Source: a virus. Taken from it: a stretch of 50,896 nt of DNA. This document shows, in pieces, positions 1 through 50,896 of the stretch (positions are counted from its first letter, which is position 1; each line of letters begins with the position of its first letter). The translations under genes were made by a program, and so were the position numbers. The stretch covers positions 1 to 50,896 of the IMG/VR virus record IMGVR_UViG_3300017719_000013, one strand, 5' to 3'. The notes below the pieces were generated by a model that did no database searches, was not told the origin of the DNA, and saw nothing but the letters and a program-made list of their open reading frames with translations.

Positions 1-1203
1 TCTTTGAATCTCTTCTCGTGCATCGCTTAAAATTTGTTCTCCATTGAACTGAACGCCACCGGGCAATGTCATGCCATTGAACTTAGTGAGATTTGAACCC
101 CACTGATATTTGATTTTTGCTGTTGCATAGTTTTGTAAGAAACGATCTTTCCAAACATCAGAACCATTTGACGTATCTACAGTTTTATATGCTTCAACAA
201 CAATATAGTTACCCAGTGAAAGTTGATCCCAATCTGTATCAATCTGAATCTTGTTTGTGTGTCTATTGAATCTTAGTTGCTGTTTACCAACCAACATCTC
301 ATCTAAAAGAGATAGATGAGCCATTGACATATAGTAATGAGTTATGTTATAATTAACTATGTCGTGTAAGTTATGAAGAATAAACTGATACTTTGCGTTA
401 AACATACCAGTACCAGTAGATACTTCTGATTCCATTGGGAATAGATTAGAAACACCAATGTATGGGTCTTCAATAGTCTCGAAAGTAAGACCAGTTGTTG
501 AGCCAGCAACAGTTGTTTCGCCAGAACCATCTGTATTCTTTAACTGAAAAGTTCCACCACCAACTGAAGACGTAGATACTCTATAGTCACCAGTTGCTAG
601 TGTTGCTCCACCAGATAGCACACCAGATACTCTAATCAACTGACCTACTTCTGGAACATTTCCAGTTGTAGCAAACGAAGCACTTGTATCAGTTATCGTT
701 ATTGCACCAGTCATCTTCGTCTTAACACTTAGATCAATGTATCGAGTTTCGTACAACCCTCTATATAAATCTGCTATTTGTCGTGCATCATTAGCCCCAT
801 GAACACTTGCGAAAGTATCACTTGTAGCAAACTTACCTATAGTAAACTCACTTAGTGATGGTCTTTTAAAGAAAACTCTGTTGTTATCTACATCGACTGC
901 AACTACAGTTGCTTTTGCTGTGGCTTCTTCAGCACCACCATCTGATGCAGATACTTCTTTGATGACATCGCCTACTTTGAAGTCACCCTCTGAAAGTGTG
1001 CTAAATTCGATATAAGAGTTCAGTACTCTGGCTTTAAAATATACTTTTTCTACACCATCGAAGTGATAATCATGATAATATGCTAACGCCTCATCAACTC
1101 TATCTGTCACTTGATCATCAGAAACATTGATATCGATTACTGGTTTACCCAGTTTTCTGAGACAATATTCTTTAAATTCGGCTTTAGTTGTTGGCTCTGC
1201 CAT
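1..1203 (-). CDS. 13: Neck / head completion protein gp13 (3' end outside window)
   Basis: This gene encodes a T4 gp13-type protein, part of the neck ring that closes the filled head and receives the tail. 401 residues are present and the frame is still open at base 1, so the last residues are missing. The N-terminus (residues 15-55) carries the gp13 signature: a Leu-Arg-Lys-Leu-Gly segment, then YHFDGVEKVY near residue 46, against YHFDGVNKGF in T4. Near the other end, MTLPGGVQFNGEQIL (about 378-392) matches the T4 MMLPGGVTVDG segment. T4 gp13 is about 309 residues. The excess lies in two insertions, about 68-145 and 165-244; the second resembles a module in the beta-helix fibre. The start is the first ATG, 33 bases downstream of a leftward late promoter box. 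gp14 probably follows outside the window. Confidence 0.9.
   Translation of the reverse strand, partial: MAEPTTKAEFKEYCLRKLGKPVIDINVSDDQVTDRVDEALAYYHDYHFDGVEKVYFKARVLNSYIEFSTLSEGDFKVGDVIKEVSASDGGAEEATAKATVVAVDVDNNRVFFKRPSLSEFTIGKFATSDTFASVHGANDARQIADLYRGLYETRYIDLSVKTKMTGAITITDTSASFATTGNVPEVGQLIRVSGVLSGGATLATGDYRVSTSSVGGGTFQLKNTDGSGETTVAGSTTGLTFETIEDPYIGVSNLFPMESEVSTGTGMFNAKYQFILHNLHDIVNYNITHYYMSMAHLSLLDEMLVGKQQLRFNRHTNKIQIDTDWDQLSLGNYIVVEAYKTVDTSNGSDVWKDRFLQNYATAKIKYQWGSNLTKFNGMTLPGGVQFNGEQILSDAREEIQR
472..711 (-). other. Inserted beta module B within gp13
   Basis: Residues about 165-244 of gp13 form an insertion absent from T4 gp13. It has the order: short hydrophobic strand, VGQLIRVSG, then DYRVST, then FQLKNTDG, then a Thr-rich stretch ending TGLTF. 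The same order with similar words (LGDQVEITG, YVVSS, FTLVDTDG, TGLTF) occurs in the beta-helix fibre at 23318-23582. Similarity was judged by eye. Confidence 0.6.
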
Positions 1204-1236
1204 GTTCGATTCCTAAATTATGTTGATATAATATAC

Positions 1237-1244
1237 TATTTATA
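1237..1244 (-). promoter_or_regulatory. T4-type late promoter for gp13
   Basis: The leftward strand reads TATAAATA, an exact match to the T4 late promoter -10 element, which is recognised by the phage late sigma factor with the sliding clamp. It lies 33 bases upstream of the gp13 start codon in an intergenic region. Confidence 0.7.
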
Positions 1245-1280
1245 AGCAATAAAATCGTGCTTTTCATCAGATACAATGAG

Positions 1281-1298
1281 TATAAATATTTATAAATA
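1281..1298. promoter_or_regulatory. Tandem and palindromic late promoter boxes
   Basis: Two rightward TATAAATA boxes occur at 1281-1288 and 1291-1298, upstream of the 109-residue gene starting at 1350. Bases 1281-1294 form a perfect 14-base palindrome, so a leftward TATAAATA also reads from 1294 to 1287. The element could therefore fire toward the rightward fibre cassette and toward gp13. Confidence 0.65.
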
Positions 1299-1349
1299 AG
1301 TGATAACAGACTTCACTTAATTTCTACTTGAAAGGACAAAGGATTAAAA

Positions 1350-1679
1350 ATGGCAATTCCAATTTTACATACAATCGATAGCGGCACTAGTCAGGCAACA
1401 CATAACTTTCCAACAGATGATGGTGTTTTCTACAGAGGTGGTAAAAGCACATTCGCATTTTCTGGAGCAAACTTTAGCAATGTAACATCAATAAAAATAC
1501 AAGCTAATTTTGACGGCACGAACACAAACTGGATAGACTTAACAGACTCTAGTGATTCCCCAGTATCTTTTAATGATGCAACAATATTGACAGTAGATAT
1601 TGGTAAGTGTAACATAAGATTTCAGGTTGTTGTAGGAAGTGGCGGCACACAGAGTGATATTAACATTACGGTGTCCTAA
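1350..1679 (+). CDS. Small beta-rich virion-associated protein, function unknown
   Basis: A 109-residue protein with alternating hydrophobic and polar residues, rich in Gly, Ser, Thr and Asn. It has no cysteine pair, signal peptide or membrane segment, and looks like a single immunoglobulin-like or jelly-roll beta-sandwich domain. I do not recognise the family. It is the first gene of a rightward cassette, behind the tandem late promoter. An AAAGGA and a second AGG lie 7-20 bases upstream of the ATG. Its TAA stop overlaps the next ATG (TAATG at 1677-1681), so it is probably translated together with the 1037-residue adhesin-like protein. It may cap, chaperone or decorate that protein; this role is inferred only from position. 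Confidence 0.75.
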   Translation: MAIPILHTIDSGTSQATHNFPTDDGVFYRGGKSTFAFSGANFSNVTSIKIQANFDGTNTNWIDLTDSSDSPVSFNDATILTVDIGKCNIRFQVVVGSGGTQSDINITVS

Positions 1680-4600
1680 TGGGTCATATCCTAAAGGGGC
1701 AGGTTCGCTATACCCTAGCAGTTGAAGATGTTATTCAGCAGGGCGAAATACCCACAGACTTACAGGGTCTTCCGAGATTACCACTGTCTTTCACATCAGG
1801 CACTACAGCCTCGTTCAATGAAAACATTGATGACGATAGCTTAGTGTACACTGCTGTCGCTGAAAAACCTAATAGTGGTGGTAGCTTAGGTATCACTTAT
1901 GGATTGAGTGGAAGTGATAATACTTTGTTCCAACTGAATACAAACAGTGGAGCATTGACAATTAACGACAGTCCTGATTTCGAAAATAAATCATCATACT
2001 CTCTTTTAGTTTCTGCGAGCCATACAGGCTTTCTTCCAACAACACAAAGTTTGGCACTTAATGTCGTCAATCTTGATGATCTGGGCGTAATATTCCCGAA
2101 CAATGTTAGTTTTACATCGGGGGAATATGTTCGAACTGGTCAGGAATTCGGTAGCACTGTAACAACAACCGACCAAGATTTTGCAGGTGCTGTAACCTTC
2201 ACTCTTCAAGACCAAAATGGTTCTCCTTCAGACGCTGGCGGTAGAGTAGCAATATACACTCCTGGAAGTCTTGAGAGTAACCAATTTAAGATTAGAACTG
2301 GAAACACTCCGATGTCATTCGATCTTGATGGAAACAGTGTTGATTTCACGGTCAAAGCCGTTGATCAGGGCGGAAATGCATCCTACAAAACTTATACGGC
2401 GATTATTTCCAATAGAAATTTAATTAATAATTCTTCATATGTCACTATGCGAGGTTATCAGTCTCAAATAATAACTGATCTTCACCCTGCGGCGCAACCA
2501 TATCAATATGCAAACACCGCCCACGATAAAGGCACGATCTACAAGACATCAACATCAGGTGGTACTGGTGAGAGTGGAGGGAATATAAAAAATATGGTAG
2601 TAACCCTTAATGCTGGCACAAACACGAGAGTAAAGTATGATCTTACCAACTTGACGGCTACAAATGTAAATATTGTAGATAAACGCATAATGCGAGCAAG
2701 CGAAGTAGGTGTTACTCAGAATTGGAATAACTTGGGTACGATAAAGTTTTTAAGCGAATCAACTAGTCTCCCTTCCGAGCCAGCATTCATTTATACTGCT
2801 GTGTCGAGATATACCGCTAATGGAAGCATTACCGCATCAGTAGATGATATTGAATTCGCTAATGCGGCTGGCGCTAACTCTGACTATTCTGGTCTTGTCG
2901 GGTATAATGTTCCGAACACTCCGACACTTGCGGCATATAGACCATTAGACTATAGTGGAAATGTTTTTTATAGATTCGCAAATACAACTAACAACACCTC
3001 AGGAGCGTTTGAGGATTACGACAACACTAGTTCTTCCAGTAGAAGAATAAAGTTAAAGAGTGGTTCTTCCGTAAGTGCCGGTACAACATATCAACTAGAT
3101 ATTTTGGCGATGCCGACAGTTGCGGCATCTGTGACGAGTAGTGATTTTGAAAACTTTTCAACTAGGGACCCAGATGATATCTATCATACTGTTTGGGTGG
3201 GGGCAGGTACTTCCCCTAATGGTCATAGCAATACTGTAAACACCACAAACAATACCGTAAAAATAGAGCAAACTCCAATTAATGATCATTATGTGTTTAA
3301 TTGCACTGCGTCTGGAAGTCAAGCCGGCCCTCATTTAGTATTCCAGTCCAGTTCAGATACTGATGCTTTGAGTCGTAATCTAAGTGGGTCAACTAGTCAT
3401 CCAGTCATTAACTTGTATGTGGGTGACACAATGACACTTAATGTCCCTACTAGCGGGAGTCCTTTTAAGATAAAAACCGAAGCAGGTGGCTCTCCATCTG
3501 AATATATAGCAACTGGGTCAACTTATCCCGCTTCGGGAGTCATTGGCTTTGCTCCAAATAGCCCTCGCACATACTACTATTATAACCAAAACGATTATAG
3601 GGCAACTGGTCTAGTTCATGTCATGAGCAAAAACGATGAAATTATATTAAGAACTGGTGATAAAGTCGGTGTTGCTCCACAGTATACGAATCAGGGTATG
3701 CCTCTTGGTGATTTTGCTAATAATCACAGCATAGGTATGGGCTCTGAACGAGAATTTTATATTAGAAATTGGTATGAGATGGAAGGTGATGATGAAGATT
3801 ATGCGGGTATAGTTTCTTTCCACACTACGAAATCTGGTGCTGAAGATACGAACAGTAACCAAACAGACATCGTTAATATTACGGGTACTGCTACTGGAAG
3901 CAGTGGTGCAGGACTAAAGATCGCTCCTGTGACTGAATTCTCTACGAATTTAATTGTTTCCGATAATCCAGATTTAACGACTGCTTTCTCACCACTTAAT
4001 GCAGGTATGAATGCGACCGATGGAGGCTCATCTGCGGCCCCCGGTAGTAACGGTTCAAATGGTAACTATTCTGTCACGCAAAAAAGTTATGGAACTTTAT
4101 CAGTTTCGCCTAATAGTGATGGCAAATATCACATATATGTTTATGGTAAAAATGTACCTGGTAGTAATAACGACTATTTTGCATCTGATAATGCTATAGC
4201 ATATATTCAAATTGTAAACGCTCTTGGAACGGTTGTTGATCAAATTGATCCGATTTCCACTAATTGGGAGACAATGAGATGGCAGAATAGCCAGACCGCC
4301 GTAGCATTTCATAAATTTGTAATGTCTCCTACAGCGTTAGCAAGTTCATTTGCTGATACAGGATCTGCTAATAACAGAGTAACAACTGACTATTTCGAAA
4401 GTGGATCAACTCGATCTCTTGGAACAACAACCCAGCAGAGGGGTTGGAATATCAGAAGTGCCCCCGCAGGTAGTCTTGGTACAGGTCCGGACTATGGCAT
4501 TGTAAATCCACAGAGCAGTGCAATGGCTCTAGGTAATTCTAATCTGGCGCAGGTTCAGGGTAATAACTACTTGTATGCTGAACAAACATCTAGTTCATGG

Positions 4601-4792
4601 GCTGATGCAAATACTGGCATATACCCAGGAACTCATAAATATATGAGATCAGCAAACGCCTACAGCTTCCCTGCAGGAGGTTCAATTCTTATTGCATATT
4701 ATAATGCTGTATCCACTAACAATTTTAGTGGATCAAACAGCAACTCACTTGATGTCAATGATCAAATTGGTATAGCTTTATATCCATCATAA
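1679..4792 (+). CDS. Large adhesin-like fibre protein with cadherin-like and cupredoxin-like domains
   Basis: A 1037-residue all-beta protein, probably a host-recognition fibre or surface adhesin. Residues about 30-135 look like a cadherin-type repeat: an NTNSGALTI strand, then a PDFEN stretch and a VNLDD linker of the kind that binds calcium between repeats. A second looser repeat covers about 138-245. Residues about 537-651 resemble a cupredoxin-type sandwich (NLYVGDTMTLNVP, SPFKIKT, then YYYYNQNDYRATGLVHV), but the copper-binding His/Cys set is not evident. The C-terminal 250 residues form a further Gly/Ser/Asn-rich beta region. Translation is coupled to the 109-residue gene by TAATG. Fibre assignment is inferred from composition and neighbours. 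Confidence 0.75.
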   Translation: MGHILKGQVRYTLAVEDVIQQGEIPTDLQGLPRLPLSFTSGTTASFNENIDDDSLVYTAVAEKPNSGGSLGITYGLSGSDNTLFQLNTNSGALTINDSPDFENKSSYSLLVSASHTGFLPTTQSLALNVVNLDDLGVIFPNNVSFTSGEYVRTGQEFGSTVTTTDQDFAGAVTFTLQDQNGSPSDAGGRVAIYTPGSLESNQFKIRTGNTPMSFDLDGNSVDFTVKAVDQGGNASYKTYTAIISNRNLINNSSYVTMRGYQSQIITDLHPAAQPYQYANTAHDKGTIYKTSTSGGTGESGGNIKNMVVTLNAGTNTRVKYDLTNLTATNVNIVDKRIMRASEVGVTQNWNNLGTIKFLSESTSLPSEPAFIYTAVSRYTANGSITASVDDIEFANAAGANSDYSGLVGYNVPNTPTLAAYRPLDYSGNVFYRFANTTNNTSGAFEDYDNTSSSSRRIKLKSGSSVSAGTTYQLDILAMPTVAASVTSSDFENFSTRDPDDIYHTVWVGAGTSPNGHSNTVNTTNNTVKIEQTPINDHYVFNCTASGSQAGPHLVFQSSSDTDALSRNLSGSTSHPVINLYVGDTMTLNVPTSGSPFKIKTEAGGSPSEYIATGSTYPASGVIGFAPNSPRTYYYYNQNDYRATGLVHVMSKNDEIILRTGDKVGVAPQYTNQGMPLGDFANNHSIGMGSEREFYIRNWYEMEGDDEDYAGIVSFHTTKSGAEDTNSNQTDIVNITGTATGSSGAGLKIAPVTEFSTNLIVSDNPDLTTAFSPLNAGMNATDGGSSAAPGSNGSNGNYSVTQKSYGTLSVSPNSDGKYHIYVYGKNVPGSNNDYFASDNAIAYIQIVNALGTVVDQIDPISTNWETMRWQNSQTAVAFHKFVMSPTALASSFADTGSANNRVTTDYFESGSTRSLGTTTQQRGWNIRSAPAGSLGTGPDYGIVNPQSSAMALGNSNLAQVQGNNYLYAEQTSSSWADANTGIYPGTHKYMRSANAYSFPAGGSILIAYYNAVSTNNFSGSNSNSLDVNDQIGIALYPS

Positions 4793-4795
4793 ATA
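4788..4795 (+). promoter_or_regulatory. Probable late promoter (CATAAATA)
   Basis: CATAAATA, a one-base variant of the late promoter box, overlaps the stop codon of the 1037-residue gene and lies about 32 bases before the next start at 4827. The same variant precedes gp25 in this window. It would give the 943-residue gene its own late transcript. Confidence 0.45.
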
Positions 4796-4826
4796 GTATG
4801 ATAACACATGAATTAGAGAAAATTGC

Positions 4827-7658
4827 ATGGCTACTAGAAAATATCTAAAATTTGGTTTAAGGGCAGATAAAGACCTTTCCGATCTGACAAACTCTAAAAT
4901 TGCTGTAGATAACATCTTAAACAATTTGGCGAGTGGTTCTAATGTCTTTGGTCAGGCGTATAGCTTTTCTAGCGATGATATCGCTCCCATAAGAGAACTT
5001 GCTTCGACTGCTCTAATCGATATTATTGATCCAAATGATGCCTTGCCTAAAATACTTACAGATTTAGAGGGATCAGTTTCTAAATATGATGCTAGTGTAG
5101 TTCCAGGCGATCCTAAAAGTGGATTCCAGAATATACAACCCCAAGTTACTCTACAAGATCACTTAAATAGATTCAAAGTGGTCTTTGGTAGCCCACCATT
5201 TATTGCTGGCGGGTCAGGACCAACATCAGATTATATACACTCATCTAGATTGACCTATATTACTGGAGATATCGATAACTTTACTATCAATTTAACTCCA
5301 ACCACAAACGCTAGAAATGATTTAGTGATTGGTAATCGATATAAGATTTTAGATAAAGGTGATATCATAGATAGCCAATGGGATTCAATTGCTGTTGTTG
5401 ACGCAGGTTCATATTCTAACGGAGATGTATTTATCTGTGATCAGACTGTTGCTACAGTTATAGGTGCGAACACGACCGCTGTTGTTAGAGATGTTTCGAC
5501 TCCATCTGCAAACTATGCAACTGCACTACAAAATATACAACCAAACGATTTACCATCAAATAAATTATTTACGAGAGTCGTGAATAATTTACTCCCCAGT
5601 ATTGAGACTAGTGAAAATGCTTGGACAAGCGGTCAATTTGAATACACTGGTAGTATAAACGAGGCATTTAATAACAATGTTGGTGCTATTCAGCACACTG
5701 GATATCAAGTAGATCAATTTCAACCAGAAATAGAAACTAATGGATTGATGATAATCGAAGAAGATATTGTCGATACTCCGGGAGACGATACGAATTGGAG
5801 ATTCATAAGAGGAACAAATAGTTCAACTGTTGTCCCCACATATAATGTCACATGGCTAACAAACAGCAACGGATTTACCGAAATAACATTCACCAATATT
5901 GAAGATTGGAGAAAAGTTGCAAAATATATGCAATGTACAATAAATGGTGCGGCAGCAGGTGAGGTTTCCTCAACAGAAACTTCTAATGCAGACTATCGTG
6001 TTATTCTTGATGCTGATTTTGGAACTACTGAAAGTAGCGGAACAACCAATATAGAATTCTCATATACTATAGGTGGAGAATTCTATATTTGCTACGATAA
6101 GTTAGACTTTACTGCTCCTAGAGGAGACTTCAGACGAAAAGTACGATACACTGTGTGGTGGCCGGAAGGAACACCTGATGGAGCTAAGTTTTGGGGAAGA
6201 AAATATGATACTTCATATGACTTTGGGTCTTTGAATTTTTACAAGGTTCAACTTGACGAAACCTTTGTATCGCAAAGATATAGCTATCCATACTTTAGAG
6301 ATAATAGAGCAAATATACTCAAACAAAAAGGGGAAACAGAACTTAGAGTAGATACAAAGTTTTTAAACTTGTATCAGAAAGACGGTGCTGATAAAAACAT
6401 TGCTGAAAATACTAGCATTTTCCCAGACACAGCATCTCCCAATTATAACACTATTTCAAGTTTTACGATCACTGTTGATACCGGCGGAACCGTAGAAGCA
6501 AGTTCGGGCACCTTTGATAACGCTGAGGTCGGGGACTTTATAGTTTCTTCTCGTGATGCACATACTGGAAATGGTCAAAAGTACTTTGCAAACCAAATAG
6601 TACAAAAAGTAAGTGGTTCTAGGGTCTATATCGATAAGTTGTATGTGACTCAGACAGCAATACCATCACTAACTCCACACAAGGCGTTTTTGGTAAAAAA
6701 CAACGGTCTTATTGGAATATATAAATCATATGACGACTCTGGTGACATAACGATAGAAAGAATAGATGGAAACAATGAATTCGCAGTATACCCATTCGAA
6801 GTCGAAAGAGATACTATAGTCTATAAAATTGATGACGGTCCATTTATAGATACAGATAACGGAGATGGAACTTACTCACCAAGTACAGCAACAACACACG
6901 ATACGCATAGATATGGGTTTAGAGTTACTAGCGTAGGCCACAACAACAGCATATCTGCTTTATCGTCAGCATTAACAGTGGAAGCGCATCCATCTGATTC
7001 AGGAGCAACTATATCTACAAACAATGGTATTATGGTTGCATATACATCTAAGGGGTTGATTGATAGATCAACTGTTCAAGAATGTACTGATGTGTTTGGT
7101 CAAGAACTTGCTATAAACGCTAACTCAGGGCAAAACTCATTAACACTAAAAGACACAACTGGTATATCTGTTGGTCAGTATGCTTACTTTGACGGAGCAA
7201 TACCGTACGGAAATCCAGATGACACAGCAACAGGCTTTCCCACAATGACTAGAGTTATGACTGTTGATCATTCTACAAAAGTCATCACTTTAGGTAGAGG
7301 TGGAGTTGATTCTAACGGAGGCTTAACCATCGATGTTGACTTAACTGCCCCGATGTCAGCAGGAGCAACAATAGTATTCGTTCCTTATGACGCAGGTCCT
7401 GATTCTAATGGTTGGGATAGACAAAATAAAGAATACTGTGTTATACCACTAAACACTGCTCCACCGTGGGAAGGCACTGATTTAGGGCTTGCAAGTCCGG
7501 CTGTATCTTCTGTAGAAAATTACGGAGTTATGGCAAGAGAACTTAGAGTAGTTACTTTATCTCTTGTTACTCCAGATGTTAATATTGGAGTATATACTGC
7601 TGATAATGACGATAAAGTTAGATATATGAAAGTAAAGTATACCCCACCAGTAAGTTAA
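4827..7658 (+). CDS. Large fibre-like structural protein with module A
   Basis: A 943-residue beta-rich virion protein, last of the rightward cassette. Its first 60 residues (ADKDLSDLTNSKIAVDNI, then FSSDDIAPIREL) resemble the N-termini of the leucine-rich-repeat protein and, more weakly, the 835-residue protein on the other strand, suggesting a shared attachment segment. Residues about 166-224 contain one copy of module A (IGNRYKILDKG, DSQW, NGDVFIC). The middle has many aromatic beta strands, with VWWPEG near residue 447. About 770-850 includes a LTLKDTTGISVGQYAYFDG strand pair of the sort seen in phage fibres. No catalytic motif was recognised. The ribosome site is weak (AGAGAAA). Its stop overlaps the opposing gene's stop. 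Confidence 0.75.
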   Translation: MATRKYLKFGLRADKDLSDLTNSKIAVDNILNNLASGSNVFGQAYSFSSDDIAPIRELASTALIDIIDPNDALPKILTDLEGSVSKYDASVVPGDPKSGFQNIQPQVTLQDHLNRFKVVFGSPPFIAGGSGPTSDYIHSSRLTYITGDIDNFTINLTPTTNARNDLVIGNRYKILDKGDIIDSQWDSIAVVDAGSYSNGDVFICDQTVATVIGANTTAVVRDVSTPSANYATALQNIQPNDLPSNKLFTRVVNNLLPSIETSENAWTSGQFEYTGSINEAFNNNVGAIQHTGYQVDQFQPEIETNGLMIIEEDIVDTPGDDTNWRFIRGTNSSTVVPTYNVTWLTNSNGFTEITFTNIEDWRKVAKYMQCTINGAAAGEVSSTETSNADYRVILDADFGTTESSGTTNIEFSYTIGGEFYICYDKLDFTAPRGDFRRKVRYTVWWPEGTPDGAKFWGRKYDTSYDFGSLNFYKVQLDETFVSQRYSYPYFRDNRANILKQKGETELRVDTKFLNLYQKDGADKNIAENTSIFPDTASPNYNTISSFTITVDTGGTVEASSGTFDNAEVGDFIVSSRDAHTGNGQKYFANQIVQKVSGSRVYIDKLYVTQTAIPSLTPHKAFLVKNNGLIGIYKSYDDSGDITIERIDGNNEFAVYPFEVERDTIVYKIDDGPFIDTDNGDGTYSPSTATTHDTHRYGFRVTSVGHNNSISALSSALTVEAHPSDSGATISTNNGIMVAYTSKGLIDRSTVQECTDVFGQELAINANSGQNSLTLKDTTGISVGQYAYFDGAIPYGNPDDTATGFPTMTRVMTVDHSTKVITLGRGGVDSNGGLTIDVDLTAPMSAGATIVFVPYDAGPDSNGWDRQNKEYCVIPLNTAPPWEGTDLGLASPAVSSVENYGVMARELRVVTLSLVTPDVNIGVYTADNDDKVRYMKVKYTPPVS
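7655..7658. other. Shared TTAA: two convergent stop codons overlap
   Basis: The rightward gene ends TAA at 7656-7658 and the leftward gene ends TAA at 7657-7655, both inside one TTAA palindrome. There is no intergenic space and I see no hairpin terminator nearby, so each transcript must run into the other gene's antisense strand. Confidence 0.9.
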
Positions 7659-10162
7659 GGTCCTGTTTCTTCCGTAGTAATAACTTTATAGTTCCCTGCG
7701 GCTATGTCAGCGGCATCAGCATATGCTAATAAGGAATACACTTCTCCGTTTACATTAATTGGAATCTTATGCGTGAACTCAGTTACTTGTCTTGCAAAAG
7801 TTTCACCATCACCGTGTTTTGGATATAATCCATCATCGTCAATATCTTCTTGATTATCATTAGCAAATATTAATTTTGGCTCTCCTTTTGCAGTACCACC
7901 ACTTGGTGTAGGATTACCAGAAGCAGTAGAGCCTGCGCCGGTTGCTGTAGCAACAAAAGAGTCACCAACTCTAGCTATCATTTTTGCTACTTTACCTGTT
8001 GACCCAGATGTTCTACCATTCTGTACCGCAATAAATATGTCACCCAGAATATAGTCTTCTCCGACTGTACCCGCAACATAGTTCCAGTCACCATCACCTA
8101 CAGAAGTGATTTCATATTTTTTCCCTAAACGAATATTCTCATATGCAGTAAGACCATAGACTTCACTCCAATCTCTATTTACCCCTAAGTCTTCTATGAT
8201 ATAACTTTCTGTCGGAACAAATACTCCCCAAGAAATTAAGTCTCTTCTGTCAATTAAAAGATTACCTGCCTGCGCTGTAGGAGATGTAGTTTTTAGAAAT
8301 GGCGCAGTCAGTGTTAAGTTTGGTGCTGTACCTGATATATTAGGTAGAAGAGCCCCATTGTATAAGAAATTAGTATGTAAATTGCCATAATTGGTTGTAT
8401 TCGATATATCTAAGTCTAGAGACTGATCTTTTACCCAGGGATTATCTTTACCACTAAAGGCTCTTTTTGCTTCGCCCGTTCCGGGGTTAGATATGTACAG
8501 ACCCTTAGGTTCTATAGATTTTGCTCTACTGCTAGAGTTTAAATTTCCACCTGTAGAAGTAGCAATAAATATTGCAGGCGCAACTGTAGCACCACTTATT
8601 TCGTTAGCACTAGATAAGTTTGATGCAGTAACCAAATCACCAACTTCATATGTTACTGGTGCAGAAGTAGTACCAGAAAGTTCATTCCATACCGCCTGAT
8701 TATCCACCGTTAGTGTGAATTCGCCAGTATAAGGTGCTTGTTTCGTTAAGTTTAATGCCGCACCACCGTCATCAGTAGATAAAGTCATTAGCTGTATTCT
8801 TTCTGCTGTAAGTCTTCTAACATAGTAAGTAGTACCACTTGTTAGAGGGGCTATTTCTGCACCAGAAGTTTTTTGATATACTACAAGATCGTTAGTCTGT
8901 AATCCATGATCTGATCCATTAGTTAGCTGTATGTATTCATTACCAATACTATCATTAACTGAACCATCAGTAAAGGTAAACACTCCGTTGGTGCCTAGAA
9001 CTGAAGTACCAAAGTCTGTAATCTTATATACCCTATCTTGCTCTAAATTAGATTGCGTCAAAGATATGCTTTCAACACCAAGAGCAAGGCTATTTGTACC
9101 AACATTTGACCATATGGCATTACCGATTTGTGTTACCTCGTACTTTTGTCCAATAACGAGATCGCCAAAAAGGGTGGGCACACCAATTTTTAATGTTCTG
9201 TTTGTAGATGACTGTGGTCTATTTGTAACTCTAACAGCACCATCAAACCTAATACCATACTGCATATTAAATCTATTATTGACATATGTCAAAATAACCT
9301 TTTTCTTTTTTATGTTTATCTGGTCTATTTGAGATTGTATGTCTGGTATACCGCCCTCTAAATAGGTTTCTTGAGTTTGTACATCATACACTTCATCTCC
9401 AAATGGGTCTGGAGATAATGTTGACAATGTATCTTCATTATCCCTTGTATTTAAAGAGACATCTAATCCAAGAGGGGTAATATGAGCATTGTTTATATTT
9501 TGTATAGTAATACTATCATTTCTAGTAATAATTAAATTAGTTACCACTCCCGCACCGCTTCCAGTATCCAAATCCCATATAGCATTAACATCAGACTTGT
9601 CTGCTAACTGAAAGGTATCTACGCCATTACTATTAACTACTTGATAATCGTAAGAATCTCCATTATTGACAGAAACAGGTGTACCTTGAGTAAAAGCAAC
9701 ACGACCCCTACGCTTGATGACTTTAATTGTCCAACCTTCAGACGGATCGCCAGAAGTTTCAAAAAAGGCTGTAAATTCGGTAACATTTATAAGTTCAAAT
9801 GCAGACCCGAATGCTCCAACTATATAATCTGCTCCACTGTTAGTGGCGATAAATACATCATTAACTTGTGGTAAGGGTCCAGTTCCATCGGTGTTTGCCT
9901 CCCATCCAACTTGAGGCCAGTCTCTACTATTACCAACATTGTTAATCTTGTAGCGTTTACCAACTTCAAAAGCACCCCAGGGAATAGACTGGCCTAACTC
10001 ATTTGGATTATTCACGAGTCTAGACCTGTGTCCAAGATTTCCAACAAACAGACGAATGTCGTCAGATATACCAACACCACCCAGGTTGTCGATTATATTT
10101 TTATCAGCTAGAAAGCTATTACTTTCTCCTAAGTTTGAGTTTGTTACAAATCCTTGAGCCAT
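7655..10162 (-). CDS. Fibre-like structural protein with several module A copies
   Basis: An 835-residue protein, last gene of the leftward structural operon. It is largely built of the recurrent module A: clear copies near residues 60-118 (GKRYKINNVG, RDW, NDVFIAT), 332-365 (GQKYEVTQIG, IWSNVG) and 676-728 (GKKYEITSVGDGDWNYV, GDIFIA), with two partial copies near 373-398 and 646-678. Residues about 410-480 hold the HGL module (DHGLQTNDLVVY, then TSGTTYYVRRL). The first 40 residues (SFLADKNIIDNLGG, SDDIRLF) resemble the N-terminus of the 943-residue protein. AGAGGA sits 8 bases before the ATG. I infer a peripheral fibre or baseplate appendage; no enzyme motif is visible. Confidence 0.75.
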   Translation of the reverse strand: MAQGFVTNSNLGESNSFLADKNIIDNLGGVGISDDIRLFVGNLGHRSRLVNNPNELGQSIPWGAFEVGKRYKINNVGNSRDWPQVGWEANTDGTGPLPQVNDVFIATNSGADYIVGAFGSAFELINVTEFTAFFETSGDPSEGWTIKVIKRRGRVAFTQGTPVSVNNGDSYDYQVVNSNGVDTFQLADKSDVNAIWDLDTGSGAGVVTNLIITRNDSITIQNINNAHITPLGLDVSLNTRDNEDTLSTLSPDPFGDEVYDVQTQETYLEGGIPDIQSQIDQINIKKKKVILTYVNNRFNMQYGIRFDGAVRVTNRPQSSTNRTLKIGVPTLFGDLVIGQKYEVTQIGNAIWSNVGTNSLALGVESISLTQSNLEQDRVYKITDFGTSVLGTNGVFTFTDGSVNDSIGNEYIQLTNGSDHGLQTNDLVVYQKTSGAEIAPLTSGTTYYVRRLTAERIQLMTLSTDDGGAALNLTKQAPYTGEFTLTVDNQAVWNELSGTTSAPVTYEVGDLVTASNLSSANEISGATVAPAIFIATSTGGNLNSSSRAKSIEPKGLYISNPGTGEAKRAFSGKDNPWVKDQSLDLDISNTTNYGNLHTNFLYNGALLPNISGTAPNLTLTAPFLKTTSPTAQAGNLLIDRRDLISWGVFVPTESYIIEDLGVNRDWSEVYGLTAYENIRLGKKYEITSVGDGDWNYVAGTVGEDYILGDIFIAVQNGRTSGSTGKVAKMIARVGDSFVATATGAGSTASGNPTPSGGTAKGEPKLIFANDNQEDIDDDGLYPKHGDGETFARQVTEFTHKIPINVNGEVYSLLAYADAADIAAGNYKVITTEETGP

Positions 10163-10186
10163 AAATTATCCTCTGTTAGGCTTCTA

Positions 10187-13100
10187 CTACAAATAGTCTT
10201 CATCAAGTGAGATAGTCCAACCATGATCTGTTGTTAGACTTCTCCATTTATTGTATGGAGACAAATCTGCTTCTGCTCCGGGGTCATCTTTTAAAGCCTG
10301 AAGACACATTCTTTTTATGGGCTGTCCTTGAGAATCGATTCCCGCATCCTGCCCCGTAAATTGGAAGTATACTCCTGTGGATTTGCTTTTCGAGCGATTT
10401 TCCCACAAATCATTTATGATTGATAGCGTATCTTCTGCCCGCAGTGCGTTGTTTCTAAAAGAAGCATATGATATTAGTGTTGCATCTGAAAGGGTGCCAG
10501 GAGTGTGACTGTCAAATTTATTATCATATGCATAGATATTTGTTATGCCTGTAATGCCACTAAGGTCTGGAAGAGGCCCAGTAAATCTGTTTCCGTACAC
10601 AAACAGGTATTGCAGTGTTTTACCAGAGCCACCTTGTCTAAGTTTTGGAAAGTCGCCATAAAAATTATTATTATACATAAAGAGATACTGGAGTCCACTT
10701 AAACCAACTATCTCGCCACCTGTACCAGTCTGTAACTCCCAAGAAGTGCCCGGAGTCGCAACACTTTTCATACTATATCTAGCAACTGTGCCTGTTCCAT
10801 AGTTAGTAGTGCTTACTTTTTGTACATATCCACCATGAGTTCTTTCCGCTTCTACTCCATTGCTATTTGCAGTAAATACTGTGTCTACAGCAGTTGACCC
10901 TCCAGACTTAACTGTACTCCATGCGGATGTACTATTACCAGTCTGTATGATTTTATATTCCACACCGCTTTGTATGTCAGCCATGTTAATTCTGTTTGCT
11001 GATGTAGTCGCTGTAAATTTTGTTCCTTTAGCAGGAGTACCAGAAACACCAAGTGCTTGCCACTGGGCTTCACTTGTGCCGTCAGGGTCTAAAATAACAT
11101 ATGTTATGCCAGCAATAAGACTATTTGCAGTCAACGGCTGATATATAAACCAGTCGTTTGATGATGGATGTGACCCATGTAGGGTGTTTGACCCCCAAGG
11201 CACTATATCATTATCTTTATTTCCTACTCCAACAAAAGATCCTTGCTTCCACCCCATGTCTATCATTTCTTCTTTACATAAATCATACTCGAAAGAACCA
11301 CCACCACTTTCAGCAAAAATACTATTCCTTTGGGTGGTTGAAAAATCCATAGCAGAGAATTTGTACGCCTCACCGGGTTTCATAGCAAACATTGGTACGG
11401 TCATTGTTCTCATATTCGATATAGTTGCCTGCCTACCACTGGCAATGCCACCAATATTTGGAAAAGTTCCAAAAATCTGACTGTAAGTTATGTATACTGG
11501 TCGCCAGCTAGTGCCGTTCATATCTTCAACACCTAAACTCCTATCGGCATGAATAAATTTAGTGGCAGTATACCTGTGACTGCTGAAATAGAATGTATTT
11601 ATTCTGTTTTTAACAGTTTGTAATATTTGTCCAGTTTTATCAGATCCAGATGCGCCCTCCAGTCCAAACAAATCATGCTCAATCCCATATGGTGAAAGGG
11701 CTAAATAATCATCTAGATTACTATAAGTACTTTCATATAACTCAAGTTTACTAATTCTGGGCGACCCACTAAAAGTATTGTCGTTTAATGAAAACTGCAA
11801 ACCCTTGTTTTGCCCAAAAATCACAGTGGACATATCGGGTTTGTTTCTAAATACAGCACTTACATTACCAAATATTCTTCTACTAGTAGTACCGCAAGAC
11901 TTAATTTCAAGTTTTAATAAATTAGGTAACGGGGTCAATTTACTGCTGTCTAGAGTTCTGCTTACCAAAGGAAATGTATCCAAAGGGTCAGTATCATAAA
12001 GAGTAAGGCTTGTTAGCGTGTTATCCCATTTACTATAATCCAAGAATGTCAGTTGCGTGTTAGAACTTACATATGTTTTTAATTTATCTGTCGCTAAGTA
12101 GTGTTCACGATCTTCATTGCTCTTAGCTATTGTATCTGTGGTCGAATCATCATAAAATCTATACTCACTAGTACCTACTAACGAAGGACAAGTTCTAACA
12201 CTAAATGAAGTCATTCTCTTACTATCAGCTACAGACGTTGGTATATATCTAAGTGTATAATTATTACTTTGAGGCCAGGATACAAGGCCCACTTGCGTAT
12301 TATACTTGATGTCGCCAGCACCATCATTTGCTGAGATATCCCAGACAACAAAACTATGAAAGGTCCCCGTTCCGGTGCTACTATAGCTACTTATAACCTG
12401 ATTCTGAATAGTTTGTAGTGTAAAAGTGTTTTCAGTCACACTAGCAACTTTATATATCGTTTCATCTACAAGGCCTCCAATTGCAGTACCTAGTGTCCCT
12501 TCAATTGTAGTTGCATCTCCATCATCATCACCAACTCTAACATCATAACGAACATAATCTCCTGATTTCAATCCATGTTCAGTAAAAGTAAACACCCCAG
12601 TACCTGCATTAAGCGCAGTCTGTGGATTGAAATTAATCCTGAGAGTTGCCGAAGCGAATGTAGCGCCATCATCACCAAGTCTTAGCTGTGGGTATCTTGA
12701 ATTGGTGTTATATGCACCTAGTAATGGTGTTTCCAATACTGGAAGATGCGTTAAGTCTAAATCTGTTGCATCCCCCTCAAAGGAGTTTCTGAAATCAAAG
12801 TATTTTACGCTTGATGGAAGTCTGTCCATATTGGCTTGAATTGATCCATCAAAAAAACTACCATCTCCGTTTAAGTTATTTTCATTAGCATGATTTGCAG
12901 AATTGAAAAAATTCTGAAATTGCATATTTACTCGTTCTACCCTGCGAGCATATGTCTTAAGGTCGGGCATAAATTCTAAATTATCGCTATATAAAGTAAG
13001 ATATCTCAGGTTATCAAAGCTAGTCTTAGGGAATGCATCTATACCGTTGCGATACGAATACATAGATGTAATATTAGCAGGGTTATAGAAAAATTTAGTT

Positions 13101-13906
13101 TTAATCTCTTCTGCCACAACACTAGCAGTGCCTGGGCTATAAATATTGTATGAACTTTGTGGTGTTCTTTCATATGGTTCACCTATTTCTTCACCAGTTT
13201 CCAAATCTTCTCTGACAACAGTAAGAGGTATGTTTCTTCCATCAGCACCTTCCAACAGCGGAGTTTTGAAATAAAAAGTTATTCTTGGGTCTGGTTTACT
13301 CATAACCATTTCAAAGGGTATTCCACGCATAACCGGGAATGAAACTAATTTCCCATTTATGTTAATTTTGATTATGTGTGTCGCAACTTCTGATCTAAAT
13401 CTTTTTCTATCTGGAGCCTTAGTTAATGATAAGTCTGTAATAGAGAGATACTTTCCTTTAACGTGAACATCAGAGTTGTAAATTATAAACTGATCTGGTG
13501 CTTCTGGAGGGCCAAACGGCGACCAAGAAGACACCCTTGATGTAGATATGTCCGCACCCTTTGAGCCCCAAGAAGCATCACTAAAGTCTATATAATTAAA
13601 TTTTATAGTTCCGCAAACTAGCTTGTTATCTATTTCATAATTAAAAACTTGGTCAGTATCTGCTCTCTTTATTCTGGCTGAGTCCAACCCCGCAACAGAG
13701 GCAGCATTTTGCATAGAAGCCATCAAATTTCTTTGATCATCGACAAGACCAGATAAGGTATGAATTTCATCACGAGTTATTACTGCGCTTAAATTTCTTA
13801 TCAAATCTAAATTGTCTATTCTCAAACCAAGATTGGCTAAAGCAACATCAGAATTGGAGATGTCGCTCAAACTCTTAGCTACATTGAGTCCTCTATAAAT
13901 TGTCAT
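10187..13906 (-). CDS. Tail fibre-like protein with leucine-rich repeats
   Basis: A 1239-residue structural protein. The N-terminus (GLNVAKSLSDISNSDVALAN) resembles that of the 943-residue protein on the opposite strand. Scattered leucine-rich-repeat units are visible: NLRYLTLYSDNLEFMPDL near 299, units around 560-680, and a clear C-terminal set at about 1069-1160 (LQYLFMYNNNFYGDFPKL, LQYLFVYGNRFTGPLPDL, ITNIYAYDNKF), where the NxFxGxxP pattern is that of ligand-binding leucine-rich-repeat proteins. It also holds the HGL module near 430-500 and two module A copies (about 926-971 and 975-1030). Its ATG overlaps the preceding stop (TAATG) with GGGAA upstream. A receptor-binding role is inferred. 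Confidence 0.75.
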   Translation of the reverse strand: MTIYRGLNVAKSLSDISNSDVALANLGLRIDNLDLIRNLSAVITRDEIHTLSGLVDDQRNLMASMQNAASVAGLDSARIKRADTDQVFNYEIDNKLVCGTIKFNYIDFSDASWGSKGADISTSRVSSWSPFGPPEAPDQFIIYNSDVHVKGKYLSITDLSLTKAPDRKRFRSEVATHIIKININGKLVSFPVMRGIPFEMVMSKPDPRITFYFKTPLLEGADGRNIPLTVVREDLETGEEIGEPYERTPQSSYNIYSPGTASVVAEEIKTKFFYNPANITSMYSYRNGIDAFPKTSFDNLRYLTLYSDNLEFMPDLKTYARRVERVNMQFQNFFNSANHANENNLNGDGSFFDGSIQANMDRLPSSVKYFDFRNSFEGDATDLDLTHLPVLETPLLGAYNTNSRYPQLRLGDDGATFASATLRINFNPQTALNAGTGVFTFTEHGLKSGDYVRYDVRVGDDDGDATTIEGTLGTAIGGLVDETIYKVASVTENTFTLQTIQNQVISSYSSTGTGTFHSFVVWDISANDGAGDIKYNTQVGLVSWPQSNNYTLRYIPTSVADSKRMTSFSVRTCPSLVGTSEYRFYDDSTTDTIAKSNEDREHYLATDKLKTYVSSNTQLTFLDYSKWDNTLTSLTLYDTDPLDTFPLVSRTLDSSKLTPLPNLLKLEIKSCGTTSRRIFGNVSAVFRNKPDMSTVIFGQNKGLQFSLNDNTFSGSPRISKLELYESTYSNLDDYLALSPYGIEHDLFGLEGASGSDKTGQILQTVKNRINTFYFSSHRYTATKFIHADRSLGVEDMNGTSWRPVYITYSQIFGTFPNIGGIASGRQATISNMRTMTVPMFAMKPGEAYKFSAMDFSTTQRNSIFAESGGGSFEYDLCKEEMIDMGWKQGSFVGVGNKDNDIVPWGSNTLHGSHPSSNDWFIYQPLTANSLIAGITYVILDPDGTSEAQWQALGVSGTPAKGTKFTATTSANRINMADIQSGVEYKIIQTGNSTSAWSTVKSGGSTAVDTVFTANSNGVEAERTHGGYVQKVSTTNYGTGTVARYSMKSVATPGTSWELQTGTGGEIVGLSGLQYLFMYNNNFYGDFPKLRQGGSGKTLQYLFVYGNRFTGPLPDLSGITGITNIYAYDNKFDSHTPGTLSDATLISYASFRNNALRAEDTLSIINDLWENRSKSKSTGVYFQFTGQDAGIDSQGQPIKRMCLQALKDDPGAEADLSPYNKWRSLTTDHGWTISLDEDYL
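10430..10702 (-). repeat. Leucine-rich repeats in fibre C-terminus
   Basis: This segment encodes at least three consecutive units of the form LxxLxxYxNxFxGxxP, followed by a degenerate unit (ISYASFRNNALRAED) and a cap. The repeats are protein-level; the DNA copies have diverged. Confidence 0.65.
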
Positions 13907-16900
13907 TATTGTTCCCTATTCGTCACAGATAGTTCTAGATTGCCCGCTTGTCCATCCAAAGATGTCGCAGTTATATATACCGCTCTATTATTTAGTGAAC
14001 CTCTAGTAATGCTTTTTCTATCTCTCGAAAAAATATTATCCAATCCTATACTTAAAGTTTCATTTTGACCAACATATGCAGAGTATAAAACATTCCCGGG
14101 TCTCAAAGAATTTGAAAGCTGAGTAGACTTGTCGTATCTTGACGCAGATAATCTATCATTAGAATTAAATGACGAAGGAGAAGATGTCGGTGGAACATTA
14201 TATGAGTGTGGCTGCCCTAGATGAGTACCAGTATTAGAATTATTTACAGTTATATTATGACCCGTATGAGTCTCTAGAGCAAAATCTGGAGTATGTGTTC
14301 TGATATCACCCATCTCTAATATTTCCTCGATCACAATACCATTTATCTTAGCATAGTCCCCCAAAGCAAACACTGGATATAGTGGTTGCGTATTGAAAGA
14401 AACTGCCTTTATAGATGAAAATGATTTATGTTCGTTTTGTCTATTACCAAACTCGTCTATTGAAAATGCCTTCCAGTCATCTTTTAGCGTAAGAGTTTTA
14501 GTCTGTAAAATTCTATCATCTTCAGATGCAGAAGCAAGTTCGGTTAGTAGTGAAGCGTCATACTCTACATATATAAATGAGCCAATCTCTTCTCTTACAG
14601 TATCTTGAATGAAGTCGCTAACAAACTTCACTCCAGTTCCACCAAAATTTCTTCCTAATTCAGATTGATTTGGAATTATTCCCTGTGGTGGAGAAAATGC
14701 TGGCGGGAAGTTTATTTGAATTCTTGATGCGCCTTCAAAGAAAACGCTTTCAGGCTCTACAGAATGATATCGAAAATCATTAACAGTAACTTTACCGACA
14801 ATAGTACATATGTTACCCCTGTCTAATCCATCTATTTTATTCTCTACGTTTCTATCTAGTCTAGGGTCAATTTCGAATCGATTTCCATAGAGTGGATCAT
14901 ACTCTCCGTATTCATAGTCATTTCTATGATCAAATTTAACATCAGAATGAGAAAATTCCACATAAGGAAACTCTGTAGAATCAAACTCTTTGTACTCTAG
15001 ACCATCGTCTCCTGTAAACTCAAACTTTAATTCTGGATCACTATCTGATCTCTGAGCAGTTTCTTTAGGTTCATATGGAGTTATTCCTATACCAAACTCT
15101 GCCCAGTGTTGATAATCATATGGATGTGGAGTTGAACCATCTTCAATGGGGTCTATGCTTGTTGGATTCAAGAAATGTATCTTAAAGTTATCCGTAAATA
15201 TTGGAGTTTTAGATGCGACTATTGCTCTGTTATTACTCAAGTGTGCGTCAAACACTAAGCCTGGGTCTTCGACAGATATTATACTACCAGTTCTTTTTTT
15301 AGAGTTAGTTGCGGTTGCCTCAACTCGTTCGTAGGGATCTTGATTAAAATTATCTCTTCCCCTTTTGTTAATCGTACCAGTTTGATCTGCAATATATGTT
15401 CCATAAACTCCATCTGCTATCACATGAGACCCAACTTCATCTAGGTTTATCTGGTGAGATACAGTTGCAGTATCGATATATGTTGATGTGGTTTCTGTGC
15501 CATTTTCAATAGCTTTATCTAGTATAACTTGTACCGCTCCTGTGCTACTAAACGATGAAGTTCCTACTGCATTTACAAAACTTTTAGCATAGCAAGTGTC
15601 GTTCACACCATCTATAGCTATAGCGTCTCCAACTTGAACACCATCAAATGTGTGTTGATAGTTACCATCGGTAGTGTCTATTGTTATAGTTGATGACTGA
15701 TTCGCATAACTTACCTTAAATTGAGGTCCTATTAATATTCTATTGCCATTGCCCTGTCTAGTAAAGACTGTAGAGTTATCTTCGAGATTTAAACCAACAA
15801 CAGAGATTCTACTTGGGGGAGTACCACTACTATACTTAAAAGTTAACTTTCTACTTTTAGGGTGTCTGCCATTCATATGTAAAGATGCTGAATAATTAAA
15901 ATGAACTCCCTGTGGAGAACCCTTGATTTCTTCGAAATCAATTCTAGTGGCTTTATTAGAAGATACTGTTAGCGTAGTTGGGTAAATCTTCTTAAAATTA
16001 ACTCTAGGAATACCGTCACTATTAAGTATTTTTTCTTTTGGCATTATTCCAAGTATAGGAGTTCTAGTAGTAAATGTTTTAGTATCAACATTTTCTGAAG
16101 ACAATCTTATTGTGCCTTCATCACCACCGTCTACATACACCGATGATCCATACTTGTAAAGATATATCGGTGATCGAATTTCTTTAGTATTAGAAGTGGC
16201 AAGCAAATACTTCATTCTGAAATCTGGATTTTCGAGAACAGGCTCTCCAAGAGCATTCTCAATGACAAATGTATGCATAAGAACCCATCTAGCATCACCA
16301 TTACCCACAGGAACATATGCATAAAACTTAGCACCAATGGCTCCGTACCACGAGAACTCGATTTTATACATTGTAACATCTTCGAAAGATAGTGTGTAAC
16401 CAGAAAGACCACCGCCCTGAAGAGCATCGCCATTAAACTGCTCTCTTAGTATTCTTGTTTGGTATAGTTTTCCGGCATTTGGATCATTTTGATTAATATC
16501 GTTTCTTACGCCCGGAAGAGAAACTAAAGTTTGATTAGTTCTAGGTATACCTTCTCTTTCAAACCAAGTATCGGGAAGTTCTACTGAACTTCTTCTTATA
16601 ATACTTAATGATTCGCCTTTAAGTTGAAACATATATTCATCAGTATCATTAGAGCATCCCCACTCAGCAACAGTGGAAGATGTTGGTGCGCCATCAGATT
16701 GCATTCTAACACCAAAAGTAAATCCGCTTACACGCCCAGGTTGATATCTAAAAGTTCTTTTACTTAACAGTATCCCATGATAAGGCGCAGTATTAGAATC
16801 TCCAGGTAGAGCCCTATCATCACGAATCATATTTTGAATCAGCGTGTATTCGAAGAATGCTTTATAGCCTTCATCTCTTATTCGATCCTCTCTGTCTGTC

Positions 16901-18099
16901 CCTTGTCTTGCTATTAAGTTAAGGTCGTTTATTGGTGGATATTGGTCAGTACCACCCCTTATTTTATCATAAAATGCTGTCCATCTTTCGATTGCATCAT
17001 AGGAATCTTGTTCATTAGAAAGATAGTCTACATCGAAAAAACTACCAAAGTTGCTAAAGTCTAATGTACTAATAGACCCGCCTGCCGGAAAACTATATGC
17101 CGGCTCATCGATAGTACCAAATGGTTGTTCAGATGGATCAACAATTTGAACGAATCTTGGTGCTAAGAAATTTTTCTCTGCAAACTGATAATGTCCATCC
17201 TTATACCAGAAATCATAAAGATATCTACCTAGAGCAATAAAATTCATATATAGTTTAAATCTAGGTGTAGCAGTGCCTAGTTTTTTATATCTTGTTCCGT
17301 ATGGAAAAGTGTACTGCGTAGGAAAAGCCTTCAAGTACAGTGCTTGTTCATCTGACCCCTCGTTAAACGAAATATTTGAACGTCTCCCATGAACAGGGTG
17401 ATCTTTTCTATACCATTCTGGGGGATTGTCAGCATGACCTTGCCTTAAATCAGATGCATCCCAGTTGTCAACATCAAGTCCATAGGTTGCCACATCAGAA
17501 AAAAGACTTAACTGCTCCTCTGCACGAGGAACACCCAAAAGAGACGAACTAACTTCAGAAGTTTCTTTAAATTGTTCAACTATCTTTACTGATCCACCAC
17601 CACCAGGTTTATTTTTATTGTTAACCTGAATCGACAATGCGTTATCGGATACTGTAAGACTACTTAAAGCGGCACTTTCTTCTGTTACAAGTGGATTGTT
17701 GGCATCATCAAATAGTAATGTGCCGTCAATATCTACTAGCTGTTGGAATACCTTTGTGACTGGAGCAGGTACTTTATCGAAACCAATTTTTATATCTCTA
17801 CCTAGAGAATTTTGAGTAGTAGTTATTTTTTGTACATTTATAGTACTAAGATTGGTGGTGCTACCAACCCCTTCCAGTCTAAAAGATATGGGAGTACTGA
17901 TTGGATTATCTGGATCGGTTGAATCAACATTATAGACGATTCTATCTGCTTTGTAGTCGCCATCGACTAGAGTTCCAGTAACATCTGAAACTCTAAATTT
18001 ATCATTGAGTTCTACTTTATAGCCAGGTGCGGTTACTACATCCGCCGAAACCCCTGTTATTGTAGAAGTAATCTCTTCGTAAAATACTTTTGCTGACAT
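13906..18099 (-). CDS. Giant structural protein, paralog of the upstream gene
   Basis: A 1397-residue virion protein that shares blocks in the same order with the 1559-residue protein just upstream: SSLLGVPRAEEQLSLFSDV (about 178-196), RTFRYQPGRVSGFTFGVR (about 447) and KIEFSWYGAIGAKFYAYVPV (about 577), followed by a KYGSSVYVDGGDEGTIRL strand. Such proteins occur in marine T4-like phages as large virion proteins of unknown role; I recall this rather than having searched. It has no module A copy I can see. Its ATG lies 3 bases after the preceding stop with GGAAGAG upstream, and its own stop overlaps the next start (TAATG). A peripheral baseplate or fibre component is most likely. Confidence 0.75.
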   Translation of the reverse strand: MSAKVFYEEITSTITGVSADVVTAPGYKVELNDKFRVSDVTGTLVDGDYKADRIVYNVDSTDPDNPISTPISFRLEGVGSTTNLSTINVQKITTTQNSLGRDIKIGFDKVPAPVTKVFQQLVDIDGTLLFDDANNPLVTEESAALSSLTVSDNALSIQVNNKNKPGGGGSVKIVEQFKETSEVSSSLLGVPRAEEQLSLFSDVATYGLDVDNWDASDLRQGHADNPPEWYRKDHPVHGRRSNISFNEGSDEQALYLKAFPTQYTFPYGTRYKKLGTATPRFKLYMNFIALGRYLYDFWYKDGHYQFAEKNFLAPRFVQIVDPSEQPFGTIDEPAYSFPAGGSISTLDFSNFGSFFDVDYLSNEQDSYDAIERWTAFYDKIRGGTDQYPPINDLNLIARQGTDREDRIRDEGYKAFFEYTLIQNMIRDDRALPGDSNTAPYHGILLSKRTFRYQPGRVSGFTFGVRMQSDGAPTSSTVAEWGCSNDTDEYMFQLKGESLSIIRRSSVELPDTWFEREGIPRTNQTLVSLPGVRNDINQNDPNAGKLYQTRILREQFNGDALQGGGLSGYTLSFEDVTMYKIEFSWYGAIGAKFYAYVPVGNGDARWVLMHTFVIENALGEPVLENPDFRMKYLLATSNTKEIRSPIYLYKYGSSVYVDGGDEGTIRLSSENVDTKTFTTRTPILGIMPKEKILNSDGIPRVNFKKIYPTTLTVSSNKATRIDFEEIKGSPQGVHFNYSASLHMNGRHPKSRKLTFKYSSGTPPSRISVVGLNLEDNSTVFTRQGNGNRILIGPQFKVSYANQSSTITIDTTDGNYQHTFDGVQVGDAIAIDGVNDTCYAKSFVNAVGTSSFSSTGAVQVILDKAIENGTETTSTYIDTATVSHQINLDEVGSHVIADGVYGTYIADQTGTINKRGRDNFNQDPYERVEATATNSKKRTGSIISVEDPGLVFDAHLSNNRAIVASKTPIFTDNFKIHFLNPTSIDPIEDGSTPHPYDYQHWAEFGIGITPYEPKETAQRSDSDPELKFEFTGDDGLEYKEFDSTEFPYVEFSHSDVKFDHRNDYEYGEYDPLYGNRFEIDPRLDRNVENKIDGLDRGNICTIVGKVTVNDFRYHSVEPESVFFEGASRIQINFPPAFSPPQGIIPNQSELGRNFGGTGVKFVSDFIQDTVREEIGSFIYVEYDASLLTELASASEDDRILQTKTLTLKDDWKAFSIDEFGNRQNEHKSFSSIKAVSFNTQPLYPVFALGDYAKINGIVIEEILEMGDIRTHTPDFALETHTGHNITVNNSNTGTHLGQPHSYNVPPTSSPSSFNSNDRLSASRYDKSTQLSNSLRPGNVLYSAYVGQNETLSIGLDNIFSRDRKSITRGSLNNRAVYITATSLDGQAGNLELSVTNREQ

Positions 18100-18102
18100 A
18101 AA

Positions 18103-21100
18103 CTATTGCTCTTCCCATGTTACACCTAAGCTGATATCATTTGTTGTGCCCGAGTCTACATCACGGTCTACCGAAAGATAGAGGCTATCTGCAATATCTG
18201 TCAGTGGATATGAGAGATATTCTTTATTATAATCAAAATATGGTGCTAAATCAAATTGCTCTGTTCCATGTTGTAAGTATGTAGTTGCAACATTAATTCC
18301 AGTATCAGGGATAGGAACAACCACATCAGTAGCGATTAATACAGAACTTAGACCTTCTTTTTCATAAGAAGCCTTGGATGTCGTATTGCTATATGCTACA
18401 GTAGTACCATTAGCTTGGAACTTTTTATCAGCTAAGAAAGTACCACCACTAAACAGTGTTAGTTCTCCTTCAAAACTTTCTAAAAGTTCGAAATAAAACT
18501 GATCTGTTTCTTTATATAGTCTTCCAAAAACAGTGATACCTTCAGTTCCAATTCTTCCTCTAAACCAACCATAAGTGCTTTCACCATTCTGTAAATATGC
18601 ACTGCTTGAAGTTGGTAATGGCGCATTCTCACTCGTAACTGTATAGTTGTCAGTTAATGCAAATCCACTGGCCCCAGGAGTAACTGATGTCTGGAATATA
18701 GGAGTCTTCTTGAATCTTAGTCTAACAGTTCCATCCGCCGCATTACCACCCGAATCAGTTCCACCTAAGTTTGCTGTTGACATCTTAGTTGGATATACCT
18801 GAACTCTGTTACGAACTAGGTTACCCTCTTTTGTGCTTTTAATCACTTTCTTGGTTTCTATTCCGTACACAGTTTCTGCTCTATCTGGCAAAATCTTAAT
18901 AGACGATGTGCTATCTAATTGACCAGATAGATATAGCTTGTTACCCGAAGCATCTACCCAAACGACTTTAATATTTTGATCAAGAGCAGAAGCAGTTTTT
19001 ACTGTTGCTCCCATGTAGAATGCTTCATCAATTCCGCTATTGGGATCGGTGTTAATATAGAATGTGTTGCTTCCCTCATTAGGCGCACTACCACCAATAT
19101 CTTGAGAGTTAGTTCTATCTTGGGCAATACCGGTAATAGCAAATTGTTTACCACGACAAGTTACTGGATTATCATTATTGTGGCTGTATAGACGAACAGT
19201 ACCACGGTCACCACCATCGATATAGTAAGAAGCACCATATTTTACAATGTGGTGAGAACTGCTTGTGTATCCTTTATCGTAACCTATTCCATCATTCGCT
19301 GTTTCTTCTCCATCTCCTAAACTTTGCGAATCACCGCCACCATAAGTTGTGTAAGTGATCGGTAGTGTTGCGTTACCAAGAGATGCAATCTTCAACTGAT
19401 TCGATGCTCTTAGGTGATGTACTCGTACCCATCTTGCTTCACCGTTACCAACTGGAACATATGCTAAGAACAATGCACCTACCGCACCATACCACGAGAA
19501 CTCAATTTTAAGCATCGTTACTTTAGTGAAGTCATAGTTGTAGAGACTGCTTTGTCGTGAGTCTTCACCAACTGCTTCGCTGTAAATTTGACCAGGTCTA
19601 GCGACTGTGCCGTCAACAGGTGATGTCGCAATGTCACTGTAAACTCTTGATCTACTTAGACTATCGCTACTATATGAATTTCTTGCTAACGCTTCACTCG
19701 AAACACCATCAAGTGCATCATGACTAAATCTTGAACGAGGTACACGATACTCATAAACACCCCAGAACTCAGGCTTAACATTATTCTTAATCCAGTTTAC
19801 ATATTCTGGGAAGAAGTTCACATTGTCGATCTGTGATCTAATTGTGTTTACATTATCTCCTGCATTTCCGTTTGGATCAAGAGCAGTGTTAACAAATCCT
19901 ACATATGCTTCACCCAGACCACCATCTGCTCTGAGGTCATCTCCAAATGCGTACATATATGGGAACATTGCACCCTTAGGAGTTGCTCCAGTACCACCAT
20001 CTACGTTTGAAAGATCGATGTATCTAAATCTTCTTTGTGTGCTTTCATCATCCCTGTCGTTTGCTTGATTATTCAGACTGTCTGGATGTATATCTATCTC
20101 AGACAATAGTGTAGTGTCAATACCTGGTGATGATGCAGTATTATGTCTCAGTATATCATAGTCTAATGGGAATACGAACGGTACTACTGTCTCAACATAA
20201 AGAGTGCCTACAGCAGTACCCGCAGTATCAGCAACACCATTGATCACATATTGACTGCTTGAATTCTGAAGCGTAATAGGCATTCTATGTTCAGCAGTAT
20301 TATTACCCGCTTTCGTTGCAGTGAATATGTTACCTTTGGGTCCTATCACCTGTTTAACCAAGACGATTTCACCCTTATCCAATTTTACTTGCCCAACATT
20401 AGCAGATGAAGATTGTATGTCTATACTTGTTGCAGAACCACTCCAAGTGATTCTAACGTGTTGTGCAAAAGTGACATACTGATCAGTTAATTTTATCTTG
20501 GTTGGTACTTTATCACCAGTAACTTCAGACTGAACACCCTTATCTTCTATAACCGACTTAATCTTTTTGGCATCTTTTAGCAGTGAAGGATCATAGATTC
20601 CGGCATGAGTATGAAGTAAGCCATCTCTCATCACTACTAAGTTGCCTGGGAATCCACGATCACCCTCAGTAATAGACTTACCATCTTCTTCATCAAAATT
20701 AGCTACAACTCTTGACGCTAGTGCAGATAGTTGCGTTCTCTTATCTGATAGATCCTGCGAAACACCTAAAGTTCCATCTATAGCTTGGAAATCTAATTCA
20801 AGTACAGATTTTAGGTGTTGATGTCTTGTGGGTTCAGATAGCGTACCGTCAGCCTCTTCTTGCGAATAAACTGATAGTCCGGTGCCACGCAAAAACATTT
20901 GCATATTATACGCAGTTTCTGCATCACCACCACCGATGACATCATTCTTATATCCATCGAGAATATAACCAACATCACGCTGACACTTGTCTCGCAACAG
21001 TTGCTGTAACTGTTCTTGTGTTAAGTCTCTAAACGGTTGTAATGCTGTTTGTGTCGTGTCTGTACCACCATCTGTGAAGCCACTGGGCCCATATTGTGGA

Positions 21101-22782
21101 GCGGTGTATGTGATGCTTTCTGCTACTTTACCAACACTTGTTGATGATGGTTGAGTGTTGGTTGCTTCAAAAACCTTACCAATAAAATAATTAGCGTTTG
21201 TCAAACCAGTACTGTTCGCATCAACATCAGTCCAAGTCATATCGGTTCCCAGATCCGTTATGACATATTTTTTACCGGCAGTTAGTGCTGAAACACCTGA
21301 TCCTACCGATTGGGTATCTTTTTTAGCAGTAACATAATAAGACCAAAAGTTTCTTTTAGTCTCAAAAATAGTGTCCAGTATACTTTTGTTACCATAGTCA
21401 GCAGTAGCAGAAATATCTGGAACTACAAAGTTGTTATTAACGCCATTACCATCAAGGTCTTTCGCATTACCAAATGCATTTGCAGTAATAGTCGCTAAAG
21501 CTAGTAGCTTGGCTTTACCCGCAGTGGATAATTCTGCCCCTAAAGCACCACTCGCACTGTTAGCATTGATTAAGTCATAAAGTGCGGCATGGATTGGTGC
21601 TTCAAACAATGAAACTTGTGGGAAAACACCTACAGAAATTCTCGGACTATTCCATGCGGCTTCTGATGTTCCATTTGCTGTCGGAAGAGCAAAGTTCGTA
21701 GTATTCCATACAGTGTGTGCAGTACCGTCACATTTTAAATCATATAGGAACATATCAATCCAGTAATCTAAATCACGCTTGCACTTTTCTCTTAATGATT
21801 CGGCAGTAATAATTGCAGTCGCACTACCTGCCCAACCCACGGCAGCATTAAACATATATGCAAAACTATTATAAAAACTGGTTTTTGCCGCACCTAAATC
21901 CGAACCAGTTACTGTAGCACCTGATGGTGTTAGTGTGAAAGAATCACTATCAGCAGGATCAGACCATGCTGTTTCTGCTGTTTGCATGATAGAATTAATA
22001 ATATCGTATCTTGCATCTTGTAATATTTTTCTATCGCTTACATACTCACCCTTTTTAGCGTAGACCCCTTCTTCGGCTCCTAAACCAACAATTCTGTAAT
22101 CGTCAAGTTGCGTAGTATCTACTGTATTACCAGTGCTTCCCTCGCCTCTCTTTAGAGTAGTCCCAGCAATACCAAATGGGCTTACGGGACCGTAGTTTAG
22201 AGACTGAGTTCTACGAACACATGAGAAGTTATCTCCTTTACCATTGTTTCTATTTTCCCAGTAATAACCATCATAGTTATCATAAATACCGAACTTACGA
22301 ATAGGTGGATTTTGACAGAAATCAAATCCACTTACAGTACTCTTAACACCAAATGTTGCGGCAGATACACGACCAGGCTGATATCTGAAGAAACGCTTTG
22401 ATGTGAGTACAGCAACTTTGTTTCGTGATGCTTCTACAAGTGCGCCCGCTTCTGTAGGAAGATGCTTAATACCAATTGCTTGTCTGTCAACACCGCCAGC
22501 GATATGATATTCTGGCTTCATCGACCATTCTGATGGGTTAACATCATAAGTATTAACATCAGCAAAAATACCAAGAGCAATTTCTGCTCTAGGTATACCT
22601 AGAAGTGATAGTGCGACTTCAGACTGTACTTTATTCTGCTCTTCAACAGGAATGGAAGTCTGATCAGATGCCATTACTACAGGTATAGATTTAGAAGCAG
22701 TCTGGGGTCCCGGTGTAACTGGTGTTGTTCTACCTACATTAACTACACTTGAATTTTGGTTTACATTAGTTATACTTGACAT
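18103..22782 (-). CDS. Giant structural protein with helical repeats and module A
   Basis: A 1559-residue virion protein, homologous in order and wording to the 1397-residue downstream gene (SLLGIPRAEIALGIFADV near 59, RFFRYQPGRVSAATFGVK near 130, KIEFSWYGAVGALFLAYVPV near 1090). The N-terminus has a SIPVVMASDQTSIPV segment typical of phage structural proteins. Between the first blocks and the SWYGA block sit large insertions: two related helical segments (LREKCKRDLDYWIDMFLYDL near 323 and LRDKCQRDVGYILDGYKNDV near 592) and one module A copy (about 500-558). AGGAAA lies 7 bases upstream of the ATG. No enzyme motif was recognised. A large fibre or wedge-peripheral protein is inferred. Confidence 0.78.
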   Translation of the reverse strand: MSSITNVNQNSSVVNVGRTTPVTPGPQTASKSIPVVMASDQTSIPVEEQNKVQSEVALSLLGIPRAEIALGIFADVNTYDVNPSEWSMKPEYHIAGGVDRQAIGIKHLPTEAGALVEASRNKVAVLTSKRFFRYQPGRVSAATFGVKSTVSGFDFCQNPPIRKFGIYDNYDGYYWENRNNGKGDNFSCVRRTQSLNYGPVSPFGIAGTTLKRGEGSTGNTVDTTQLDDYRIVGLGAEEGVYAKKGEYVSDRKILQDARYDIINSIMQTAETAWSDPADSDSFTLTPSGATVTGSDLGAAKTSFYNSFAYMFNAAVGWAGSATAIITAESLREKCKRDLDYWIDMFLYDLKCDGTAHTVWNTTNFALPTANGTSEAAWNSPRISVGVFPQVSLFEAPIHAALYDLINANSASGALGAELSTAGKAKLLALATITANAFGNAKDLDGNGVNNNFVVPDISATADYGNKSILDTIFETKRNFWSYYVTAKKDTQSVGSGVSALTAGKKYVITDLGTDMTWTDVDANSTGLTNANYFIGKVFEATNTQPSSTSVGKVAESITYTAPQYGPSGFTDGGTDTTQTALQPFRDLTQEQLQQLLRDKCQRDVGYILDGYKNDVIGGGDAETAYNMQMFLRGTGLSVYSQEEADGTLSEPTRHQHLKSVLELDFQAIDGTLGVSQDLSDKRTQLSALASRVVANFDEEDGKSITEGDRGFPGNLVVMRDGLLHTHAGIYDPSLLKDAKKIKSVIEDKGVQSEVTGDKVPTKIKLTDQYVTFAQHVRITWSGSATSIDIQSSSANVGQVKLDKGEIVLVKQVIGPKGNIFTATKAGNNTAEHRMPITLQNSSSQYVINGVADTAGTAVGTLYVETVVPFVFPLDYDILRHNTASSPGIDTTLLSEIDIHPDSLNNQANDRDDESTQRRFRYIDLSNVDGGTGATPKGAMFPYMYAFGDDLRADGGLGEAYVGFVNTALDPNGNAGDNVNTIRSQIDNVNFFPEYVNWIKNNVKPEFWGVYEYRVPRSRFSHDALDGVSSEALARNSYSSDSLSRSRVYSDIATSPVDGTVARPGQIYSEAVGEDSRQSSLYNYDFTKVTMLKIEFSWYGAVGALFLAYVPVGNGEARWVRVHHLRASNQLKIASLGNATLPITYTTYGGGDSQSLGDGEETANDGIGYDKGYTSSSHHIVKYGASYYIDGGDRGTVRLYSHNNDNPVTCRGKQFAITGIAQDRTNSQDIGGSAPNEGSNTFYINTDPNSGIDEAFYMGATVKTASALDQNIKVVWVDASGNKLYLSGQLDSTSSIKILPDRAETVYGIETKKVIKSTKEGNLVRNRVQVYPTKMSTANLGGTDSGGNAADGTVRLRFKKTPIFQTSVTPGASGFALTDNYTVTSENAPLPTSSSAYLQNGESTYGWFRGRIGTEGITVFGRLYKETDQFYFELLESFEGELTLFSGGTFLADKKFQANGTTVAYSNTTSKASYEKEGLSSVLIATDVVVPIPDTGINVATTYLQHGTEQFDLAPYFDYNKEYLSYPLTDIADSLYLSVDRDVDSGTTNDISLGVTWEEQ

Positions 22783-22791
22783 TTATTTTTC

Positions 22792-25700
22792 CTATTTAAT
22801 AAGTCCTTGTGCCATCACAAAGTCGTCTACTATATTTATTGTGCCAAATGGCTCTGGGTTTCCTTGTGGAGCGGTTGCGCCTGAATTTGCATCCAGAACA
22901 GTAGAAGTGTTCCCATAATATCTAATGGTCAGAGAGTGATTTGTTTGCTCTTCATTTGTTGGATTTTTTGCTACAACAAACCCATTATACTGTGTTCCAC
23001 TAACACCAGTTGCGTCATATAAGCCAGTTGGTGCTGACCAACCATCTTTATTATAAATTCTTACTTGCGTTCTGTATTTATCTACATAGTTCAGGTTAGT
23101 AACACTTACTTGATAGTCTGCATAGTACCTATTAGCATTCATAGTATCTATTTGAGTTGTGCCATAGACATTCACACCATCATCGTCTAATCCGTTTCCA
23201 TCTAGTCTGCCATATGACCAGGTACCACCGCTTGTAATGTCGCCTGCTTTAACATTTGCTCTACGACTTGCTGACCAAGCAATACCATAATGTGTAGTGT
23301 TTTCTGCATGAGAAGTGTCGATAATGACTTTAAATGTTAGACCAGTCGGTGTTCCAGATGTAGTTGTAACTGGAGTTGTGCCATCGGTATCCACCAAAGT
23401 AAATGAGGTGACAGAGGGCGCAGAGCCAGCATCAATAGAACTAACTACATATCTTTTACCTGTTGTATAACCACTATCGATTCTTGAGGCAGAATCTGCG
23501 CCAGTAATCTCGACTTGATCACCAAGTTTAATGTTAGCCGCTGTACAATTAACTGTGAAGTCAGTGTCGGTCACAGTGCTGACAGAGATAACTTCTTTAA
23601 CTTCGGAAGAAAGTCTTGATGTATACAGATTTTTGAGAACTGGATACGAGTAAACACCGTTCGTCTCAACTAAATTATAAAGAGTAGAAGTGGCATCAGA
23701 ATTACTGATGTTGAATCCAAATTGACCATCAGAAGCATCTAAGTCTCCAGTACCTTGTTGGTTCTGAGTTCTTCTGGAAAGAACTATGCGACCTTGATGG
23801 CCGCTGTTTTCGTAACCTGGGAACTCGTTGGAAGTAATTTTACCACCAGTACTGCTGTAAGAAGGCATTGTCGCACCGTTCCACACGAAAACACATCCAA
23901 CCTTATTCACGGCGGCACCAAGAGCAGTCCAGTCAGTATCACCAACTTTAGTAATTGCGTATGGTTGATTTGTTCTAATATAAGAATCGGTATCTGGAAC
24001 TCCACCCGGAGCAGTTGCTGTCATTGTGCTGTTTCCAATATCAACAGCACCGGGCCCTATCTCATTACCATAGACAGAATAGTTGTTTTCGGTATCAACA
24101 GAAAGCAACTTGGTTCTAAATACGACTTGTGGTTGCTGAGCCATAGAGTCTGCTGTTAAATCGAAAGTTGACCCGCTTTCTTGATAAACAAGATCATCAC
24201 TTCTAAAGTCTGCGCCTATTCCTAAGTTTTGTAGTTGACTTCTTCTAATGTTTATAGAGTCAAATTCGCTATTTAAAACATCTGGGCTAGACAAGAACTC
24301 GTTAGCGGGACCCATAAGAACATTAGGGCTACTTACTAAGAAAGTAGAACCATAAACATCGATTCCTGCTCCGACATTCTTAATTACATTGTTTGCTATA
24401 ACGCCCTCTTGAGTTACTGTTGCGTCTATACCCACAGTAAAGTTTTGGATAACATTATTAGTTACCATTGTATTGATTCCAGAATCTACAACAAGTGGAG
24501 TTATTTCATATCTATCTGTCACGCCACCATTTGAAATTTCTGATGAAAGCATTTTGAATCTTAGTGGTAGACTACAGCGTACACCATCACCTATCATATT
24601 TTGTATTTTACAATTGCTTACTGTAATGTCTGATGTTTGAGTACCAAAATCAATAAATCTATTTCCATCTGTGTCAGCAAGCAAAAACTGATTGATAGCA
24701 TTTCCATCAAAATCTACATTTTCTATAGATACGTTTTTCGCATCATTGACACCCGGGGTTTTTAGAATTGGAGTTCTAGGTGCGCCAGATGCTCCTGCTA
24801 GAGTGTAAGACGCCCAGGGCAATTTTTTAAGTTTAGTAAGACCAATAATCCCAATTAAACCAAAGTCAGTAGGCATATCAATGCATGAAACATTATATGT
24901 TTTTGCATTAAGAGACAAACTCTTCAATCCAATTAGTGGATCAATTTTACTTTGTATCCCCCCATTAATCTTACTAGTATCATTATGTGCGATACTAACG
25001 AGATGAGTTTTTAATCCATTGATATTGTTAATTAAAGCACTTTCAGTAAATACCATTTTAAATGATCCATCTCCTAACCCAGAAGGGCTAACTGAATCAA
25101 TTTCCATATCAGCCCAGCCGTCTAACTCTTCTTCATGGCCGCCGGCGGCTGCCGACGGGCTGTTTAGAATTTGATGTGGGAAATGAATTACATCACTTGG
25201 ATAGCTATTATCTGATTCACTTCTACCAGACCAAGGCACATGATCGAAGTTATAGTAATCTCTGAACGTGTTATTAGCGTCTGATAAATCTTTAGGACCT
25301 AACACGGCGACTAGTTTTAAAACTGAATTAGTTCCAACGGCCCTGTAGATCAAAACACCATCTGTAGATTCGGTTACTCCTGTAAGGTCTACTGTGATAA
25401 AGTGATCTTGGTCAAATGCTCTTAAAAAGTCTGATTCAAAAGTGTTGCCAGCCAAAGAAATTTGTTGTGTGACTATATTACTTCTTGCACCTATTCTACC
25501 AGTTTTTAAGTCAAACTTAGCTACCCTGTAGTAGAAATCTAATTCTCTATTACCCTGATTATTACCACCATTTGGATTAAAGCCAGATACAGTTGTAGAT
25601 GGAGATATTGCTGATCCCATAGCAACACGAGTGCCTACTGTTGCTCCATAAACTCTAATAACTTGCCCCTTATTGAAGTCTTCAGTAGTAACACCTGATT

Positions 25701-26358
25701 GTCTTACAATTAATTGATTACAAGTCTGACTACCTGCAGTACCAACAGCGCCTGTCCACTCAGCAGGCACACCCATAAGGCTGTCTTTGTTATTACCACT
25801 ATCAAACGTAGAACTATATTGATTAAATAGTCCACCAAATAGATCATTAACTGTGTTCTCAACATTACTGTCGTTAAAATATTTATTTTGACCCTCTTCG
25901 ATCATGTCTGTAGTAATTTTCTTTACTATAGCGCCTGCAGTGTCGAGTGGGTTGTTTACTTCAAGAGAAAACGAATCAGCATTTTGCACAAGGCCTGCAT
26001 AACTCATTCCATTCGTAAGCTGATTTACATTTTCTATTCGATCAGGTGCATTAAGAAGGTTGCTATATTCTAAAAAGTATGACGCATTTCTGTTTAATGC
26101 TTGTCCACTTTCATCAATATAAAACAGCTTAGACGCATTCAGACCACTACTTATTGTGTCATCAGCACCATTCAGTGCAATTTTTATATTGCTCAGATTA
26201 GCTTGCAACTCCGGTATCGAATATATGAATGCGCTAATATCCGAAGCCGTAGTATTTCTACTATTAAGCTGTTCGCCCGCAGTATCTACTATAGCAAATA
26301 TATCAGTGCTTGACAGTTCGCCTGCAATTAAATCTGTAAACTTCTTTCCTGTGGTCAT
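22792..26358 (-). CDS. Tail fibre-like protein with beta-helix region
   Basis: A 1188-residue protein. Residues about 530-690 show repeating short strands with N and G turns (VSNCKIQNMIGDGV, TNNVIQNFTVGI, ANNVIKNVGAGIDVYG), the pattern of a right-handed parallel beta-helix as in pectate-lyase-like phage tailspikes. No catalytic residue set could be assigned. Residues about 797-842 hold module A (QPYAITKVGDTDWTALGA, VGCVF) and 926-1013 hold module B, shared with neck protein gp13. The N-terminus is predicted helical (DLIAGELSSTDIFAIVD) and may be the attachment part. It starts 44 bases after the preceding gene; AAGG and AGG motifs precede the ATG. The gap contains only a near-match to a late promoter (TAATAAATA). 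Confidence 0.78.
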   Translation of the reverse strand: MTTGKKFTDLIAGELSSTDIFAIVDTAGEQLNSRNTTASDISAFIYSIPELQANLSNIKIALNGADDTISSGLNASKLFYIDESGQALNRNASYFLEYSNLLNAPDRIENVNQLTNGMSYAGLVQNADSFSLEVNNPLDTAGAIVKKITTDMIEEGQNKYFNDSNVENTVNDLFGGLFNQYSSTFDSGNNKDSLMGVPAEWTGAVGTAGSQTCNQLIVRQSGVTTEDFNKGQVIRVYGATVGTRVAMGSAISPSTTVSGFNPNGGNNQGNRELDFYYRVAKFDLKTGRIGARSNIVTQQISLAGNTFESDFLRAFDQDHFITVDLTGVTESTDGVLIYRAVGTNSVLKLVAVLGPKDLSDANNTFRDYYNFDHVPWSGRSESDNSYPSDVIHFPHQILNSPSAAAGGHEEELDGWADMEIDSVSPSGLGDGSFKMVFTESALINNINGLKTHLVSIAHNDTSKINGGIQSKIDPLIGLKSLSLNAKTYNVSCIDMPTDFGLIGIIGLTKLKKLPWASYTLAGASGAPRTPILKTPGVNDAKNVSIENVDFDGNAINQFLLADTDGNRFIDFGTQTSDITVSNCKIQNMIGDGVRCSLPLRFKMLSSEISNGGVTDRYEITPLVVDSGINTMVTNNVIQNFTVGIDATVTQEGVIANNVIKNVGAGIDVYGSTFLVSSPNVLMGPANEFLSSPDVLNSEFDSINIRRSQLQNLGIGADFRSDDLVYQESGSTFDLTADSMAQQPQVVFRTKLLSVDTENNYSVYGNEIGPGAVDIGNSTMTATAPGGVPDTDSYIRTNQPYAITKVGDTDWTALGAAVNKVGCVFVWNGATMPSYSSTGGKITSNEFPGYENSGHQGRIVLSRRTQNQQGTGDLDASDGQFGFNISNSDATSTLYNLVETNGVYSYPVLKNLYTSRLSSEVKEVISVSTVTDTDFTVNCTAANIKLGDQVEITGADSASRIDSGYTTGKRYVVSSIDAGSAPSVTSFTLVDTDGTTPVTTTSGTPTGLTFKVIIDTSHAENTTHYGIAWSASRRANVKAGDITSGGTWSYGRLDGNGLDDDGVNVYGTTQIDTMNANRYYADYQVSVTNLNYVDKYRTQVRIYNKDGWSAPTGLYDATGVSGTQYNGFVVAKNPTNEEQTNHSLTIRYYGNTSTVLDANSGATAPQGNPEPFGTINIVDDFVMAQGLIK
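23318..23582 (-). other. Module B copy in beta-helix fibre
   Basis: Residues about 926-1013 carry the order LGDQVEITG, YVVSS, FTLVDTDG, Thr-rich loop, TGLTF, matching the insertion in gp13 at 472-711 by eye. Confidence 0.6.
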
Positions 26359-26402
26359 GTATTTACCTAAACCTTAAATTTATTTTATGTATTTATTATG
26401 CT

Positions 26403-28316
26403 CTATGAGTCTGAAAGTCTTTTCCACATATAAACAACGAGATATGGTTGCATCAAACTGAAACTGCTACTGCCCCCAGTTTGGTTCGTTTTATTTGTTG
26501 TGAATCTGCCGTTTGGTTGAGAACCATCTCTAAACTCACGAATATTCGTTACTGTAGATTTATACAACTGCACATTAGTTGTCTCACCTGTGTTCACAGT
26601 ATGGTTGTGCTTTGGCATTTGAGCCACAGTTAGTTTGTGACTACTATTGCCTGCCGCTGCCCCGTTAACATAGCTACCACCATGACCAACTAAAACTCTA
26701 CCGGGCGCTATTAGTTGCCAATTCGTATTGGAACCGAATGCCGATCGCATCTGTGCCTGAGTGCTATGAGCAGTACTTATGAATACTGATCCAACAGGCC
26801 ATATCCTATTTACAGATACTAAATTACCAATATATCCCTCCAGATCAGTGATATTAGCAGTAGTGGTTTTGACAACACCATCTTTAACCTTAATATTAGA
26901 GTTAACGCTTGCTGTTCCATTGACTGACCATGAACCTTCTAGATGAGAAGATGAAGTAAACCCTAATGTTCGGGTAGTCGCCCATTTAGAAGCACTGGCG
27001 GCATTGCCTGAACAACTTGATGATGTAGCGGCATTGCCAGATGTATTTTGATTGCCTGGATTATTTACGCCAGGCAAATTGATGTCACTTCCACCACTAA
27101 ATGTAACACCACCAATTGTTCTCGGTGTTTGTAATGTTGATGCAGTAGTAGCATTACCACTTAACGCACCAGTAAATGTATTGGCTTGTATTGTACCAGT
27201 AGTAATGTGACCATTACCACCAAGCGTAAGCGTATTAGTGCCAGGATTAAACTTCAAAGCATCATCACTATATAAAAGTCTATTGGTAGAAGTTGATCCA
27301 TTCGTAGGTGCTAAAGTTACGGCTAGATTGGGATCAGCCGTATCAGTGTTCGTCACATAAATCTCCGAAGCTGTGGCGGCATTACCAGTTGTATCTTGAT
27401 TGCCTTCTTCGTTTACGCCAGGCAGATCGATGTCCGTTTGACCAGTAAATCCTACACCACCAATATCTACGCTATTAAAAAATCTTGAGGATGTTGAAGC
27501 ATTGCCCACTACAGAACCAGTAAACTGTGCATTCGCTCCAGTTCCACTCTCAAGAATTTTAGTCCCGTTGGATGCGTAAACATCACCAGTCAAGTCTCCA
27601 GTCACATTTCCAGTGAATGTTGCAGGAACATTAGTTCCGTTTCCGTTGTCTAGAATAACGAATCCATTCTCGGTTCTCACATCACCAGTCAAATCTCCAT
27701 CAACATCACCAGTCAATGAACCAGTAAAACCAGTGGATGCTGATACTGAAGTAAACTGTCCAGTAGTTTGTGAATTAGCACCGATTGTAACACCACTGAT
27801 ATCACTTCCTAAAAGATCATTAGAAAAAGTAAAGAAAGATCCCGCATCTGGATTGCCGTCTTGGTTAACATCAGTACCAGTTGTGATATTTCCATCAGTA
27901 TGAATATCTAGAATTCTACTTGCCGTACCTATTTCAAGAATACTATGATCAGTATTCGTTTTTATATGCCATGTATTAGTAGACGATGCGTTTTGAAATT
28001 GCAAAACACTGGCGGCACTACCCGCACCAGGTTGATTTAGAATCAAGTCTCCTAAAATTTTTACTTCTTCTGTTATTGTTAGTCTGTCTGCACCAGTAGA
28101 TGCTGATATGTCGTCTACTTTAATATGATGACCAGTGTCTAACTCAATATTACCATCAAGAATAATATTACCCGCATTTTGATTTCCCACAGTACTGCCC
28201 ATGACCACTGTTTCTTGAAAAAGAGTAGCCATTTCATTGGTCAAATCTTTCCACTGCTCAAAGGTAGAAGTGTTGTTTACCTTATTGGAATTTATACTTG
28301 TTTTTGTATTACTCAT
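26403..28316 (-). CDS. Tail fibre with C-terminal collar domain
   Basis: A 637-residue fibre protein. The N-terminus (STFEQWKDLTNEMATLFQET) is helical, followed by a long Gly/Asn/Thr shaft with recurring GNAATAS and TGDVTGDV-like units (about 180-450), as in trimeric phage fibres. The last 105 residues form a phage tail-collar type tip: GRVLVGHGG, then QMPKHNHT and a terminal LMQPYLVVYMWKR. The HNH of MPKHNHT matches the position where T4 gp12 binds metal through histidines. This is the best candidate in the window for the gp12 short-tail-fibre role or a gp10-like equivalent. Its start overlaps the stop of the 62-residue gene by 4 bases. Confidence 0.82.
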   Translation of the reverse strand: MSNTKTSINSNKVNNTSTFEQWKDLTNEMATLFQETVVMGSTVGNQNAGNIILDGNIELDTGHHIKVDDISASTGADRLTITEEVKILGDLILNQPGAGSAASVLQFQNASSTNTWHIKTNTDHSILEIGTASRILDIHTDGNITTGTDVNQDGNPDAGSFFTFSNDLLGSDISGVTIGANSQTTGQFTSVSASTGFTGSLTGDVDGDLTGDVRTENGFVILDNGNGTNVPATFTGNVTGDLTGDVYASNGTKILESGTGANAQFTGSVVGNASTSSRFFNSVDIGGVGFTGQTDIDLPGVNEEGNQDTTGNAATASEIYVTNTDTADPNLAVTLAPTNGSTSTNRLLYSDDALKFNPGTNTLTLGGNGHITTGTIQANTFTGALSGNATTASTLQTPRTIGGVTFSGGSDINLPGVNNPGNQNTSGNAATSSSCSGNAASASKWATTRTLGFTSSSHLEGSWSVNGTASVNSNIKVKDGVVKTTTANITDLEGYIGNLVSVNRIWPVGSVFISTAHSTQAQMRSAFGSNTNWQLIAPGRVLVGHGGSYVNGAAAGNSSHKLTVAQMPKHNHTVNTGETTNVQLYKSTVTNIREFRDGSQPNGRFTTNKTNQTGGSSSFSLMQPYLVVYMWKRLSDS

Positions 28317-28501
28317 TTGCTCATCTCGTTAATGGTTTTCTGGATTAAAGTCATTGCAGACTCTAACTTTTCGATTCTAGTTTCTAGACCTTTAATGTAT
28401 TTATCTTGATCCCTTTTAGCAACAGCTTTCTTGTACGCAGAAACATCAGAGTTTACGATTCCCGATCCACTTTCACTCCTAATAAAACTATGGTTATTCA
28501 T
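28313..28501 (-). CDS. Small coiled-coil protein between baseplate and fibre genes
   Basis: A 62-residue protein with a polar N-terminus (NNHSFIRSESGSGIVNSD) and a heptad-like C-terminal half (YIKGLETRIEKLESAMTLI) that should form a coiled coil. Both ends are locked into the operon: its ATG overlaps the stop of the DUF4815-type gene (TAATG) and its TGA overlaps the next ATG (ATGA). I recall a similar small gene at this place in marine T4-like phages, without a known function. It might trimerise with, or chaperone, the adjacent fibre; this is inference. Coupled overlaps on both sides make it a real gene rather than chance. Confidence 0.8.
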   Translation of the reverse strand: MNNHSFIRSESGSGIVNSDVSAYKKAVAKRDQDKYIKGLETRIEKLESAMTLIQKTINEMSK

Positions 28502-31500
28502 TATGTGACCGCAACTGCTGTCAAATCATATATGGTTGGCGCCAAATGAATATCTGGAACTAAATTTCTAAGCTGTGGTGTATCTAATTCATTACCTAAA
28601 CCAGTAGCACCAAGTCTCATGACAACTCTAATTTGGAATGTAGTAAAGTCATCAGTATGAACAGTCTCATCAAGGTCATATTCAAACTCTTTATAATCTC
28701 GTGTATTACTAGTATTAGAATATAAATCTGGATTAGCATTAACTAGCTTTTTCCATTCCGTAGAGTTATTATTACCTACAGAATCAGCAGTTGCAGACTT
28801 ATCGCCCTCGGAATTATTAGGATAAACAAATCTTCCATACACATCAACAAATGTACCTGGTGGTCTATATGCAGATAGTTTTACTTTTAAGCCCTTCGCA
28901 GGTAACAGATCATTCAAGATAACTTCTTTAGTAACCCAATTAGAAGTGGTTGCTTCTACTGTAGTAATCTTGTATTGATACGCATTTAACTCTGCCATGT
29001 CAACATCCATCATTGGAGTAACTGTTGAGATGGAACTATTCAAGTTAACTTTAATTCTGAAAGGATCTATAGTATCTGAATCGACTATTTGCTTACTCTT
29101 ACTCTTAATAGTTCTTAGATTATTAGTTGTATATACATTTGAATTAGATGAGATTGGTTTATCTGGTTGACTCGATCCACCAACCGACTTTCTCAGTTCT
29201 AAAGATGAAGAAGTGTTTGAACTATTGTCTATTTGAATCTGTGGTTGGAAGTAAGACAGCTTTACTTCATCTACTGTGGTTATCTTTGCAGAAGCACCAG
29301 TAGTAACACCATTAATAACTTGATCATTGGGTCTTGCAGTACCATTGAATCCATCAAAGATTGTGGAGTTATTCGGAGCAGAAGCTACAAACTGCACACC
29401 AACTGCGGGAGTGACATTATCGGGTACTCCGGCATCTTCCCATGCTTGAGCAATTTCACTATCTGTTCCCTGATTACCAAGATTTACGATAGTGTATGTG
29501 TTTCCATCCACCATCTTGCCCTCACCAAAACCAATAGTGACTGGGGTTGCACTATCTAAAAAGTTATTTACTCTAGCAGAACTTTCACCCAGATGCAATT
29601 TTTCTATATTCTTAGGATCATAGTGTGAAACTTTACCCGCAACACATCTTTTAACTACAACACCATCTCCAAATCCACCGACACCCTCAGACGTATCATA
29701 AATCGTATATGGGTCTTCTAGCGTATAAATTTTATTAAGCCCTTCAGTTCTTTGACTCAAAATTCTAGTGACAGCCTTTCTATCGGACAAGCTAATATTA
29801 TCACTCTGTACTAATACATAATCTCCATCAGCAAAATCGTATACCGAATCTGCAACACCGTCATCATCAGCGTCTGTTTCGAGACTACTAGAACTTATGC
29901 TTATTTCATTGGGGTTGGAACTATCGCTACCACCAACTGCCATCTGGAATGAACGGTTATCAGTGAGAGCATAGACTAACTCACCTACTTCAAAGTGAGT
30001 GGTCTTAGTGGAATCATTTGGATCAGTTGCATTTTCTCTTATAGTCAAAAATTCAACATCATTTGGAACTAGTTCTACAGAACCTTCAGAAACAAAATCA
30101 TGACGATTAATAGTGAACTTCAAATCTTCGTCTTGATAAGAACGCCAAGCACTATCATTTGTAGACGTAAACAATGCACCATCACCCCAGTCATTGGTTA
30201 CTGCTACGCTTTTCGCAGTTGATCCCTCTGATAAACTTGTCTCACCTACTTTAGATGTGTAGATAAGATATTCTGGCGAATTAGCATCTGGAATTACTAC
30301 AAAAGTATATTCTGAGTCTGCCTTCAATTTGACAGGATTGTCAAACTTAAAGTTTGTTGGAGCAGTTCCATCATCAGAAACTAATATCTGATCAGTTATG
30401 GGGTCTAAAACTTTTTCACCAAAAGGAAGAACATTTTTGGAAGGGTATCCATTAACGGTCTCTCTTATTTGTAGTGTAACTCCAGTTGTTGAACTAACTC
30501 TTTTGAAGTAAACATCGATATCACTTATGTAAACATAGTCTGCTCCCTTAGATGCGGCAGATTTAACTCTAAATGTTTGAGCAATCGGATCTCTAGCAAA
30601 TTGTTGGAATCTTCTTTCGACAATACTTACATCAGTATCAAAGTCAACAGTTCTTGTTGTTGTATTAACTTCTGTTTTATTGATAGCGAAGTTATAACCT
30701 CTGAATGTAGTTCTTCCATAAGATGTAGAACCAGAGTCAATCGACCCATACTGATCAACATCAGCAACTTCTAATATGTTCTCACCAACAAAGAATGTTT
30801 CGGCAGGCATATAGAAGAATCCGGCTAAACGACCTTTAGAATCAGTTCTGACCGCTTGACCTTTGTTAGATGCGTGACCACTACGAACATCAGATGCTTT
30901 CATGCTTGATCCAACAGCACCTGGTGAGATATGAACATTTACATCTTTTTGATCGAACCAGAAGTAATGTCTAGTGTTAGGTCTTAGGCCAGTCACCAAA
31001 ACTTTAATTATTTGTGACGCTAAGAAAGGCTTCATGTTAACATCTGTAACAAAGTTACCAACGGCCTGAGAAAGCGAACTCTCTGTTGCTGTCAATCCAG
31101 TAACTTCAGTGGTTTCAAGCTGATTCAAAGTATACCAACCACCTGATAGTGACCAACTTTCTAGTTCAGTTCCCAGTACTTCTTCTCTTGTAAGTGGTAA
31201 AAATTCTTGTATGTTTTCTACTAAATCCATCATAGGACCAGCAATATCAAATTCTATATCAATTTTAGGATTTTGAATAACATCATAACCACTAACAAAC
31301 TTTGGATGTAGTCCAACATTACCTCTATAATTGTAATAGTTAGATACGCAGTTTCTAAAGTTTGTTGCATATGGTTGATCGATAAAAGAGACTTTTGGTA
31401 ATTGATTAAGTGTAGTAATCTCATCAAATGAATTTGCGGCAGTTTCGTTAGATACGCCTGATGTAGTTGAACTATCTATTTTTAAGTCAATGGGAAACTG

Positions 31501-34332
31501 TCGAACAGCAGGCATAGCAACTGTTCTAGTTTTATCGACTGCGGCACTAAACTGTGGATCACCTAAACTAGCGCCCATCAAACTTTCAAAAGTATCTGTC
31601 AAGATTCCGTTTTTAAATCTATCGACACCATCTGATCCTGTAATAATAAGATTTTTAGCATTTATTTCTGCCATAGTTAGCGCAACAGATTCAGTCAGAA
31701 TATCTATCTTCATTTCTAGTTGTTCAATATCTTTCATTGTGTAGGTTTTATTTTTCCTACTCTTTACGAATACCGAATCAACTCCCTGAACTGAAATTGT
31801 ATTGCCCGGACTAACGATCTCTGCAATTTCATATAGTCTGTCTAGCTTTGGTTTTACAGGAGACTCTGCTTCAGCACCTTTTATAAGCCTAATCTCTCCA
31901 TATTCATCTAAGACTACACTATCAATTCTATTTAAATAGTATTCCTGCGTACTGTTTATGACAGAATCTTTTGCAGATGGGGCAGTATTTCTAAAGATAC
32001 GAGTTTCTTGAGGCGTAACCGAAAGCGCCGAGCCAGGACCTGAAGCCACATCTATGACTTTTTTCACAGCATACGGTCTTAAATCATAACAATTAGTTAA
32101 AGTATATGTTTTTAGGTTTTTAGCTGTATATGGTTTCACCAAGTGTTTATTTGTCACGTTAGTGTAACTATTGGCAGTTAAATATCCATTAGAATATTGT
32201 CTCTCTAGATATCTCACCTCTACTATTAGTGAATTGCTTGGTGGCAAACTTGCTCCAGACTTTAACTGTAGATAAGATATATCATAGAAAGCATCTTTCT
32301 GATTACTAACCAATCTAAACTTAGATGTCACATCAACGAAAGGATCAGACTCAATTTGAACATCTGTATCACACAGAACTCTTATAACTTCTATCACATT
32401 AGGTAAACCTAAAGATGCTGTACGTTTAACTGGATCGTATCCAGTTCTCACATATCCAGTAGCTTCTGATAGTGAATCTTCTGAAGTTCCCTCAACAACT
32501 CTGCTGTAGTAGAGATGTTTTATTTGCTGAGTAGAATTTAGCGAAGCGAATGTCACTGTTATACCATCAGAACGACCATCACTAGCCTGTTCACTAAGCG
32601 CACCATCTGCTAACTGTTCAACACTACTAGGAGTGTATATTTCAGAATTACCCGAACCATCTTCAACGATAGCAAATATATCATCAGTTTTAACTGGAAC
32701 ACCATCTGCGGAAGTGGCGATAGTGTGTGCCCTACCAACCAATGGAAAATCTGATTTTCTTACTCGCTCAACCAAGTTGGTACTAGTGATAGATTTAATA
32801 CTACCTTTACCACTATCGAATACCATGCACCCCTCATTAACTTTTTGTTGACCTGTAGGAGTGGTGTCTGCATTGGTTTTTAGTAGAACTCTGTTGTCGC
32901 CAGGCTGATAACCAGATAGACCTATATGCGTAGGAGCAGTTCTTTCATAACTTGCTTCTTTAACAACATTAAACACATATATTTTACCTGGCTCAACATT
33001 TCTTACACAACAAGTACCAATAGTAGTTGTTCCACTCAATAACACATATTGAGGAAGTTTAGATGAAAGTGTATCACCAGTAATATCAAAATCGATTACA
33101 GTCGTTCCATTTGTAGCGACAAACTCAAAGTGCTGATCGTAATCAACTGTGGTTAGTTGCTGTGATTTAGTTTGTGTTGAAGTGACCTTATCAAGAGTAA
33201 TCTTATTAGCTGAAACATTTCTGACTTCTTTACCAAAGACATATGCTTTACCGGGCGAGATAGACACTTGAGCGGCAAACTCTTCTCCACCAATATCATT
33301 GGTTATTGTCACTGGTGACTCTAGTGTGGCATCTAATCCATCAATAACATAGTTTCCAGACTCTTCATATGTTCTTCTAGACAACTCTTCGCCCAATAAA
33401 CTATATTGAGTGTAGTCACGAAGTCTAACTTGCTTTCCATCTCTATATCTGATGAGAGCAAAGAAATCTTCGGGTTCATTGGTTGATGAATACGCAATCA
33501 GTTTAGGAAGCAGTTGTAGTCTGTCTGCACCTGGTGCATTATAGTTATTATAACCTGCCGCATTATCAAGAAGACTTCTATCTTGATTAGAGTTGACTAA
33601 GTTCTCTTCAACAGTAAAGCCAACTGACATCGGGTTTACGATAGAAGGATCGGTTGGGTCTTGACCGGGGATACTGCTATATCTTGTGACAATAGTAAAC
33701 TGCCTATCAACAAATAAGAAATGACCCTTTTGATATATTACTCCTGGCTCGCAAGAAATACCAAACGCTCTACCAACATGATCTACAGTTTCAGATGTCG
33801 TTAGCGTTATTGGGTTGCCATCAGAGAGAACTGGGTTTTCGTTGCTGTCTAGCAGTGAAAGACTTTCGTTTACACCAAACTGTTTAACGTCTGTTGAACT
33901 GGGACCGGTTGCACTGTTTAGATAGTTAATGTAAAAAGTTTTTAAGTTTGGAGCAGAGGTTTCGAATCCACCAAGACCTTTAACGATTTCTGCTCTAAGA
34001 CCAGAAGTGCCTCGAAGCAAAAATCTGGTTGAAGAACCATCTTCGGAAAAGACTTCATCATACAGGCTTGGTTGAGTGAATCCAACTTGGTCTTTTATCT
34101 TAACATAGAATAAGTCATCACGAGCAGTTAAGTTAACACCACTAATGACAGTACCTTCTTTGTATATGTTAGAACCGAATCTTTCTACTTGTTTTTGTAG
34201 AATAGTTTGAAGCTGAGTTAGTTCTCTAGCTTGTACCGCCTTTGACGGAGTGAACAAAACACGATTGAATTGTTTCTTCTCGTCATAGTCATCATAGTAC
34301 GGATCTACATTTAAGTCTTTATTGATACCCAT
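28501..34332 (-). CDS. Giant baseplate/tail structural protein, DUF4815-type N-terminus
   Basis: A 1943-residue protein, the longest in the window. The N-terminus (NVDPYYDDYDEKKQFNRVLF, then AVQARELTQLQTILQKQVER) matches what I recall of DUF4815 phage proteins; the motif is highly conserved in marine T4-like phages. A coiled-coil stretch lies near residues 860-905 (DIEQLEMKIDILTESVALTM). Near 1245 comes DPIAQTFRV followed by a sandwich-like region (LQIRETVNGYPSKNVLPFGE). Module A occurs at about 1606-1662 (GNTYTIVNLGNQG, VGVQFVA). Located directly after gp8, it occupies the place of T4 gp9/gp10, so a wedge-to-fibre connector role is plausible but unproven. AAGGGAAAGAG precedes the ATG. Confidence 0.78.
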   Translation of the reverse strand: MGINKDLNVDPYYDDYDEKKQFNRVLFTPSKAVQARELTQLQTILQKQVERFGSNIYKEGTVISGVNLTARDDLFYVKIKDQVGFTQPSLYDEVFSEDGSSTRFLLRGTSGLRAEIVKGLGGFETSAPNLKTFYINYLNSATGPSSTDVKQFGVNESLSLLDSNENPVLSDGNPITLTTSETVDHVGRAFGISCEPGVIYQKGHFLFVDRQFTIVTRYSSIPGQDPTDPSIVNPMSVGFTVEENLVNSNQDRSLLDNAAGYNNYNAPGADRLQLLPKLIAYSSTNEPEDFFALIRYRDGKQVRLRDYTQYSLLGEELSRRTYEESGNYVIDGLDATLESPVTITNDIGGEEFAAQVSISPGKAYVFGKEVRNVSANKITLDKVTSTQTKSQQLTTVDYDQHFEFVATNGTTVIDFDITGDTLSSKLPQYVLLSGTTTIGTCCVRNVEPGKIYVFNVVKEASYERTAPTHIGLSGYQPGDNRVLLKTNADTTPTGQQKVNEGCMVFDSGKGSIKSITSTNLVERVRKSDFPLVGRAHTIATSADGVPVKTDDIFAIVEDGSGNSEIYTPSSVEQLADGALSEQASDGRSDGITVTFASLNSTQQIKHLYYSRVVEGTSEDSLSEATGYVRTGYDPVKRTASLGLPNVIEVIRVLCDTDVQIESDPFVDVTSKFRLVSNQKDAFYDISYLQLKSGASLPPSNSLIVEVRYLERQYSNGYLTANSYTNVTNKHLVKPYTAKNLKTYTLTNCYDLRPYAVKKVIDVASGPGSALSVTPQETRIFRNTAPSAKDSVINSTQEYYLNRIDSVVLDEYGEIRLIKGAEAESPVKPKLDRLYEIAEIVSPGNTISVQGVDSVFVKSRKNKTYTMKDIEQLEMKIDILTESVALTMAEINAKNLIITGSDGVDRFKNGILTDTFESLMGASLGDPQFSAAVDKTRTVAMPAVRQFPIDLKIDSSTTSGVSNETAANSFDEITTLNQLPKVSFIDQPYATNFRNCVSNYYNYRGNVGLHPKFVSGYDVIQNPKIDIEFDIAGPMMDLVENIQEFLPLTREEVLGTELESWSLSGGWYTLNQLETTEVTGLTATESSLSQAVGNFVTDVNMKPFLASQIIKVLVTGLRPNTRHYFWFDQKDVNVHISPGAVGSSMKASDVRSGHASNKGQAVRTDSKGRLAGFFYMPAETFFVGENILEVADVDQYGSIDSGSTSYGRTTFRGYNFAINKTEVNTTTRTVDFDTDVSIVERRFQQFARDPIAQTFRVKSAASKGADYVYISDIDVYFKRVSSTTGVTLQIRETVNGYPSKNVLPFGEKVLDPITDQILVSDDGTAPTNFKFDNPVKLKADSEYTFVVIPDANSPEYLIYTSKVGETSLSEGSTAKSVAVTNDWGDGALFTSTNDSAWRSYQDEDLKFTINRHDFVSEGSVELVPNDVEFLTIRENATDPNDSTKTTHFEVGELVYALTDNRSFQMAVGGSDSSNPNEISISSSSLETDADDDGVADSVYDFADGDYVLVQSDNISLSDRKAVTRILSQRTEGLNKIYTLEDPYTIYDTSEGVGGFGDGVVVKRCVAGKVSHYDPKNIEKLHLGESSARVNNFLDSATPVTIGFGEGKMVDGNTYTIVNLGNQGTDSEIAQAWEDAGVPDNVTPAVGVQFVASAPNNSTIFDGFNGTARPNDQVINGVTTGASAKITTVDEVKLSYFQPQIQIDNSSNTSSSLELRKSVGGSSQPDKPISSNSNVYTTNNLRTIKSKSKQIVDSDTIDPFRIKVNLNSSISTVTPMMDVDMAELNAYQYKITTVEATTSNWVTKEVILNDLLPAKGLKVKLSAYRPPGTFVDVYGRFVYPNNSEGDKSATADSVGNNNSTEWKKLVNANPDLYSNTSNTRDYKEFEYDLDETVHTDDFTTFQIRVVMRLGATGLGNELDTPQLRNLVPDIHLAPTIYDLTAVAVT

Positions 34333-34349
34333 TTGTTATACTCTTTCCC

Positions 34350-36359
34350 TTAAAAATCAAACGTGAACTTTATTTTTTCTGTTTTTTCTGCTTCTCTGGT
34401 AATAGGTGAAAAATCTATGAAGTGCAAAAGATCACCTGTGTATGGTTGATATTCACCATAACTTATTATTTCTGCTATTTTATTATTTATACTAAGCAAG
34501 TCAGACTCCTTTTCCTTAATATAAAATATACCTTTTTGGAATTTACTTGCGAAGTCTCCATAGTAGTCAACAAAAGAAATTTCAGTACTACCTAAACCAT
34601 CTGTATCTCCAGGCACATCAACATTCTGTAGATAATTATGAACCTGATGAACTCTAGCAGTAATAATCTCTAGATCATAACTATATTCTGGTGCTTCTGT
34701 GTCTACCTTGTCAGTAACATGAGAAACTTTCGCATACTTACTTGCATCAATTAAGTCTAACTGTGCTTGAGTTGGTGTGAATACTGTTCCAACTTCATTA
34801 TCACTTGCTCCAAGAGCGATAAAATCAGAACTAGTCATATTACCTGAGTCTGTAATCGTGTAGCTGACCAAAGCCTGTGCTAACCTTATATCAATTATTT
34901 TAATATACTGCTCAATATAATTGTTAGCAACTATTGCTCCCGAAGTATCACCCCTAATTGTTATTTTTAATCTGTTGTCTACTCTATGAGAAGCTGTTCC
35001 ATCTGCCGGAGTAGTGGATGCGCCATCTTCATCTAAAAGTACTGGGTCTTTTACTAGACCCACAATCGAATATGTATTTGCATCTGGAGTTTCTAAAAAC
35101 TGACCACTAAAGTTTGTAACAACAGATAGTCTACTCATAGCTAGTTCTGAAATGGGGTCTGAGCCATGACCACCTTTTGGAGAGACGACTGCCCTAAGTA
35201 TTGTTTCTTGACCACTTGCTTTAACAGAAGTTTTTAGGAAAGGTGGATAAACAACTCTTGCTGTAGCAAACTTATATCTCTGCCCTCTTCTTTCAAATCC
35301 AATTTTTGTTAGCGTTCCCTCTGTGTTAAGAACTCCGTACGCTTTACAGTCAAATTCTTCTGGTACTGTCTGTTGGTCGTTGGGAACAGCCTTACCACGT
35401 TCACTATTACTTACAAGTATTTTTATAACTAATTGACATTGAACAGGACCAGACTCTGCTGATGGCGTAAATGAATCGTTAGTGTCCCCTGTTCTAACAG
35501 TAAGTTGTAGATTATTTTGTTCTGTCTCGGATCCTAACACATCATACAGTTTTCCAGATGGGTGTCTCAGATACATATTTTTATATGCGTTAGTTTCTGT
35601 GTACAAACTTCTTCCAGTAACAGATGTTGTTGTTAGTGTGACTTGTCTGACTCCAGTTGTTGCTGTCTCTCTAGAATCAATAGATTGAACATCAGATGCA
35701 TTACCTTCTGTTGTCGCCAAACCAAATAGATACTGGTTAAACTGTCCTATGGGGGTCGATTCTATATCAATTCTTGATATATTTTCTCGTGCGTTTCTAA
35801 CTACATCTGGATCACCATAGCCACCACCATCATCAGGATATAATGGAAGAGGAAGACTTGTTGGTGTTCTATACTGCTCAACCTGGCTTTTAGGAATTGA
35901 AAACATATATTGCCAAACATACCCATCTTGAGTCTGCACTACTCTATAGTTTTTTGCATCAACAGCGCCGGGGATTTCTTCAGAGGTGGCACCGTTGTTA
36001 TTATCCAAACACTTTAGCACTATATAAGGTGAAGTATCTCCATCTTCTTGAAGTGTTACATACATATTTAATTCTTCGATATCCCTAGTGTCGTCATACT
36101 GATCATACACGGTGCCTCTAAGCCAGGGGTTCTCGAAGAACATATATCTTGCACTGTCTTGCGTTACCCTATTTGCAAATACGACTTTTCTCTGAAAGTC
36201 TCTTTTAGCTTTTTCAGTATTGGTTATCGTAGGCTTTACCTCGAACTCCGGGTCTGTTAGAGAAGCAGAAGCCATTACATAATAGTTATGTAAGGCTAGC
36301 GAATCATATAAACTATGAGTGGTTTCTGTCTTAAAATTTTCTGTAATAATCTTTGTCAT
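34350..36359 (-). CDS. 8: Baseplate wedge protein gp8
   Basis: This encodes a T4 gp8-like wedge subunit, a dimer that sits on gp6/gp7 in the baseplate. Matches to T4: YIVLKCLDNN near residue 112 (T4 VYRCLD), QDGYVWQYMFSIP near 142 (T4 GDGYVWEYLFEIP), and the extreme C-terminus KIKFTFDF (T4 INILFTF). It is 669 residues, about twice T4 gp8 (334); the extra sequence lies between these anchors and includes a module A copy at about 496-545 (VSYTITDSG, IALGASDNEVGTVF). It follows the YHYH gene after 18 bases with a weak GGA site. Its order gp6, gp7, (YHYH), gp8 keeps T4 synteny. Confidence 0.85.
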   Translation of the reverse strand: MTKIITENFKTETTHSLYDSLALHNYYVMASASLTDPEFEVKPTITNTEKAKRDFQRKVVFANRVTQDSARYMFFENPWLRGTVYDQYDDTRDIEELNMYVTLQEDGDTSPYIVLKCLDNNNGATSEEIPGAVDAKNYRVVQTQDGYVWQYMFSIPKSQVEQYRTPTSLPLPLYPDDGGGYGDPDVVRNARENISRIDIESTPIGQFNQYLFGLATTEGNASDVQSIDSRETATTGVRQVTLTTTSVTGRSLYTETNAYKNMYLRHPSGKLYDVLGSETEQNNLQLTVRTGDTNDSFTPSAESGPVQCQLVIKILVSNSERGKAVPNDQQTVPEEFDCKAYGVLNTEGTLTKIGFERRGQRYKFATARVVYPPFLKTSVKASGQETILRAVVSPKGGHGSDPISELAMSRLSVVTNFSGQFLETPDANTYSIVGLVKDPVLLDEDGASTTPADGTASHRVDNRLKITIRGDTSGAIVANNYIEQYIKIIDIRLAQALVSYTITDSGNMTSSDFIALGASDNEVGTVFTPTQAQLDLIDASKYAKVSHVTDKVDTEAPEYSYDLEIITARVHQVHNYLQNVDVPGDTDGLGSTEISFVDYYGDFASKFQKGIFYIKEKESDLLSINNKIAEIISYGEYQPYTGDLLHFIDFSPITREAEKTEKIKFTFDF
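34484..34491 (-). promoter_or_regulatory. Possible internal late promoter
   Basis: The leftward strand reads TATAAATA inside the end of gp8, about 152 bases before the DUF4815-type gene. An exact match, but inside coding sequence and in AT-rich DNA, so chance is possible. Confidence 0.3.
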
Positions 36360-36377
36360 TATTTTTTTCCAAATACG

Positions 36378-37352
36378 TTACTGAGAACGAGGTTGTTTGC
36401 TTACCGGTCCTACGACATACGGATAAGCGGGGTTATTCGGTACTTCATCTTCGCTTACTTCATCGAATGTTAAGAAGTAAGCATATGTGCCTTCTTTGAA
36501 ATCTGGTGTTACGCAATATCTTCCATTAAATGCGTCTAGAGTACCTGTAAATTCTTTAAGTTCATAGTCTTCTACATAGATCCCTTGTATAATAGATACT
36601 CTTTCTGGATGATTCAATATCGGATCATCTTGATCTCTGAGTCCATAAGCACTTATCATTTGCACCACGCTAGAAGTTGGGTCGAGTGGTTCGTAATATC
36701 CATATGGACCGTAAATTGGAAATCCATCAAGTGCCCATCCTATTATCTTAGAGTGACCCGCAGTGAATGTTGTGTTATCATGTTCAATCGTATCATGTCT
36801 TAGATAATCTGAACCAAAGGAACTAGAACTTATGTAGTCACTGGAGTTGACAAAAATCATATTTGGATTAGCGCCATTAGCAAATCCATTGTAACAAAAG
36901 TTTCCAGTTCTATATCTATACTCACCATCTACTTCTGGTCTACCACCACAGTTATCTAATGCGTCATTCAAGTCCGGGCTACCCAGATTGAAATGAAAAG
37001 TAGAACCAGAATTGGAATTATCTGTTGGATGAATTTTAGATAATGGGCTATATATTGGAACTCCATTAATAGCAACACCAACAACATCATCTTCTTGTAC
37101 TCTTTTACTTGGTTCAGAATACTGATCTCTGTCACCTGCACGATATTTTATTTTATACTCTTTAGGTGGATCCCTATCTATTATTGTATTATATCCAGTT
37201 CTAGTGTCCGAAAACCCTCTAACAGCACCAGTGTTTAGAGGAGAACCGAAAGTAACACCAAATTTACCATCGCTAGAAACTCCATCAGTGTTTGCACTGC
37301 CTGCTTTAGCAGGAAAAGGATCTCCATCTGTTTTTATTTTCAAAAATGCCAT
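36378..37352 (-). CDS. YHYH-domain virion protein
   Basis: A 324-residue protein with features of the YHYH domain: GHSKIIGWALDGFPIYGPYG at about 197-216, and toward the end NGRYCVTPDFKEGTYAYFLT with a YPYVVGP finish. YHYH domains occur in secreted bacterial proteins and, as I recall, in marine T4-like phage structural genes; their biochemical role is not settled. The gene sits between gp7 and gp8, its ATG overlapping the gp7 stop (TAATG). T4 has no gene at this position. It has several aromatic and Cys residues (DNCGGRP, NFCYNG, YCVTP) that could form disulfides. A baseplate-exposed binding protein is inferred. Confidence 0.8.
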   Translation of the reverse strand: MAFLKIKTDGDPFPAKAGSANTDGVSSDGKFGVTFGSPLNTGAVRGFSDTRTGYNTIIDRDPPKEYKIKYRAGDRDQYSEPSKRVQEDDVVGVAINGVPIYSPLSKIHPTDNSNSGSTFHFNLGSPDLNDALDNCGGRPEVDGEYRYRTGNFCYNGFANGANPNMIFVNSSDYISSSSFGSDYLRHDTIEHDNTTFTAGHSKIIGWALDGFPIYGPYGYYEPLDPTSSVVQMISAYGLRDQDDPILNHPERVSIIQGIYVEDYELKEFTGTLDAFNGRYCVTPDFKEGTYAYFLTFDEVSEDEVPNNPAYPYVVGPVSKQPRSQ

Positions 37353-40300
37353 TATGAACCTGGTGCCTCCGTAACAATAATAACTTTAATGTCTTCACCA
37401 TCTGGAGAAGTTTTCAATGTCTGACCATCAAGAACTTCAGCCGAATTGGCGATTGAGCCAATACCCTGTGCTTCCAAGTTTTCTGTAGCGATTTCGTACT
37501 TCTCTATATCTACATCAACATTAGCCAGCATAGGACTATCACTATTTATCAATGGAGTACTAAACATCTTTGTGCCAGCAACACCAATTACATTTTTAAC
37601 AAGTGGAGTATACACAGCAGGGGAAATCATAGATAATATATCGTATGAGTATTCTTGATAGTAATCATTATCATGCGTTCTTGTAGCATATTCATTCAAG
37701 AAAGAGTTTTTAGTTTTCCAACTACCGCTAGTGTTGCCTTGACCTAAAGTTCTTATGTTTATTGTTGCAATCTCTTGATCGTATCTAGAACTATTTGGAT
37801 TGGTGTTTATCATTCTTAAATTTTCTTTATCTGAAAACTTGTATCCAGTATGTGTCATCTCAATCTCGTCTACTTGACCAGAGTCATATTGAGCAGGCCC
37901 TAAGATCACAGCATTTGCCCCCATTGGTAAAGAGTCTTCGTCACTACCAATACTAGTTATGATTCTATCTTCTGCCCTGATATTAATCGGAACGTCTTTA
38001 TCAAAACTATAAAAAGTTATGGGTCTAAAATAAAAATCTTCGTCTATTCTTTTTAAGTACTTAGCTTTGGCTGTATACTTCTCTTCTTCAATCTCAAATG
38101 TGGTGATACTGTTAGCATAAGTGATATTCACGTTTATATCTATGTCATTGGTTTGATCAAATGCAGATACTAGAGTACCAATGTTAGTTGCAGGTATTTC
38201 AGTAATTGCGCTTTGAGTTAATCCATTCACCTCGTCAATTGCATTTGCGTTAAGAATAATTTCTTGTTCTACTACTTCTTGATCACGCAAACTAAAGTCT
38301 GAGTTATTAAACCTAAGCACCAAATCTTTCTTATTGAATCTAGCAACTATATCATTTATAACCCTAACACCAACATCGTTTTCATAGTCTGTGCCTGGTC
38401 TGTCTTCCAGTAGTTCTGAAATTCTTCCCAATGTGAGTGTTATTCTAGAGAAAGCATCACGATACTCTGTGTCAACAGTTTCTTGACCAGTTCCACTCAA
38501 AGGGTAAATACCATCTTGAAGAGTATCACCTAAGTTTATTTGCTGAATCTTGTCTAGAACTACATCACCAATGATATCTGGAACGAGGCTTACTGTTTCT
38601 TTTTCGTCTACAGCAGTTATTTCAAAAGAAGAACTGTCGTTAAACTTACCAATATTATTACAACTTACTGGTCTTCTAAAGTCACCATTAATCAACCCTA
38701 TAAAATTTAAACCGCCAGAGAATCTTATTTCTTCAGGGATTCTATCTATTTGAGCATTATTATCATCTAACATTGGATCAGTCATGATACCAGAAGTGTT
38801 GTAGTATCCTAATTGAACTTGCTCAACTTGACCATTAAAGTTAACTGTGGTTGCATCTGCTAACTCTTCACTGACCTTTTTAACATCAACACAAAGAGCA
38901 TTTCCAACAGTCGCTATAGTAGTATCTTGCGCTACAAATTTACTAGCTTCAGTATTTCCGGGTACACTTCTGGATGAAGCTAATGCAGAATTAAACGCAG
39001 ATACTGTTTGACCCGACAACACAGCTTGAACTTCAATAACTTCAGGAGACCCCTGTTGCTTAGTAAGTGAGTAATTGTTTGCCCCAACATTATTTCCAAA
39101 TCTAACTGAACTAGCTGGCTCAAATACTCTAGAGGTGTAAACCGAAACATTGTTTTCGTTTACAACACCGATATATAAAATTGAACCGTCAGCAAGAGAG
39201 CCACTACCTTCTAATGTAGCCTCAGTTCCACCGTCAGCGGCTCCATATTCAACTTTATCTCCTTCTCTGAATCCATGAGACGGTATGTTAATAAGTGAAC
39301 CACTCAAATCTTCAGAATCAAAATTATGAGACACATTAGGGAAAGTGGGTTGAGTTGCAGACGCTTGAAATACTTCACCAACAGTTGCGTTACTTGATGT
39401 ACCCAGTAATTCCCAATCACCAGACCCTGTATCACCAATATCTTTAACGATATATGTTCTTCCTGGGCTTAGGTTGCTTTGATTTCCGTTTCTTGCTCCC
39501 GTAGAGAACTGAGCGTTATCTAAATCAAGTCCTAGTGCTTTCCATTCGTCATATGTCACATCACCAAAGGTAAATGGATAATACTCTCTACCAGTAATAA
39601 GTTGATCAGCAGGTACAAAGTAAGCATCATACCACAACCAATCTGGTTGACCTGCTTGTGGATGTGGTGATCCATTTGCTAATGGATTGCCAGCGCCGTC
39701 AGTTGCTGGGTACGCATTAGAGACTTCTGCCGGAATAGTTGGGGGTGCTTCAAGAGTTCTACCAATAGTAAAATTAGGCGTTAACTCATTATATGTTAGA
39801 TACTGATAAAGTCTACCATAAACTTGTTTGTATGCACTGAAGAGTGCATCATTATCACGCAAATTGGTGTTGCTTAGATCAGATAAATTTTCATTTGTAA
39901 ATATAAAGTCAGTACCAATCTCGTTCTTACTAGCACCAATTAAAGCCCAGTCGTCATCTGAAAACGCTGTACCAGGATTGATAATAGTATACATTTGTCC
40001 GTTATCCAAGTCTTCTAGTCTGCGATTAAAGTTACCCGCAATCGAACTTATATTACTTGGTATGGTTGGTATATATGGAGAAATAGTTGGGGTTCTATCT
40101 GCTGTGTCTAGTTGTAAGTTACTAATATCTACTATGTAAGTGTCAATTGTAGTACCTATTATCTGACTAACATCAAAGTCAGTGATGTTAGCAAAAAGAT
40201 CAGCATCATTAATACCATTGTTAATAGATTGCTGAAATCTATAGAAAAGCTGAAAGTCTTGTGCTTGCACAGAGTTTTGTAATTGAGCAAGATCGCCACG

Positions 40301-41626
40301 CTGTCCATTTAACTCGGGTCCAGTAAAGTTACCCATGATACCATCTTCGTCTTCATTAGACTTAAAGTAAATGTATGTTAGAATATCATCGTACCCGGGA
40401 GGCACGTTTAGCGGCCTTGGATCGTTTGTATTACCAGGTTGTGATTGATAGAACCCATTAAACATATGATCAAAGAGAACATTTCGAGATATAGTTTCGC
40501 CAGTATTAATATCAGCTAGTCCAGTATTGTAGTACTGAGACATGAAATTATACATATCTTCTTTCTCAGTTCGTGTCTCAACGAATAAGAGTGGATGACG
40601 GTATGCGATAACTTTTGCCGCACCAGTTACACTGTACTGTGTAGATAAACTTGATCTTCCATTAAAATCAATAGTTGAACCCGGGAATATGATTGTATCT
40701 CCTGGCTCAACATCAATCTTTTGATCTAAGTCTACAACGATTGCACGATTACTTACACCAATATCGTTTTCTACTGTAAAAGAGCCTGGTTCAATATATC
40801 CCCATCCACCATCTTCAATTTCATAATCAATGCTACCAATTTCTTCTTCATTAATTTTAGTAATAACACCCTTTGCTCCCTGACCTGTTATGTCAGAAAC
40901 AAGATCAACAGTATCTCCTACTTGGTTGCTAGGTAAGCGAAGCTGTGGATTAACTGTATGAGACGAGATAGAACCATTGATAAGTTTACCCACATTCTTA
41001 ATTGTTTCAATGCCTTCGTTAGTGGCAGTCAGAACCTCAATAGCATCTGCTCTAGTGAATCTTCCTTTAAGAAGAGAAAGATAAACAATGGGAGTAATAG
41101 CACCACCCAGGTTGATAAACAGAATGTCATCTACGAATGCGCTTGCTCCAGATAGATCACCACGAATTGTGTTACCACGTTTTATTGGATACTCTACCAC
41201 ACTATACACTGGCTTCATTTCAAGGAATGTATCTTTACGCCATAATGAATCAGATGGTTTGAGTACATCTTTACCTGGGTAGATAACTTCGATATCTTCA
41301 TTGAAGAACATCTTAAACACTAACTGTAAAGATTCTTCACTACCCTTTCTTGTATACAAGTCTTGAATGTGCTTTAGAATAAATCGAATGTCTACATCAG
41401 CAGAAAATGGTAAGTCAGCAAGATACTTTCTCTTATAGAATATTAGAAATGTATCAAGAGTAGTGTCAATATCTTTTATCTTAGGAATATTACGATCTAA
41501 CTTTTCGTCAAGATGCTCATAGTAGGCCTCGACAAAGGCTAGTAGAAATTCACTATTCTCTTGATAGACAGCAGGGAACTGGCTCGCAATGTCAGAATAG
41601 ATATTGTTTCGTATATCGTTTGGCAT
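37352..41626 (-). CDS. 7: Baseplate wedge protein gp7-like, rearranged
   Basis: A 1424-residue protein. Residues 10-130 match the C-terminal core of T4 gp7: FLLAFVEAYYEHL (T4 FEAFCEAYIQYL), then LYTRKGSEESLQLVFKMFFN (T4 FYSTKGIEASYKFLFKVLYN) and DIEVIYPG. In T4 this core follows about 700 residues of N-terminal domains; here it begins the protein and new material follows. The later part includes three module A copies (about 541-581, 674-715, 717-759) and an HGL module (PSHGFREGDKVEY, about 764-842). Position directly after gp6 (3 bases apart, GGAAG in the gp6 end) supports gp7. T4 gp7 initiates wedge assembly; whether all its functions remain is unknown. Confidence 0.75.
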   Translation of the reverse strand: MPNDIRNNIYSDIASQFPAVYQENSEFLLAFVEAYYEHLDEKLDRNIPKIKDIDTTLDTFLIFYKRKYLADLPFSADVDIRFILKHIQDLYTRKGSEESLQLVFKMFFNEDIEVIYPGKDVLKPSDSLWRKDTFLEMKPVYSVVEYPIKRGNTIRGDLSGASAFVDDILFINLGGAITPIVYLSLLKGRFTRADAIEVLTATNEGIETIKNVGKLINGSISSHTVNPQLRLPSNQVGDTVDLVSDITGQGAKGVITKINEEEIGSIDYEIEDGGWGYIEPGSFTVENDIGVSNRAIVVDLDQKIDVEPGDTIIFPGSTIDFNGRSSLSTQYSVTGAAKVIAYRHPLLFVETRTEKEDMYNFMSQYYNTGLADINTGETISRNVLFDHMFNGFYQSQPGNTNDPRPLNVPPGYDDILTYIYFKSNEDEDGIMGNFTGPELNGQRGDLAQLQNSVQAQDFQLFYRFQQSINNGINDADLFANITDFDVSQIIGTTIDTYIVDISNLQLDTADRTPTISPYIPTIPSNISSIAGNFNRRLEDLDNGQMYTIINPGTAFSDDDWALIGASKNEIGTDFIFTNENLSDLSNTNLRDNDALFSAYKQVYGRLYQYLTYNELTPNFTIGRTLEAPPTIPAEVSNAYPATDGAGNPLANGSPHPQAGQPDWLWYDAYFVPADQLITGREYYPFTFGDVTYDEWKALGLDLDNAQFSTGARNGNQSNLSPGRTYIVKDIGDTGSGDWELLGTSSNATVGEVFQASATQPTFPNVSHNFDSEDLSGSLINIPSHGFREGDKVEYGAADGGTEATLEGSGSLADGSILYIGVVNENNVSVYTSRVFEPASSVRFGNNVGANNYSLTKQQGSPEVIEVQAVLSGQTVSAFNSALASSRSVPGNTEASKFVAQDTTIATVGNALCVDVKKVSEELADATTVNFNGQVEQVQLGYYNTSGIMTDPMLDDNNAQIDRIPEEIRFSGGLNFIGLINGDFRRPVSCNNIGKFNDSSSFEITAVDEKETVSLVPDIIGDVVLDKIQQINLGDTLQDGIYPLSGTGQETVDTEYRDAFSRITLTLGRISELLEDRPGTDYENDVGVRVINDIVARFNKKDLVLRFNNSDFSLRDQEVVEQEIILNANAIDEVNGLTQSAITEIPATNIGTLVSAFDQTNDIDINVNITYANSITTFEIEEEKYTAKAKYLKRIDEDFYFRPITFYSFDKDVPINIRAEDRIITSIGSDEDSLPMGANAVILGPAQYDSGQVDEIEMTHTGYKFSDKENLRMINTNPNSSRYDQEIATINIRTLGQGNTSGSWKTKNSFLNEYATRTHDNDYYQEYSYDILSMISPAVYTPLVKNVIGVAGTKMFSTPLINSDSPMLANVDVDIEKYEIATENLEAQGIGSIANSAEVLDGQTLKTSPDGEDIKVIIVTEAPGS

Positions 41627-41629
41627 ATA

Positions 41630-43390
41630 TTATGCTTCCAGTGGTGACACATTAACAGTTATATCGCTTCCACGAATAACAATGATTCTATCTTTTGATG
41701 GCTTGATATCTTTACTTACTGTGTTTGCAGTGAACTTGATTGCATTACCTTCAAATGATGTTATGATAATATCAATGAGTCGTACTGTACCAGTTTCATA
41801 ATCGATTGTTCCGACTTTTGGTTTAAATACATTTTCACTATCAGTACCAGTAATCACAAGCATGATATTACCATTACCATCATCTTTTGCTGATACGAGT
41901 GTATTATCAACAGTGAATTTAGTTGACTCTACAGCAGACACGAAGTTGCTAAAGCCCTTATCTCCATCAAATGCATAAGGCTTAACAAGTTTAGTCTCAT
42001 AAGAGAACACTGGTGAGCGTGATGTATTTAAGTCTGGTACATATTCAATAATTGGTTTTGCTACAATGTCAGTAGACACAATTGACACATCAAGTGCATC
42101 AATCGCAGATGCTAGATTTGATTGGCGATATGTCTTATTGAAATCATTTAGATACGAGTTCTGATAACTTACTACGCCCGCACTTACTTCGTTTTGAATT
42201 TGAGAAGCAGACTTACTTGTAAGATTGGAATCATAAACAATGTCAATTTGAGTGTCAACAAATAGAAACTTAGCAACCACAAAGATAGGCTCAATTGTCA
42301 GTGGAGTCTTATCTCGTAGATAGCGTTTAAAGTTCGCAATCTCATAGTCAGCAACACCCTCACCACCTACTACATCAACAGAGATAATCACTTTACCAAA
42401 CTGTGGTGGATCAACTTCATCACCACCATATACTGAGATAGCCTGAATATTAGGAAAACGAGAACGCAGTAGAGTCTCGTAGTCTCGTGTTGTAATTGCT
42501 CTTTCTTGTACTTGAACAGCCTTTGGAGCAAAAGCCCGAATCGATTCGATGTCTTCCGCATCTCTTCCGCCCGAAGACTGAGATTCCACAACTACATTAA
42601 TTGAACTTGCGCCGCCAAAAGCGCCCAAAGTCAATGCAGTCACACCATTAGCGGAAGCGCCAGATGAGACTCTATATGATGCTTGTATTGTATCTGTAAT
42701 GATAGGCTGTACACCAAATTTATCTCTACCAAACTGTATAGAGTATTTCCCATCATTCTCGGGCTGTAGATAGAATACTTTATCTGTGGAAGTCACGCCA
42801 AACACATCAGTCTTATAGATGTACTCTTCGTTATTTACAGTAAGAGTTAGGCTTCGTGTGTCTATATTAGCATTAGACAATAGTGTATCATTGATTGTTA
42901 TTGTCTCAGTAATTGTACGACCCTCATATAGATCAATATCATTTACCACATATGTCGTAGGCGATGTAAGTGAACGAACAGCACTATGTGCCTTGTCTGT
43001 CAGAAAGTTATATGTCTTATTACCACATCGACCAATAAACGCAGTGCCCTTTGGTATACTAAAGTATTGGCTGTTGTTATTAGGGTGTTGAACAGTTACG
43101 TTTACTTTAGTAATAGCACTACGTCTTGATGTAGGCAAATAGTTAAGTTCTTTGGCATGAGATATAACACTATTACGCTGAGAAGCACTATCTAGAAACA
43201 TCTCAGATATCGCCATATTGTAGTAATAGCTATTATAGAATGTATTGTATGATAGCACATCTAACAGTACATTCATATTAGAGCCTTCGTAATCGAAGTC
43301 TTTGAATCTGTCTTGTGCTTTTAAAAACGTCTTGAGTTGTTCCTTTGTGGCTTTAAAGTCAAGATTCGTTACTGGTGAAATGTCTGTCAT
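41630..43390 (-). CDS. 6: Baseplate wedge protein gp6
   Basis: A 586-residue protein of the T4 gp6 / baseplate J family, which forms the continuous inner ring of the wedge and contacts gp25 and gp53. The N-terminus (FLKAQDRFKDFDYEGSNMNV, then LLDVLSYNTFYNSYYYNMAI and SEMFLDSASQRNSVISHAK) is the characteristic gp6-family segment. A J-like core follows in the middle, with VQERAITTRDYETLLRSRFP at about 295. Its length is somewhat below T4 gp6 (660). The ATG overlaps the gp25 stop (TAATG), preserving the gp25-gp6 coupling common in contractile injection systems. Confidence 0.92.
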   Translation of the reverse strand: MTDISPVTNLDFKATKEQLKTFLKAQDRFKDFDYEGSNMNVLLDVLSYNTFYNSYYYNMAISEMFLDSASQRNSVISHAKELNYLPTSRRSAITKVNVTVQHPNNNSQYFSIPKGTAFIGRCGNKTYNFLTDKAHSAVRSLTSPTTYVVNDIDLYEGRTITETITINDTLLSNANIDTRSLTLTVNNEEYIYKTDVFGVTSTDKVFYLQPENDGKYSIQFGRDKFGVQPIITDTIQASYRVSSGASANGVTALTLGAFGGASSINVVVESQSSGGRDAEDIESIRAFAPKAVQVQERAITTRDYETLLRSRFPNIQAISVYGGDEVDPPQFGKVIISVDVVGGEGVADYEIANFKRYLRDKTPLTIEPIFVVAKFLFVDTQIDIVYDSNLTSKSASQIQNEVSAGVVSYQNSYLNDFNKTYRQSNLASAIDALDVSIVSTDIVAKPIIEYVPDLNTSRSPVFSYETKLVKPYAFDGDKGFSNFVSAVESTKFTVDNTLVSAKDDGNGNIMLVITGTDSENVFKPKVGTIDYETGTVRLIDIIITSFEGNAIKFTANTVSKDIKPSKDRIIVIRGSDITVNVSPLEA

Positions 43391-43800
43391 TATCTTACCC
43401 TACTAAGATCGATTGTGAGTGATGAGTCTCTGTTACTATTTATTACACTAAAGAATATTGTTACTGCAAGTGAATTACTGTCTATATCACCACCTACTAT
43501 AACATCTTTTACTATACAACGAGGCTCATATGTTTTAATTGTTGATTTAATATTCTCTTTCAGTATTAGAATCGTATTCTGTGTGACATTCTCAAAGAGG
43601 CGCCCTCGTATATCACACCCTATGTCTGGCTGAAATAGTCTTTCACCACTATCTGTTAGCACTAAATTCTTAATGCTTTCTTTGACTGCTGACTCATTTA
43701 CAATACGAGCAACATCAGTGCGACCCGGCACTTGCTCTAGATTTGATGTAAAGTCAGAGAAGAACTCTTGCTTTTTTGTTCTTGGTGTAAGTCTAGCCAT
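43390..43800 (-). CDS. 25: Baseplate wedge protein gp25
   Basis: A 136-residue gp25-family protein (T4 gp25 is about 132), the small wedge component that joins the hub/sheath side to the gp6 ring and is conserved in R-type pyocins and type VI secretion. The diagnostic segments are NLVLTDSGERLFQPDIGCDI at about 45-64 and the YEPR motif near residue 90 (KTYEPRCIVKDV). A strong AGGAA site lies before the ATG, and a CATAAATA late box lies 26 bases upstream, so a transcript can begin here. It overlaps gp6 by one base of stop/start. Confidence 0.95.
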   Translation of the reverse strand: MARLTPRTKKQEFFSDFTSNLEQVPGRTDVARIVNESAVKESIKNLVLTDSGERLFQPDIGCDIRGRLFENVTQNTILILKENIKSTIKTYEPRCIVKDVIVGGDIDSNSLAVTIFFSVINSNRDSSLTIDLSRVR

Positions 43801-43825
43801 TTGTAATTCCTATAATGCTGTTATA

Positions 43826-43833
43826 TATTTATG
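43826..43833 (-). promoter_or_regulatory. Late promoter before gp25 (CATAAATA)
   Basis: The leftward strand reads CATAAATA in the 37-base gap between the M15-like gene and gp25, 26 bases before the gp25 start. It is one of the few intergenic gaps inside the operon, which strengthens the call. Confidence 0.55.
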
Positions 43834-43837
43834 CGTA

Positions 43838-45748
43838 TTATGTACGTTTAATTCTATATCCATCTATTTCATGCTTGTCCAACATCTCTTTAAGTTCGAC
43901 TTGCATATCACTTGGAGTAGAGAAGTGTAGAAAGCCCTTTCTCTTACCAAAGGCTAATTGTACATAGTCTTTATATACACCAATATGTGTAAAGCCTGCT
44001 CTACTAGCGGCTACAATTGTTTCTCTATAGTCAGTTGTTGTGACACGAATATCAATCGAAGAGCCTTTACTATACAGTGAATGTACTTTATACTTGGTGT
44101 TGGGGTCTTGCTTAGGCTTCTGATATCCTCTTGTAACCACATATGACTTGTCTGTCTGTGACTGAGTAAGTAGTAATGCTTTCCATACATGAGTGCCTAC
44201 TTCTTTCCAACCATCACCATCTTCATAGTCAATCACAGCAGAGTCAAATGTAACATACGAGCCTAGTCCACTTTTACTAATATTGACAATAGCAGACATT
44301 TGTTCTTGTGTCATTTTTGGGGGTGTAACATATCCAGTATCTTCATCACTGGGCTTAACATTTGAGTTATATGTACCTACCACATCCTTCTGTTTAGCAT
44401 CTCTATCTTCATCACTCACTCGTATAGCACCATACTTAACTGCGTTCTTCATCTCTTCTGCTTGACGGCTTACTACTAACTTAGCTTGACTACCCACTGA
44501 GTTAGCAAATCTATTTAACTCAAAAGCAGGTGCCATGAGAGTTGCTTGTAAGTCTTGTGCTTGTTGACATAGACGATACATCATGTTAGCAACATTCTCG
44601 GGCGTAAGTTTCTCAAACTGTGATGCTAAATCTGCTACAACAGCTTCTATACCATTCTTGATTTTGTCTATACTAGGGTCTTCAAGAAACGTATTAATAT
44701 GGCTAGTCATCTTCTTTAGCTTGTCAATGATTGGTTTAGCGGCGGCTTCTAATCCCTTGAGTAGTACCAATACAGTACCTGCGGCAGCCATGACAACTTT
44801 CTTTGCGGCTTCTACAACACCCTTGACAACACTTTCTAGTAATGATACAATACCCTCTAGAGACGCTCTTTGCTTAATGGCTTCTATTAAGTCTTTGGGA
44901 TCAACGATCTTCGTAAAGTCTACAATCTCACTGAGTCTTGCCTTTCCAGTCTGAATCACAGCAAATGCTTTTGATACATCAGCAAGTACATCATTATATG
45001 CACCACAGGCTTTAGCAGTTAACTTCTGTCCAAGATTAATCGCAAAGTGAAAGTCCAAGTCTTTAAATAGATCATATATCAAACTAGGCAATAGTACAGT
45101 CAGATCACCCCTTGTAGCACTACCATATATCTGTACCTTACCACCAATAGGCGCATATATGTTTGTTCCAATATTACTTGCTGAACTCGAAGATGACGAA
45201 CCAAATGTAGAAGGCGTACTTAAATTATTTGCTCCACCAATAATAGTCGTATCTCCAGAGCCAGTATTCAGTGTAGTACCCGTGCCTGTATCAGTACTAT
45301 CACTACCGCTTCCTGTTGTGGCATCGCTTTTACTACCCAAACTTTTAAGACTTGACAAGTCGGGTAAAGTTGTGTTATACTGATCAAGTGCTGTTTTAAG
45401 TGTTGCTATATCTGTATTATTGGCTATAGCAAACTCTGTAATATCAGTGACTGTCACAGCACCCCCATCACGAAGCCTGTCTTGAAGCACAGGAAACTCG
45501 TCTAAAGGCGTCTGTAGTAGTATGTTATTCAGTGATCCAGATACAGCATTTAAGTCCACACGAGTCAATGTACTCAGAGGAGTGTCTAGTATATCGTTAA
45601 TATTGCCACTCTCATCAGAATTTAGATTAGCACTACTCCCCTCACTTAACTCTATAATAGCATCTAGTAACGCTGAACTATTCTCGTTAAGTATTTCGGC
45701 TGCCGCTTTACTTCCAAGTGGCGTTGTGTTATCACATTCAATACTCAT
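43838..45748 (-). CDS. Tail protein with degenerate M15-peptidase-like C-terminus
   Basis: A 636-residue protein between gp5 and gp25. Residues 135-195 are a low-complexity Ser/Thr/Gly linker. About 298-345 is strongly hydrophobic and Ala/Val-rich, possibly a membrane-active or tightly packed helix pair. Residues about 480-625 follow the M15 D,D-peptidase layout: VVTRGYQ, SLYSKGSSIDIRV, HIGVY and GFLHFS, against the family's SxHxxGxAxDI and FVHVD. In that alignment the first zinc histidine is Tyr559 and the last Asp is Ser610, while Asp566 and His608 remain. It may be a peptidoglycan-binding or altered hydrolase part of the tail tip. A GGGG-containing site precedes the ATG. Confidence 0.65.
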   Translation of the reverse strand: MSIECDNTTPLGSKAAAEILNENSSALLDAIIELSEGSSANLNSDESGNINDILDTPLSTLTRVDLNAVSGSLNNILLQTPLDEFPVLQDRLRDGGAVTVTDITEFAIANNTDIATLKTALDQYNTTLPDLSSLKSLGSKSDATTGSGSDSTDTGTGTTLNTGSGDTTIIGGANNLSTPSTFGSSSSSSASNIGTNIYAPIGGKVQIYGSATRGDLTVLLPSLIYDLFKDLDFHFAINLGQKLTAKACGAYNDVLADVSKAFAVIQTGKARLSEIVDFTKIVDPKDLIEAIKQRASLEGIVSLLESVVKGVVEAAKKVVMAAAGTVLVLLKGLEAAAKPIIDKLKKMTSHINTFLEDPSIDKIKNGIEAVVADLASQFEKLTPENVANMMYRLCQQAQDLQATLMAPAFELNRFANSVGSQAKLVVSRQAEEMKNAVKYGAIRVSDEDRDAKQKDVVGTYNSNVKPSDEDTGYVTPPKMTQEQMSAIVNISKSGLGSYVTFDSAVIDYEDGDGWKEVGTHVWKALLLTQSQTDKSYVVTRGYQKPKQDPNTKYKVHSLYSKGSSIDIRVTTTDYRETIVAASRAGFTHIGVYKDYVQLAFGKRKGFLHFSTPSDMQVELKEMLDKHEIDGYRIKRT

Positions 45749-45757
45749 ATATTACCC

Positions 45758-47257
45758 CTAATCTAGTAGTCCAGTGATGTATGAAACAAGTCGTTTCACT
45801 ACTGGTGGTACTTTTGCTTTACTGCCCGGCAACTCTCCAGGCGACACTACACTTGCTACTTCTGTCGTTGACACATAAGCAGAGTTATTTGCTACGTTAT
45901 CTCCACGAGTACTGCTCACTGTACTTACAGCACTATCAGCACCACTTGATCCAACACCATTTGCCATAGTCACAATGTCGTCTATACCAACTGTGCCGGC
46001 ACTTAAATCTATTGCTGATCCACCCTTAATACCCACTTTACCACTGCTTTCTAGGCTGATCAGACTGCTACTTTTAGCTGAAATAGAGGGTGATTCTAAG
46101 TGAATAAGCGATGGTGAGTTGATTTCTATACCATGATGACCCTTATCTTTGTAAGGAATTTCTTGATCTGACACTGCTTTTGTGCCATTACAAGAGATTT
46201 TATGATACGTTTCAGTGAACATATTGGCTTTATATGAGTCAATATGTAGATCACCATAGAGTGCTTGAAGATAAAATCCACCCCCATTGTCCTCTGTACC
46301 CGTCTTAATCTTGATGTTTTTCTTCGCTCCTACGTTAATATCATCTGCTGTAGCAAGCATTGATATGCCTGGCGCACTGATATTTGTCTTCACACCGGCA
46401 TGAAGATTCATTTTAGAGCGGGCAGTGACGTTAAAATTCTCGCATTCTATGTCTAAATCACCATGCACATACACCTTACCAGAGCCTGTTTCGACCTTGA
46501 GTGACCAATCTTCTTGTACATTATGATGAGAAGAACCCTTCACATAGGTTGACAATACACCCTCTGTTGTGTTATACTGATCACCAAAGGCTTTAACAAA
46601 TATAGTACCGCTTGGGTCAATCTGGAAAACAGAGCCCGAACTGTGGGACATCAAAATGTAATCGCTTGTAGCATCTTGCGAATCATCGCCCATTACAATA
46701 AAGTTATCTCCACTCTTAGAAGCAAAGACTCGATTGTTATAGTTGTTTTCAGGCGGTGCAATTGTAGGCTCGTCAAAGGTATCTTCAGTTAATGCCTGTG
46801 CTATATCAAATGTTTGTGAAGAAAACTGATTTAATGTCTGCCCTTTATCTAAGTCTTCACCGCCTTGATAGCGATGTAGTTCAGGCTTACCATAGTTCTT
46901 AATAGACTCTGGTGGTAGATAACCATCTTCACCTGCTTGTCCAGTTCCACCAGGCACATTCATATGCATACCTGGCAATCGACCCATTATCATAGGCTGT
47001 TGTGCTTCTCGCCCATCAACAAAGAAACCAAATACCCAATCACCAATCGATGGAATGACTGGCGCAACACCATAAGAACCATCTAGTACAGTTGCCCAAG
47101 GCAAATCTTGTGTTGGAACACTATCTTCAATATCTGTGCTAACACGAGGTGGATGTATACCAAAGGCACGAACACGAACTCGCCCCGCATTTGTTTTATC
47201 ATAGATGTCTTCCACAACACCTACGAAATGCAACATATTGTTAAATCCACCGCTCAT
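45758..47257 (-). CDS. 5: Baseplate hub/central spike protein gp5-like, no lysozyme domain
   Basis: A 499-residue gp5-type spike protein. Residues 8-95 are the gp5 OB-fold: FVGVVEDIYDKTNAGRVRVR and GIHPP closely match T4 FVGVVEDRMDPLKLGRVRVR and GLHPP. Residues about 205-230 (VFQIDPSGTIFVKAFGDQ) correspond to the T4 segment leading into the needle. From there to about 445 come short repeating strands (NFNVTARSKMNLHAGVKTNI, PSLIHLESPSISAKSSSLIS) of the trimeric beta-helix needle. The T4 lysozyme domain (about residues 174-342 of T4 gp5, with the DEG and TIGIGH motifs) is absent. The start overlaps the 26-residue gene (ATGA) with GAGGATAAAG as ribosome site. Confidence 0.88.
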   Translation of the reverse strand: MSGGFNNMLHFVGVVEDIYDKTNAGRVRVRAFGIHPPRVSTDIEDSVPTQDLPWATVLDGSYGVAPVIPSIGDWVFGFFVDGREAQQPMIMGRLPGMHMNVPGGTGQAGEDGYLPPESIKNYGKPELHRYQGGEDLDKGQTLNQFSSQTFDIAQALTEDTFDEPTIAPPENNYNNRVFASKSGDNFIVMGDDSQDATSDYILMSHSSGSVFQIDPSGTIFVKAFGDQYNTTEGVLSTYVKGSSHHNVQEDWSLKVETGSGKVYVHGDLDIECENFNVTARSKMNLHAGVKTNISAPGISMLATADDINVGAKKNIKIKTGTEDNGGGFYLQALYGDLHIDSYKANMFTETYHKISCNGTKAVSDQEIPYKDKGHHGIEINSPSLIHLESPSISAKSSSLISLESSGKVGIKGGSAIDLSAGTVGIDDIVTMANGVGSSGADSAVSTVSSTRGDNVANNSAYVSTTEVASVVSPGELPGSKAKVPPVVKRLVSYITGLLD

Positions 47258-47334
47258 TCTTTATCCTCTAATTTCAAATAGATTGTATAACTTATTGATA
47301 TGATTAACAAAATTCCTATTAGATCACCAGACAT
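47254..47334 (-). CDS. 26-residue putative membrane micro-protein
   Basis: A very short reading frame that exactly fills the gap between the hub and spike genes. Its ATG overlaps the hub stop (TAATG at 47336-47332) and its TGA overlaps the gp5 start (ATGA at 47257-47254). The product starts MSGDLIGILLIISISYTIYL and ends with six mostly charged residues. Residues about 5-20 are nearly all hydrophobic, consistent with one transmembrane helix and a charged C-terminal end. Coupled overlaps on both sides, as for the 62-residue gene, argue for translation; alternatively it is only a leader carrying the gp5 ribosome site. No family recognised. Confidence 0.5.
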   Translation of the reverse strand: MSGDLIGILLIISISYTIYLKLEDKE

Positions 47335-48686
47335 TACGTTAACCCGCCCTTAGTAATCACGATCTGTTGCTTAAACAGGTCTCCACTAAAGGAACTTGCC
47401 ATGTCTGTTATAAGATACTTACCACTTCTCTCATGATCAATCTCTCGATTACCGCTCAAAGTATTACTAATCTTATACAGTTCAAGGTATATCACTCGCC
47501 CGGGATACAGATCATGCCTTCCATTAATCTCTAGAGACAGAGAATTAACTCCAAAGTGATAGTTCACAATAGGCTTCGAAGTATAGTTCTCATAGAAGTG
47601 CTGATAAGGCTTCTTCATATTGTCCTTGCCCGTTGACTGCCCGATCTGTGGAAAGTCTGTAAGCAAATAAGACTCAGGCTGTGTAGAGGCTGCCATGTAT
47701 TTGTCCAAAAAGGTCTGTGTATGCGTTAGCTTGACCTTCGTAGGCATCTCTTTGTCCTGATACTCTGTTGTGTAATCATAGTCTCGTTGGATTCGGGTCC
47801 TCGTTGTCGGATCGAGTTCCGTTATGGTCCTGCGATACATTCCCTCTTTCATATCACGAAACGTATCGACCTTTGTGCCGTAACTGAAGTCGTTTACAGA
47901 CTGTTGGGCAATTCTCTGACCCGTTCCTGTGTTGTCTTCTACCGTGTTGTAGATAAAATAAAGCGGGTTTATTTCGGCACCACTTTTAGCGTCAATTTCA
48001 CCATATTTTTCGACCAGGTACTCGGGCGTACAAAAATAATACTTCTCTCTTGTCTCAAAGAATCTATATAAAGATGTTTTATTCTTATTAGAGTAGGCTC
48101 TTCTAGATAAAAACTGCATTGCCGCATCGCTTCTTAGATTTGGTATGACAAGGCTTTGTTCTCCATCTGTTTCTTCTATCTCTATCTCTTTATCATAGTC
48201 TTTATTGCCTGTTAACATAAAGGTTTCATAGATATCTTCTGCGATATCGCTTATTCTTGTGTTATTATAGGACTTTCTTATTGATCTTTGATCGCCTTGT
48301 AGCTTTTGTATTGAACAGAACCTTACTGTGTACTTCATCATTCTATCGTTTGTTGATGATGCTGGCTTGATATCTTCGATGGCATATAGGAAAAATTTCT
48401 GCGTGGCGCTTTCGCCATAGAAATCTTCGTATGTTAATTCGATTTCTTCTTCTCCAACAAGCGGTGTGTCTTCTAATATATTATCAGATTCATTAATAAC
48501 AGCAAAGCCCGAGATAAATGGTGAATCAATTGATTCATTTAATCCCCAGTTGGCTATTGTCTTAGCGAGTTCTACATATTCTGTGAACGATTCATTCTCG
48601 CTATCACGATTTAGATTCTCTTCGAGTAGTGGCTTTACCTTAAATGATTTAAGAGTATAAAAGCCGGCTTGTTTGGCTTTATCCAT
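47334..48686 (-). CDS. Baseplate hub protein, gp27-like
   Basis: A 450-residue protein located between gp53 and gp5. The middle segment (SLVIPNLRSDAAMQFLSRRA, about 173-192) and the end (LEINGRHDLYPGRVIYLELY, then SGKYLITDMASSF at about 424) follow the layout of T4 gp27 / phage gpD hub proteins, which form the trimeric torus that holds the gp5 spike. T4 gp27 is about 391 residues. Adjacency to the gp5-like gene supports the assignment. The start overlaps the end of gp53 by 8 bases; the stop overlaps the micro-ORF start. I leave out the gene symbol because direct sequence identity to gp27 is low by eye. Confidence 0.72.
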   Translation of the reverse strand: MDKAKQAGFYTLKSFKVKPLLEENLNRDSENESFTEYVELAKTIANWGLNESIDSPFISGFAVINESDNILEDTPLVGEEEIELTYEDFYGESATQKFFLYAIEDIKPASSTNDRMMKYTVRFCSIQKLQGDQRSIRKSYNNTRISDIAEDIYETFMLTGNKDYDKEIEIEETDGEQSLVIPNLRSDAAMQFLSRRAYSNKNKTSLYRFFETREKYYFCTPEYLVEKYGEIDAKSGAEINPLYFIYNTVEDNTGTGQRIAQQSVNDFSYGTKVDTFRDMKEGMYRRTITELDPTTRTRIQRDYDYTTEYQDKEMPTKVKLTHTQTFLDKYMAASTQPESYLLTDFPQIGQSTGKDNMKKPYQHFYENYTSKPIVNYHFGVNSLSLEINGRHDLYPGRVIYLELYKISNTLSGNREIDHERSGKYLITDMASSFSGDLFKQQIVITKGGLT

Positions 48687-49440
48687 CTTTTAATATCGTC
48701 TCAATTTGATCTTTAATTGTGGCTAGATAACCTTTGTTAACTAATTGTATCTCTCGTCTTTCTTCGTTGAGCGCAAACTCATAGTCATAGGCTCGTACTG
48801 CATAGAATTCACGAGCAGGATTGGTAATTGATGTACCAGTGACTTGACCTGTGTCACCAAATAATGTGCCTGATCCATCTCGTGCGGCTGTAAATAATAC
48901 GCCCGATGAAGGACTAACTCCACCAGTGATTGATAACCAATCTAAAGATGCGATGTCTCCTGTGATATCAATGATATATTCGTTGCCTTTTACGATTTTA
49001 TCAGCAGTAATCGTGTGACTATTACCAAGAGCAACAAATGATGCACGATTTAATTGTATTTCATCATCGTATTGGCTTTGATAATAAACAATATTTGATG
49101 AGATACTGGTATTTTTTGTCCACTCAATGACTTCTTGACCCGTTGCATTTGCTTTTGATGCGTACTGTGCTATAATATATTTGTCAAGATTCTCTTGATT
49201 TTTAGGCCAGTCTGTGTATGGATCAAGAATATCATTAGATAATAATACTAACCAAGCAAGAGAGGCATCATCGTAGTAATAATAAGCAACATCTTCTGGT
49301 CTTTCTCCCTCTTCAACAGTGTATGACATATAATCAAGTGCGCCATCCTTTACAATACCATCAAACTTTGCCTTGCGTGTGATGTCTAATACGGTACTAC
49401 CATCAAATGTTGTCGTTGGAAAATGTTTAAAATAACTCAT
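48679..49440 (-). CDS. 53: Baseplate wedge protein gp53
   Basis: A 253-residue gp53-type wedge subunit, the LysM-like protein that joins adjacent wedges. The N-terminal half matches T4 in order: YTVEEGERPEDVAYYYYDDA (T4 YIKGSPRPEELANAIYGNP), then LAWLVLLSNDILDPYTDWP (T4 LYWVLLMCNDNYDPYYGW). T4 gp53 has about 196 residues. Residues 149-203 are a module A copy (GNEYIIDITG, LDWLSITGG, GVLFTAA), and removing these 55 leaves 198. The start lies 2 bases after the gp48 stop with GGAG upstream. The C-terminal end EFALNEERREIQLVNKGYL resumes wedge-like sequence after the insertion. Confidence 0.9.
   Translation of the reverse strand: MSYFKHFPTTTFDGSTVLDITRKAKFDGIVKDGALDYMSYTVEEGERPEDVAYYYYDDASLAWLVLLSNDILDPYTDWPKNQENLDKYIIAQYASKANATGQEVIEWTKNTSISSNIVYYQSQYDDEIQLNRASFVALGNSHTITADKIVKGNEYIIDITGDIASLDWLSITGGVSPSSGVLFTAARDGSGTLFGDTGQVTGTSITNPAREFYAVRAYDYEFALNEERREIQLVNKGYLATIKDQIETILKDG
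48832..48996 (-). other. Module A insertion within gp53
   Basis: These 55 codons encode a copy of the recurrent module (GNEYIIDITG, LDWLSITGG, GVLFTAARDG). It sits between the conserved gp53 N-terminal domain and a conserved C-terminal strand, and accounts for the size difference from T4 gp53. Confidence 0.65.
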
Positions 49441-49442
49441 GA

Positions 49443-50669
49443 TTAGAACTCCGCAAAGGTAACTGTGTCGTCTTGTGATGCTTGACCTGATGTCAGTTCA
49501 GCCTGTGTGACACCGCTATCCAATAATTCAGATTTTAACATAACCTTCTCGCTTAAACTTCCATCAGGTAGCTTTTTAATTACGAGTACTTCATCAGAGT
49601 TCTGAAGATTAGTGAAATTAGCATTCTCATCGTGTCTTACTTCAGTGGCTGGCACTTGTCTATCAAGTGATTCTTCCTCAATACTATTATCAATACGCTC
49701 AGGTGATGCTTCGAGTGATAGTGTTTCGTCAGAATAATCATCAGCAGTATGAATATATGCTTCATTGAGTGTCATTGTGATACGAATTTGACTTGGTTTA
49801 CCACCTTTTTGTAGGGCAATACCATTAGGTGTGTAATCAACATTTAATTGTGAGATCATCGATGTCTTAAATCTAAAGAAATATTCTTGATCAATACCCT
49901 GAAGATAAATATTTACCATCGCAGGATACTTCAATAGACCCTTATCGATAGCAGTTAATCCAAATTCGTTGTTCTCGCCCATTGGATTTTGTGCTTGAGG
50001 TAACACCATACGTTGCATGACTTGAATAATTTTCTTGAGTTCTCGTTGCTCTTCTTCGCTTTCTGGTGATAATAACCATTCAAGTGAATGTACTTTGAGA
50101 TCAACACCCTTAAATACTAGTGTGGCAAATGGATTTACTGCTGTTCCTCGCCCTGCACCAATACCATTTTTTAAGTCTGGTGATACTTTACCAAGACCCG
50201 CAAGTGTTAAAAATCCTGCGGCATCTGCTGTCTTACCAAGCCCTTCTTGTATTGCAGAAAAATCACCAAGAGCGGCAGAGCCAACTGCTCCACCAACATT
50301 TTCTGCGGCTTGTGCTGTTGCTGATGCTAAGTTTTTAATTGCAGAACCAATTCCACCCTGTGCTTCACTATTACCTGCTGATGCGGCTACTTGAGCGGCA
50401 CCTGCTCCAGTTAATCCAAGTTCATCACCTGCGATGTTAACTTTAAATGAGTCTTGAATTTGTTTTGGTAAAGGTAGTATAACCTCTGCTAGTGGTAGTT
50501 CGACAGCACCTTTCGCACCCCCATAAGTGTACTCAAAAAATCTCATAAGAGTACAGTGTGCGCCAAGATTTGCGGGAAACTGCAAGACATCGCTTCCTTT
50601 GTATCTAGATTTCCTATTTTGTATGTGCTGAGATGGTGGAGTTCTTAGCAGTGAATCAGATGTAGCCAT
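49443..50669 (-). CDS. 48: Baseplate tail-tube cap protein gp48
   Basis: A 408-residue gp48-type protein, which sits on the hub and starts tail-tube polymerisation. The layout follows T4 gp48 (about 364): an N-terminal strand (RFFEYTYGG), a LPLPKQIQDSF segment (T4 LPRSKSDIESV), a Gly/Ala-rich helical region (about 85-170), VHSLEWLLSPESEEEQREL (T4 VFTWDLTPRSTEDLM), and QLNVDYTPNG...QIRITMTLNE (T4 RFDKTPNG...FTLEITMRE). An acidic tail of about 85 residues follows. The frame is open to 50795, but the start at 50669 is preferred: it has AAGG 8 bases upstream, lies downstream of a late promoter box, and avoids overlapping gp4. Confidence 0.85.
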   Translation of the reverse strand: MATSDSLLRTPPSQHIQNRKSRYKGSDVLQFPANLGAHCTLMRFFEYTYGGAKGAVELPLAEVILPLPKQIQDSFKVNIAGDELGLTGAGAAQVAASAGNSEAQGGIGSAIKNLASATAQAAENVGGAVGSAALGDFSAIQEGLGKTADAAGFLTLAGLGKVSPDLKNGIGAGRGTAVNPFATLVFKGVDLKVHSLEWLLSPESEEEQRELKKIIQVMQRMVLPQAQNPMGENNEFGLTAIDKGLLKYPAMVNIYLQGIDQEYFFRFKTSMISQLNVDYTPNGIALQKGGKPSQIRITMTLNEAYIHTADDYSDETLSLEASPERIDNSIEEESLDRQVPATEVRHDENANFTNLQNSDEVLVIKKLPDGSLSEKVMLKSELLDSGVTQAELTSGQASQDDTVTFAEF

Positions 50670-50682
50670 TTTTCTACCTTTA

Positions 50683-50690
50683 TATAAATA
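50683..50690 (+). promoter_or_regulatory. Late promoter for gp4
   Basis: An exact rightward TATAAATA lies 42 bases before the gp4 start, in the short gap between divergent genes. It faces the leftward box at 50711-50718. Confidence 0.65.
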
Positions 50691-50710
50691 ATAAGTTAGT
50701 CTATGACAAT

Positions 50711-50718
50711 TATTTATA
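50711..50718 (-). promoter_or_regulatory. Late promoter for the gp48-led operon
   Basis: The leftward strand reads TATAAATA, 42 bases upstream of the gp48 start at 50669. It is the only clear promoter at the head of the long leftward series. Confidence 0.7.
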
Positions 50719-50731
50719 TGAGTTCTATAAG

Positions 50732-50896
50732 ATGGCAAAGTATAATCAGGGTAGATTTCGCCCAAGAAACCCAACAAAGTATAAAGGCGATCCAACTAAT
50801 ATAGTATATCGTAGTGGTTGGGAATTAAAATTGATGAATTATTTAGATAAGCATCCACACGTTACGTTGTGGAATAGCGAAGAAATAGTCGTGCCA
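50732..50896 (+). CDS. 4: Head completion protein gp4 (3' part outside window)
   Basis: The first 55 codons of a T4 gp4-type head completion protein. RFRPRNPTKYKGDPTNIVYR is the family's N-terminal signature (KFKPKNPSKYIGDPTNIFYR, as I recall T4), followed by SGWELKLMNYLDKHP and LWNSEEIVVP. gp4 acts at the portal before tail joining and has an endonuclease-like fold in which the Trp-Glu (residues 30-31) belongs to the core. The start is the first ATG in frame; a preceding ATG at 50718 is in another frame. No strong ribosome site is visible. It is transcribed away from gp48 from its own late box. Confidence 0.9.
   Translation, partial: MAKYNQGRFRPRNPTKYKGDPTNIVYRSGWELKLMNYLDKHPHVTLWNSEEIVVP

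Follow-up and report, generated by a model that had tools for sequence, protein, structure and literature searches.

The window, the whole 50,896-base virus record that was analysed, carries T4-like tail genes, and baseplate wedge, hub and tube-cap families were assigned to its right-hand part. The large ORFs all lie on the minus strand save three, A, B and C, which occupy the plus strand between gp13 and D; gp13 and the large ORFs from D through the window end are on the minus strand. A previous sequence-only reading had described these three genes as running opposite to both flanks, with coordinates and orientations that proved exact. It was also right that the group ends tail to tail with the structural operon, as the stop codons of C and D share the TTAA at 7655–7658. 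No terminator-like site was found around this junction (7400–8000). The features of the locus are as follows:

1–1203, minus strand: gp13-like neck protein (PHROG 211, head-tail adaptor, E 4.8e-36), open at the window edge
481–714, minus strand: ~78-aa accessory domain within gp13 (residues 164–241), from a profile search
1237–1244, minus strand: separate late box TATAAATA ahead of gp13, also present in ten aligned relatives
1281–1288, plus strand: extra late box
1287–1298, both strands: palindrome TATTTATAAATA, a putative bidirectional late promoter, single copy in the window
1350–1679, plus strand: gene A, 109 aa, predicted β-sandwich
1679–4792, plus strand: gene B, 1037 aa, cadherin-like putative adhesin, hypervariable
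4788–4795, plus strand: late-type box CATAAATA at the head of the C leader
4827–7658, plus strand: gene C, 943 aa, conserved opposite-strand structural-type protein (18-sequence alignment; relatives at 71 loci)
7655–7658: convergent stop codons of C and D, overlapping by 4 nt on TTAA
7655–10162, minus strand: gene D, 835 aa, tail to tail with C
10187–13906, minus strand: gene E, 1239 aa, LRR-like, with an N-terminal segment common with C
13906–18099, minus strand: gene F, 1397 aa, virion structural protein (PHROG 1645, E 6.5e-36), S-TIM5 homolog

C is part of a syntenic block, F-E-D-C, that includes gene F. The protein is conserved at both ends across 18 aligned relatives, with a KYLKFG.RAD-like motif and a PLNTAPP[WF] motif, and so looks like a structural scaffold with variable inserts, not a free receptor-binding tip. 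The best segments in relatives are 21–60% identical to the window's C. There was no PHROG or Pfam match of note, the AlphaFold model was only moderate (mean pLDDT 65), and a structure search returned no PDB match at E 1e-3; the 29 BFVD matches at E 1e-3 were low-TM phage matches (TM about 0.1) that gave no identification.

The N-terminal motif previously proposed to be common to C and E is real, and the two N-termini align by profile. When 46 C and 33 E N-termini were compared with hhalign, the probability was 89.6 (E 2.2e-7, score 39.5), while the best score in 30 column-shuffled control runs was 13.6. N-terminal profile comparisons of C with D and of D with E found nothing. The suggestion of a common docking site stands only as this C/E homology, according to which C and E may dock to the same or an equivalent tail site. 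The description of E as a leucine-rich-repeat protein comes down to a sub-threshold Pfam match (LRR_4, E 0.0071).

Protein B matches the Pfam Cadherin family (E 4.3e-8; 33.9 bits, cut-off 28.8). It is 26–34% identical to B of five relatives, though its first 175 residues are 54% identical in L014. Being cadherin-like and mostly unconserved, B is the best candidate for a receptor-binding adhesin. Protein A, at most a putative fibre protein, is predicted to fold as a single β-sandwich, for which Foldseek found no PDB match at E 1e-3. The best VIA-align matches were YomS (Z 8.6) and XepA (Z 8.3), scores too near the β-sandwich background to name a family. By profile search, the accessory domain of gp13 also turned up in H1188, another protein of the window, and in the gp13, C and F proteins of relatives.

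Orientation and gene content in relatives

Relatives were gathered through both gp13 and C. Through gp13, 80 of the 576 found were kept, and mapping was limited to those in which 1.5 kb or more precedes gp13. A single-protein C query retrieved no relative among the viral contigs, but the 18-sequence alignment did, and the best 80 of 82 confirmed stretches found in this way yielded 71 C loci, all of which were mapped. Tblastn searches with C (the window, L007 and L155 versions) and with B gave no match in 50,697 phage records. The search of genome contigs turned up one contig in a MAG. We considered whether C is absent from loci that have no C near gp13, and rejected this reading for four of them: the contigs of L051, L061, L062 and L063 carry C ~30 kb away, so that in these at least it is the distance to gp13 that differs, not the presence of C.

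C lies opposite D, and adjacent to it, in 66/66 assessable loci among these 71 (from the best 80 of 82 stretches). C and a D label were both present in 67 of the 71, corresponding to 59 distinct C sequences, with the strands opposite in all. Left out of the orientation count were L109, in which C is cut by the contig end and the "D" label is a weak match 5.5 kb off; L151 and L152, which have no D label; L176, in which no C ORF was called; and L179, in which C is labelled and its neighbour unlabelled. At the 67 loci where the C and D stops were measured, the overlap is 4 nt in 28 and 12 nt in 16, and in 7 the two stops abut.

The same layout is found in the cultured cyanophages S-TIM5 and S-TIM54 (Aurunvirus), where F, E and D are co-directional and are followed by a C homolog on the other strand. 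As in the window, the C homolog and D meet tail to tail, their ends overlapping by 4 nt in S-TIM5 and lying 2 nt apart in S-TIM54. The C homolog was found only with a wider profile, and the match is confined to the N-terminal 100–170 profile positions (E 3.3e-16 at positions 9–175 in S-TIM5 and 1.4e-10 at positions 8–116 in S-TIM54, in a ten-protein search). Profile matches in S-TIM5 and S-TIM54, respectively, were 4.4e-9 and 6e-8 for D, 2e-25 and 2.3e-27 for E, and 8.9e-132 and 5.2e-127 for F, and the proteins concerned are annotated as virion structural. The C unit of these phages differs from that of the window in having PhoH and a 189–190-aa structural protein in place of A and B. In Mosig, phiM12, P-TIM40, Melnitz-1, Cr30 and DLP6 (part only), the genes just upstream of gp13 are co-directional, if the opposite-strand ORFs annotated within phiM12 structural genes are disregarded. 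Six other named-phage regions searched with narrow HMMs of A, C, D, E and F gave no match.

None of the 21 inverted-repeat pairs in 900–8000 placed strong repeats at both cassette ends; cassette-spanning inverted matches reach no more than 75–86% complementarity, and none lies at both ends. Across the assessable loci, the opposite orientation of C and D is a fixed, probably old state and not a switch.

Orientation was the same everywhere among the relatives compared, but gene content varied strongly. In the Type I arrangement, A is followed by B, usually by a small gene, and then by C, all on one strand. This type comprises the window, L002–L006, L011, L014, L015, L017 and L019, some of which are partial: the L003 locus breaks off after the start of C, those of L017 and L019 stop inside B, and in L015 A alone is present. 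The small gene is missing from the window and L011; in L014 it matches DUF7936 (E 1.1e-15), a match that the L005 version does not show. In the Type II arrangement (17 loci, some near-duplicates), C alone runs backward, facing genes on the gp13 strand. One of the genes that C faces, from L012, matches PHROG 1084 and also PHROG 3304, whose annotation is L-shaped tail fibre assembly.

A palindrome between divergent units

Exact TATAAATA boxes occur eight times in the window against 5.95 expected, which is no excess over chance. Four of the eight, two per strand, sit in the 146-bp gap between gp13 and A, at 1281–1288 and 1291–1298 on the plus strand and at 1287–1294 and 1237–1244 on the minus strand. 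The two plus-strand boxes correspond to the tandem late promoter reported earlier, but this is half of the story, as the inner pair (1291–1298 plus, 1287–1294 minus) forms a divergent palindrome, TATTTATAAATA. This sequence is its own reverse complement and consists of two divergent T4-type late boxes with four bases (TATA) in common.

Counted over 50 junction-deduplicated loci, the window among them, TATTTATAAATA has 38 copies against 0.45 expected in 929 kb (maximum 2 in 20 resamplings), and all 38 sit at the divergent junction. Of these, 37 fall inside the scored box; the 38th (L120), 47 bp before the C start, misses the box only through an overlong call of the neighbouring ORF. Two loci (L114 and L160) fall short of the junction, and the palindrome is therefore present in 38 of the 48 loci that cover it. 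Exactly one copy was found in 16 of 18 longer records, some of them near-duplicates (reversed control, 0); the two without it are of the L155 type. Among eight named complete genomes the palindrome was found in none, and the reversed control in one, Mosig. S-TIM5 and S-TIM54, unlike the window, have no palindromic late promoter.

The palindrome starts 45–57 bp before the C start codon in Type II loci, where the gaps measure roughly 60–85 bp if the neighbour's start is plausibly called. Since the 38 contexts were chosen by the exact 12-mer, its invariance among them follows from selection, and the information lies in how many there are, where they sit and how the flanking bases drift; the dyad extends to 14–16 bp in 14 of the 38. 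Leaders were predicted by a simple search for a start codon and a ribosome-site-like triplet, with medians over the 38 contexts of 30 nt on the C/A side and 21 nt on the other (values that include one evident misread on the C/A side and five on the other). Predicted Type I leaders are longer, at 46–49 nt on the C/A side and 75–78 nt on the other.

The ten covered loci without the palindrome have separate head-to-head late-like boxes in the same place. In nine of them GATAAATA points toward C and GATAAATA or CATAAATA away from it, 3–6 bp apart; in L178 the boxes are CATAAATA and TATAAATA, 41 bp apart. Divergent NATAAATA boxes are found at 48 of 48 covered junctions, as a raw count by a looser pattern. 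As the palindrome is missing from 10 of 48 loci and from S-TIM5 and S-TIM54, the inversion does not require it. A gp55 homolog was found in four of the eight relatives' records searched, one of them weak and in a record without the palindrome; the three others hold it, two being near-duplicates. Type I loci have further one-way boxes in both arms. At the place equivalent to the box in the window's C leader, TATAAATA is found in L004, L005 and L006, with none in L011; because C has its own box in Type I, coupling of the two arms there would be partial at most.

T4-type late promoters (gp55, TATAAATA) likewise have an exact box upstream of structural genes; in the window clade, by contrast, two boxes are fused into one palindrome between divergent units. 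T4 late boxes span −13 to −6 according to the part of PMC1524935 used here, which places the two predicted starts at the palindrome 23 bp apart. In bacteria, the bidirectional promoters described by Warman, Grainger and co-workers have a symmetric −10 element between divergent genes (excerpts of PMC12825309 and PMC10268837), are defined by starts 7–25 bp apart (PMC10268837, excerpt) and most commonly have starts 18 bp apart (excerpts of both papers). The predicted 23 bp lies within the 7–25 bp range given there, and by analogy the palindrome would be transcribed in both directions. The bacterial examples in these excerpts are cellular promoters demonstrated by start-site mapping, whereas the element here is a phage late-sigma version predicted from sequence. 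One bound polymerase excludes the other at such promoters, and at five of them basal transcription was too low for competition (both from the excerpt of PMC12825309), which implies that an effect on the output ratio needs a strong promoter. An excerpt of the rV5 paper (PMC3606486) mentions bidirectional promoters of host-consensus type; in the excerpts covered by our literature search, no symmetric bidirectional promoter for a T4-type late sigma was found described.

Alternatively, the palindrome might amount to a pair of ordinary one-way late promoters brought into overlap by nothing more than a short gap, with the orientation a frozen accident and the arms uncoupled. The short Type II gaps, the single boxes at 1237–1244 and 4788–4795, and the ten loci with non-overlapping boxes (3–6 bp apart in nine, 41 bp in one) are what such an arrangement would leave. 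However, the overlap stays at exactly 4 bp even where the best segments of C are 21–60% identical to the window's, while the flanking bases drift, and the 146-bp gap of Type I has room for separate boxes and yet retains the palindrome. We consider this explanation rather unlikely, although it fares best among the alternatives. Less probable still is that the palindrome is a site for a dimeric regulator, recombination, replication or packaging, and that its match to late boxes is secondary. The perfect dyad symmetry, its extension in some contexts, the single copy per record in 16 of 18 and the location at an observed recombination boundary would suit such a site, but the T4 late box is matched exactly by each half, with start codons at promoter-like distances on both sides, gp55 homologs occur in some of the records, and all ten loci without the palindrome keep divergent late-like boxes in its place.

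Module exchange and a model of the locus

Comparison of individual Type I loci revealed a mosaic. L004 and L005 are 96% identical in A, 79% in B and 89% in the small gene, but only 36% in C and 38% in D. Conversely, L005 and L014 are 94% identical in C and 96% in D, but 49% in A and 28% in B, and L004 and L006 are 87% identical in C, 90% in D and 98% in gp13, but 58% in A and 26% in B. The window's gp13 is 93–97% identical to that of L002–L006 and 63–70% identical to that on the contig of L014; its gp6 and gp25 are 73–74% identical to those of L004 and L006 (those of L002–L006 with contigs that reach these genes) and 88–93% identical to those on the L014 contig. Among relatives with a gp13 as similar as 93–97%, the three with longer contigs have an arm that is far more diverged. 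These identities imply separate histories for gp13, for A with B and the small gene, and for C with D. Thus, A and B (with the small gene where present) swap apart from C, C moves with D, and gp13 moves separately again.

The nucleotide profiles place the crossover at the C promoter-leader and first codons. L005 and L004 are 92–100% identical over the last 200 bp before the C ATG and 30–64% past the first 50 bp of C, while L005 and L014 are 34–46% identical in the stretch 200–50 bp ahead of the ATG and 88–100% past the first 50 bp of C. The ~37-bp C leader is identical in L002–L006 and L014, less similar in the window, and different in L011. At the other end, identity over the inner 120 bp of the gp13/A gap is 86–100% in the nine Type I loci compared, although A proteins are 41–65% identical to the window's A. 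Over its final 120 bp, the window's gp13 is 95–100% identical to the L014 class and 90–98% to L002–L005; much of the middle of gp13 aligns poorly with the L014 class and is 78–100% identical to L002–L006. The module switches fall at conserved promoter-leader DNA common to the strains. The hyperplastic regions of T4-like cyanophages (PMC2984593, excerpt) similarly have variable genes within a conserved structural cluster. There, the hypervariable region lies between g15 and g18, whereas the modules here lie beside gp13 on opposite strands and, unlike in that region as described in the excerpt, the switches map to promoter-leader sequences.

The sequence-only reading had called the cassette exchangeable or inverted; exchange is real, although the units differ from the three-gene cassette. 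Fibre switches in Mu and P1 are invertase-driven, but a segment that flips here and so alternates host range can practically be dismissed, as genes opposite to both flanks and variable content are outweighed by the single orientation at 66/66 assessable loci, by spanning inverted matches that are only 75–86% complementary and never at both ends, and by the same layout in the distant cultured phages.

The reading that we prefer, at a probability of about 0.68 for the whole, is that of an old, fixed opposite-strand late unit with a symmetric late promoter and an adhesin-like module inserted between this promoter and C. In this clade of uncultivated marine T4-like phages, the C unit would be an opposite-strand late transcription unit. 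Late RNA polymerase, with a gp55-type sigma and no −35 element, would bind the palindrome one way round or the other, a single polymerase at a time. From starts ~23 bp apart it would transcribe the C unit to one side and, to the other, genes on the main structural strand. In Type II, C directly follows the palindrome. In Type I, the window and its nearest relatives, A and B, often with the small gene, stand between the two, and C mostly keeps its own one-way late-type box and leader. The mosaic sequences show that strains have exchanged these modules, with switches at the conserved promoter and leader sequences; B is presumably the variable adhesin.

More speculatively, and on balance doubtfully, the one symmetric late-sigma promoter per genome may act as a divider, with the backward fibre unit to one side of it and the forward structural genes to the other. 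Polymerase bound in one orientation or the other, never both, would fix the ratio of their outputs, and the same promoter DNA would provide the homology block for swaps of adhesin and tail-arm modules, combining regulation and exchange in one element.

The unexpected element of the locus is the palindromic putative late promoter, present once per record in 16 of 18 longer records. Bidirectional promoters with a symmetric −10 element have been described for cellular sigma factors, and the palindrome would be a late-sigma version; since the T4 late promoter is only an 8-bp box, 12 bp is about the smallest that a full version could be. From this locus it can also be seen at which points natural phages switch in trading adhesin-like genes, namely in promoter and leader DNA common to the strains.

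Genes and late boxes around C

Between the putative cadherin-like adhesin gene B and the plus-strand gene C, which ends tail to tail with D, the relatives L014 and L005 carry a small gene:

L014:7748-8080, small gene between B and C
L005:4473-4802, small gene between B and C

This gene encodes a DUF7936 protein in one module and an unrelated protein in the other, and the difference suggests that the products are partner proteins specific to the B of their module. Upstream of C, the palindrome of two overlapping, divergent T4-type late boxes is replaced in nine relatives (L155, L159, L163, L168, L169, L170, L171, L174 and L180) by two separate, head-to-head GATAAATA-like boxes spaced 3-6 bp apart. 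A homolog of C was also present on a contig binned in an Opitutales MAG (L183), which is probably a phage contig within that bin.

The gp13 gene

The gene for the gp13-like neck protein (1-1203, minus strand) looks mosaic from its sequence relationships, since its middle groups with L002-L006, while for its final 120 bp the L014 class is equally near or nearer. In several relatives (L004, L006, L008, L012 and L014) the contig likewise terminates near the start of gp13, within ~1.5 kb of it; a possible reason is that this stretch is common to the strains.

Shared motifs and domains

A short YxI..G...W-type motif, e.g., YEITSVGDGDWNYV, was found repeatedly in window tail proteins: C, D, E, H1188 and a protein of 1424 aa encoded at 37352-41626. 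In addition, gp13, C, F and H proteins from this clade carry, at differing insertion points and on both strands, a ~78-aa domain that resembles a mobile decoration domain. Its copies include:

481-714, minus strand, gp13 residues 164-241
H1188, residues 928-1009

Affinities of the tail arm

For the baseplate protein gp6 (41633-43390), the closest matches are in Sinorhizobium phages (39.6%), whereas the virion structural protein F (13909-18099, minus strand) is nearest, among named phages, to cyanophages S-TIM5/S-TIM54. Judged by these affinities, the tail arm appears to be a mosaic of different lineages.

Follow-up and report, generated by a model that had tools for sequence, protein, structure and literature searches.

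An open reading frame (ORF) in viral DNA contains leucine-rich repeats (LRRs), which are predicted to form one arc-shaped solenoid of 19 units with a C-terminal cap. The ORF encodes 1239 aa and alone fills positions 10187-13906, on the minus strand, of the window, by which we mean the whole 50.9 kb stretch of DNA analysed here, an IMG/VR virus record with T4-like myovirus genes on board. Judged from the alignment of its relatives, what varies in the family is inserted domains and point changes, not repeat number. With moderate confidence, we read the protein as an LRR-scaffold adhesin of a T4-like marine phage, associated with the tail or baseplate, whose loops would dock exchangeable domains; such a host-sticking scaffold probably does not evolve by repeat gain or loss.

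The receptor-binding proteins of phages are, for the most part, beta-helical or beta-sandwich fibres and, to our knowledge, little is known about how T4-like marine phages bind their hosts. An LRR tail protein that is conserved, and of which a cultured Synechococcus phage has an ortholog, would be a direct candidate for host binding and, if this is true, cultured cyanophages would already encode a new receptor-binding class, annotated as “virion structural protein”. Additionally, domain insertion into a rigid repeat frame would be a mode of fibre change distinct from repeat expansion.

Identification of the repeats

A preliminary description of this ORF pointed to consecutive LxxLxxYxNxFxGxxP units near the C-terminus, and these are indeed found as LQYLFMYNNNFYGDFP (residue 1072), LQYLFVYGNRFTGPLP (1098) and ITNIYAYDNKFDSHTP (1121). 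It also placed further units upstream, at residues 280-700, and the structural model has them at residues 279-426 and 541-837, interrupted by two non-LRR insertions. A strict regular expression for the LRR core matches the window protein three times, against 0.69 times in shuffled sequences (3.3% of the shuffles reach three), and an HMM of independent bacterial LRR units provides only modest support, as 2-3 of 300 shuffles reach its score on the window sequence. When the PDB was searched with phmmer, residues 1065-1158 matched plant LRR kinases with an E of 2e-4 for the best single stretch, the best whole-sequence E of 1e-16 being the sum over several overlapping placements.

Recognition by LRR profiles, on which the preliminary description had made its claim depend, is weak for the window protein, whose Pfam LRR_4 and LRR_1 scores lie below their cut-offs, and holds for the family, as LRR_4 is matched by 17 of 17 aligned members at E<=1 (the best at 1e-13). 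The profile of these 17 members, in turn, matches plant LRR receptor ectodomains at an E of 1e-76. Thus, although Pfam alone misses the repeats in the window protein, its relatives settle that they are real. The tandem LxxLxLxxNxL units of 20-30 residues that define the LRR class number 19 in the model and the alignment, and the plant-type GxxP signature is present (GDFP and GPLP in the window protein); the residues found most often at positions 13 and 16 of the unit are G and P.

Predicted structure and parts of the protein

AlphaFold2 models were built with family alignments for residues 40-1239 of the window protein (mean pLDDT 80.8) and for a short relative, L014 (pLDDT 81.8), and most of the repeat region is confident in both. 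As the preliminary description had anticipated, the predicted structure is an arc-shaped LRR solenoid, one face of which is formed by a parallel beta sheet. Compared with plant receptor ectodomains, the L014 model reaches a VIA Z of 24.9 over 401 residues (3.5 A) and the window model a VIA Z of 15.9 over 470 residues (4.5 A); whole-model TM scores are low, as one would expect of a long, curved solenoid. Towards the N-terminus the model is poor and no fold is claimed there. The following parts are distinguished:

13733..13906, minus strand: N-terminal module (residues 1-58, starting MTIYRGLNVAKSLSDISNSDVALANLGLRIDNLDLIRNLS), a probable virion-attachment module present in all family members
13082..13609, minus strand: conserved beta-rich domain (residues 100-275), from the family alignment, with AlphaFold2 strands from residue 177 onward
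12629..13072, minus strand: LRR units 1-5 (residues 279-426), from the strands of the AlphaFold2 model and the family alignment
12326..12628, minus strand: insertion 1 (residues 427-527), a beta domain between LRR units 5 and 6, missing in short members and with beta strands in the model
11396..12325, minus strand: LRR units 6-15 (residues 528-837), from the strands of the AlphaFold2 model and the family alignment
10766..11395, minus strand: insertion 2 (residues 838-1047), in the loop of LRR unit 15, missing in short members
10409..10765, minus strand: LRR units 16-19 (residues 1048-1166), the repeats first noticed, from the phmmer search of the PDB and the model
10187..10408, minus strand: C-terminal cap (residues 1167-1239), ending ...GWTISLDEDYL before the stop, from the family alignment and both models

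The family HMM of the N-terminal module matches the orthologs in S-TIM phages (see below) at 8e-9 and, in relatives, the gene at the position of window gene w4827 at 7e-5 and 2e-4, the match to the window copy being marginal (0.05). The beta-rich domain holds a near-invariant ADISTSRxSSWS motif, and its model is of low confidence before residue 177. Insertion 2 carries copies of a GxxYxIxxxG..W..GxxFxA motif (motif HMM matches at residues 935-966 and 981-1013), and the cap is a conserved helix plus strand in the alignment and in the models of the window protein and L014.

Tail operon and family

The window encodes gp6-, gp25-, gp53-, gp8- and gp5-like baseplate proteins and a tail fibre protein, all on the minus strand, and its gp6 protein is closest (approximately 39%) to those of the Sinorhizobium phages phiM12/phiM7. 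As for a T4-like tail fibre or adhesin, the LRR gene shares an operon with genes for the baseplate and the fibre, and it is found towards the fibre genes, between those of a phrog_1645 virion protein and a further tail protein:

13906..18099, minus strand: virion structural protein encoded upstream (phrog_1645), which anchors the synteny of the family
7655..10162, minus strand: downstream gene, coding for a tail protein in which the inserted beta motif occurs several times

In all 18 related contigs, the phrog_1645 gene is immediately followed by a homolog, and a profile scan widens the family to 75 distinct sequences, a few partial or single-domain matches included. Neither the window protein nor a short member found a match when cultured phages were searched directly; the link to the cultured Synechococcus phage S-TIM5 was established through fold and synteny. 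The best viral fold match is the S-TIM5 protein H6WFW9 (Foldseek 9e-15), which is equated here with AEZ65694.1 because phage, length (1193 aa) and name agree. Its gene is preceded by two phrog_1645-like genes and followed by a same-strand gene and then a convergent gene, in positions matching the window. In this ortholog, which has the N-terminal module in common with the family, LRR_1 scores above the Pfam cut-off, and its annotation reads only “virion structural protein and packaging”, with the LRRs unmentioned. Further orthologs are found in S-TIM54, S-TIM61 and S-TIM66 (genus Aurunvirus). By synteny, N-terminal module and LRR fold, the window protein belongs with the S-TIM5-type family, while tblastn and phmmer found no full-length sequence match between the two proteins.

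The assignment to a phage tail or fibre protein, made in the preliminary description, is supported by the operon position, by the N-terminal module common to the S-TIM orthologs (and, weakly, to a neighbouring structural gene) and by the S-TIM5 annotation. These same observations make it improbable that we are dealing with a non-virion protein, that is, a secreted or cytoplasmic LRR effector, such as a decoy or fibre chaperone, located in the operon by chance. LRR effectors do occur in other bacteria and viruses, but the module shared with the neighbouring structural gene in relatives, the fixed place among structural genes and the annotation of the S-TIM5 ortholog all argue against this.

A Photo_RC gene is present in an uncultured relative (L099, a 145 kb record), as in S-TIM5, and was found in none of six other records of 100-152 kb, which may be incomplete; consequently, both cyanophages and phages with other hosts probably carry members of the family. 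The family is best read as a widespread, unnamed one of marine T4-like phages, and a literature search, with subscription journals mostly outside its reach, returned no paper describing LRRs in cyanophage tail proteins.

Regarding the host-derived homologs that it was suggested to look for, a genome scan for an LRR donor produced 20 matches, and only one was close (61%). This contig (L105, NHEZ01000047.1) comes from a phage and has the gene order of the window, although it was binned with a bacterial MAG, Cellulomonadaceae bacterium TMED98. The remaining matches come from Chloroflexota, Acidimicrobiia, Bacteroidota and further groups and are plant-type LRRs of an ordinary kind. The scan found no host donor, as its matches in diverse bacteria are generic. 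The repeat type resembles that of plant receptors but is a common class, and descent is not claimed.

Repeat number, insertions and length

When 56 non-redundant members were aligned, every one of them had all 19 units occupied and 48-56 of the 57 core positions for hydrophobic residues filled. In long members, whose inserts may, as far as sequence shows, contain LRRs, the placement of units is forced by the alignment. No insert longer than 60 aa is present in the 19 short members (788-902 aa), and their total length leaves no room for extra LRR units. Both inserts of the window protein are non-LRR in the model, and a search for hidden LRRs in inserts with the unit HMM, which detects only 23% of the known segments of units 8-13, found none. 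Repeat-sized indels were not found when close pairs were compared, nor were tandem repeats of LRR length in the DNA. The comparison of repeat number across relatives that the preliminary description called for thus returned no variation, and its proposal that the surface diversifies by repeat gain and loss was rejected.

Length in the family ranges from 788 to 1641 aa, mostly as a result of non-LRR domains inserted at fixed inter-repeat loops. The main sites are between units 5 and 6 and in unit 15 (22 to 643 residues between unit starts), and three distant members have long C-terminal extensions. The GxxYxIxxxG..W..GxxFxA motif of the window insert recurs in eight tail or baseplate ORFs of the window, a gp53-like ORF included:

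7655-10162, 4827-7658, 10187-13906 and 18103-22782: ORFs with the motif
28501-34332, 34350-36359, 37352-41626 and 48679-49440: further ORFs with the motif

The window and related loci together contain more than 100 ORFs with this motif, which has the look of a domain inserted in many places. None of the motif-bearing ORFs that were scanned had a Pfam match, and tblastn of its consensus and one natural copy against the phage collection gave no match, the queries being possibly too short or filtered.

Some individual inserts show further features. The unit-15 inserts of L046:8212-9930, L052:8353-10161 and L061:8539-10068 have weak, sub-cut-off cupredoxin similarity; those of L046 and L052 also resemble phrog_677 (baseplate wedge-fibre connector), in a search that covered these two, and those of L046 and L061 show weak Lcl_C similarity. 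At the same site, the insert of L095:8449-9525 has no Pfam or PHROG match and is beta-propeller-like by eye only. L025:6001-9528 and L037:6001-9564, which are 80% identical overall, share 43-72% identity over residues 420-720 and 80-97% in the flanks, a mid-arc drop that suggests local exchange.

Function of the arc

In the mechanism that we propose, the N-terminal module and the beta domain would fix the protein to the virion, and the tyrosine-rich concave sheet of the arc would probably contact the host surface, perhaps a glycan. In the alignment, entire additional domains are accommodated by the fixed loops, mainly by those between units 5 and 6 and within unit 15, and these domains would probably extend or change binding, so that the protein would vary by substitution and inserted-domain exchange at a constant repeat number. 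Taken to its full extent, namely that a fixed-length plant-type LRR arc with a Tyr-lined concave face is a host-binding tail module retuned by loop domain swaps and represents a new class of receptor-binding protein, this interpretation is tentative.

Tyr occupies 23.5% of concave positions 3/5/7 and 3.2% of positions elsewhere in short members, an approximately sevenfold difference (26% and 3.6% in the window protein), and tyrosine enrichment on such a surface is compatible with glycan binding. On the basis of sequence, a receptor-binding surface on the LRR protein is plausible as a candidate. In most pairs, the conservation of the LRR gene is approximately 4-20 points below that of the two genes upstream of it, and S-TIM5 and S-TIM54 are 41% identical in the LRR protein and 96% in PhoH. 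This is as expected for an adhesin, but the neighbours in the block diverge as much: flanking genes +1, +2 and -4 do so as fast as the LRR gene or faster, and consequently it is not singled out as the specificity gene. Additionally, in the L016/L017 pair, conservation of the LRR gene is not lower than that of the gene immediately upstream. In one clade of 10 close sequences, with all pairs pooled, no positive selection was seen on the concave face, where a pN/pS of 0.08 indicates purifying selection and does not resemble the diversifying pattern of a host-range surface. Fibres are usually trimeric and LRR solenoids usually monomers, which we counted against the adhesin reading; the LRR arc of the window protein is a single-chain model.

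As the evidence on function is mixed, the adhesin reading is the best but not the only one. Its main rival, which we consider unlikely, holds that the arc is a structural spacer or mounting frame that binds further proteins of the phage within the baseplate/fibre complex, with host contact made by the inserts or by neighbouring fibres. The constant arc length of 19 units, the concave face conserved in the close clade and the insertion at fixed loops of domains whose beta motif is found in other tail ORFs would all fit a frame, as would the 99.4-99.7% identity of the LRR proteins of S-TIM5, S-TIM61 and S-TIM66, which are recorded from two different Synechococcus hosts (the recorded host not being the host range). 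By contrast, short members keep the arc though they have no large insert, and in most pairs divergence is faster in the LRR gene than in the structural genes upstream of it. Finally, although the repeats are real and total lengths vary widely, an LRR receptor-binding fibre diversifying by gain and loss of units is very improbable with 19 units in every member, no repeat-sized indels in close pairs and no LRR-length tandem repeats in the DNA.

Comparison with known systems

Two PHROG families without assigned function, 6688 and 21719, match the LRR region of family members, although only in relatives, as the window protein itself gives no match. The Vibrio jumbo phage vB_VhaM_pir03 likewise encodes an LRR protein in a marine phage (ORF 287, BspA family), which is of the DUF285/BspA repeat type according to the table, with no tail context given (PMC7765460).

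The S-TIM5 protein and its S-TIM54/61/66 orthologs resemble the window protein in gene order, N-terminal module, fold and LRRs (in S-TIM5, LRR_1 above the Pfam cut-off), and they differ in giving no full-length sequence match to it and in an annotation that leaves the LRRs unmentioned. With the ectodomains of plant LRR receptor kinases (GSO1, FLS2, BRI1, MIK2 and PXY/TDR), the phage protein shares the LxxLxLxxNxLxGxxP repeat and the solenoid fold, at 12-20% identity in structural alignments; unlike these receptors, it has no kinase or membrane part and carries an N-terminal module and large inserts.
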